From contig WGEO01000145.1 in the NCBI GenBank assembly GCA_015492715.1, positions 1-41,188 of the forward strand: 41,188 bases of DNA, given 5' to 3'. The translations under genes were made by a program, and so were the position numbers. The notes beneath the pieces are model-generated. The model was not told the DNA's origin. It saw only the letters and a program-made list of their open reading frames with translations, and did not search any database. The DNA is from Phycisphaerales bacterium (GTDB lineage Bacteria; Planctomycetota; Phycisphaerae; Phycisphaerales; UBA1924). Shown here one piece after another: positions 1-41,188 of this stretch (the stretch's first letter is position 1; each line of letters opens with the position of its first letter).

Positions 1-1
1 G

Positions 2-289
2 GTGATCGAGGACAGTGAACGACGGGAGATGATCCTGCTGATTCTCCAGAGTGTTCGGCAGGCGTTCGACGATCTCGCGTCGGATATGCGCAGCGGCAAG
101 ATTCGCAATCTCGATCATGCGGCGAACAAACTCGGGGAGTATGCGATGCCGCCCGTGGGTCTGGGGATGATCGCGTTCAGCCGGTACATGGAGATAGCCA
201 GGCAGGGCGAGCGTGAGACGCGTCGCATCGAACGCGAGAAGACGGCGGGAGAGACGACGGGACGGGCTACCGATCCCGCCGGCGGCTGA
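2..289 (+). CDS. hypothetical protein, possibly truncated at the window edge
   Basis: Supplied ORF of 95 aa (MIEDSERREMILLILQSVRQAFDDLASDMRSGKIRNL...). Real start may lie upstream of the window. No family recognised. Confidence 0.45.
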   Translation: MIEDSERREMILLILQSVRQAFDDLASDMRSGKIRNLDHAANKLGEYAMPPVGLGMIAFSRYMEIARQGERETRRIEREKTAGETTGRATDPAGG

Positions 290-320
290 GGCGAGCAGCG
301 GGCATCCCTACCATGTCTTC

Positions 321-1466
321 GTGTCCGGAACGCGTGCCAAGGTGCTCGTGGCGATGTCCGGCGGGGTGGACAGCTCCGTGGCGGCGGCGCTGCTGCTGCG
401 CGAGGGCTACGAGGTGGTCGGGTGTTTCATGCGTCTGGGCTCGCCCGGCGAGGCCGCCGAGGGGCTGCGACCCGACGACGGGGCGTGTAGTCCTGTGCGG
501 ATCGGGCATCGAGGATGCTGCAGCGTGGGAGATGCCGCCGATGCCCGCCTCGTCGCGGCCCAGCTGGATATCCCGTTCTATGTGTGCAACTTCAAGCGGG
601 ACTTCGAGCGGATCATCGACTACTTCGTCGACGAGTACGCGCGCGGTCGCACGCCCAATCCGTGCGTGCGATGCAACGACTGGCTCAAGTTCGGGCGTCT
701 GCACGAGTATGCGCGGGCCATCGGCGCGGACTTCGTGGCCAGCGGGCATTATGCACGGATCGACCGCTCGCGAGGCAGGGCGCGACTGCTCCGTGGCGTC
801 GATGCCCGCAAGGACCAGTCGTATGTGCTGTTCGGGGCGTCGCGCGACCGTCTGGAGGAGATGCTCCTGCCGATCGGGGAACTGGAGAAGCCCCGCGTGC
901 GCGAGATCGCCCGCGAACTGGGCCTGCCGGTCTTCGACAAGCCGGACAGCCAGGAGATCTGTTTCGTGCCCGACGACGACTACGCGGGCCTCGTCGAGCG
1001 ACGACGCCCGCAGGTCGCACGCGCGGGGAAACTGGTGGATCGAGACGGGCGGGTGCTGGGAGAGCACGCCGGGCAGCATCGCTTCACGATCGGACAGCGC
1101 CGGGGCGTGGGCGTCGCGCTGGGCTATCCCGTCTATGTCGTCGACAAGGACCCGGTGACCAACCGCGTGATCGTCGGCAGCGAAGAGGATCTGCTCATCG
1201 AGTCGTGCACTTTCAGCCAGAGCAACTGGATCGAGGACGAGCCGGAATCGTTCTGGCGGCCCTGTGTTGCCAAGTACCGCTATAACACGCCCGGCGTCAT
1301 GGCGCAGGTGCGCCGGATCGACGACGGCTCGGACGGGTTCGAGGTGCGATTCGAGACCCCCCAGCGTGCCGTGGCACCGGGGCAGGCGGTCGTGCTGTAT
1401 GACGCGGACGAGCCGGATGTGGTGATCGGGGGCGGGTGGATCGACGCCGGCATACCCGCCCGTTGA
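321..1466 (+). CDS. mnmA: tRNA-specific 2-thiouridylase MnmA
   Basis: MSGGVDSSVAAALLLREGYEVVGCFMRL PP-loop, RGRTPNPCVRCN, FVASGHYARI, KDQSYVLFG, DSQEICFVPDDDY, FTIGQRRGVGVALGYPVYV. GTG start at 321 preferred over the longer ORF start at 213. Confidence 0.93.
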   Translation: MSGTRAKVLVAMSGGVDSSVAAALLLREGYEVVGCFMRLGSPGEAAEGLRPDDGACSPVRIGHRGCCSVGDAADARLVAAQLDIPFYVCNFKRDFERIIDYFVDEYARGRTPNPCVRCNDWLKFGRLHEYARAIGADFVASGHYARIDRSRGRARLLRGVDARKDQSYVLFGASRDRLEEMLLPIGELEKPRVREIARELGLPVFDKPDSQEICFVPDDDYAGLVERRRPQVARAGKLVDRDGRVLGEHAGQHRFTIGQRRGVGVALGYPVYVVDKDPVTNRVIVGSEEDLLIESCTFSQSNWIEDEPESFWRPCVAKYRYNTPGVMAQVRRIDDGSDGFEVRFETPQRAVAPGQAVVLYDADEPDVVIGGGWIDAGIPAR

Positions 1467-1487
1467 CGCGCGTTCTACACTGGGCGC

Positions 1488-3098
1488 ATGGGGAAGGTGC
1501 TGCTGGGGCTGTGCTTCGTCGTGCTGATCGGCCTGCCCTTTGCGCTCCATCGCGAGCGGGTGCAGGAGGGGCGCCGTCTCGTCGTCATCACGCCGCATGT
1601 TCAGCAGATCCAGGAAGAGTTCGCCCACGCGTTCAGCAGGTGGCACCAGCGCCACTACGGCGAGCCGGTCTTCGTCGACTATCGCCAGCCCGGCGGGACC
1701 AGCGAGATCATTCGCCAGTTGCGTGCCCAGTTTCTGGCGGCTGCGGCACGCGGACGGATCGACCCCGACACGCTCGCAATGGAGCCCGGGACGGTCGGCG
1801 AAGATGTCATGTTCGGCGGGGGTACCTACGACCACGGTCGTCTCAAGGCGGGTATCAGCGCGACCATCGACGGACGCGAGGTGCGCATCCCGATGAGCGT
1901 CCCGCCGGACCCGCTCTTCCCACCCGAGCAACTCCGCGAGTGGTTCGGCGACGAGCCCCATATCGTGGGAAGAACGCCGCTGTACGACCCCGAGCAGTAC
2001 TGGATCGGCACGGCGCTGTCGAGTTTCGGGATCGTCTTCAACCGCCGGCGTCTGGAGGATCTCGGGCTGGATGAGCCGAGGTCCTTCGAGGACCTCACCG
2101 ATCCGAGATACCAGCGGGAGATCGCGCTGGCCGATCCGCGACAGAGCGGCTCGATCACGACGACCTTCGAGTCCATCCTCGACAACTACGGATGGGACCG
2201 GGGCTGGCGGATCCTGCGGGCGATGAGCGCCAATACACGCTACTTCACCAATCGCTCGACCAAGCCGCCGCTGGATGTGGCGATGGGTGAGGCCGCCGCC
2301 GGGCTTGCCATCGACTTCTACGGCAGGAGCCAGTCGCAGGCCGTCATGCGCGAGGGTGAGACGCCTCAGACATCTCGCGTGGGCTATGTCGACCCAGCGG
2401 GGAGTGTCTCCATCGATCCGGACCCGGCGAGCATCATCCGAGGCGGCCCGGACCCGGAGCTGGCGCGCAGATTCCTCGAGTTCCTGCTGACCGAGGAGGC
2501 CCAGGCCCTCTGGCAGTTCCACGCCCGGACGGGTCCGGCAGGGGCGCAGAATCCGGCGGGGGAGTCCGGCGAGCCCATGGGGCCCGAGCGCTACGAGTTG
2601 CGCCGGATGCCGATCCGCAGATCGCTGTACGAACGCTACTTCGACTCTTTCGTGGATCAGGTCCGTCCCTACGAGATCGCCTCCAGCGTGCCCAGCCGGG
2701 GATGGCGATCGAGCATCGGGATCATGATGGGGGCGTTCGGAATCGACTCACACGAGGAACTCCGTCGGGCCTGGAGCGCCTATCAGCGGGCTCGGCAGGA
2801 CGGGGCGAGCGATCGCACACGCGAGATGGAACGCCTGCTGTTCGCGTTTCCGGAAGGAGCGCGGGTCGAGGCGCTCTGGGATGAACTCTTTGGCGACGCG
2901 ATGGCCCGCGACGGCACGCCGCTGCGTGAGAAGGCGGCGCCGGCGTTTCAGGACTTTACGCCCGAGACTTATCGGGCTGTCCGGAGCACATGGCGTGATG
3001 ATCAGGTCGCGAGCCGGCTGGCGATCATCTACGGGCGGATCTTTCGGGAGAACTACGGGCGTGTGGTCGATCTTGCCCGAGCGAGCCCCGTGCCGTAG
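1488..3098 (+). CDS. extracellular solute-binding protein of an ABC transporter (iron/AfuA-FutA-like)
   Basis: N-terminal hydrophobic signal (MGKVLLGLCFVVLIGLPFAL), periplasmic binding protein pattern (VVITPHVQQIQEEFAHAFSRW, ALSSFGIVFNRRRLEDLGLDEPRSFEDLTDPRYQREIALADPRQSGS). Confidence 0.75.
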   Translation: MGKVLLGLCFVVLIGLPFALHRERVQEGRRLVVITPHVQQIQEEFAHAFSRWHQRHYGEPVFVDYRQPGGTSEIIRQLRAQFLAAAARGRIDPDTLAMEPGTVGEDVMFGGGTYDHGRLKAGISATIDGREVRIPMSVPPDPLFPPEQLREWFGDEPHIVGRTPLYDPEQYWIGTALSSFGIVFNRRRLEDLGLDEPRSFEDLTDPRYQREIALADPRQSGSITTTFESILDNYGWDRGWRILRAMSANTRYFTNRSTKPPLDVAMGEAAAGLAIDFYGRSQSQAVMREGETPQTSRVGYVDPAGSVSIDPDPASIIRGGPDPELARRFLEFLLTEEAQALWQFHARTGPAGAQNPAGESGEPMGPERYELRRMPIRRSLYERYFDSFVDQVRPYEIASSVPSRGWRSSIGIMMGAFGIDSHEELRRAWSAYQRARQDGASDRTREMERLLFAFPEGARVEALWDELFGDAMARDGTPLREKAAPAFQDFTPETYRAVRSTWRDDQVASRLAIIYGRIFRENYGRVVDLARASPVP

Positions 3099-3113
3099 AC
3101 CCCGGAGCCAGCC

Positions 3114-4676
3114 ATGCCCGAGCGACGCGATCGAGTCATCCCGCCGAGAACCAAGATCGTGGCCACGATCGGTCCGGCCAGCGAGAGCCCGGAGATGGTC
3201 GAGGCCCTGATTCGCGCGGGCGTCAATATCTTCCGGTTCAACTTCTCCCACGGCGCCTTCGAGGAGCACGAGCGGCGTCTGCGGACCGTCCGCGAGTGTG
3301 CGCGCAGGCTCAACCGGGTGATCGGGTGTCTGGGTGATCTGCCGGGCCCCAAGATCCGCATCGGGAAGGTCGAGGGTGCCATCGAGCTGCGACCGGGCGA
3401 GGAGGTCGTATTCGATCCGGACATCGAATTCGCGAGGGTCGAGGCTACACCCGACGGCGAGCGAGCGGTTCTGCCTGTGACCTACGACGGGATCGCCCAT
3501 GATGTGGAGGCAGGCCAGCGGATTCTCCTGGCCGACGGGGCGCTCCGCATGCTCGCGTTGCGTACCGACGGGCGGCGTGTCTATGCGCGGGTGACGGTGG
3601 GGGGGACGCTGACCAGCGGCAAGGGGATCAATCTGCCCGAGAGCGAGGTCAGTGCCCCGGCGATCACGGACCGCGACTGGGCCTGCGTCGAGTGGGCCGT
3701 GGCCCACGGGCTGGACTTCCTGGCCCTCTCGTTCGTGCGCACGCCGCGCGAGGTCCGCGAACTCAAGGATCGCCTCTGGTCGATGTGCAGCGTCAATCGC
3801 GACGAGTCCGACGGGGGGGGCGGCTCGATGATCCAGGTGATCGCGAAGATCGAGAAGCCGCAGGCCGTGGCGCGGATCGACGCGATCGTGGAGGCCGCCG
3901 ATGGGATCATGGTCGCCCGGGGCGATCTGGGTGTGGAGATGGAGATCGCGGGCGTTCCGGTTGCTCAGAAGCGGATCATCGCATCGTGCCGGGCGCAGGG
4001 CAAGCCGGTGATCGTCGCGACGCAGATGCTCGAGACGATGATCGAGAACCCCACGCCCACGCGGGCCGAGGCGAGCGATGTCGCCAACGCGATCTACGAC
4101 GGGGCCAGTTGCGTGATGCTCAGTGGAGAGACGGCGGTCGGGAGGCACCCGGATCTCGTCGTCGAGACGATGGTGCGCATCATCGAGGCGACGGAGGATC
4201 GCCTGCGCGAGATCGGTCCGCAATACGCCGGCCCGACGCAGATCCTCGAGAAGCACACCATGACCGCGGCCCTGACGACCGGGGCGTGGTACGCCGGCGA
4301 GCGTCTCGACGCGCGCGCGATCGCCTGCTGGAGCGAGAACGGCGGGACGGCCCGCTATCTGAGCCAGATGGGGTTCCTGATCCCCATCCTCGCCTGCTCG
4401 ACGCGCGAGCGCGCGACGCGCCGGATGACCATTCTGCCCGGGATCACGCCCATGGTCACGGAGCCGCCGGCTTCGGGGAGCGTCAGCGAGTGGAACGCCT
4501 GGGCCGTCGAGGAACTCCGCGAGCGCGGGTGGGCCGAGGAGGGCCAGTGGGTCGTGCTCTTGGCGGGCCGTCCGCTGGGGCAGCCGAGACGGACGAACTC
4601 CATGACGCTCCATCGCGTTGGCGACGACGCGGATCCGGCGCGCGCCGGAGCACGATCCGGGACTCCCTCGCCGTAG
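3114..4676 (+). CDS. pyk: pyruvate kinase
   Basis: RTKIVATIGPASESPEMVEALIRAGVNIFRFNFSHG, GDLPGPKIRIG, IEKPQAVARIDAIVEAADGIMVARGDLGVEM, KPVIVATQMLETMIENPTPTRAEASDVANAIYDGASCVMLSGETAVG. Confidence 0.96.
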   Translation: MPERRDRVIPPRTKIVATIGPASESPEMVEALIRAGVNIFRFNFSHGAFEEHERRLRTVRECARRLNRVIGCLGDLPGPKIRIGKVEGAIELRPGEEVVFDPDIEFARVEATPDGERAVLPVTYDGIAHDVEAGQRILLADGALRMLALRTDGRRVYARVTVGGTLTSGKGINLPESEVSAPAITDRDWACVEWAVAHGLDFLALSFVRTPREVRELKDRLWSMCSVNRDESDGGGGSMIQVIAKIEKPQAVARIDAIVEAADGIMVARGDLGVEMEIAGVPVAQKRIIASCRAQGKPVIVATQMLETMIENPTPTRAEASDVANAIYDGASCVMLSGETAVGRHPDLVVETMVRIIEATEDRLREIGPQYAGPTQILEKHTMTAALTTGAWYAGERLDARAIACWSENGGTARYLSQMGFLIPILACSTRERATRRMTILPGITPMVTEPPASGSVSEWNAWAVEELRERGWAEEGQWVVLLAGRPLGQPRRTNSMTLHRVGDDADPARAGARSGTPSP

Positions 4677-4686
4677 GATCCGGGCG

Positions 4687-6132
4687 ATGAGCATGGCCCA
4701 GATCCAGCGGGCGCAAGCCCTTGCGCGCAGCGGGCGCACGGAGGAGGCGATGCACCTTCTCCAGCAGGTGGTAAAGCGCCAGCGGTCTTCGCTCCAGGCC
4801 CACGCGCTGCTCGCGGACCTGTGCCTCGCAAGTGGGCGACTGGAACGCGCACTGGAGGGATATCGGACCTGCGCTCGACTTCGCCCGCGCGATCCGGAGT
4901 TTCCCTTTCGCTGCGCCCTGGCGCTGATCCGCATGTCGCGTCCGGACGAGGCACTGGCCCGCCTCGATCAGGCGCTGGCGATCCAGCCGGCGCATCGCGC
5001 GAGCGTCGCGTGGAAGGCCTCGCTCCTGGAGGTCGCCGGGCGGTATGACGAGGCCGAGGCGGTGCTGGACGGATTCGCCGACGAGCCGGACGCGGAGATG
5101 GACCGCGTGCGTGCGCGCCTTGCGCTGGTCCGGCAGGACGCGCCCGGATGCATTGCGATCTGTGAGCGGCGTCTGGCATCGGCGGGGCTGGATGATCGTC
5201 TGCGGGCGCAGTTCGGGTTTCTGCTGGGGCAGGCCCTGGATCGGATGGGATGCTGCGACGAGGCGTTCGACGCGTTCGTGCGTGCCAACGAGGTCGGTGC
5301 GACGGGATTCGACACGGACGCGTTCGAGCGCTGGGTTCGTCGGGTCGCGGAGGTCACGCGGGCGTTGCCGGAGCTGGAGGCAGGAGATCTGGGCGAGGGG
5401 ATCGTGCTCATCTGTGCCCTGCCGCGAGGGGGCACGACGCTGGTGGAGTCGATCATCGACGCCCATCCGGAGGGCGCGGGGATCGGCGAGAGCGACGAGC
5501 TCGACAGCGCGAGCCTGCTGTGTGCGGGACCGAAGGGATATCCCGAGGGGCTTGTCGAGCCTGACGGGCGGCGATGCGGGAGGGTTGCGCGGGAACTGGA
5601 TCGGCGCATGCGCGTCCGTGCGCGCACGGCACGCGTCATCGCGAACAAGAACCTTCGCAACTGGGTCCATGTGGGGCTGGCCCGCCGTCTGCTGCCGAAG
5701 GCTCGCTTCCTCTGGGTGCGGCGCGAGGCCCGCGATCACTGCGTCGGGATGTTCACGCAGGATCTGGGGGGGGCGGACATGGGCTTTACGCGCGATCTGG
5801 TCAGTGCTGCGAGGGTCTGGAAACTGCACGAGCAGGTCATGCGTGCGTGGCGCAGCGAACTGGGCGAGCGGATGCTCGAGGTTCACTATGAGGAACTGGT
5901 CCGGGAGCCCGAGCGACTTGCGCGCGAGATCATCGGATTCTGCGGGCTTGCCTGGGACGAGGGGTGTCTTCGCTTCCATGAATCGAAGCGGGCGGTGCTG
6001 ACGCACAGCGCCCAGCAGGTGCGTGAGGGGATTCACAGCAGGCGGATCGGGCGCTGGCGCCGGTTCGAGAGGCATCTGGGGGCGATGCTCGAGGAACTGG
6101 GGATCGCAGACGGTGGGGAGGATCCATGCTGA
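4687..6132 (+). CDS. TPR-repeat sulfotransferase family protein (copy 1)
   Basis: N-terminal TPR repeats (MAQIQRAQALARSGRTEEAMHLLQQVV...), then PAPS-binding-like ICALPRGGTTLVESIIDAHPEGAGIGES and a C-terminal sulfotransferase tail (LEVHYEELVREPERLAREIIGFCGLAWDEGCLRFHESKRAVLTHS). ATG at 4687 chosen inside the longer ORF. Confidence 0.85.
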   Translation: MSMAQIQRAQALARSGRTEEAMHLLQQVVKRQRSSLQAHALLADLCLASGRLERALEGYRTCARLRPRDPEFPFRCALALIRMSRPDEALARLDQALAIQPAHRASVAWKASLLEVAGRYDEAEAVLDGFADEPDAEMDRVRARLALVRQDAPGCIAICERRLASAGLDDRLRAQFGFLLGQALDRMGCCDEAFDAFVRANEVGATGFDTDAFERWVRRVAEVTRALPELEAGDLGEGIVLICALPRGGTTLVESIIDAHPEGAGIGESDELDSASLLCAGPKGYPEGLVEPDGRRCGRVARELDRRMRVRARTARVIANKNLRNWVHVGLARRLLPKARFLWVRREARDHCVGMFTQDLGGADMGFTRDLVSAARVWKLHEQVMRAWRSELGERMLEVHYEELVREPERLAREIIGFCGLAWDEGCLRFHESKRAVLTHSAQQVREGIHSRRIGRWRRFERHLGAMLEELGIADGGEDPC

Positions 6133-7622
6133 AGCCTCGCGAGCGAGCCATCATCCATCAGGCGAACCAGCACTACGAGGCGGGGCGCCTGCAGCTTGCG
6201 CAGGAGTTGTGCGAGAGCCTCATCCGCGGGAAGAAGGGACCGCTCGAGGCATTCCACCTGCTGGGGCTGGTGCTGATGCGTCGCGAGCAGACGGAGCGGG
6301 CGCTGGACTGTTTCCAGCAGTGCGCCCGCATGCGTCCGAACGATCCGCAGTTTCACTATCTGATGGGCAAGATGCTGGCAATGAGTGCGCGCAGCGAGGA
6401 GGCTCTGGCGCGGTATGACTGGGCGCTGACGCTCGACCCCGAGTATGTGCCGGCGATCACCTGGAAGGCGGCGCTGCTGGAGCGAGCCGGGCGCAACGAC
6501 GAGGCCCGGGCGCTGCTCGAGCCGCTGCTGGGGACGGATCGGGAAGATCCGGAGATGCAGCACATCATGGCCCGGATCGAGCACGGCGACAAGCGCTACG
6601 AGCGATGCGTGGAGATCTGCCGGCGCGAGGTCGACCGTCCGGGGCAGACGCTGCGCCTCCGCCAGTTGCTGGGGTTCCTGCTGGGCAGGACCTATCACCG
6701 GATGGGGGAGTATGACAAGGCGTTCGAGGCGTTCCGCGAGGCCAACGCGCTGCAGCAGGAGACCTTCGATCTGGAGGGCTACACGAGGGCCATCGAGCGC
6801 TGCGTGGAGGTGTTCTGCGGCCCCGATCGCGAGCGGATTCCCGTGGCCCGGAGCGGCGGCGAGGGCATGGTCATGATCTGTGCCATGCCCCGATCGGGCA
6901 CGACGCTCGTCGAGACGATCATCGATGCGCACCCGGACGCGGTGGGCATCGGCGAGACGGCGGACCTCGATCGCGTGATCGTGCGTCTGCCGCTGACGCT
7001 CCAGACCCAGACACCATATCCGGACGCGGCGATCGGGATGGATCAGCAGACGATGGACCGTCTGGCTCGCGATCTGCAGAAGGTCTTTCGCGGGCGGGCG
7101 GGCTCGTCGGCGAGCGTGATCGTGAACAAGCACCTGCAGAACTGGCTGCATGTCGGGTTCATGCGTCACATCATGCCGAACGGTCGGGCGATCTGGGTGC
7201 ATCGGGACCCGCGCGACAACTGCCTTGGCATCTACATGCAGCACTTCAATCCCAGGACCCTGGGGTATGCGGTGGATCTGCGGATGCTGGCGCGCGTGCA
7301 CACGCTGCACATGCGGATCATGCGTCAGTGGATGGAGCGACTGGACTACCCGATCCTCGAGGTTCCGTACGAGGCGCTGGTCGAGGACCCCGAGCCGTGG
7401 ACACGCCGGATCATCGAGTTCTGCGGGCTGGAATGGGACGACGCGTGCCTGCGGTTCTATGAGCGGGGGCGGGTCGCCCTGACGCACAGTTACGAGCAGG
7501 TCCGCCGGCCCATCTACAAGGAGGCGATCGGCAGATGGCGCCTCTACGAGAAGCACCTGGGGCCGTTGCTGGAGGAGCTGGAAAAGGCGGGCGCCGAGTT
7601 CAGCGACCCGCCAGGGCCATGA
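6126..7622 (+). CDS. TPR-repeat sulfotransferase family protein (copy 2)
   Basis: Same architecture as the preceding ORF: TPRs, ICAMPRSGTTLVETIIDAHPDAVGIGET, VPYEALVEDPEPWTRRIIEFCGLEWDDACLRFYERGRVALTHS. Overlaps copy 1 by 7 bp. Confidence 0.87.
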   Translation: MLKPRERAIIHQANQHYEAGRLQLAQELCESLIRGKKGPLEAFHLLGLVLMRREQTERALDCFQQCARMRPNDPQFHYLMGKMLAMSARSEEALARYDWALTLDPEYVPAITWKAALLERAGRNDEARALLEPLLGTDREDPEMQHIMARIEHGDKRYERCVEICRREVDRPGQTLRLRQLLGFLLGRTYHRMGEYDKAFEAFREANALQQETFDLEGYTRAIERCVEVFCGPDRERIPVARSGGEGMVMICAMPRSGTTLVETIIDAHPDAVGIGETADLDRVIVRLPLTLQTQTPYPDAAIGMDQQTMDRLARDLQKVFRGRAGSSASVIVNKHLQNWLHVGFMRHIMPNGRAIWVHRDPRDNCLGIYMQHFNPRTLGYAVDLRMLARVHTLHMRIMRQWMERLDYPILEVPYEALVEDPEPWTRRIIEFCGLEWDDACLRFYERGRVALTHSYEQVRRPIYKEAIGRWRLYEKHLGPLLEELEKAGAEFSDPPGP

Positions 7623-8472
7623 GGCGGTAGACGAGTTTGGCGGCGAGGAAGTCGCACGCGTGCATGCCCGCCTGGGGGCACAGTTCGACGACATCGAATC
7701 CGACGAGGCGGGGCGAACCCGTCACCCGTTCGAGCAGGCGCTGGACCTGATGCCAGGTGAGCCCGCCCGGCTCGGGCGTGCCCGTCGCGGGCATGATGGA
7801 CGGATCGAAGGCGTCGAGGTCGATGGTGATGTAGACGCGATCGCTCAGCAGCGAGCAGACACGGTCGATCCAGTCATCGTCGCGTCCTCTGGCGGCGGCC
7901 TCGGCGATGTCGTGCGCCCAGACGACGCGCGATTCGTCGAGGGCATCCATCTCGCCCGCGTCGAGGCTTCGGATGCCGACCTGGACGATCTGGGCCACCT
8001 CGCGGGCACGGGCCATGACGCACGCGTGGTTGCAGGGCGAGCCCTCGTAGGTCTCGCGCGTGTCGGCGTGCGCGTCGATCTGGAGGACGGTGAGGTCGGC
8101 ATGGCGACGGGCCGCGGCTCGGATGGCGCCGATGCTGACCGAGTGCTCGCCTCCCAGCACGATGGGCATGGCGCCCGCGTCGAGGATCCGGGCGACGCTC
8201 GCCTCGACCTCAGCGCACATGGCCTCGGGGGCGCCGTCGCATCGAACGGGCGGATGGGTTGCCACACCCGCCTGGTGGGGCTGTGATCGTGTCTCGATAT
8301 CGAACCACTCCAGCGTGTTGGATGCTCTGCAGATGGCCTCGGGGCCGCGGTCTGCGCCCTTGACCCATGTGCTCGTGCCGTCATAGGGGACGGGCAGCAC
8401 ATGGAATCTCGCCCGCGCCGGATCGCGCAGCCCGGGCGGGATCTCCGGGAGGAACGCGGGGAAGTCGTGCAT
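7600..8472 (-). CDS. speB: agmatinase (ureohydrolase family)
   Basis: VLPVPYDGTSTWVKGADRGPEAI, VLGGEHSVSIGAIRA, VLQIDAHADTRETYEGSPCNHACVM, VYITIDLDAFDPSIMPATGTPEPGGL: Mn-binding ureohydrolase motifs. Confidence 0.93.
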   Translation of the reverse strand: MHDFPAFLPEIPPGLRDPARARFHVLPVPYDGTSTWVKGADRGPEAICRASNTLEWFDIETRSQPHQAGVATHPPVRCDGAPEAMCAEVEASVARILDAGAMPIVLGGEHSVSIGAIRAAARRHADLTVLQIDAHADTRETYEGSPCNHACVMARAREVAQIVQVGIRSLDAGEMDALDESRVVWAHDIAEAAARGRDDDWIDRVCSLLSDRVYITIDLDAFDPSIMPATGTPEPGGLTWHQVQRLLERVTGSPRLVGFDVVELCPQAGMHACDFLAAKLVYRLMALAGR

Positions 8473-10418
8473 CAGTCTTCCGGCTCCAGGTAGGTGTAGG
8501 AACTGAGCCCGGACTGGTAGAAGGACATGAGTGTGCGTGCCTCGCCGACGCGCAGGCGCCCGGCGCGCACGGCCCGCTCGCAGTCGCGGTTCATGGTCTG
8601 GAGGAGGCGTTCCGGGTCATACTGGAGGTAGGAGAGGACCTCGCCCGCCGTGTCGCCCCGGACGACATCCTCGATGGACCACTCGCCGTCCTCGATCGTG
8701 ACATGGACCGCGTGGGCATCCCCGAAGAGATTGTGGAGATCGCCGAGCGTTTCCTGGTATGCGCCGACGAGGAAGAAAGCGATCTCGTAGGGCTCGTCGG
8801 GGCGGAGACGATGGACGGGGATGGTGGAAGCGAGGCCGTCGGTGGTGACGAAGCGATCGAGTTTGCCGTCGGAGTCGCAGGTGATGTCCGCGAGGATGGC
8901 GTGTCGTGTGGGCTTCTCGTCGAGGCGCCGGATGGGCATGGCGGGGAAGACCTGATCGATGGCCCATGCGTCGGGGAGGGACTGAAAGATGGAGAGGTTC
9001 ATGAAGTAGACATCGCTGAGCAGTTCGTCGAGCCCGTCGAGTGCCTCGGGAGGATCGTCCAGCGTGTCGCGCACGGCCCGCACGCGCGTGCAGGTGGCCC
9101 AGAACAGGTGCTCGGCGAGGGCACGATCCTGCAGGGAGAGGTGCCCCAGTGAAAAGAGCGTCGCGGCCTCGTCGCGTGCCTGCTGGGCATCGTGGTAGCA
9201 CGCGACGAGTTCCTCCCCGTCGACGGACTGGTAGGCGGTGCGCAGGTCGAGGATGGGCTGGGGCGACTTGGGGGTGATCGGCGCGAGATCGGGCGTGCTG
9301 TCGAGCCTGCCCGGGCCGGTCGATCCCAGCACGCTCGTGATGAGGACGCTCGAATAGGCGACCATGGCCCTCCCGCACTCGGTGACGATGGTCGGGTGGT
9401 CGATGTCGTTGGCGTCGCAGACGCTCTTGATGCGGTAGACGACATCGTCGGCGTATTCCCGGAGCGTGTAGTTCATGGAGGCGAAGTCGTTGGTCTGGTC
9501 GCCGGTGTAGTCGACGCCCAGCCCGCCGCCGATATCGAGCATCGACAGGCCCGCGCCCATGCGTTTGAGTTCCACATAGACATGGCAGAGTTCGGCGATC
9601 GTGTCCTTGATCTTGCGGATGTTCTGGAGTTGGCTGCCGGCGTGGCAGTGCAGGAGCGTCAGGCAGTCGAGCATGCCCTGATCGTCCAGCGTGCGGACCA
9701 TGGCCAGCAGTTCGCCCACGAAGAGCCCGAACTTGGAGCGAAAGCCCGCCGAGTCCTTCCATCGTCCCTCGCCCGGCGTAAACAGTTTCACGCGCACGCC
9801 GATGGCGGGGCGGACGGCGTATCGACGGGCGAAGTCGATGACGAGTCGAAGCTCACCGGCGTTCTCGACGACGGGGATGATGTTCCTGCCCAGTTTCTTC
9901 GCGAGGATGACTGCCTCGATGTAGCGGGCGTCCTTGAATCCGTTGCAGATGATGAGCTGGTCCGGATTGGGCGAACTCATGGCCATGACGGCGAGCAGTT
10001 CCGGCTTGGAGCCGACCTCCAGCCCGAAGCCCAGGCGTGAGCCGACCCGGCTGAGCTCCTCCACCACATGGTGCTGCTGGTTGACCTTGACCGGATAGAC
10101 GGGGCGGTAGTCGGCCCGGTACTCGTGCTCGCGCATCGCGTCGTGGAATGCGCCGGCGATCTCACGCAGCCGATCACTGAGGATGTCGGTGAAACGCAGC
10201 AGGACGGGCGTGTGCAACCCTCGCTCGCGAAGCCCCTCGACCAGGTCGACGAGGTCGATCTCGACGCCGGCCCGGGGTGTCGCCGCCGCATGCCCGCGCT
10301 CGTTGACCGTAAAGAAGCCGTTGGACCATGCGTCGACGCGGTACAGATCGATCGCGTCGTCGACCGTCCAGTGGGTCTTGGGCGATGGCGATGTGGCTGG
10401 CGTGGCGGTCCGGGACAT
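8472..10418 (-). CDS. speA: biosynthetic arginine decarboxylase
   Basis: YPVKVNQQHHVVEELSRVGSRLGFGLEVGSKPELLAVMA, IICNGFKDARYIEAVILAKKLGRN, LLHCHAGSQLQNIRKI, LDIGGGLGVDYTG, ECGRAMVAYSSVL. Start set at MSRTATPATSPSPKTHWTVDDAIDLYRVDAWSNGFF (ATG at 10418); stop and speB start overlap as TGATG. Confidence 0.94.
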   Translation of the reverse strand: MSRTATPATSPSPKTHWTVDDAIDLYRVDAWSNGFFTVNERGHAAATPRAGVEIDLVDLVEGLRERGLHTPVLLRFTDILSDRLREIAGAFHDAMREHEYRADYRPVYPVKVNQQHHVVEELSRVGSRLGFGLEVGSKPELLAVMAMSSPNPDQLIICNGFKDARYIEAVILAKKLGRNIIPVVENAGELRLVIDFARRYAVRPAIGVRVKLFTPGEGRWKDSAGFRSKFGLFVGELLAMVRTLDDQGMLDCLTLLHCHAGSQLQNIRKIKDTIAELCHVYVELKRMGAGLSMLDIGGGLGVDYTGDQTNDFASMNYTLREYADDVVYRIKSVCDANDIDHPTIVTECGRAMVAYSSVLITSVLGSTGPGRLDSTPDLAPITPKSPQPILDLRTAYQSVDGEELVACYHDAQQARDEAATLFSLGHLSLQDRALAEHLFWATCTRVRAVRDTLDDPPEALDGLDELLSDVYFMNLSIFQSLPDAWAIDQVFPAMPIRRLDEKPTRHAILADITCDSDGKLDRFVTTDGLASTIPVHRLRPDEPYEIAFFLVGAYQETLGDLHNLFGDAHAVHVTIEDGEWSIEDVVRGDTAGEVLSYLQYDPERLLQTMNRDCERAVRAGRLRVGEARTLMSFYQSGLSSYTYLEPED

Positions 10419-10489
10419 GGCGGCAATGATATTCTGGTGCGGGCAGGCGGCCGCCCAGGCCGGCAGAGATTCGTGCGAGGGAGCGGGCG

Positions 10490-11926
10490 ATGCAGACGCG
10501 GAACCTGATCGCGGGCCAATGGGTCGACGCGGGGGACGGACGGACGATCGCCGTGCGGGATCCCGCGACGGACGAGGTCGTCGCGGAGGTCTCCGACGCG
10601 TCGCAGGCACAGATCGAGCACGCCGTTGAGGGCATCGTGCGGGCGCAGGCATCCTGGAGCAGGACTGCGCCGGACGAGCGGGCGGAGGTGCTCACCCGGA
10701 TCAGTGCGATCATGGGAGAGCGGCGTGAGGATCTGGCACGCCTGATGGTCCGAGAAAACGGCAAGCCCATCCGCGAAGCCCGCGGTGAGATCGACTATGC
10801 CCGGAGTTTCCTGGACTGGTCGGCGGGCGAGGGGCCGCGCCTCATGGGTGAGATCATCCCCGCTCCGTCCGCCGACAAGCGCCTCTTCGTGATCCGCCAG
10901 GCGATCGGGCCGTGCTGTGCGATCACGCCGTGGAACTTTCCCAGTGCGATGATCACGCGCAAACTCGGGCCTGCACTTGCCTGCGGATGCACGATGATCG
11001 TCAAGCCCTCGGAGCTCACCCCGCTGTCGGCCCTGGCGCTGGCGGAGATCTGTCTGGAGGCGGGCCTGCCCGAAGGCGTGCTGAGCGTGGTGGTGACGAG
11101 CGATCCCGCGATGTTCTCGGAGACGGTGCTCGGTGATCCACGCATCCGGAAACTGAGTTTCACGGGATCAACCGAGGTCGGCAGGCGTCTGCTCGGGCTG
11201 GCCGCACGGCATGTGTGCAGTGTCAGCATGGAACTGGGCGGGCACGCGCCGTTCCTCGTCTTCGATGATGTCGATATCGAGCAGGCCGCCGATGCAGCCG
11301 TGAGCGCCAAGTTTCGCAACGGCGGGCAGTCGTGCATCAGCCCGAACCGCTTCTATGTGCAGCGATCCGTCTATGACGCCTTCTGCGAGGCTGTCCGCGA
11401 TCGGATCGAGCGTCTGCGGGTCGGCCCGGGCATGGACGAGCAGAGCGATGTCGGCCCGCTCATCGATGATGCGGGTGTGGACAAGGTGCTCGGGCACATC
11501 AGCGACGCCGTCGAGCACGGGGCGGAGATCCTCGTCGGGGGGGAGATCGCCGATGTGCCCGGGTGTTGCTCGCGATTCGTTCAGCCGACCCTCCTCGGGG
11601 GCATGACGCCCGAGATGCGGATCAGCCGGGAGGAGACATTCGGGCCTGTGATGGCGGTGCAGGCCTTCGACGACGAGGACGAGGCGATCGAGCGGGCCAA
11701 CGCGACACGCTATGGGCTGGCGGGGTATGTGATGACACGCGATCTGGCCCGTGCGATCCGCGTCAGCGAGGCTCTCCAGTTCGGGATTGTCGGGCTCAAC
11801 GATCCCGTGCCGTCGACGGCCCGCGCGCCGTTCGGCGGGTTCAAGCAGTCCGGGCTGGGGCGCGAGGGCGGGCACCATGTGATGGATGCCTACAGCGAGG
11901 TGAAGTTCGTCTCGGCACGCATCTGA
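10490..11926 (+). CDS. NAD(P)-dependent aldehyde dehydrogenase, succinate-semialdehyde dehydrogenase type
   Basis: CCAITPWNFPSAMITRKLGPALACGCTMIVKPSELTPLSALALAE, FTGSTEVGRRL, SMELGGHAPFLVFDDVDIEQAA, RNGGQSCISPNRFYV (catalytic Cys), GPVMAVQAFDDEDEAIERAN. Confidence 0.88.
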   Translation: MQTRNLIAGQWVDAGDGRTIAVRDPATDEVVAEVSDASQAQIEHAVEGIVRAQASWSRTAPDERAEVLTRISAIMGERREDLARLMVRENGKPIREARGEIDYARSFLDWSAGEGPRLMGEIIPAPSADKRLFVIRQAIGPCCAITPWNFPSAMITRKLGPALACGCTMIVKPSELTPLSALALAEICLEAGLPEGVLSVVVTSDPAMFSETVLGDPRIRKLSFTGSTEVGRRLLGLAARHVCSVSMELGGHAPFLVFDDVDIEQAADAAVSAKFRNGGQSCISPNRFYVQRSVYDAFCEAVRDRIERLRVGPGMDEQSDVGPLIDDAGVDKVLGHISDAVEHGAEILVGGEIADVPGCCSRFVQPTLLGGMTPEMRISREETFGPVMAVQAFDDEDEAIERANATRYGLAGYVMTRDLARAIRVSEALQFGIVGLNDPVPSTARAPFGGFKQSGLGREGGHHVMDAYSEVKFVSARI

Positions 11927-11964
11927 CGCGACCTTGTCCGTCAGACTGGGGGTGAGCCGACATT

Positions 11965-11982
11965 CCCGGGGGTTTCCCCGGG
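11965..11982. repeat. hairpin CCCGGGG-GTTT-CCCCGGG between the dehydrogenase and blaI-like gene
   Basis: 7-bp perfect arms and a 4-nt loop just after the dehydrogenase stop. Terminator-like but with no T-run. Confidence 0.45.
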
Positions 11983-11993
11983 CATGGCGATCA

Positions 11994-12010
11994 TACTACA
12001 AATGTCGTAG
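11994..12010. promoter_or_regulatory. candidate BlaI/MecI-type operator 1 (TACTACAAATGTCGTAG)
   Basis: Dyad with TACTACA..TGTCGTA arms, similar to the established TACAnnTGTA-core BlaI/MecI operator type, upstream of a BlaI-family ORF. Confidence 0.68.
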
Positions 12011-12038
12011 AAAACTCGCACGAGTCGCAACCGTTCTT

Positions 12039-12054
12039 CGACAAATGTAGTAGA
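12039..12054. promoter_or_regulatory. candidate BlaI/MecI-type operator 2 (CGACAAATGTAGTAGA)
   Basis: Near copy of operator 1 in inverted orientation, sharing the ACAAATGT core. Confidence 0.66.
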
Positions 12055-12115
12055 CTGGTGTGATCCCGTCGCTGCGGGCGGCCCTGCCGCAGGCGTCGGA
12101 GACAGGAGACGGCCC

Positions 12116-12517
12116 ATGGGGCGCAGGGGATCGGATCTGACGGATGCGGAGTTGGAGGTCCTGAAGGTCCTCTGGGAGGGACAGTCCAACACGGTCCGGG
12201 AGGTCATGGAGCGTCTGCACGCCAAGGGGCGGAAGGTCGCCTACACGACGGTGCTGACCTTTCTCAGCCGTCTGGAGCAGAAGGGGTATGTGCGCAGCGA
12301 CAAGGCCGGGCTGGCGTATGTGTATCGCCCGAAGCAGAGCCGCGAGCGTGTGATCGCCAGTCGCCTGCGGGCGCTGGCGGACCAGCTCTTCGACGGAGCG
12401 ACGGCCCCGATGGTGCTCCAACTGATGAAGAGCGAGCGCTTCACGCACGAGGAGATCGAGGCGTTTCGGCGGCTCATCGACGAACTCGACAGGACCGGTG
12501 CGGAGGACGGGGCATGA
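12116..12517 (+). CDS. BlaI/MecI/CopY family transcriptional repressor
   Basis: MGRRGSDLTDAELEVLKVLWEGQSNTVREVMERLHAKGRKVAYTTVLTFLSRLEQKGYV: winged-helix BlaI pattern, with a C-terminal dimerisation region. Confidence 0.92.
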   Translation: MGRRGSDLTDAELEVLKVLWEGQSNTVREVMERLHAKGRKVAYTTVLTFLSRLEQKGYVRSDKAGLAYVYRPKQSRERVIASRLRALADQLFDGATAPMVLQLMKSERFTHEEIEAFRRLIDELDRTGAEDGA

Positions 12518-14958
12518 CGGGCGTGCCGGTTTCTTACGAGGTCCTGTGGTCGTCCGCGCTGGCGTTCGTGCCCATCGCGTTCGCAGGGGCGCTGCTGGTC
12601 TGGGGCCTGCGCCTGCGCCCCGCATCGAGACATGCACTCTGGACCGTCATCCTCGCGAGTCTCATGGTGCCGCCGGTCGTGCATGCACTGGACCTGCCAC
12701 GCCTGACCGTTGCGGATTCGCAGGCAGTACCCGACGACATCGCACACCGACGAGCCCAGGCTTTCACGGAGCCTGAAGCCGGCGAGAGCGTTCCTCGTGC
12801 CGGTTTCTCGTCCGCAGCCCCGGTCCGCTTGGGTGGTCAGCGGCAGGAGCCCGCATCAGGCGAGGTTCCGTCTCTGGGCGGCAGCGGGGCTCTGGAACTG
12901 CCTGCGCCGGTGCCGGTCATCGCCATGGACGGTATGGGTGGCACGCTGTCCCCCGTGATGCCATCACGCGTGTGGATGCAGAGAAAAACTCCGACGGTCG
13001 ATGGGACCGCGCCCCCGAACCAGGAGCGGGCGAGCGAGCAGACGCATGGAATCGCAGGAGCGGATTCGGCTTCCGAATCGCGGGATCTCGTGTCTGCGGG
13101 CGATGGGCGGTCCTGGCGTCGGGCGTTGCTCGTCGGGGTCGAATGGGTGCGCAGCGTTCCCATGCTGCCGCGCGAGGTCTGGCTGGGGGGCGTGCTGCTC
13201 TTCGGCGGAGCGTTCGCTGTGCAGGTGCTCCGATTGTCGCGCATGACTCGTCGCGGCAGGCCGACGGACCCGGGTACGAGCCGCCTCGTGCGGGATCTGA
13301 GCGGGCAGATGGGGCTCCGGCGGGTGCCCGAGGCCGTGTTCGTCGACGCCCGCGTCTCGCCGATGGTGACCTGCGGCATCTGCGCGAAGATCGTCCTGCC
13401 GGCGTCGCTGTGGGAGGAACTCGACGGTGAGGCCCGCCGGGGCGTGCTCGTGCATGAGCTGGCGCACCTGCGCCGGCGCGACCATGTGCTGTGCTGGTTC
13501 GAGTCGCTGCTGGGCGTGCTGTACTGGTGGCATCCGGTGGTGTGGTGGATTCGTCGGCGTCTTCACGAGGACGCCGACCTGTGCTGCGACGCGTGGGTCG
13601 TCAGCGTGCTGCCTGGGCATCGACGCGCGTATGCCGAGGCGCTGGTGACGACACGGGCGTTCATCGCCGACGGACGGGCGCGGGCCGTCGGCGGAGGCCT
13701 CGGGATGGCCAGCCCCCGCGCCAGGCGGTTCACAAGGAGGTTGTCGATGATCATGACGCAGAAACTGTCGCCGAGGATCGGGCTCGCGGGCCTTGGGCTT
13801 GCCGGGTGCCTGATGATGGGAGGTGCGGCGTTGGCTCCGGCGTTGGCGTGCCCGCCGGAGGGCGAGGAGGAGCCCGCGGCGTTGATCCGCCTGCTCGATC
13901 AGGGGCAGGATCAGGTCGCAGGTCGCGCGCAGATCGCGGTTTCCGAGCGGGCAGAGGCTCCCGCCCTGCTCTCGATCGTGTCCCAGCCGGAAGCCCGCAC
14001 CGATCGCGTCGAGGAGCGGATCGCCCGCCTGGAAGCGCAGATCGAGCGTCTGATGGCGATGATGGAGCAGCGCGAGGCACGCGCCCGAGCAGCGATCGTG
14101 CCGCCTCCGCCGCAGGTGGCGGACAGGCCCATCGTCGCGGAACGGCTTGTTCCCCCGGGTCGCACGATGGAGCGTGCCTATCACCTGCCCGAGGGCAAGA
14201 TGAATGCGCTCTGGGAACTGATGGCTCGCCCGGATGTGCCCGTCTTTGTGAGCCGGGAAGGCGACGCGATCGTGGTGCACGGGACGCCCGAGCAGCAGCG
14301 GATCTTCGCGGCATTCGTCGCGATGATCCACCCGGAGCATGGCGACGCCGGGGGTATGCGGGCACCGCAGGATCCCCTGGAGTTCATGGACCCTGAACTG
14401 GAGCGTGCCCTGCGGGGGCGGGAAGAGCGGGTGAAGCAACGCGTCCGTGAGTTCGAGCCACGACTGGCGGAGCTGGAGGCCATGCATGCGCAGCTCGAGG
14501 TCGAGGCGCACATGCATGAGATGCGTCTGGACGACCTGCTCGAACAGGCGGATCGCCTCTTCGACCAGAGCGAACGCATGGAGGAGATGGGCGAGGAACT
14601 CCAGGAGCGAGCCGAGGAGATGGAGGGGCGCCAGGGACGCGTGTTCCTTGAGCGATCCCGTGAACTTCGGATGCAGGCCGAGGAACTGCGGGCGCGTGCA
14701 AGGCAGATGGAGCTGGAAGCCGAGGCCGTGGAGGACCGCCTCGATGAGATCGACGATCGGATGGAGGATATCGAGGACGAGATCGAGGACCTGCACGAGC
14801 ATGCGGCGGCGTTGCAGGGCGATGATGTGATCGACTTCGACCAGGACGACTGGGATGAGGACGACTGGGATGAAGACGAGTGCGAGGGCATCGAGCAGGG
14901 CGATGACAGCGAGGGATCTGACGACGATCACGAAGACGACGAGGCGGACGCGATCTGA
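12514..14958 (+). CDS. BlaR1/MecR1-like M56 family membrane metallopeptidase with C-terminal coiled-coil and acidic tail
   Basis: N-terminal TM helices, VHELAHLRRRDHVLCWFESLLGVLYWWHPVVWWIRRRLHEDADLCCDAWV (HExxH and downstream E/D), a later TM (IGLAGLGLAGCLMMGGAALAPALA), heptad-rich Glu/Arg region, acidic end DDWDEDDWDEDECEG. Overlaps the blaI-like stop by 4 bp. Confidence 0.88.
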   Translation: MTGVPVSYEVLWSSALAFVPIAFAGALLVWGLRLRPASRHALWTVILASLMVPPVVHALDLPRLTVADSQAVPDDIAHRRAQAFTEPEAGESVPRAGFSSAAPVRLGGQRQEPASGEVPSLGGSGALELPAPVPVIAMDGMGGTLSPVMPSRVWMQRKTPTVDGTAPPNQERASEQTHGIAGADSASESRDLVSAGDGRSWRRALLVGVEWVRSVPMLPREVWLGGVLLFGGAFAVQVLRLSRMTRRGRPTDPGTSRLVRDLSGQMGLRRVPEAVFVDARVSPMVTCGICAKIVLPASLWEELDGEARRGVLVHELAHLRRRDHVLCWFESLLGVLYWWHPVVWWIRRRLHEDADLCCDAWVVSVLPGHRRAYAEALVTTRAFIADGRARAVGGGLGMASPRARRFTRRLSMIMTQKLSPRIGLAGLGLAGCLMMGGAALAPALACPPEGEEEPAALIRLLDQGQDQVAGRAQIAVSERAEAPALLSIVSQPEARTDRVEERIARLEAQIERLMAMMEQREARARAAIVPPPPQVADRPIVAERLVPPGRTMERAYHLPEGKMNALWELMARPDVPVFVSREGDAIVVHGTPEQQRIFAAFVAMIHPEHGDAGGMRAPQDPLEFMDPELERALRGREERVKQRVREFEPRLAELEAMHAQLEVEAHMHEMRLDDLLEQADRLFDQSERMEEMGEELQERAEEMEGRQGRVFLERSRELRMQAEELRARARQMELEAEAVEDRLDEIDDRMEDIEDEIEDLHEHAAALQGDDVIDFDQDDWDEDDWDEDECEGIEQGDDSEGSDDDHEDDEADAI

Positions 14959-15157
14959 TTGAAAGCCCCCACCGGACGCCGCCCGTGGGGACGAACCGGG
15001 GATGAATGCACCCGGGATGGGGAGAACCCTGATCAGATGCGGAATCCGGGATTTGTCCTCCGGGCGGGCGTCCTCGTCGTGTATGCTGGAAACAGCGTTG
15101 GCTCTGCCCGACGCAGGGCCTCGCGGAGCGGCACTCTCGCGGAGATGGAGGGATGCG

Positions 15158-18100
15158 ATGCGCACCGGGCGCCCCATCCGGGCGGTCATGCTGGGCGTGC
15201 TCTGGCTGGTGACGGGGTACGCTTCGGCTCAGGAAGACCTGACACGCTTCTACACGGCCAACGGGCTGCTCCAGCGCGGGCTGTACGACCTTGCCATCCC
15301 CGAATACGAGGCGTTCCTTGCCGAGCATCTGGACAGCAAGGAGACTGCGACGGCGCGCTATGGGCTGGCTGTCAGTTATTTCCGGCTGGACAGGCTGGAT
15401 GAGGCCGCACGCCAACTCGACGCCATCGTCGACCTCGACGGCTTCGAGTTCGCCGCCGAGGCCCTGCTCCTGCGGGGCCACTGCCATCTGTCGGCGGGGG
15501 AGTACGAGCAGGCCGCCCAGCGATTCGAGCAGATCATCGCACGATTCCCGGACCATCCGTCCAGTGCGGACGCGGCGGGGCTGCTGGCAGAGGCCTTGTA
15601 TCGCGCGGGCAGGAACGAACGGGTTCCGGACGCCGTCGCGTGGCTCGTCGAGCACTATCCGGAGCACCCGCGCCGCGAGCGTGCGGAGTTGGTGCTGGCT
15701 CTGTCGCACATTGCACAGGCCGACGAGGCTAGCGCCCAGCGCGTGCTGCGCGACCTGCTGGAGCGTGCGCCCTCGGGTCCATACGCGGACCACGCGACGC
15801 TCCTGCTGGCCCAGTCGCTGCACCGGCAGGGAATGCGCGCCGCCGCCCGCCCGCTCTATGAGAAGGTCGCGCAGTTGAAGGGGTCGCGCCATCGTGCTCA
15901 TGCACGCCTGGGGCTGGCCAGCCTTGCCTACGCGGCGGGGGACTTGGAAGAAGCCGGCGAGATGCTCGATGCGCTGTTGAAGGACGAGGATGCGCGCCCG
16001 ATCGTGGACGATGCCCGCCTGCTACAGGCGAGGATCGCCCTCGATCAGGGCGAGAGCGAGCGGGTCCGGGCTCTTCTGGATGCCATCGCCAAGGGACCCC
16101 GGCAGGACTTGCACGACGATGCCGCGTACTGGCGTGCCAAAGCGGCTCTGCGTCAAGGGAGCCCTGACGAGGCGGCCCATCTGCTGGGTGAACTGATCGA
16201 GACCTGGCCATCCTCCGATGTGCTCGCCGAGGCGATGTATGACCTGGGTGTTGCGCTGGCCCGATCGGGCGATCCAGAGCAGGCGCTCGCTGCCTATGAG
16301 GCGTTTGAGCGTCGATTCCCTGATCATCCGCTGACGCCGTCGGCGGTGCTCGCGCGGGCGACCATTCTGCACCAGCAGGGCGAGTACGACCCTTCGCGTG
16401 CCCTGTGCGAGCAGATCGGCGCGAGCGACGCGCCCGAGGATATCCGCGAGCAGGCCGCGTTCCTGATCGGCGAGAATCTCTCGTTCGCCGGCAGGACGGA
16501 AGATGCGCTGGCGGCGTACAGGGCCGTCCTTGAGCGCACGGGAAACAACGACCTGCGCGAGCGGGCGTCGTACCGCATGGGCATGGTCCTTGCGCGTCTT
16601 GGGCGATTCGACGAGGCTCGCCCGTTCCTGGAGCGTGCGGCTCAGCGTGCCGAGAGCGATGCCCTGTTTTTGCCAGCCCTGTTTGCGCTGGGCGATGGGC
16701 TTTTCCTCGGCGAGCATTGGGACGAGGCGATCGAACGCTTCGACGCATATCTGCGCAGCGAAGATCGGGATCCGGATCTGGTCGACGATGCGTTGCTCAA
16801 GAGCGCCCTCGCGCACCTGCGTCTGGGAGAGGCGGCTGAAGGCGAGCGCCTGCTGGAGCGGCTGCGTCGTGATTATCCCCAGAGCGAGCACGCCGAGCAG
16901 GCGCTGTTCGAGCTGGGCCAGAGCGCCATGCTGCGCGGTGATGATGCGCAGGCCCGCCTGCTGCTGGAGCGGCTCGTGGACGAGGCCCCTGCGTCGCGCT
17001 TTGCGCCTGCGGCGCTGCGTCATCTGGGGGCCATCGCGTCGCGTGCGGGCGACTACGAGCAGGCCGAGCGGGACTTCGCCCGACTGGGAGAGATCGACGC
17101 GGGGGCACGGGCGGAGGCGGAGGTGCTGCGTGGGCAGGTGCTGATGGCCCGACAGGCGTTCGCTGAAGCACGCGACGCGTTCGATCGAGCGCTGTCGGCC
17201 GACCCGGACGAGGCGACGGCCAGCGAAGCACGGGCACGCCGGGCGATCTGTCTGGCCCGTCTGGGGGATCTCGATGTCGCTCTCGCAGCGATGGATGAGG
17301 TCGATGCCTCGGCGCTCACGGACGGCCTTGATCGCTCGCTGGCGTACGAGCGGGCTCGCGTGCTGAGCGAGCTCGGGCGTGTGGACGACGCGATCGCGGC
17401 GTACCGGGCGTTGCTGGCGGACGACAGGCGGGATCTGTTCCGTGTGCACGGGCTGCTGGAATACGGTCGGCTGGAGATGGATCGCGAGCATCACGATCGC
17501 GCGATCCGGGCGATCGAGCGGGCGGTCGCCCTCGGTGAGGAGCTGGAGGTGCGTGACGATCTGCGTGCGCGGGCGCTGTACAACCTCGGGGTTGCGCTGT
17601 ATCGGGCGAACCGGGATGAGCGGGCGGCCGAGACGATGGACACGCTTCGGGCGCGCTATCCGGACCATGCGCTGGCGGATTCGGCAGGGCTGATCGCGGG
17701 CGAGTCGCTGTTTCGCGTGGGGCGATATGCCCGGGCGGGCGAGCGTTTCCGGTCATTGATCGAGGAGGGTGGCGACGACGAGACGCTCCGGAGTGCGATG
17801 CTGCGTCTGGGCGAGTGCGAGACGGCGCTCCAGCGATGGACGGAGGCGGAAGAGGCGTTCGGCGCATTTCTGCGTCGCTTTCCTGAGAGCGAACTGGCCT
17901 ATCAGGCACGGTTCGGGGTGGCGTGGGCGCGTGAGAACATGGGGCGTTACGAGCAGGCGATCGAGGGGTATCGTGAGGTCGTCCGGACGCACAAGGGGCC
18001 GACGGCGGCGCGGGCGCAGTTCCAGATCGGCGAGTGTCTGTTCGCGATGGAGCGATATGCGGAGGCCGTGACGGAGTTCCTGCGGGTGGACATCCTGTAT

Positions 18101-18286
18101 GGGGTGGACGCGTGGACGGCGGCGGCGTTGTACGAGGCGGGGCGCTGCTTCGAGGCGCTGAACAAGGTGGGCGAGGCCCGCGAGCAGTATGCGCAGGTGG
18201 TCGAGCGTTTCGGCGACAGCGACTGGGCGCGTCTGGCACGCGAGCGACTCGACGCGATCGCACAACGCGCGGGCTCCGGAGGCTAG
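15158..18286 (+). CDS. secreted/periplasmic multi-TPR protein
   Basis: Signal peptide-like MRTGRPIRAVMLGVLWLVTGYASAQ, followed by many TPR units (YDLAIPEYEAFLAEH, YEQAAQRFEQIIARFPDHP, PEQALAAYEAFERRFPDHPLTPSA, YEQAIEGYREVVRTHKGPTAARAQFQIGECLFAMERY). Confidence 0.88.
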   Translation: MRTGRPIRAVMLGVLWLVTGYASAQEDLTRFYTANGLLQRGLYDLAIPEYEAFLAEHLDSKETATARYGLAVSYFRLDRLDEAARQLDAIVDLDGFEFAAEALLLRGHCHLSAGEYEQAAQRFEQIIARFPDHPSSADAAGLLAEALYRAGRNERVPDAVAWLVEHYPEHPRRERAELVLALSHIAQADEASAQRVLRDLLERAPSGPYADHATLLLAQSLHRQGMRAAARPLYEKVAQLKGSRHRAHARLGLASLAYAAGDLEEAGEMLDALLKDEDARPIVDDARLLQARIALDQGESERVRALLDAIAKGPRQDLHDDAAYWRAKAALRQGSPDEAAHLLGELIETWPSSDVLAEAMYDLGVALARSGDPEQALAAYEAFERRFPDHPLTPSAVLARATILHQQGEYDPSRALCEQIGASDAPEDIREQAAFLIGENLSFAGRTEDALAAYRAVLERTGNNDLRERASYRMGMVLARLGRFDEARPFLERAAQRAESDALFLPALFALGDGLFLGEHWDEAIERFDAYLRSEDRDPDLVDDALLKSALAHLRLGEAAEGERLLERLRRDYPQSEHAEQALFELGQSAMLRGDDAQARLLLERLVDEAPASRFAPAALRHLGAIASRAGDYEQAERDFARLGEIDAGARAEAEVLRGQVLMARQAFAEARDAFDRALSADPDEATASEARARRAICLARLGDLDVALAAMDEVDASALTDGLDRSLAYERARVLSELGRVDDAIAAYRALLADDRRDLFRVHGLLEYGRLEMDREHHDRAIRAIERAVALGEELEVRDDLRARALYNLGVALYRANRDERAAETMDTLRARYPDHALADSAGLIAGESLFRVGRYARAGERFRSLIEEGGDDETLRSAMLRLGECETALQRWTEAEEAFGAFLRRFPESELAYQARFGVAWARENMGRYEQAIEGYREVVRTHKGPTAARAQFQIGECLFAMERYAEAVTEFLRVDILYGVDAWTAAALYEAGRCFEALNKVGEAREQYAQVVERFGDSDWARLARERLDAIAQRAGSGG

Positions 18287-18310
18287 CGGACGGGACACGG
18301 ACGGATACCG

Positions 18311-19093
18311 ATGATGAGATGGCACACATCGATGCTGATAGCGCAGATCACGCCCGAGGCCGGCTCGGCGGCAGCTGGATCGAGCACGCTCTGGGAGCTT
18401 GCCCTCAAGGGCGGGCCCATGATGATCCCCATCGCTCTGTGCTCGCTGGTGGCGCTGGCGGTGGTGCTGGAGCGACTGCTGACGCTGCGCACGCGGGCGG
18501 TGATCCCGCCCTCGTTCATGCCCGGTCTCAAGAAGATTCTGCGCGAGCATCCGGGCGATCGTGAGCGGGCGCTGGCGTACTGCGCCAAGAGCCGGAGTCC
18601 GATTGCGCGGATCTGTGCGGCGGCGATCGAACGGCCCGGACGATCGCTCGAGACGATCGAGAAGCGGATCACGGAGGCCGGCGAGCACGAGATCCTGCGT
18701 CTGCGCAAGTATCTCCGCTCGCTGAGTGTGATCGCCGCGGTCTCGCCGCTGCTCGGGCTCACAGGGACGATCTTCGGCATGATCCGGGCATTCCAGACGG
18801 TGGCGTTCAACGCGGATGCGATGGGCAAGACGGAGCAGCTTGCCACGGGGATCTACGAGGCGATGGTGACGACGGCGGCCGGTCTGCTGGTCGCGATCCC
18901 GGCCCTGATCTTCTACAACCTGATCGCTGCGAGGATCGACCGTCTCGTGGCGCAGATGGACCGCGCGAGCATCGCCTTTGCCGAGGATTTCTACGAGAGC
19001 CAGCAGCAGGGATCATCGCAGCGACCGGTGGCGGTTGCCAGCGCATTTCTGGCGGGCGAGGACGACGGGCTTGCGTCGGCGGAGGTGAGTTAG
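18311..19093 (+). CDS. MotA/TolQ/ExbB family proton channel protein
   Basis: GGPMMIPIALCSLVALAVVLERLLTL, IAAVSPLLGLTGTIFGMIRAFQTV, GIYEAMVTTAAGLLVAIPALIFYNL: canonical ExbB/TolQ signature. Confidence 0.94.
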   Translation: MMRWHTSMLIAQITPEAGSAAAGSSTLWELALKGGPMMIPIALCSLVALAVVLERLLTLRTRAVIPPSFMPGLKKILREHPGDRERALAYCAKSRSPIARICAAAIERPGRSLETIEKRITEAGEHEILRLRKYLRSLSVIAAVSPLLGLTGTIFGMIRAFQTVAFNADAMGKTEQLATGIYEAMVTTAAGLLVAIPALIFYNLIAARIDRLVAQMDRASIAFAEDFYESQQQGSSQRPVAVASAFLAGEDDGLASAEVS

Positions 19094-19507
19094 ATGTTTC
19101 TGAAACGCCAGCTCGACGAGGCATCGCCGCAGATCGATCTGACGCCGGTGATCGACATCGTCTTCCTGCTTCTGATCTTCTTTCTGGTGGCGACGACCTT
19201 CGCGCAGCAGGAGCGGGAGATGAAGATCGTGCTGCCGGAGGCGGCAAGTGCGGGGCCGATCTCCGCCGTGCTCCGTGAGATCGTGATCAATGTCGACGCG
19301 GAGGGGCAGGTCATCGTCGCGGGTCGGGTTCTCAGCGACGACGATCTGCGCGCGCTCGTGCGCGATGCGCTGGCGCAGAATCCACAGCAGAAGGTGACCG
19401 TGCGTGGGGATCAGTCCGTCCATTACGGGCGGATCGCCCAGGTGCTGGATATCTGCCGGCAGGAGGGGGTGGGCGAGCCGTTCCTCGACACGGTTCCCAT
19501 CCGGTAG
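19094..19507 (+). CDS. ExbD/TolR family biopolymer transport protein
   Basis: PQIDLTPVIDIVFLLLIFFLVATTFAQQEREMKIVLPEA: single TM with Asp. Starts directly after the ExbB stop. Confidence 0.94.
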   Translation: MFLKRQLDEASPQIDLTPVIDIVFLLLIFFLVATTFAQQEREMKIVLPEAASAGPISAVLREIVINVDAEGQVIVAGRVLSDDDLRALVRDALAQNPQQKVTVRGDQSVHYGRIAQVLDICRQEGVGEPFLDTVPIR

Positions 19508-19511
19508 GCTC

Positions 19512-22500
19512 ATGCGACGCGTGCTCCGCTCCATCCTGCTCGTGGCTGCGCTTGCTGTGCTGCTCGGCGGCGCTGCGTTCGTGATCGAGCACGAGACGAG
19601 CGCGGGCGGCACCTATCTCAGCGACGATCGGGGGATCCATGTCCCGGCTTCGGATGCGCCGATGCGCCGGATTCTGTGGTCGCCGGCGGTGGGGCTGGGG
19701 GACACCATCAACAGCGCCGCGGACGAGTACGAGCCGTATCTCAGCCCGGACGGGAATCTCCTGCTCTTCGTGCGTGGGCGTCCGGGAGGCTCGGCGGACA
19801 TCTATGCAAGCAGACGCACGCACGGGGGGTGGGCGCCTCCCGTGCGTCTGGAAATCTCCAGCGACGCACACGACGAACTGGGGCCCTGCCTGAGCCCCGA
19901 CGGAACGACGCTCTACTTTGCGTCGGATCGCCCGGGTGGAGCGGGGGGATACGACCTCTGGGCGTGCGACATCGACGCGTCGCTGCGGTGCGGCAACCCG
20001 CGGAACCTGGGTGACCGTGTCAATACACCGTTCGACGAACGCAAGCCGACGATCTCGCCCGATGGCGCCCTGCTTGTCTTTGCATCGAACCGGGTGGAAC
20101 GGGCGTCAGGCGAGGAGGCATGGACGGCGACGCTTCGCGAGCAGGTTCGGAATCCCGACTCCGACCTGTATGCCGGCACGCTGACGGCGGGCGGGATCAG
20201 TGCGGTGCGTGCGATCGAGGCGCTCAGCACGGATGCTCGTGAGGGGGCGCCGGCGTTCAGTCCGGGCGGCGACTTTCTGTACTTCGCCTCGGATCGGGAT
20301 GGGGATTTGGATATCTATCGCGTGCGGCTGACGCCGGGCGATGGTGTGTTCTCGATCCGGCACGCGATCGAGCGGGTCGAGGCACCGATCAGCGGTCCGT
20401 CGCGCGATCTGGACCCGACCATTGCGCACCTCGGCTTTGCGCTGGTGTTCAGCAGTGATCGTTCGCGGGCAGGGGCCACGGACGATGCCTCGGTGGACTT
20501 CGACCTCTATCTCAGTACGGCGCGTGAGGTCTATGCGTCGGTGGAGACGATGCCCATCGACTGGGCATCGATGCTCGGCACGGCCCTCGTCTGGCTGTTG
20601 TGGCTGCTTCTTCTGCTGCTCCTCGTCTTGCTGCTGGTGCGACTGCTTCGGCGGGTCGAGTTGCGCGAGCGGTATCGGAGGCTGAGTCTGCTCGCCCGCT
20701 GCCTGCTCGTGTCGATGCTGGTGCATCTGCTGTTGCTGGCTGCGGTGGGGGCATGGAGGCTGGGCACGGCGCTGGGGGACGCGATGGACCGGTCCGGTGC
20801 AGCGCGGGTGGCGATCATGAGTCGTGATGGGACGACCGACCTTGCGAGCCAGATCCGTGGGCGTCTGACGAGCGTTGCGGTTCGTCCGCTGGCGCTGGCG
20901 ACCAATGCGCCGATGCCCGCTCTCGCATCGATCGAGCCGCTCGAGATCCGGGCCATGCCGGGGGACACTCGGGCGCATGCTGATGCGATGGTGCATCTGC
21001 CGGCGCAGGAGGCCATGCCGGGCCAAACGCCGCGCGTCGAAGATGGTCTCTCGGATGAACAGGAGATTCGACCGCCGGTTCCCGATGCCCCCGTTCCTTC
21101 GGTCGCGGGCGACGAGCCGACGGTGCGGGTCGGGGGCCACTCGGCGCAGGGAGCACAGGATGCACTCCCGAAGCCGCTGGACGAGCCTGCGCCTGTGGAG
21201 CCCGTGCCCAATGAGCCATCGGCGATCTCGCTGGCTCCACTGGTCGAGGCGGTCGCGGACGGGCGCATACGCGATGATGATGTCGTGCCGGCGGCGCCGG
21301 ATGCCGTGGATGCGTCGCACCCGATCGCCCTTGGGACGCCGGTGGCGCATCGGCGACAGCTGGAAGACGATGCGGGGCTGCTGGTGCGTGCACCGGAAGC
21401 GGCGGTCGATGCGCCCGAGATCGTCGAGGAGGTGCGCGTCCGGAAGGTCGCTCTTGCGCCGTCGGTCACGGTCGTTCCGGATGGAGATGTCGCATGGTCG
21501 GCGGGGTCCGTTGGAGCAGAGGCGTGTGTGGGCATCGACACGACTCGTCAGGTGCTGATGGAGATGCCGGCCAATGACATGCCTCGGATCGAGACGCCAT
21601 CGCAGGTTCCCCAAGAGGCATCGAGTGAGGGGACCCTGACGATCCGCCCGACGCCCGGGAATGCCCTGCAGCCGGCGGAAACGCCCTCGCCGGTATCCCT
21701 GCCCGTCCAGTCCGCGGGGGCACATGCCAGTGTCATCAGGCTCACGGAGATACCGGTTGCCCTGCACGCCGCCACGGTGCAGGGCCATGGCGGGCCCGTG
21801 CGGGAGACGGCACTCGAGCCCGAGGTCGTCGAAGGGCTGGATATCAGCGTTGGTATGCCGAGGGAACCGGCTGATGCCGATCCGACGGAAGAGCGTGAGC
21901 ACGACTTGGAGATCCGGATCGCGGCGGGTGGAATCGGTTCCGTGCCCGTCTCGCCGGACGGCTTGTGTCGAACCGCACGCGTCGATGCGATACCCGTCGC
22001 GAGCCAAGTCAACGGGGTGCCGCGGGCAGTCGCCGGTGTCGCGGATGCCCGTCCGGCGCCAGACCTTTCCCGTCCGGGAATCGAAGGCGCCGTCTTGCCC
22101 ATGGTGATATCCGACCACTCTGCCTTGCCGGCGTCGCCTGAGGATGACGCGAGGATGGCGATGGGGCATGCCGAGGAGCGATCCCTGGTGGTTGCGCCCA
22201 GTATGGACACCGATGTGAGGCCCGTTCCCGCGCATGAAGCGGCGGCGTTCGAGACGGTGATCACGCACAGCGCTCCGCAGATGTCGGAGCTCGTGGAGAT
22301 GGCCGTGGGCAGCACGCCGGGGGAGGCCGAAGCGTCTGCACGGCGTCCCGTGTCGTCGAGTCTGGAGCCGATCATCGAGGATGTCTCGCTCGGGCTGCCC
22401 ACGCCGGGTGAGGTGGCGGCTCCTGCCCATGCTCTGGCCCAGCGTTCGCCCGAGGTTCGCCGTGAGTTGCTGGAGGATCTGGGCGGCAGCGAGCTGACGG

Positions 22501-24149
22501 AGTTGGGAGTCGAGCTTGCATTGGACTGGCTGGCGCGACATCAGATGCCCGACGGCTCGTGGTCGGGGCATGACTACGACGCACTGTGCGGGTCATGCGA
22601 CGGGGCGTCGCGTGAGGACGAGCCGGTGGCCCTGACGGCGCTGAGCACCCTGGCGTTCCTGGGCGCCGACTTCACGCACCGGACGCCGAGTCCGTATCGG
22701 CGGGCGGTCGCAGATGCGCTGGACTGGCTGGTCGAGCGGCAGGGTGAGGATGGGGATCTCTCGGGCGTCGGCGATATCCACGCCCATGCCATCGCCACGC
22801 TTGCTCTTGGCGAGGCGCTCCAGATGACCCAGGACAGATCGCTGCGTGATCCGCTGGCCCGAGCGGTCGCCTATATCGAGACCTACCACGCGTCCACCCC
22901 GGATCCGTGGAAGGCGAAGGCTCCCGACGAGCCGGTGCTGGCGTGGCAGGTCATGGCGCTGATCAGCGCCAGGCGAGCGGGTATCGAGATTCCAGACACC
23001 ATCCTCGATGCGGCCCGTGATCGACTGGACGACCTGGTCATTGCGGGCACGCGGGGCGTCTATGCACCCCGACCGGGGGTGCGCCCGACGCGGATCGCGA
23101 CGGCGGAGGGCGCCTTTGCCCGGCGTCTGCTGGGATATGCCCGCCAGGATCGATCGCTCGAAGAGTCCGCGAGGGTGCTTGCGCGAGACAACATCGAGTG
23201 GGACGAGGCGAACTCCACGACCGAGTGGTCCATGACGACGCTCGCACTCTTCCAGCACCAAGGGCCGCTGTGGGCGGCGTGGAACACGGAACTCGTCGAG
23301 ACGCTCCTGAGCCATCAGGAGACCGGCGGACGGCAGGCGGGGTCGTGGGAACCTCGGGATGAGCGATCGGCGATCAACGGGCGCGTGCATCAGACCGCGA
23401 TGGGGGCGCTGATGCTGGAGACCTATTACCGCTATCTGCCGGGCTTCATGGACGATGAGGCGGTCGATCGGGGCGTCGTGCGTGGGCGGGTGCTCGATGC
23501 GGAAACCGCTATGCCGCTGAGCGGGGCGCTCGTGCGTCTGGATCTTGCCGGGCGGGCGCCACTCGTTGCGGTCACCCGTGACGACGGAAGATACACGCTC
23601 CGCCCGGGGGCGGTGCCCGAGCATGTGGCGCTGACGGCGACGCGTCGGGGATACGAGCCCGCGTCGGTGAGCATCCCGACCCAGCGGCTCGCTTCGGGCA
23701 TCGTCGAGCGGGATATCCGTCTCTCGCGTGAGTCGCTGGGCGAGGTCGCCCTCGAGCGACAGCCCCGGGTACATCATCTGGGGAACAACGAGTTCACGGG
23801 GCGGATCAACAGCCAGTTCCAGCGACGCTCGGAGGGCCTCGTGTTTCGAGCGACATTCACGCTGACACGCGAGCAGATCGAACAGGCTGCCCCGATCGTC
23901 TATCTTCGCCTGCTCGCCAAGGGTGCCCAGGCTCCCAATCCGGTGCGGATCAACGGACACCGCCTCGCCCGTCGTCTGACGGACTCCCCGCGAGACGGGA
24001 GCTTCGGGGAGTGGACAGGACGGATCGAGCGTGCGTGGCTCATCGAGGGCGAGAACACCCTCGAGATCCGGAGTGTGCGCGGCGAGGCGGACCTCGACGA
24101 CTTCGAGTTCGTCAATATCCGCCTGTTCCTGCAGCCCGACGGTTCCTGA
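19512..24149 (+). CDS. giant envelope protein: N-terminal TM, PD40/TolB-like beta-propeller repeats, TM hairpin with TonB/TolA-like SxxxH helix, long linker, terpenoid-cyclase-like toroid, carboxypeptidase-regulatory-like domain, C-terminal beta domain
   Basis: LSPDGTTLYFASDRPGGAGGYDLWACD, FSPGGDFLYFASDRDGDLDIYRV; LVWLLWLLLLLLLVLLLV and LLVSMLVHLLLLAAVGAW helices; LALDWLARHQMPDGSWSG and ALDWLVERQGEDGDLSG toroid repeats; VRGRVLDAETAMPLSGALVRLDLAGRAPLVAVTRDDGRYTL. Start ATG 19512, 4 bp after exbD-like stop. Confidence 0.86.
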   Translation: MRRVLRSILLVAALAVLLGGAAFVIEHETSAGGTYLSDDRGIHVPASDAPMRRILWSPAVGLGDTINSAADEYEPYLSPDGNLLLFVRGRPGGSADIYASRRTHGGWAPPVRLEISSDAHDELGPCLSPDGTTLYFASDRPGGAGGYDLWACDIDASLRCGNPRNLGDRVNTPFDERKPTISPDGALLVFASNRVERASGEEAWTATLREQVRNPDSDLYAGTLTAGGISAVRAIEALSTDAREGAPAFSPGGDFLYFASDRDGDLDIYRVRLTPGDGVFSIRHAIERVEAPISGPSRDLDPTIAHLGFALVFSSDRSRAGATDDASVDFDLYLSTAREVYASVETMPIDWASMLGTALVWLLWLLLLLLLVLLLVRLLRRVELRERYRRLSLLARCLLVSMLVHLLLLAAVGAWRLGTALGDAMDRSGAARVAIMSRDGTTDLASQIRGRLTSVAVRPLALATNAPMPALASIEPLEIRAMPGDTRAHADAMVHLPAQEAMPGQTPRVEDGLSDEQEIRPPVPDAPVPSVAGDEPTVRVGGHSAQGAQDALPKPLDEPAPVEPVPNEPSAISLAPLVEAVADGRIRDDDVVPAAPDAVDASHPIALGTPVAHRRQLEDDAGLLVRAPEAAVDAPEIVEEVRVRKVALAPSVTVVPDGDVAWSAGSVGAEACVGIDTTRQVLMEMPANDMPRIETPSQVPQEASSEGTLTIRPTPGNALQPAETPSPVSLPVQSAGAHASVIRLTEIPVALHAATVQGHGGPVRETALEPEVVEGLDISVGMPREPADADPTEEREHDLEIRIAAGGIGSVPVSPDGLCRTARVDAIPVASQVNGVPRAVAGVADARPAPDLSRPGIEGAVLPMVISDHSALPASPEDDARMAMGHAEERSLVVAPSMDTDVRPVPAHEAAAFETVITHSAPQMSELVEMAVGSTPGEAEASARRPVSSSLEPIIEDVSLGLPTPGEVAAPAHALAQRSPEVRRELLEDLGGSELTELGVELALDWLARHQMPDGSWSGHDYDALCGSCDGASREDEPVALTALSTLAFLGADFTHRTPSPYRRAVADALDWLVERQGEDGDLSGVGDIHAHAIATLALGEALQMTQDRSLRDPLARAVAYIETYHASTPDPWKAKAPDEPVLAWQVMALISARRAGIEIPDTILDAARDRLDDLVIAGTRGVYAPRPGVRPTRIATAEGAFARRLLGYARQDRSLEESARVLARDNIEWDEANSTTEWSMTTLALFQHQGPLWAAWNTELVETLLSHQETGGRQAGSWEPRDERSAINGRVHQTAMGALMLETYYRYLPGFMDDEAVDRGVVRGRVLDAETAMPLSGALVRLDLAGRAPLVAVTRDDGRYTLRPGAVPEHVALTATRRGYEPASVSIPTQRLASGIVERDIRLSRESLGEVALERQPRVHHLGNNEFTGRINSQFQRRSEGLVFRATFTLTREQIEQAAPIVYLRLLAKGAQAPNPVRINGHRLARRLTDSPRDGSFGEWTGRIERAWLIEGENTLEIRSVRGEADLDDFEFVNIRLFLQPDGS

Positions 24150-24241
24150 TCCGGCTGGTTTGGCGGTCCCGTGCATCCGATGACAGTCGCACCGCTAGAA
24201 CCAGTGGTCGTTCAGGAGCCCAAGGAAACCCGGGGAAAACC

Positions 24242-26950
24242 ATGAGATACCTGCAGCGTGTCGCCATCGCGTGTGTTGTCTCGGCCTGTGGTGCTGCGAT
24301 GGCGGCGCCCCAGCCGTTTGAAAAGGTCGGGGCGGGATTCGAGCCCGTCGTGTCCACCAGCGATGGGACCCGCCCGCTCTGGAATGTCTATCGCAAGGGC
24401 GAGCAGCTGCTCGCGGAGATCCCCGGCTCGAAGATCGGCAAGCGCTTCTTTGTCGTACCCACGGTCGCAGGGGGCGACCCGCAGGCCGGCGTGTACTCGA
24501 TCTGGCACAACCGGGTCGGGCGACCGTCGATGCAGCTGTACTGGAAGAAGATCGGGGACAATCTGGCGCTGATCGAGCCGAACCTGCGCGTGCGCAGCCA
24601 GGGCGACGCCGAGTCCAGGGCGGCGACGAAGCGCGTGTACACCGATCGTGTCGTCCTGACCGTGCCGATCGTGGCGCGCGGCCCCAATGGCGGGCATGTG
24701 ATCGACCTGGATCATCTCTTCCTGCGTCAGTCCGGGGCCTTCTTCGGCGGGTTTCTTCGTGGGGCCAAGACCGAGCTCGCCGAGATCAAGTCCGCCAAGG
24801 CGTTTCCGTACAATATCGAGGTGACGATCGAGGTTCCGCGAGCCGACGGTCGGATCGTGCAGGTGCACTATTCCATCGGCACGCCCCCGCCCAGCCGGGG
24901 CTTCAAGCCCCGGATCGCGGACCGGCGCGTCGGGTTCTTCTATACGGACTTTGTCGACCGATCGAAGAACGACGGCGAGAGCCAGAAGATCCGCTATGCC
25001 AACCGCTGGAATCTGGAGAAGCGCGACAAGAATCTGAAACTCAGCCCGCCCAAGCAGCCCATCGTGTACTACATCGAGCACACAACCCCCGTGCGCTATC
25101 GCAAGTGGGTGCGCGAGGGCATTCTCGCATGGAACAAGGCGTTCGAGCAGGTCGGGATCACCGGCGCGATCGAGGTCCGCCAGCAGGACGCCCAGACCGG
25201 CGCGTACATGGACATCGATCCGGAGGACATCCGCTACAGCTTCGTGCGATGGACGAACTCGCACATGGGCTTCGCGATCGGGCCCGTGCATGTGCACCCG
25301 GAGACGGGCGAGATCTACGAGGCCGACATCGTGATGGACGAGGTCTTCATCTCCGGCTGGGCGCAGGATCACGAGACGAGCCAGCTGGCGACGGAGGCGA
25401 TGCGGGCCTTCGACGCCGAGACCGTGGCCTGGTTCGAGGACCATCCGGAGTGGGACCCGAGGTACCGCTTGGCGCTCCCGGGCGATCGCGCACGCGTGCT
25501 CGCGTATCTTGAGGCCCGACGCAGCGGGCGGCAGTGGGAGGGCGAGGTTCCGCCCACCATGGCGCCGCGTGTCTGGCAGGAAGTGGATCCGGAGATCGCG
25601 GCACGCGGCGGTCTCTGCAACGCGCTCTTCGAGCTCAACACCCAGATTGCGCGCACACGGACGGCCCTGGATGCCGGCGTGCTCGATCTGCCCATCGGCG
25701 AGGACACCCAGCTGCTGGACGGGCTGCCCGAGGACTTCGTCGGCCCGCTCCTGCGTGCGGTCATCATGCACGAGGTCGGGCACACGATGGGCCTGACGCA
25801 CAACTGGAAGGGGTCCACGCTCTATAGCTACGAGGAGATGAACTCCGAAGATGTGGCCCACAAGAAGCCACACAGCACCAGCGTCATGGACTATCAGCCC
25901 ATCAACATCGTGGCGACGGACGGCGACCTGGTCCAGGGCGACTGGGACATGATCGACATCGGCCCCTATGACATGTGGGCGATCCGCTGGGGGTACGCGC
26001 CCAAGGGAGCCGACGAGATCGCCCGCGAAGCGCCGCGGCGTGAGCATGCGTTCAGTTCTGACGAGGGCCAGCAGGGGCCGGACCCGCACGCGAAGGTGTG
26101 GGACCTGGGTGAGAACAGCCTCGATTATGCGGACAACCAGCTCCGCCTTGCCGATCGCATCCGGGGCAAGATCCTGACCGAGGTGGTCAAGGACAACGAC
26201 TCCTGGCAGAAGGCACGCAAGGCATGGACGCAGACCCTGGGCATGCAGATGGGAGCGATCCGGACGGCCTCGGCTTGGATCGGGGGAGCACACACCAACA
26301 AGTTCCACAAGGGCGATGAGGGCGCGCCGCCGCCCATTCGCCCGGTCGCGGTCGATCGTCAGCGCCGCGCGCTGCACCTGATCTGCGAGAGCGCATTCGA
26401 TGAGAAGGCGTTCGGGCTGAGCCCGGAACTCCTCGCAAGCCTCGGCACGGAGCAGTGGTGGGACGAGAACGGCAATGATCCGCAGGACTGGCCCGTGCAC
26501 GACCAGATCCTCGGGATGCAGGCCTCGGCCATCAGCATGCTGCTGAACCCGACCCGCCTTCGTCGAATCCTCGATAACGAGCAGCGCACGCCCGCGGGAG
26601 AGGATGCCCTGACCGTGCCCGAGGTGCTCGACGCGATGCGCCGGAGCATCTGGGAGGTGCCGCCTCCGGACGGGGCGGTCACGAACCGCAATCCTCGGAT
26701 CTCCAGTTTCTCACGGAATCTGCAGCGCGAGCACCTCAACCGCCTGATCGATCTTGCCACGGGCATGCGCTGGCCCGGGGCGAGCGCACCAACCATCCAG
26801 ACGCTCGCACGCCAGGAACTCCGTCGGATCCACGAGATCCTCGACGGATTCCAGGGCGGGGATCTGGACGATTACACGCGGGCACACCTCGCCGACGCCC
26901 GCGAACGGATCGACAAGGCGCTCGACGCCGCGTACATCCGCGCCGACTGA
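24242..26950 (+). CDS. secreted zinc-dependent metalloprotease (DUF5117/DUF4953-like)
   Basis: Signal peptide [40 protein letters not shown] (HExxHxxGxxH); [10 protein letters not shown] downstream Met-turn-like segment. Confidence 0.9.
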
Positions 26951-26967
26951 GCACGGGGTCCGGCCCC

Positions 26968-27029
26968 TGCACGAGACCTCTGCGAGGGTCCCTCTCCACG
27001 GTCGGGAGGGACCCTCTTTCTCTCGTGCA
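26968..27029 (+). terminator. nested hairpin, candidate intrinsic terminator or structured leader
   Basis: Inner 11-bp perfect stem GAGGGTCCCTC (26984-26994) / GAGGGACCCTC (27006-27016) followed by TTTCTCTC; outer 9-bp perfect stem TGCACGAGA (26968-26976) / TCTCGTGCA (27021-27029). Confidence 0.75.
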
Positions 27030-27093
27030 CTGCAAGTCCGCGGTTCGCGCGGCTTGTGTCTTGCCGCTACGCTTGCCCCTTCGAGGACGCGCC

Positions 27094-28950
27094 ATGCCCG
27101 ATCAGGAGCCCACCATCGTGGACCGTCGCCACCTGGTGATCGCAGTGCTCGCGATCGTGGCGATCGTCGCACATCTGCTCATGCGGTGGATGGATCTCGG
27201 CGATCCGCGTTATCCGCTGTATGGCGCGCTCGTGCTCGGGGGCGGACCGCTGGTGATCGAGCTCTTGCACGCCCTGCTCCGGCGGGACTTCGGCTCCGAT
27301 CTGCTCGCGGGGATCTCGATCGTCACGAGTGTCGTCCTGGGCGAGTACCTCGCGGGCACGCTCGTCGTGCTCATGCTCTCCGGGGGCGAGGCGCTGGAGG
27401 CGTACGCCGTTGCCAACGCCTCGGGTGTGCTCAAGGCGATGGCCAGGCGCATGCCGGCCGTGGCGCACAAGAAGACGGATTCGACCATGGTCGATGTTCC
27501 GATCGACGAGATCGAGCCGGGCGACATCCTGGTCGTGCTCCCGCACGAGACCTGTCCCGTCGACGGCACGGTGATCGAGGGGCACGCCGTCATGGACGAG
27601 TCGTACCTGACGGGCGAGCCATACCTGATGAGCAAGACGCCCGGGGCGAAGGTGATCTCCGGTGCGATCAATGGCGAGACGGCGCTGACGATCCGTGCCG
27701 ATCGCCGGGCCAGCGACTCGCGCTACGCGAAGATCATGCGGGTGATGCAGGAGTCCGAGCAGCGCCGCCCGCGAATGCGCCGCCTGGCGGATCAGCTGGG
27801 TGCGTGGTACACCCCGCTTGCCGTCGGCGTGGCGCTCGTCGCGTGGGGGCTGTCGGGCGACCCTGTGCGCTTTCTTGCGGTCCTCGTCGTCGCGACGCCC
27901 TGCCCGCTGCTGATCGCGATCCCGACGGCGATCATCGCCTCGATCAGCCTCGCCGCCAAGCGGGCGATCATCATCCGTGATCCGGTCGCGCTGGAGCGCA
28001 TCAATACCTGCCGAACCATGATCTTCGACAAGACGGGGACGCTGACCTACGGCGAGCCTCGTCTGACGGAGATCCTCACCGGTCCCGGTTTCAGCGAGAC
28101 GGAGGTCCTGTCGCTTGCCGCGAGCCTCGAGCAGTACTCGAAGCATCCGCTGGCCAAGGCCGTGCTCCGTGCCGCTCGCGAGCGCAGTCTCGTGCTCCAC
28201 CAGGCCCGTCATATCGAGGAGCCGCCGGGCAGGGGGCTGCGTGGCGAGATCGAGGGCAGGCATATCGAGATCACCAGCCGAACCCGTGTAGCCGAGGAGC
28301 ATGCGGATATCGCGCTTCCGGAGCAGGCCGTGGGCATGGAGGCCGTGGTCCTCGTCGACGGCAGGTTCGCTGCGCTGCTTCGATTCCGCGACACGCCCCG
28401 CAAGGAGGGTCGCCTGTTCATCAAGCACCTCTCGACCCGCCACGGCATCCAGCGCGTCCTGATCGTCTCGGGCGACCGGGAGTCCGAGGTGCGTTACCTC
28501 GCCGACCTCGTCGGCATCGACGAGATCCATGCGGGTGTCAGTCCTGAAGAAAAGGTCGAGATCACGCGTCGCGAGACCGAGCGGGCACCGACGGCCTTCG
28601 TGGGCGACGGGGTCAACGATGCGCCCGCGCTGCTCGTGGCGACGGTCGGGATCGCCATGGGCACGACGAGCGAGGTGACGACCGAGGCCGCGGGCGCTGT
28701 CATTCTCGATTCATCCCTCGAAAAGGTCGACGAGTTCATGCACATCGGCCGCCGGATGCGCCGCATTGCGCTGCAGAGCGCGGTGGGGGGCATCGCGCTG
28801 TCCCTGATCGCGATGGTCATCGCGGCGTTCGGCTTCCTGCCGCCCGTTGCCGGTGCGCTGACCCAGGAGGTCATCGATGTCTTCGCCGTGCTCAACGCGC
28901 TGCGAGCGGCGATCCCGCCCGAGGATCTGACGGACATCGACGACGCCTGA
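27094..28950 (+). CDS. heavy-metal-type P-type ATPase (P1B-like) with TPC transmembrane motif
   Basis: [80 protein letters not shown] at 27094 inside the longer ORF. Confidence 0.92.
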
Positions 28951-28955
28951 GAGAT

Positions 28956-29747
28956 TCAGATGGCTTCAAGGCGGCCGCCATCGACGGCGAGGCTCTGCCC
29001 GCTGATGTAACTCGCCGCGGGGCTTGCGAGGAATGCGACGGCGTTGGCGACCTCCTCGGGATCGCCAAAGCGACCCATGGGCACGGTCGCCCGCATCTCG
29101 CTCGCGATGACTTCCTCGTCGACACCTCGCACTTGGGCCCGCGTGCGGATGAGATTCTGGAGGCGGGCCGTCTCCGTGAAGCCGGGCAGCACATTGTTCA
29201 CGGTGATGCCGTCGGGCGCCAGTTCCCGGCTGATCGTCTTGGCCCAGCTTGCCACGGCGCCGCGCACCGTGTTGCTCACGCCCAGGCCCGGGATCGGCTG
29301 GCGCACGCTCGTCGAGATGATGTTGACGATCCGCCCGAATCCCGCCGAGCGCATGCCCGGGACGACGGCCTGGGCAAGGACCTGATTGCAGATCAGATGC
29401 ATGCGAAAGGCTCGCAGGTACGCCTCGGGTTGGGCCTCGATCGCCGGTCCGCCGGGAGGACCGCCCGTGTTGTTGATCAGGATGTGGTAGATGCGCCCCC
29501 CGTCCAGCGATCCCTGCACGCCGTCACGGACCTCGTCCGGGTCGTCGAAGTCGGCGCATATCCAGTCATGGTCCTGTCCGTCGCCGTCGGCAGGAAGAAA
29601 CTCGCATGTCTCCCGCAGGCGATTCTCATCGCGTGCAAGCAGGGTGATCGATGCTCCCAGGCGTGCCAGGAGGATGGCACAGGCCCGTCCGATTCCCTGG
29701 GTGGAACCCCCGACCAACGCCCGACGACCGTTGAGTGCCAGATCCAT
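28956..29747 (-). CDS. short-chain dehydrogenase/reductase (SDR) family protein
   Basis: [39 protein letters not shown] (GxxxGIG), [62 protein letters not shown]-terminal [17 protein letters not shown]. Confidence 0.9.
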
Positions 29748-29800
29748 GGGCGAGGGTAGGACGCGGCATGGGGGAGGGCGAGGACCCATCAGATGCCAAG

Positions 29801-29809
29801 TTATCCACA
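29801..29809 (+). promoter_or_regulatory. consensus-type DnaA box TTATCCACA upstream of recA
   Basis: Exact match to the classical 9-mer DnaA box. Confidence 0.6.
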
Positions 29810-29815
29810 AACGAT

Positions 29816-29843
29816 ACCCGAACATTGACACATCCGTTCGGGT
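29816..29843. promoter_or_regulatory. inverted repeat ACCCGAAC-N12-GTTCGGGT over the recA -35 element
   Basis: 8-bp perfect inverted arms flanking and covering TTGACA. Candidate SOS/LexA-like operator. Confidence 0.6.
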
Positions 29844-29854
29844 TCTGGTATACT
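29825..29854 (+). promoter_or_regulatory. sigma70-type promoter for recA
   Basis: TTGACA (29825-29830) - 18 bp - TATACT (29849-29854) with extended -10 TG (TGGTATACT). Confidence 0.82.
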
Positions 29855-30001
29855 CCGCCCGCCGGGCACGCGACCAGCGCCGCCCCCGGCCTCGGCCACG
29901 GGTCGCGTTGGCCCGTGCGAGTTCCGCGCTGGTTTCGTCCGCGTCACCTGCCCCGCGTGCGGGCCAGCCGGCGGGGGCGAGCAGAAGCAGGGGAGGGCAT
30001 T

Positions 30002-31153
30002 ATGCCCGCAAAGACGACATCGTCCGAGAAGTCCGCCGGCACGACCAGCAACGCCAGAGGCTCCGCCAAGGCGCCGAAGGGGACCGGTGCAGCCCAGATC
30101 ATCGAGCCCAAGCCCGCCGGGGCGAACGGTGCGGCAGGCGTGGACCCGCAGAAGAAGCAGGCACTGGATCGGGCCCTCTCCCAGATCGACAAGGTCTTCG
30201 GCAAGGGCTCGATCATGCGTCTGGACGAAGATGCCTACCTCGCGGTGCAGGGCATCAGCACCGGAGCCCTGAGCCTCGACCTGGCTCTGGGCGGGCGTGG
30301 CATTCCACGGGGACGCATCGTGGAGGTCTTCGGGCCGGAATCCAGCGGAAAGACGACACTGGCTCTGACGGTTGCTGCCAATGCGCAGAAGGGTGGGGGC
30401 GTCGCCGCGTTCATCGACGCCGAGCACGCGCTGGATCCCACATGGGCGAAGAAGATCGGCGTCAACATCGACGAGTTGCTCGTCTCTCAGCCGGATACGG
30501 GCGAGCAGGCGCTGGAGATCTGCGAGCTGCTGGTGCGATCCAACGCGGTGGATGTGATCGTCGTCGATTCCGTCGCCGCGCTCATTCCCAAGGCCGAGAT
30601 CGAGGGCGAGATGGGCGACAGCCATGTCGGGCTGCAGGCTCGCCTCATGAGCCAGGCCATGCGCAAGCTCACGGGCGTGATCGCTCGCTCCAACTGTACC
30701 GTCATCTTCATCAACCAGATCCGCGAGAAGATCGGCGTGATGTTCGGCAGCCCGGAGACAACGCCCGGCGGGCGGGCACTCAAGTTCTACTCCTCCGTCC
30801 GCATCGACATCCGGCGCACCGGCGCGATCAAGGACGGCGACCAGAATGTGGGCAACCGCGTGCGTGCCCGCGTCGTCAAGAACAAGGTCGCCCCGCCCTT
30901 CCGCCAGGCCGAGTTCGACATCATGTTCGATGAAGGGATCAGCGCCAGCGGCGACCTGCTCGATCTGGCGATCGACGCGGGCGTGTGCCAGAAGTCCGGC
31001 TCCTGGTTTAGTTATGGCGAGATGCGTCTGGGCCAGGGGCGCGAGAACGCCAAGGCGTTCCTGCGCGAGAATCCGGACCTGTTCGAGGAGATCCGACAGG
31101 GCGTGCTCAGGGTCAAAGCACCACAGCCGCCAGCAAAGATCGAAGAGGCCTGA
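30002..31153 (+). CDS. recA: recombinase RecA with N-terminal low-complexity extension
   Basis: [122 protein letters not shown] before ATG 30002. Confidence 0.97.
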
Positions 31154-31231
31154 GACGGGGGCGAGGCATCGATCCATTCCATCGTCGTGAGGCGAGGATC
31201 GTTCGGTGTGCGCGCCATCTACGCTTGGGGC

Positions 31232-32422
31232 ATGCATGACCCCCGTCGAGCCGTTGCCGAACGCTTCCGACCCTTCGGCACCACGATCTTCGCCGAGATG
31301 ACGCGCCTGGCCAACGAGGCCGGCGCGATCAATCTCTCGCAGGGATTCCCGGACTTCGACGGCCCGCAGTTCGTGCGAGAAGAAGCCAAACGAGCGATCG
31401 ACGAGGGGCACAATCAGTACGCCCCGATGATCGGCGTGCCTCAGTTGACGCGAGCGTTGGCGGATTCCTGGCGCGAGCTGACGGGCATCGAGATCGAGCC
31501 GGCGGTTCATGTCACGGTCACCAGTGGGTGCACGGAGGCCCTTGCGGCGGCATTTCTCGGCTTGTGCAATCCCGGCGAGGAGGTCATTCTCTTCGAGCCG
31601 TACTACGACAGTTATCGCGCGTGCTGCGCCATGGCCGGCGCCATACCGAGATTCGTGGCGCTGCGCCCGCCCCCGCCAGGGGCGCCGGATGATGCCCCGT
31701 TTGTGTTCGATGAAGATGAACTTCGCGCGGCGTTCAGCGATCGCACACGGGCAATCCTCATCAACACGCCGCACAACCCCACGGGCAAGGTCTTCACGCA
31801 GGCTGAACTGGCATGTATCGCGGATCTCTGCCGCAAGTTCGATGTCATCGCGATCTGCGACGAGGTCTACGAGCACCTGACCTACGGAGCCAAGCACATC
31901 CGCATGGCGACGCTGGAGGGGATGTTCGAGCGGACGCTGACGCTCTCGAGCCTCGGCAAGACCCACAGCCTGACGGGTTGGAAGATCGGCTGGGCCATCG
32001 GCCCGGCGCATCTGAGTGCCGCAGTCCGCAGTGCGCACCAGTTCCTGACCTACGCCGTCGCAACGCCCCTGCAGCACGCCGCCGCACGGGCCATCCGGGA
32101 TGGGGGCGATGCCGTGGCCGATCTGCGCAGCCACTACGAACGGGCCCGCGACTTTCTCTGTGGCGTGCTGCGCGACCTGGGCCTTCGCGTCTTCACACCC
32201 GCCGGGACCTATTTCCTGCTGGCCGACCACACGCCGCTGGGTCTCGGCGATGATGTCGAGTTCTGTCGATACCTGACGACGCAGGTGAAGGTGGCGGCAA
32301 TCCCCCCCTCGGCGTTCTACGAGCACAAGGAACTGGGCCGTCCGCTCGTCCGGTTCGCGTTCTGCAAGAAGATGGAGACACTGGAGCGGGCTGCCGATCG
32401 TCTCCGAACGCTCGCGAAGTGA
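31232..32422 (+). CDS. class I/II pyridoxal phosphate aminotransferase (methionine/kynurenine aminotransferase-like)
   Basis: INLSQGFPDFDGPQFVREEAKRAIDEGHNQYAPMIGVPQLTRALA, INTPHNPTGKVFTQAEL, AICDEVYEHLTYGAKH, SLGKTHSLTGWKIGWAIGP. Confidence 0.92.
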   Translation: MHDPRRAVAERFRPFGTTIFAEMTRLANEAGAINLSQGFPDFDGPQFVREEAKRAIDEGHNQYAPMIGVPQLTRALADSWRELTGIEIEPAVHVTVTSGCTEALAAAFLGLCNPGEEVILFEPYYDSYRACCAMAGAIPRFVALRPPPPGAPDDAPFVFDEDELRAAFSDRTRAILINTPHNPTGKVFTQAELACIADLCRKFDVIAICDEVYEHLTYGAKHIRMATLEGMFERTLTLSSLGKTHSLTGWKIGWAIGPAHLSAAVRSAHQFLTYAVATPLQHAAARAIRDGGDAVADLRSHYERARDFLCGVLRDLGLRVFTPAGTYFLLADHTPLGLGDDVEFCRYLTTQVKVAAIPPSAFYEHKELGRPLVRFAFCKKMETLERAADRLRTLAK

Positions 32423-32465
32423 CATCCGCGGCCATGGCAGGATTCCAGCACGCTACATTGTGGCC

Positions 32466-33845
32466 ATGCTCAGCAACCTCGCCGCACGCCTCAGCGCGTT
32501 CTTCCAGAAGACCGCACCGGACCCGTTTACGCTCGCGGTCCTGCTGACCCTCGTCAGCGCCGGGGCAAGCCTCGTGTTCATGCTGACGCGGGACGATCCG
32601 CAGCCGCCGATCGCCCTGCTGGATGCGTGGCGGGGAGACGGCGGCCTCTGGCGGTTCCTCGCATTCAGCATGCAGATGTGCCTGATCCTGGTGACGGGTC
32701 ATGCGCTGGCCGCGAGTCGTCCCGTCGCGCGTCTGATTCGCGCCGTCGGCGATCTCCCGGCGAGCGGGCGATCCGGCGCCGCCCTCGTGGGGTTCGTCGC
32801 TGCCCTGACCGGCCTGCTCAACTGGGGGCTGGGGCTGATCGTCGGCGCCCTGCTCGCCCGCGAGGTCGGGCGGTCGCTCCAGCGCCGGGGCATCGCCCAT
32901 CACTACCCGCTGCTGGCAGCCGCCGGTTACATGGGGCTGCTCGTCTGGCACGCCGGCTTCTCCGGCTCGGCGCCCCTGAGCGTAACCACGCCGGAAGGAG
33001 CCCGGAAGGTCCTCCCGCAGAGCGCACTGGAATCACTCGGCAGCGACACGATCCCGCTGAGCCAGACACTCCTGAGCCCCATGAACATCACGCTGGCGGT
33101 CGGGATGCTCCTGCTCATTCCATTCGTCCTCGCGCTCCTCGATTCTCCGAGCGAGCGCATCGGCGCACGCGAATGGATCGATGAGGCGGACGCACAGGAG
33201 GCCGCCCCGCGCGAGACGATCCGCAGCATCCCGGAGTGGCTCGAGCACACGCCCCTGCTGGCATGGGTGCTCGCGATGGGGCTGTTCGGCGCGTTCGTTC
33301 GCTACGGGCAGGTCGCGGGCCTCGATCGCCTGGGACTCAACGAGGTCAACACGATCATGCTGGCCCTGGGCCTGTTGTGCCACGGGTCCCTGGCGTCGTA
33401 CGCGCGGGCCGCCGAGGAGGCCGCCCGCGGCTGTGCCGGCATCATCACCCAGTTCCCGCTCTACGCCGGCATCATGGCGATGCTGGACGCCTCCGGCCTG
33501 ATCGACTGGTTCGCGGCGGCGCTGGCACGCGGCGGCGAGTCTCTGGCACCCATCCTCACCTACATCTCCGCTGCTGTCGTCAACCTCTTCGTGCCCTCGG
33601 GCGGTGGGCAGTGGGGGATCCAGGGGCCCATCGCACTGCAAGCCGCACTGGATGCCGGGATCGCCCCGGGCAAGATGGTCATGGCCGTGGCCTACGGCGA
33701 TCAACTCACGAACATGCTCCAGCCCTTCTGGGCCCTGCCCCTGCTTGCCATCACACGCGTGCGGGCCCGCGACATCATCGCCTACACCACGGTCGTCATG
33801 GTCGTCGCCGGCCTCTGGTATGCCTTGGTCCTTGCCATCCTTTGA
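32466..33845 (+). CDS. short-chain fatty acid transporter (AtoE family)
   Basis: Polytopic membrane protein: KTAPDPFTLAVLLTLVSAGASLVFML, FVAALTGLLNWGLGLIVGALLAREV, AGYMGLLVWHAGFSGSAPLSV, FVPSGGGQWGIQGPI, AVAYGDQLTNMLQPFWALPLLAI. Confidence 0.9.
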   Translation: MLSNLAARLSAFFQKTAPDPFTLAVLLTLVSAGASLVFMLTRDDPQPPIALLDAWRGDGGLWRFLAFSMQMCLILVTGHALAASRPVARLIRAVGDLPASGRSGAALVGFVAALTGLLNWGLGLIVGALLAREVGRSLQRRGIAHHYPLLAAAGYMGLLVWHAGFSGSAPLSVTTPEGARKVLPQSALESLGSDTIPLSQTLLSPMNITLAVGMLLLIPFVLALLDSPSERIGAREWIDEADAQEAAPRETIRSIPEWLEHTPLLAWVLAMGLFGAFVRYGQVAGLDRLGLNEVNTIMLALGLLCHGSLASYARAAEEAARGCAGIITQFPLYAGIMAMLDASGLIDWFAAALARGGESLAPILTYISAAVVNLFVPSGGGQWGIQGPIALQAALDAGIAPGKMVMAVAYGDQLTNMLQPFWALPLLAITRVRARDIIAYTTVVMVVAGLWYALVLAIL

Positions 33846-33854
33846 TCATCACCC

Positions 33855-35150
33855 ATGCACGCGGCACATCCGCATGTTCGGGCGCTTCTGCACACGATCC
33901 GCAATGCGGCGGATCCCTCGCAGGGCGTGCGCGACGCCCTCACATCGCACGAGGTCCATCCGACCTCGCTGTTTGCAACGGGCAAGGCATCACTCACCAT
34001 GGCAAGCACGGCACTGGAGATGGCGGCACCCCGCACGGGGGTCATCACGGCCGTGCCGGACCTGATCTCGACCGTCGAGATTCCCGAGGGCATCGAGGTG
34101 CTGTCCGCCGATCACCCGCTTCCGACACAGCGCAACCTGCAGGCTGCCCGACGGGTCGAGGCGTTCATGAAACGGCTGGGCGAGCAGGACACGCTCCTCG
34201 CGCTCATATCCGGCGGGGGCTCTGCGCACCTCTGCGCACCCGTGCCGCCGCTGACCCTCGACGACCTGCGCCGAGCGACCGACGCCCTGCTGCGTGCGGG
34301 TGCGACGATCCAGGAGCTCAACGCGGTGCGCAAGCACGCCGAACGCCTCAAGGGCGGCAACCTCGCCCGCCTCGCCTACCCGGCCCGCGTGCTCTGCTTC
34401 GTCGTGAGCGATGTCATGGGTGATCGCCTGGACACGATCTCCAGCGGGCCCTTTGCTCCCGATCCTACAACCTATGCCGATGCCCTCGAAGCCCTTCGCG
34501 TGCATGGCCTGCTGGATCTGGTGCCCGCGCTCACACGCCACCTGCAGGCCGGCCTTGCAGGCAGGTTCCCGGAGACCCCCAAGGAGGCAGATCCATGCTT
34601 CGCACGCGTGGAGTCTCGCATCATCGCGTCCAACGCGCAGGTCGTCCGTGCGTGCGCCGCTGCCCTGCAGGAGATGGGGTATGAGGTTCTCGAGGAACGC
34701 ACCCAGTGCACGGGGCAGGCGGGCGAACTGGGCAGACGCCTCGCACGCCGGGCCATCGACGCGGCTCGCACTCCACCCGGGCGGGCGATGGCCATCGTCA
34801 TGGGCGGAGAGACGACGGTCGACACCAGGGGCGCTTCCGGGCTCGGCGGACGCATGCAGGAACTCGCTCTGGCCGCTGCCATCGAGATCGAGGGGGAGCT
34901 GGGCATCACGGTGCTTGCAGTAGCCACGGACGGCATCGACGGGCCGACCGATGCCGCGGGGGCCGTGGTTGATGGCACGACCTGTGCCCGAATGCGGGAG
35001 CACGGCGTGGATCCCCGACAAGCCCTGGAGTCGCACGACAGTTACCACGCCCTGGATGCCGCACAGGCACTGCTTCGAACGGGCCCCACGGGGACGAATG
35101 TCAACGACATTGCGATCGCCATGATCAGGCCGGAATGCCAGCCGCGGTAG
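33855..35150 (+). CDS. glycerate kinase, GckA/MOFRL type (glycerate 2-kinase)
   Basis: ALISGGGSAHLCAPVPPLTLDDLRRATDALLRAGATIQELNAVRKHAERLKGGNLARLAYPA, VVSDVMGDRLDTISSGPFAPD, AIVMGGETTV, LAVATDGIDGPTDAAGAVVD. Confidence 0.93.
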   Translation: MHAAHPHVRALLHTIRNAADPSQGVRDALTSHEVHPTSLFATGKASLTMASTALEMAAPRTGVITAVPDLISTVEIPEGIEVLSADHPLPTQRNLQAARRVEAFMKRLGEQDTLLALISGGGSAHLCAPVPPLTLDDLRRATDALLRAGATIQELNAVRKHAERLKGGNLARLAYPARVLCFVVSDVMGDRLDTISSGPFAPDPTTYADALEALRVHGLLDLVPALTRHLQAGLAGRFPETPKEADPCFARVESRIIASNAQVVRACAAALQEMGYEVLEERTQCTGQAGELGRRLARRAIDAARTPPGRAMAIVMGGETTVDTRGASGLGGRMQELALAAAIEIEGELGITVLAVATDGIDGPTDAAGAVVDGTTCARMREHGVDPRQALESHDSYHALDAAQALLRTGPTGTNVNDIAIAMIRPECQPR

Positions 35151-35212
35151 ACCGGATATAAGGTACAAGAGCCAGCCCTCGTTCATACCGTGGACCGGTA
35201 TTACGGGGTCGT

Positions 35213-35241
35213 TTGACGAGATCTGATGGATGGATTATACT
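35213..35241 (+). promoter_or_regulatory. sigma70-type promoter upstream of the two-gene unit
   Basis: TTGACG (35213-35218) - 17 bp - TATACT (35236-35241). Confidence 0.72.
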
Positions 35242-35321
35242 GCAAAGTAAGTCTTGGAGACAGGACATTGTGCCTTCACATACTGTCTGTTGGAACAGTG
35301 TCTCGTCGTGTGGTGCGACCC

Positions 35322-36395
35322 ATGATCAGGACGATGGCGTGGAGATGGCATGGTGTTCTCCTGGCGATCGCCATGTGCGCGCCCGTCCGTTCCCATGGGC
35401 AGGTGAACGACGCGGTGTCGCTGCGTGCTCGTGCCTGGGCGACGATTCTCGCCATCAACGAGCAGAGCGTGCGAACGGCAGAGTGGATCGACCATACCCA
35501 TGTGCATTATGAAGACGGGAAGACCTTTCCCTTTGTGACGGCCCGTTGTCGAGCGGACGACATGGGGCGTCTCCTCGTCGTCTCCGAGGAGCGTGTATGC
35601 GCAGAGCCGGGCGACTTCAACTCGATGATCTCTCGCCCCCAGATCTACAGCGTGCGCAATGGGGTCATGCGCACGGTCAGTGAGGACGGCGTGGGAATCG
35701 TGCGACCATACCGTCCAGTCGATATTACACCATGGTCGCTCCCCGGCTTCTGGACCGGTATGGGTCGCCAGATCGACCTGAGTGATCCCCGCACGCGGGC
35801 CGAGCATCTGCTCGACTGCGAGGACCTCGAGGTGGAAGAAGACGAAGGCGAGGTCATCCTGACGGGATTCGATCGCGCCGAGAGGCGCGCGTACTTCCAT
35901 CGAGTGCGCATCGACGCAGGGACCGGCGATGTCCTCTCGCACATGCTCATCTCGCCCCTGTGGGGCATTCCGTTCATCGAGTACCGCATGCCGACCTGGC
36001 GCACGATCGGCGCCGTCCGCGTGCCGACGCGGGTGGAGCTGCGTGCCTACGAGCCTGTGATCTCACGGGAGCAGACCGAGCGGCTCAACGCCATTGCAGA
36101 CGAGCATCCGGAGCTGACCGCGGACAGAATCATGATCGGGGGAGAGGGGATGATCGCATGGCTGGATATTCTTCGCGAGGTCTTCGGCCCTGCGGGTGTG
36201 CCCTCCCGCCCGGCGGCCGGAATCTGGCAATCCGCATGGTGCGATGTGATCTCTGTCAATCAGGAGTACGCCGAAGACGACTTCACGCTCCCTCTCGACC
36301 ATCAGCCTGAGCTGATTCTCAGCGAGTTCCTCGAACGCATCGTGGATCGCTTCGACCCTGAGCCGAGCGACCTGGCGCACCGAAAGGACGACTGA
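35322..36395 (+). CDS. hypothetical secreted protein
   Basis: Signal peptide MIRTMAWRWHGVLLAIAMCAPVRSHGQ. No family recognised. ATG 35322 chosen inside the longer ORF starting 35226. Confidence 0.7.
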   Translation: MIRTMAWRWHGVLLAIAMCAPVRSHGQVNDAVSLRARAWATILAINEQSVRTAEWIDHTHVHYEDGKTFPFVTARCRADDMGRLLVVSEERVCAEPGDFNSMISRPQIYSVRNGVMRTVSEDGVGIVRPYRPVDITPWSLPGFWTGMGRQIDLSDPRTRAEHLLDCEDLEVEEDEGEVILTGFDRAERRAYFHRVRIDAGTGDVLSHMLISPLWGIPFIEYRMPTWRTIGAVRVPTRVELRAYEPVISREQTERLNAIADEHPELTADRIMIGGEGMIAWLDILREVFGPAGVPSRPAAGIWQSAWCDVISVNQEYAEDDFTLPLDHQPELILSEFLERIVDRFDPEPSDLAHRKDD

Positions 36396-37522
36396 TGCTT
36401 TCAGTACTCCTCGGTCTCGTGCTCTTCGTGATGGCGCCGTGGACGGCAGGTGGCCTAGAACCGCCGCAGGACTCGTCGAACAAGGCGGATGCCATCATCG
36501 CCGCAACCGCCGCCAGTGACGAGGATCTGGGCCGCCTGCCCGTCGCGGATATCGCTCAGCGAGAAGTTTCGGTTGTCAACATGAGCCAATACCCGATCCG
36601 GCTCCGCCAGGTCGGCGGCTCCTGCAGTTGCATCGTGGCCGAGTTTCCGAAAAGCCTGGGCCCCGGCGCAGAGGGGGTCGTCCGGATCCGGATGCCGGTG
36701 GGGGCCGCCGCGGGACCACAACCCCACTGGATGACGATCGAAGCCGAAGAACGCATCCCCGATGGCAGCATCGGCGAGACCTCCCGATTCACGATTCGGC
36801 TTACTTTCGAGGCGGACCTCTCATTCACGATCAAGCCCGAAACCGTCTGGATGCATGGGGTTGCCGGACAACCGTTGCGACAAACCGTTTACCTGCGAAG
36901 CGACCAGATGGCGGCACTCCATCCGACAGCGTTCCGCATCGACATCCCGGGCCTGAGCGTCCAGCGCGTTCGTCGATTCAGGACCGCAGCCGAGGAGCGT
37001 CCCGACGAGGAGGCGCTCGCGATGGAGATAGCCGGGACGCCCAATGAGCCCGGCGTGTACCGCGGCTTTCTTCGCTTCGAAACCGATGACCCCGCGTACC
37101 AGACGAGTGGGGTTCCCGTTCATGTCCGCGTCCAGCCGGCGTGGATCGCTTCGCCCGCCGGATTCGCAATGATCAGCGAGCCCAGGACACGGACGACCCG
37201 TCGGCTCCGCCTGCGGATGCGGGATGGCTCTGCAATCCCACCGCTTCAGGCCGGATTCTCCATCGACCCACCGGGCTTTGCCGACTGCTGCCTGAGCGCA
37301 CACCTGATCCCCTCCGCCGACGGAAAAGTCATCGACATCGAACTGACGCTGGATGTCAGAGATTGCCAAGCGACGGAGGCAGTGGGCATGCTCCGGCTCG
37401 TATCCGGGAACGATCGCCGACTGGTGGCGGAGATCCCGGTGGCATGGATCGCCTCTCCGGGAGCGTCGTCGGGCCGGAACGGTGACCGCCAATCGTCCGG
37501 TCGCCCGGAAGAGGGTGAATGA
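36395..37522 (+). CDS. secreted DUF1573-like protein
   Basis: Signal-like MLSVLLGLVLFVMAPWTAGG; REVSVVNMSQYPIRLRQVGGSCSCIVAEFPKSLGPGAEGVVRIRM is DUF1573-like (GxCxC). TGATG overlap with the upstream stop implies translational coupling. Confidence 0.72.
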   Translation: MLSVLLGLVLFVMAPWTAGGLEPPQDSSNKADAIIAATAASDEDLGRLPVADIAQREVSVVNMSQYPIRLRQVGGSCSCIVAEFPKSLGPGAEGVVRIRMPVGAAAGPQPHWMTIEAEERIPDGSIGETSRFTIRLTFEADLSFTIKPETVWMHGVAGQPLRQTVYLRSDQMAALHPTAFRIDIPGLSVQRVRRFRTAAEERPDEEALAMEIAGTPNEPGVYRGFLRFETDDPAYQTSGVPVHVRVQPAWIASPAGFAMISEPRTRTTRRLRLRMRDGSAIPPLQAGFSIDPPGFADCCLSAHLIPSADGKVIDIELTLDVRDCQATEAVGMLRLVSGNDRRLVAEIPVAWIASPGASSGRNGDRQSSGRPEEGE

Positions 37523-37534
37523 TCGATCGGGATG

Positions 37535-38011
37535 TCAGGGCCTTGGCAGGTCCGCCTCGCCGAAGAGCCGGAATCCCTTGCGCCGCAGGATCTGCCCCGC
37601 GAGCGTGGGGTCGTCCACAGCCAGCGCGATCGTGGGCGTCCCATTGGGACGGATCATCAGCGGATACGCGAAGCGGATGTTGATCTCCGCCCGCAGCAGG
37701 TGCAGGCACAGGCTCTCCAGGCTGTTGCCGCTGGAGAACTCGACGATCAGGACCTCGTTCTCGGTAAAGCACAGCCCGTGGTCGCGCAGCAGCCGCTGGG
37801 AGATCCGCGCATCACTCGTGATGATCCGCACGATGGCGCAATCGCTGGCCTCGTGCACGCTCAGGGCGCAGATCTGCGAGACGGAGTCCTCGAAGGCCTC
37901 GACGAGGTCATGCAGCTTGCCCACCCTGTTGTCGAGAAAGACGCTGAACTGCGTTACGGTGGGGGGGGAATACCCCTGCATGGTCTCAAAGGGCGTCCTC
38001 GATTCGCTCAC
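37535..38011 (-). CDS. ACT domain-containing protein
   Basis: VTQFSVFLDNRVGKLHDLVEAFEDSVSQICALSVHEASDCAIVRIITSD and a second ACT-like half. GTG start at 38011 has a good upstream SD (AGGAGGG); the longer ORF starts with TTG at 38044. Confidence 0.82.
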   Translation of the reverse strand: MSESRTPFETMQGYSPPTVTQFSVFLDNRVGKLHDLVEAFEDSVSQICALSVHEASDCAIVRIITSDARISQRLLRDHGLCFTENEVLIVEFSSGNSLESLCLHLLRAEINIRFAYPLMIRPNGTPTIALAVDDPTLAGQILRRKGFRLFGEADLPRP

Positions 38012-38122
38012 CGCCTCGCCCTCCTGACGCGGCCATCTGCTCAAGCCATCGACAGCATCCGCCGTCTGGTGCCCAACCGTTCAATCCTACAGCGTAGCGG
38101 ATATCCGGGTCTGTTGGCAAGG

Positions 38123-38148
38123 AAAAACCCGCCTCCCGGAGAGGCGGG
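38123..38148 (-). terminator. Rho-independent terminator for the isc genes (minus strand)
   Basis: Read on minus: CCCGCCTC-TCCGG-GAGGCGGG-TTTTT; 8-bp perfect stem followed by a T5 run. Confidence 0.85.
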
Positions 38149-38177
38149 CATCCGGCGTCTGACACGCGTCGCGACGA

Positions 38178-38549
38178 TCACGCCGAGAAACTCGACCCGC
38201 ACCCGCAGGTCGTCGTTGCATTGGGATTCTCGAACACGAACCCCCGACCCATGATCTCGTCCTTGAAACTGATCGTGGTCCCGTTGAGATACAGCAGGCT
38301 CTTGGGGTCGCAGATGACCAGAATGCCGTGCTGCTCGAAGACCTCGTCGCTGTCGCGCTGGGTCTCGGTCAGGTCGAGCACATAACTGAAGCCGCTGCAG
38401 CCGCCGCCCTTGACCCCGACCCGCAGGCGGACCTTCTCGCGATCCAGCCCCTGCTCGTCGATGATCTTGTGGATCTCCCTGGCGGCCTGCTCCGTGAGGA
38501 ACACGCCCTGATCCTGCCCGCTCTCAGGAGTGTCCGTCTGCGTACTCAT
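38178..38549 (-). CDS. iron-sulfur cluster assembly accessory protein, IscA/ErpA family
   Basis: LRVGVKGGGCSGFSYVLDL and C-terminal NATTTCGCGSSFSA: the three conserved Cys of A-type carriers. Confidence 0.94.
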   Translation of the reverse strand: MSTQTDTPESGQDQGVFLTEQAAREIHKIIDEQGLDREKVRLRVGVKGGGCSGFSYVLDLTETQRDSDEVFEQHGILVICDPKSLLYLNGTTISFKDEIMGRGFVFENPNATTTCGCGSSFSA

Positions 38550-38600
38550 CTGCTGGTGCTCCCGTGTGGAGAATGTGTCGCCCGATTCTATGCCGCCCCC

Positions 38601-39026
38601 TCAGGCCGACTGGGCCTCCTCTTCTGCGATCCCGTTCTTCTTCTTGTAATCGCGGATCGCCGAGCGGATCGCGTCCTCTGCCAGCACCGAGCAGTGGATC
38701 TTGACAGGCGGCAACTGCAGCTCCTCGACGATCATCGTGTTCTTGATCTGCAGGCCCTCCTCGAGCGTCTTGCCCTTGAGCCACTCGGTGGCGAGGCTGG
38801 AACTCGCGATCGCCGACCCGCACCCGAAGCACTTGAAGCGGGCGTCCTCGATGACCCCGGTCTCGTCGTTGACCTTGATCTGCAACTGCATGACATCGCC
38901 GCACTCGGGCGCTCCGACGAGCCCGACGCCGATGTCCTTGCGCTGCTTGACCTCCTCGCTCGTGCCGAAGTTTCCGACATTGCGCGGATGCTCGTAGTGA
39001 TCGATGACCTTCTGGTGATATGCCAT
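38601..39026 (-). CDS. iscU: Fe-S cluster scaffold protein IscU/NifU-N family
   Basis: VIDHYEHPRNVGNF, GLVGAPECGDVMQLQIKV, FKCFGCGSAIASSSLATEWLKGKTLEE, PVKIHCSVLAEDAIRSAIRDYKKK. Confidence 0.95.
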   Translation of the reverse strand: MAYHQKVIDHYEHPRNVGNFGTSEEVKQRKDIGVGLVGAPECGDVMQLQIKVNDETGVIEDARFKCFGCGSAIASSSLATEWLKGKTLEEGLQIKNTMIVEELQLPPVKIHCSVLAEDAIRSAIRDYKKKNGIAEEEAQSA

Positions 39027-39044
39027 GGGTTCCTCCCGCTCGAC

Positions 39045-40283
39045 TCAGTGAGCCTGCCACTGGATCTTGGTGATATCGATGCCCTCCTTGTGCAGGTCGT
39101 ACAGGGGGCTCAGTTCGCGCAGTTTCTCGACCGCCCGGACAATTGCGTCGATCGCGTAATCGACCTCCTCGCCCGTATTGAATCGCCCGAGGCTGATCCG
39201 CAGCGAACTGTGTGCCAGATCGTCGCCGACCCCGAGCCCCTTGAGCACATAACTGGGCTCCAGGCTCGCGCTCGTACACGCCGAGCCGCTGCTCATCGCG
39301 ATCTCCTTCGTCGCCATCATCAGGCTCTCGCCCTCGACGAACCCGAATGAGATATTCGTCAGGTGCGGCAGCCGCCGCTCCCGATGCCCGTTGACCTGCA
39401 CCGTGTCCAGCCTGCCGGTGATCTGCTCCTCCAGCCGGTTCCGCATCGCCAGCAGACGCTCACGCTCGCTGTCCATCTCCTGCATGCAGATCTCGCACGC
39501 GGCACCGAGCCCCACGATCCCGGGCACATTCAGCGTGCCCGAGCGGAACCCCCGCTCCTGACCGCCGCCCTCGGCGATCGCCTGCAGACGCACACGCGGA
39601 CGCCGGCGACGCACATACAACGCGCCCACGCCCTTGGGCCCGTAGATCTTGTGCCCGCTCATGCTCAGCAGGTCGATGTTGTCACGCACGACATCCGTCG
39701 GCATCTTGCCGACCCACTGCGTCGCGTCCGTGTGGAAGATCACGCCCCTCTCATGGCACAGCGCCCCGATCTCGGGAACCTCGTTGATCGTCCCGATCTC
39801 GTTGTTCGCCCACATGATGCTCACGAGGATCGTGTCGTCCCGCAGCGCCTCCTCGACCATCGCCCGCGTGATCACCCCGTCCGCCGGCGGCTCGAGAAAG
39901 GTCACATCGAACCCCTCCTTCTGCAGACGCTTGGCCGGGTCCAGCACCGCCTTGTGCTCGATCGCGCAGGTGACGATGTGCCCGCGATGCTCCTGCCCCG
40001 CGGGCTTCTTCGCGTACATCCTCGCCGCCCCCTTGAGCGCAAGGTTGTTGCTCTCCGTCGCCCCGCTCGTGAAGATGATCTCCTTGCGATCGGCTCCGAT
40101 CAGACGCGCCACCTGCTGGCGGGCACGATCGACCGCCTCCTCCGCGGCCCACCCGAAACTGTGATTCCGGCTGCCCGGATTCCCATACACCTCCGTGAAG
40201 TACGGCAGCATCGCCTCGACCACACGAGGGTCGCACTTCGTCGTCGCCGCATTGTCGAAGTAGATCGGCAGGTTCACACCCAT
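39045..40283 (-). CDS. iscS: cysteine desulfurase IscS
   Basis: [76 protein letters not shown] (PLP Lys), [21 protein letters not shown]. Confidence 0.96.
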
Positions 40284-40330
40284 CACAGACTCCCTTGACG
40301 AACCCCACCGGCGGGGTCCACTTTTACTGC

Positions 40331-40359
40331 ATCTTAGACTCATTCTAAGCCAGAGCCAA
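40331..40359 (-). promoter_or_regulatory. candidate isc promoter with internal palindrome
   Basis: Minus strand TTGGCT (40359-40354) - 17 bp - TAAGAT (40336-40331); palindrome CTTAGA-N5-TCTAAG at 40333-40349 overlaps the -10 and spacer. Confidence 0.65.
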
Positions 40360-40372
40360 GCCTGCGGACGCT

Positions 40373-40807
40373 TTACGGGCCCGGCTTCTGCCCGACATCC
40401 CGCCGGAACACCATCCGCACGCGGTTGCCCCGCTCGTTGTACGAGACCTCGCTCATGTACGCCTGCATGAGCATCAGGCCCCGCCCGCCGGGCTTCTCCA
40501 GATTCTCCGGCAGCGTGGGGTCGGGCACCGCACCGGGGTCGAACCCGGGCCCGGCGTCCTCGATCTCGATCACCGCCTCACGATCGTCGACCTCCAGTCG
40601 CACTCGCACGGGCGTGGAGGGCGACAGGTCCCGATGCCCGTGCCGGAAGGCGTTGGAGATCCCCTCCTCGAATGCCAGACGCACGGCGAACGCCGCCGCC
40701 TCGGGATATCGGTGGCGAGCCAAGGCCTCGCCCAGTTCCTTCCGCAGGCGGGCGATCTCGCTCGGATCGTTCGGGACGCGAAACTGCTGGCAGTAGGCCT
40801 GCGACAT
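40373..40807 (-). CDS. RsbW-like serine-protein kinase / HATPase anti-sigma factor
   Basis: [20 protein letters not shown] (N-box), [13 protein letters not shown] (G1), [17 protein letters not shown] (G2). ATG at 40807. Confidence 0.88.
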
Positions 40808-40851
40808 GGCTCTGTGCGCCGGCGCCTGTCCTCGCAGGCCGCCACCTGGTC

Positions 40852-41188
40852 TCAACCGAAGCTCGCCATCGCCTCGTCGGCGGTCTCATGGATCTGAAAC
40901 AACTGATTCAGGCGGGTGATGACGAAGACCTCGTAGATCTGCGGATCGATATCGCTGAGGCGCAACTTCCCGCCCTTGTTCTTGATCTTGTTGTTGATCG
41001 TGATGAGCGTGCCCAGCGCCGCCGACGACAGGTGGCGGACATTCGAGAAGGAGATCAGCACCCGTGGGTCGTCCTGCTGCTCGATGATCTGGGAGATTTC
41101 CTCCCCGATCTGCTGGATGTTCGACTCGTCGAGAATGTCCTTCTTGGTGAACTCGACGCGCGTAATCCCCTCGTCCTTTCGGATCCGC
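40852..41188 (-). CDS. STAS domain anti-sigma factor antagonist (RsbV-like), 5' end outside the window
   Basis: Minus strand reads ...RKDEGITRVEFTKKDILDESNIQQIGEEISQIIEQQDDPRVLISFSNVRHLSSAALGTLITINNKIKNKGGKLRLSDIDPQIYEVFVITRLNQLFQIHETADEAMASFG; SSAALG phospho-acceptor region. Open frame continues past the window end. Confidence 0.88.
   Translation of the reverse strand, partial: RIRKDEGITRVEFTKKDILDESNIQQIGEEISQIIEQQDDPRVLISFSNVRHLSSAALGTLITINNKIKNKGGKLRLSDIDPQIYEVFVITRLNQLFQIHETADEAMASFG

Follow-up and report, generated by a model that had tools for sequence, protein, structure and literature searches.

The window examined in this study, a stretch of 41,188 nucleotides from a planctomycete genome, contains a gene for a solute-binding protein that begins shortly downstream of mnmA (Table 1). 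The mnmA stop codon occupies positions 1464-1466, and the heptamer CTACACT lies just beyond it at 1475-1481, exactly six bases ahead of ATG 1488. By direct reading, no SD-like (Shine-Dalgarno) word (GGAG, GAGG or AGGA) stands ahead of this ATG, in agreement with the initial annotation of the site. That annotation had also described the same layout at mnmA, at a class I/II aminotransferase gene and at an atoE-like gene, with near versions on the minus strand at an SDR gene (five-base spacer) and at speA (seven-base spacer); all of these layouts read as claimed, and gene identities in the window were checked by Pfam. A search of the window for CTACNNT-N6-RTG returned four matches, all four of them at gene starts (mnmA, solute-binding protein, aminotransferase, and atoE-like), compared to a mean of 0.44 matches in the shuffled window, where four were reached in 1 of 100 shuffles. 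One further word, a TAGGAT upstream of a TPR-sulfotransferase gene, is ambiguous because its AGGA also scores as an SD. Two TPR-sulfotransferase genes overlap in tandem here (4687-6132 and 6126-7622), with the domains identified by Pfam in the first and judged by sequence likeness to the first in the second. Spurious antisense open reading frames (ORFs) lie opposite real genes at 267-2522 (minus strand, 751 aa) and 29801-32425 (minus strand, 874 aa).

Table 1. Proposed -10 boxes and associated features in the window.
Feature	Positions	Strand	Basis
mnmA proposed -10 box CTACCAT, N6, GTG 321	308..314	+	motif scan; PF03054
Solute-binding protein gene, proposed -10 box CTACACT (TACACT 1476-1481)	1475..1481	+	direct read and orthologues
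Six-base spacer gggcgc	1482..1487	+	direct read; genome-wide peak at spacing 6
Solute-binding protein gene, PF13343 SBP_bac_6, proposed leaderless	1488..3098	+	Pfam
TAGGAT, 7 nt ahead of ATG 4687 (TPR-sulfotransferase); ambiguous	4674..4679	+	
speA (arginine decarboxylase) proposed -10 box TATCAT, N7, ATG 10418	10426..10431	-	Pfam
SDR gene proposed -10 box CTACCCT, N5, ATG 29747	29753..29759	-	Pfam
recA, SD-led contrast gene (SD gggGAGGgcattATG), without TAnnnT box at start	30002..31153	+	
Class I/II aminotransferase gene, proposed -10 box CTACGCT, N6, ATG 31232	31219..31225	+	motif scan; orthologues
atoE-like short-chain fatty acid transporter (PF02667), proposed -10 box CTACATT, N6, ATG 32466	32453..32459	+	motif scan; Pfam

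The window was combined with 650 kb more from the same genome, giving 692 kb (26% of the genome) and 523 genes. Genes were called with a home-made codon model trained on the window genes, in which starts were chosen blind to the upstream sequence and some starts are wrong; length-based training had been misled by long antisense ORFs in this GC-rich genome. TAnnnT stood exactly 6 nt ahead of the start codon in 32 of the 523 genes, with counts of 1, 0, 11, 32, 14, 11, 6, 2, and 2 at gaps of 3 to 11 nt, respectively. Dinucleotide shuffles gave means of 1.1-1.4 per gap and a maximum of 7 in 200 shuffles (mean ~1.2 and maximum 6 at the 6-nt gap), so that the genome-wide scan proposed in the initial annotation yields a clear peak, with TANNNT at a fixed distance of ~12 bp from its first T to the start codon. 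The longer form CTACnnT was found at 6 nt in 14 genes, against a per-position background of 0.20. The same peak at 6 nt was present in a positive control of six named Actinobacteria loci (12 versus a background of 0.37) and absent from a negative control of ten Bacillaceae loci. Based on the excess over background, and allowing for uncertain starts, 11-13% of genes are estimated to carry the motif. A family-wide share of 21% obtained from orthologue loci was set aside as biased because those loci had been picked around motif genes.

Genes with the box differ from the remainder in how they appear to begin translation. Only 12 of 74 motif genes (16%) have an SD, compared to 228 of 449 others (51%; p=1.3e-8), and fewer of them have a close co-directional neighbor (23% of motif genes and 33% of others), a weak difference in the direction that depletion inside operons would give. 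The signature of initiation mode is also conserved between orthologues: TAnnnT occurs at exactly 6 nt in 16/29 orthologues of the solute-binding protein (19/29 at 5-8 nt) and in 14/29 aminotransferase loci including the window's own (18/29 at 5-8 nt), but in 0/29 recA loci, again including the window's own (3/29 at 5-8 nt). Of the 29 recA loci, 23 have an SD at one of their candidate starts; in the window, recA is SD-led and has no box at its start. In other genera, the start codon of orthologues moves relative to the protein alignment and the box keeps its 6-nt distance, with the third base of the box varying among C, G, and T. In some solute-binding protein and aminotransferase orthologues (e.g., L156, L236, and L248), an SD-like word replaces the box, and single genes therefore seem to switch initiation mode between genera.

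The consensus of the aligned sites is TA(C>G=T)N(A/C)T; the six bases between the box and the start codon are GC-rich and frequently end in CC before the ATG. Base 3 of the box is C in 51% of sites, G in 22%, and T in 22%. CTAC is the commonest form, but it accounts for just 23 of 68 sites (34%), and orthologues exchange TACACT, TAGACT, and TATACT; the proposal of a fixed CTAC prefix therefore did not hold. The impression that T never precedes TA was likewise rejected as a feature of the motif, since T precedes TA in 4 of 110 TAnnnT words elsewhere and its rarity is genome background. Matches of at least four of six bases to TTGACA at a spacer of 15-20 occurred at 12% of sites versus 3-15% of control windows, and at 15% of sites in a second data set of family loci versus 6-19% of controls. 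These matches fall within the control range, no hidden -35 was found, and the earlier observation that the sites lack a convincing -35 is upheld in both data sets. The aligned sites show no clear preference for an extended -10 (TGn), the third and second bases ahead of the box being T in 24% and G in 37% of cases, respectively. Because neither a -35 nor an extended -10 is detectable, promoter function would rest on one short element.

CarD assists weak promoters in mycobacteria. Nearly all genomes of the planctomycete phylum have a single match to the CarD domain (PF02559); the hits listed lie mostly in frames of Mfd size (~1100 aa), and the match in the genome studied here falls within a frame of 1111 aa. 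A stand-alone CarD thus seems not to be encoded in the phylum, judging from these matches, and CarD was rejected as a helper of the -35-less promoters since the PF02559 matches listed are mostly Mfd-like. Two divergent gene pairs carry TAnnnT at both starts (L018:2932-2971 and L022:13674-13722), with start codons only 38 and 47 bp apart, distances at which the -35 region of each promoter would overlap the region of the other.

Six bases between box and ATG is the ordinary distance from a -10 element to +1. With the spacer gggcgc, the A of ATG 1488 is the expected +1 of the solute-binding protein gene. The peak at 6 nt, the depletion of SDs, the absence of a -35, a spacing that fits the start codon as +1, and the movement of the box together with the start codon among orthologues all support the reading of TAnnnT as a leaderless -10 that the initial annotation had put forward. 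From these sequence patterns, CTACACT very probably serves as the -10 element (TANNNT) in a sigma-70-type housekeeping promoter that drives a leaderless mRNA, and the same layout would serve roughly 11-13% of the genes in this genome. RNA polymerase would recognize the box through RpoD and begin transcription at, or a few bases from, the start codon, and the ribosome would then bind the 5'-terminal AUG or GUG without a Shine-Dalgarno sequence. Because the TAnnnT box sits six bases before the start codon, transcription of about one in eight genes seems to begin exactly there.

There are several other potential explanations for the fixed layout. It is possible, although unlikely, that the box is a true -10 but that transcription starts 1-8 nt from the start codon, producing very short leaders or truncated starts. 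The enrichment at spacings of 5, 7, 8, and 9 nt (11, 14, 11, and 6 genes) would fit such offsets; however, the mode is exactly 6, the enrichment is over by 10 nt, and orthologues keep 6 nt although the start codon moves. Considerably less probable is a signal acting in translation or at the RNA level, such as a ribosomal protein S1 site, in an mRNA with an ordinary leader. An AT-rich bias at -20 to -10 has been described in low-SD phyla, including one planctomycete, for which either S1 binding or leaderless promoters were considered possible (PMC5397173). The signal observed here, however, is a defined TAnnnT at one spacing rather than a U-rich stretch, and well upstream of SD genes this word shows a strand bias of 18 forward to 4 reverse, which is what a general -10 should give.

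The least probable alternative is that the box is an operator, or the -10 of one regulon read by an ECF sigma or another dedicated factor. The prevalence of C at the third base and the over-representation of the CTAC form could suggest such specialization, but the window genes that carry the box are unrelated in function (tRNA thiolation, solute binding, aminotransferase, fatty-acid transport, SDR, and arginine decarboxylase), alignment of the sites reveals no conspicuous second box, and the consensus matches sigma-70 -10 boxes. Compared to the sigma-70 -10 (Pribnow box, TATAAT), the planctomycete element keeps T1, A2, and T6, has A or C at position 5, and lies at the normal distance to the proposed +1; it differs in that C predominates at position 3, with G or T next, and in having no detectable -35 or TGn.

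The leaderless -10 reading places the planctomycete sites beside a well-described group of promoters. TANNNT ~12 bp before the start codon is a sign of bacterial leaderless genes (Zheng et al. 2011, PMC3160421) that was reported in 207 of 953 bacterial genomes, and planctomycetes are not named among the groups in that survey. The leaderless promoters of Actinobacteria and Deinococcus-Thermus (PMC3160421; M. tuberculosis start-site maps, PMC3898074) resemble the present ones in this distance, in high GC content, in carrying little information in the middle three bases, in SD loss, and, for the Actinobacteria control, in the same 6-nt peak. They differ in phylum, in that CarD seems to be missing from the planctomycete phylum, and in that the share of 11-13% is lower than the averages of 19-39% tabulated in PMC3160421. 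The mixture of SD-led and leaderless starts in one genome is also a property of the leaderless-transcription genome group of GeneMarkS-2, as cited in PMC9581028, where the citing text does not name planctomycetes. A literature search for planctomycete start-site maps or leaderless genes found nothing direct. The signal is therefore of a known kind, in a lineage for which no report was found.

Across the phylum, the distribution of the signal is patchy. In 297 genomes, occurrences of VTAYVMT-N6-ATG were set against those of the same words at N15, and the families represented by several genomes were tabulated; the excess was 2.7- to 15-fold in the genome's own family and three other sampled families of its order. 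A 2.4- to 5.8-fold excess was found in f13, f19, f24, f25, f28, f34, f37, f43, f48, f63, f69, and f73. The N6/N15 ratio was ~1 or below in families of other orders of the same class (f5-f7) and in f30, f31, f33, f39, f50, and f76; the families without excess include several large ones with near-complete genomes. Motif-blind profiling of six relatives identified the signal in 19 of 159 genes (~2.5 expected) of G315, a genome of another family of the order with 67% GC, and a weak excess only (7/139 versus 2.5) in G350, which belongs to the same family and has 63% GC. No clear excess was detected by this approach in the four relatives of 45-54% GC, in a sample where GC and lineage vary together. 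A tentative extension of these findings, possible but doubtful at present, is that a substantial set of -10-only promoters (without a -35, extended -10, or CarD) is fused to start codons in the high-GC planctomycetes of the order, that leaderless initiation was gained or lost several times in the phylum, and that compact divergent promoters have less than 50 bp between their two start codons.

Surveys of leaderless genes have so far centered on Actinobacteria, Deinococcus-Thermus, and archaea. In the present data, one planctomycete order and about a dozen further families show a strong signature and sister orders show none, a pattern of presence and absence that allows gains and losses of leaderless initiation to be tested inside one phylum. 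Annotation tools that expect an SD may misplace start codons in such genomes. The sites also pose the mechanistic question of how GC-rich -10-only promoters are opened without a -35 or CarD.

Three additional observations concern RecA. The named loci with the nearest RecA include MAGs of Planctomycetota, Phycisphaerae, and Phycisphaerales, which makes Phycisphaerales the probable order of the genome. The N-terminal extension of RecA is variable in the family (window 30002-30150; L262-L290), and its start differs by tens of codons among orthologues. In addition, a contig labeled Limnohabitans sp. MAG13 (L061) encodes a RecA that is 78% identical to the planctomycete RecA of the window and, among the matches listed, closer to it than that of any planctomycete-labeled locus; this contig is probably mis-binned.

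Follow-up and report, generated by a model that had tools for sequence, protein, structure and literature searches.

Proton motors of the ExbB5-ExbD2 type act on TonB and TolA through the SHLS motif of the transducer's membrane helix and through a short box that follows it (PMC12215075, PMC12204202). In Ton and Tol cryo-EM structures the Ser and His of this motif touch a Ser and a Trp in TM1 of ExbB/TolQ, linked to a Pro; the motif's Leu and Ser are less conserved in Ton (PMC12215075). The boxes themselves, IDAVMVD in TolA and ISVTMVT in TonB, lie 28-34 and 25-31 residues past the His, respectively (positions from PMC12215075). Force transducers with a vWA end have also been described, which are motor-coupled by an SHLS-type motif helix and in the PVC group are accompanied by a TPR gene and two TolR-like genes (PMC12204202). 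These vWA proteins are the closest published kind to the giant planctomycete protein described here, whose locus probably encodes an ExbB5-ExbD2-type proton motor together with its own force transducer, the effector end being a toroid and/or a beta module in place of the TonB/TolA domain.

The locus lies in a 41,188-nucleotide stretch of DNA from a Phycisphaerales bacterium (contig WGEO01000145.1; hereafter the window), one contig of a 2.68 Mb genome that is 87% complete. Four ORFs, encoding a TPR protein, ExbB, ExbD and the giant, are packed there on the forward strand, separated by 24, 0 and 4 bp (Table 1). A preliminary description of this DNA had proposed the same packed set; its coordinates and gaps were reproduced, and Pfam agrees on the TPR, MotA_ExbB, ExbD and PD40 assignments. 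The start of the giant was taken as the ATG at 19512, in preference to the upstream GTG with which the ORF listed from 19404 begins. Two features are additional to the earlier description, namely a BlaI/M56 gene pair that precedes the TPR gene and two more membrane helices in the giant, C-terminal to its propeller.

Table 1. Features of the four-gene set and of the gene pair preceding it, in window coordinates; residue numbers refer to the giant.
Feature	Position	Strand	Basis or remark
BlaI-type repressor (Penicillinase_R), first gene of BlaI-M56 pair	12116-12517	+	PF03965 E=1.6e-31
BlaR1-like M56 membrane metallopeptidase, C-terminal coiled-coil tail	12514-14958	+	PF05569 E=6.6e-30
TPR protein	15158-18286	+	secreted, ~1040 aa; TPR families up to 7e-75 (Pfam)
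ExbB/TolQ-type proton channel subunit	18311-19093	+	PF01618 MotA_ExbB E=1e-30
ExbD/TolR-type subunit	19094-19507	+	PF02472 ExbD E=2e-26
Giant, putative transducer protein	19512-24149	+	1545 aa
TM1, N-terminal signal anchor, residues 7-25	19530-19586	+	hydropathy
TolB-like PD40 beta-propeller, residues ~52-340	19665-20531	+	PF07676 1.3e-33; AlphaFold
TM2, residues 351-380, then Arg-rich loop	20562-20651	+	AlphaFold helix, hydropathy, loop charge
TM3, residues 393-426, candidate motor-binding helix	20688-20789	+	hydropathy, AlphaFold
Ser401-x3-His405, Ser-His part of the TonB/TolA SHLS motif	20712-20726	+	
Candidate D/R-box (motor box) ARVAIMS, residues 431-437	20802-20822	+	pattern kept across family
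Disordered-type linker, residues 441-973	20832-22430	+	12.4% Pro, 0.4% Lys, no Tyr
Alpha/alpha toroid, residues ~976-1315	22437-23456	+	AlphaFold pLDDT ~90; profile, fold matches
Transthyretin/carboxypeptidase-regulatory-like domain, residues ~1322-1390	23475-23681	+	PF13620 CarboxypepD_reg 5e-7, below curated cut-off; fold matches
C-terminal beta-sandwich, residues ~1397-1545, conserved DxDDFEF	23700-24146	+	AlphaFold; conservation

Judged on their sequences, ExbB and ExbD are orthodox motor subunits by family and by pore residues. ExbB matches TolQ structures (phmmer, 9e-14), and its pore Thr, TM1 Ser and IP-Pro are invariant in 53/53 family members, the TM1 Ser and IP-Pro being part of the ExbB side of the published contact network with TonB/TolA; at the position of the TolQ/ExbB contact Trp, which touches TonB His20, the giant-linked family has Leu or another aliphatic residue. 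ExbD carries the proton-carrying Asp (TPVID), which is aligned in its phmmer match to ExbD (3e-10). Both proteins score under all TolQ, TolR, ExbB and ExbD equivalog cut-offs of NCBIfam, reaching 81 bits against the TolQ cut-off of 221 and 65 against the TolR cut-off of 127.3. The TPR protein reaches 327 bits against the YbgF model TIGR02795 (NCBIfam cut-off 90.1), a score that is spread across the many TPRs of its 1042 residues. Elsewhere in the same genome (G000) we noted two further ExbB-ExbD-ExbD motor sets, on contigs C231 (L053:3400-10398) and C6 (L054:6200-7738), one of which is followed by two proteins without a Pfam match, one secreted and 890 aa long, the other of 934 aa with a single, central membrane helix; a MotA/MotB-like pair lies on contig C148.

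The N-terminal part of the giant was modeled by AlphaFold with a pLDDT of 84, and the top PDB matches of its propeller are TolB structures (E 3e-12); Pfam calls no TolB N-terminal domain (TolB_N, PF04052) in the protein. The loop between TM2 and TM3 is rich in Arg and Lys, with a mean of 4.5 ahead of TM3 vs 2.2 past the helix. By the positive-inside rule TM3 would therefore be oriented N-in/C-out, so that the linker and the C-terminal domains would lie outside the cytoplasm.

TM3, with its Ser-x3-His, is the most conserved membrane segment of the giant. Both S401 and H405 are invariant in nine homologues, and among 37 homologues whose selection ignored the motif, the His is invariant, as is a Cys eight positions N-terminal to it, and the Ser is kept in at least 90%. 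The His is likewise present in all matches listed in a further homologue search, a few of which have Ala replacing the Ser, and in all intact relatives of the giant; its invariance in one family alignment, whose rows were picked by the motif, holds by construction and is not counted as evidence. TolA of E. coli, read from its genome, aligns as KRAIIISAVLHVILFAALIW with ARCLLVSMLVHLLLLAAVGAW of the giant, the Leu and Ser of SHLS not being retained (Val412 and Arg416 in the window giant). Moreover, a strand-like segment of alternating hydrophobic residues recurs across the family at a matching distance, and we regard its window form, ARVAIMS, approximately 27-32 residues past His405, as a candidate D/R-box at TolA-like spacing. 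A profile of TM2-TM3 searched against PDB sequences returned chance matches only and none to TolA or TonB, and the likeness of TM3 is therefore one of motif, not proven homology. The giant of genome G010 is spread over two contigs (L043:6380-7651 and L044), and its first part differs just ahead of the TM3 motif, reflecting either an assembly fault or a broken gene.

Beyond the candidate box, the window giant has a linker of approximately 530 residues with nearly no Lys or aromatic residues, and linkers across the family span 302-759 residues with a median of 14% Pro. The C-terminal region was modeled with a mean pLDDT of 90.5 as a toroid, a transthyretin-like domain and a beta-sandwich. Because Pfam makes no toroid call in the window giant, this domain was sought by structure and profile searches. 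NCBIfam gives a hopene cyclase match at 2e-5, a profile searched against PDB sequences finds squalene-hopene cyclase at 5e-14, and the fold matches are toroids of terpene cyclases and glycan enzymes with a TM-score of about 0.6 by target length. No catalytic DxDD occupies a conserved position in the family toroids, and a DxDD is found in the beta-sandwich instead; cyclase catalysis is therefore unlikely, and we rejected the toroid as an active terpene cyclase. The transthyretin-like domain and the beta-sandwich together match the C-terminal domain pair of rhamnogalacturonan lyase (E 4e-8). This resemblance, and the frequency of toroid folds among glycan-active enzymes, would suit a machine for the uptake of polysaccharides or other large substrates, whose toroid and beta-sandwich would bind either a glycan or a receptor in the outer membrane, with import powered by the motor. 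We consider such a role quite improbable, as a profile search of the 87% complete genome recovered no TonB-dependent receptor barrel (PF00593) and no conserved glycoside hydrolase or transporter neighbor was seen within the window.

Full-length homologues of the giant are present in genomes of the same genus, family and order, where TPR-ExbB-ExbD-giant is repeated, mostly with an M56 gene in front. A scan of 85,000 species genomes with one peptide pattern yielded 49 loci, of which almost every one encodes a giant like that of the window, and this single-pattern scan of the collection suggests that the family is limited to Planctomycetota. ExbD lies directly upstream of the giant in 45/45 Phycisphaerae-type loci with upstream sequence, and ExbB and the TPR gene come next in 44 of these 45 (hand tally), the remaining contig ending too soon; among other planctomycete families ExbB and ExbD are in place in 20/20 loci and the TPR gene in 19/20, the exception running off its contig. 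Homologues of the giant situated away from ExbB/ExbD were thus not found, and the four-gene order from which the preliminary description had argued is conserved in both sets of loci. Chance does not account for this order, given that dozens of loci share it and that their proteins are roughly 30-55% identical. Of 392 evenly sampled Planctomycetota genomes, about 40, from about 17 families, encode one full-length propeller giant each (hand count of rows spanning the model), a wide yet patchy distribution; most genomes compared are metagenome assemblies, and the counts depend on profile sensitivity and hand tallies. The main text of an essential-gene study of Planctopirus limnophila does not mention the TPR-ExbB-ExbD-giant genes (PMC10632474).

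Other planctomycetes have a shorter, propeller-less protein of roughly 600-900 aa, with a pair of TM helices, after ExbB-ExbD. All 20 of those examined have ExbD upstream and combine a TM helix with [S/A]-x3-H, a linker and a toroid in the same ORF, and profiles of either form, with or without propeller, retrieve the other. From the parts shared by both forms it follows that the recurring unit is the motor pair with a Ser-x3-His helix, a linker and mostly a toroid; the propeller and the beta-sandwich are optional additions. Among 43 loci with readable C-termini, 21 end in the toroid alone and 11 in the transthyretin-like domain and beta-sandwich alone, and both modules are present in a further 11, as they are in the window giant. 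One locus (L161:1-7512, contig C180 of genome G155) has two propeller-toroid giants in tandem behind a single ExbB-ExbD pair.

The BlaI and M56 genes ahead of the TPR gene overlap by 4 bp. Pfam calls no penicillin-binding domain in the BlaR1-like protein encoded at 12514-14958, whose tail is a long, acidic coiled coil and whose gene is paired with BlaI. An M56 gene stands upstream of the TPR gene in 34/39 Phycisphaerae-type loci whose upstream sequence extends beyond about 8 kb (hand tally), and the pair is missing from most of the 20 distant-family loci that retain the four genes; it was accordingly ruled out as an obligatory part. The frequent position of BlaI-M56 in front of the set could be taken to mean that the giant is an envelope-stress or signaling protein for which ExbBD is a membrane partner only, in a BlaI/M56-regulated response without force transmission. 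This is very unlikely, since it leaves the motor-coupling motif and the long linker without explanation, and the loss of the pair from most distant four-gene loci argues that this regulation is not core. A DUF5117/DUF4953 Met-zincin metalloprotease encoded immediately downstream of the giant (24242-26950) was also discarded as a part of the system, since it adjoins the giant only in genus-level loci. Farther away in the window, at 4618-7622, two tandem ORFs each combine TPRs with a Sulfotransfer_3 sulfotransferase domain and are probably duplicates.

Comparison with described systems places the giant set outside Tol-Pal and Ton by the defining features tested, yet close to both in anatomy. With the E. 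coli TolA-TolQ-TolR-TolB-Pal-CpoB system it has in common a motor pair, a Ser-x3-His helix, a candidate box, a long linker, a TolB-like propeller and a TPR protein; it differs in that the propeller is fused to the transducer and lacks TolB_N, TolA domain III is absent, no Pal gene is adjacent and the ExbB lacks the TolQ contact Trp. With TonB-ExbB-ExbD it shares the motor pair, the Ser-x3-His helix, a candidate D-box-like strand and a Pro-rich linker, whereas profile search found neither a TonB C-terminal domain (PF03544) nor, as above, a TonB-dependent receptor in this 87% complete genome; TonB and TolA moreover have a single membrane helix, and in the giant two helices and a propeller come first. 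PorE and the CpoB-TolB-Pal fusion lipoproteins of Bacteroidota likewise unite a PD40 propeller and a carboxypeptidase-regulatory-like domain in one envelope protein (PMC12204202), and NCBIfam reports partial matches of the giant to PorE and CHU_0125, but the giant lacks an OmpA domain and a lipobox and possesses integral membrane helices and motor genes. The preliminary description had likened the set to a Tol-Pal or Ton system with its parts fused. One part of this stands, in that a TolB-like propeller and a Ser-x3-His helix with a D/R-box-like segment occupy one chain; against it, Pfam and the AlphaFold model reveal no TonB/TolA C-terminal domain (PF03544/PF06519). Given the absence of this domain and of TolB_N, the sub-equivalog scores of ExbB and ExbD, and a genome without TonB_C or receptor, a mere rearrangement of Tol-Pal or Ton does not describe the locus.

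A stronger version of the same comparison would make the locus the planctomycete Tol-Pal, with TolA and TolB fused and the motor freeing or moving a Pal-like lipoprotein so that the outer membrane stays attached during division. A CpoB-like TPR protein, TolQ/TolR-like subunits and a propeller whose best match is TolB are indeed found together, canonical TolB_N (PF04052) is rare (11/392 Planctomycetota genomes, and none in the source genome), and Tol-Pal is reported to be largely reduced in Planctomycetes (PMC8871954). Elsewhere in the genome, a lipobox protein with a coiled coil and an OmpA-like domain (contig C45; L050, about 997-1938) could be a Pal-like lipoprotein, though it is not encoded beside the motor genes. 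We nonetheless regard this version as unlikely, as the TolB_N and TolA/TonB C-terminal domains are missing, many relatives lack the propeller, no Pal gene adjoins the set, and the patchy distribution of the propeller giant argues against a general substitute for Tol-Pal. Complementarity between the giant and canonical TolB across the phylum was uninformative, TolB_N being nearly absent everywhere.

The vWA force transducers (PMC12204202) and the giant both place a non-TonB C-terminal domain on a helix with an SHLS-type motif, motor-coupled in the former and predicted to be so in the latter, with TPR and TolQ/TolR-like genes nearby. In the vWA transducers this domain is a vWA fold accompanied by two TolR-like genes, whereas the giant ends in a toroid and/or beta-sandwich, its locus has a single ExbD, and a TolB-like propeller and two extra helices precede the motif; Pfam, the AlphaFold model and its fold matches contain no vWA C-terminal domain. 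The giant family thus appears to follow the logic of the vWA transducers with a different effector end, and to be a possible undescribed route for energy from the inner membrane across the envelope. A literature search of the main texts of mostly open-access papers found no publication on a toroid-ended transducer.

For a proton motor with its own toroid- or beta-module-ended transducer, the genes, their order and conservation, the motif and the predicted folds are direct results, from which we infer topology, binding, force and partner as follows. Three helices would anchor the giant in the inner membrane. The propeller, lying between TM1 and TM2, would be periplasmic, and TM3 would cross from the cytoplasmic to the periplasmic side in the same direction as the TonB and TolA helices. 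Ser401-x3-His405 would let TM3 dock on the exterior of ExbB, and the periplasmic ExbD dimer may pair with the short strand that follows this helix. Proton flow would then alter the arrangement of ExbBD and TM3 such that the long Pro-rich linker is pulled or released, and the toroid and beta-sandwich that it carries would thereby reach a partner at the peptidoglycan or in the outer membrane. As a co-factor in the periplasm, the secreted TPR protein might be comparable to CpoB, and BlaI/M56 may regulate the gene set in the Phycisphaerae-type clade.

More tentatively, and as a possibility that we would not yet favor, the family may constitute a third class of proton-motor-driven force transducers, with a toroid or toroid/beta-sandwich effector, that is widespread in Planctomycetota and has assumed a role at the outer membrane or in division, FtsZ being absent and Tol-Pal reduced in these bacteria. 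For the energization of the planctomycete outer membrane, a family that occurs across the phylum in conserved gene order, bears a motor-binding signature and ends in a new kind of effector offers a concrete candidate, and His405 is one defined residue within it. If this is true, the outer end of TonB/TolA-type transducers would have been swapped more than once, for vWA, toroid and beta-sandwich modules, and the motors that drive them would be modular devices.
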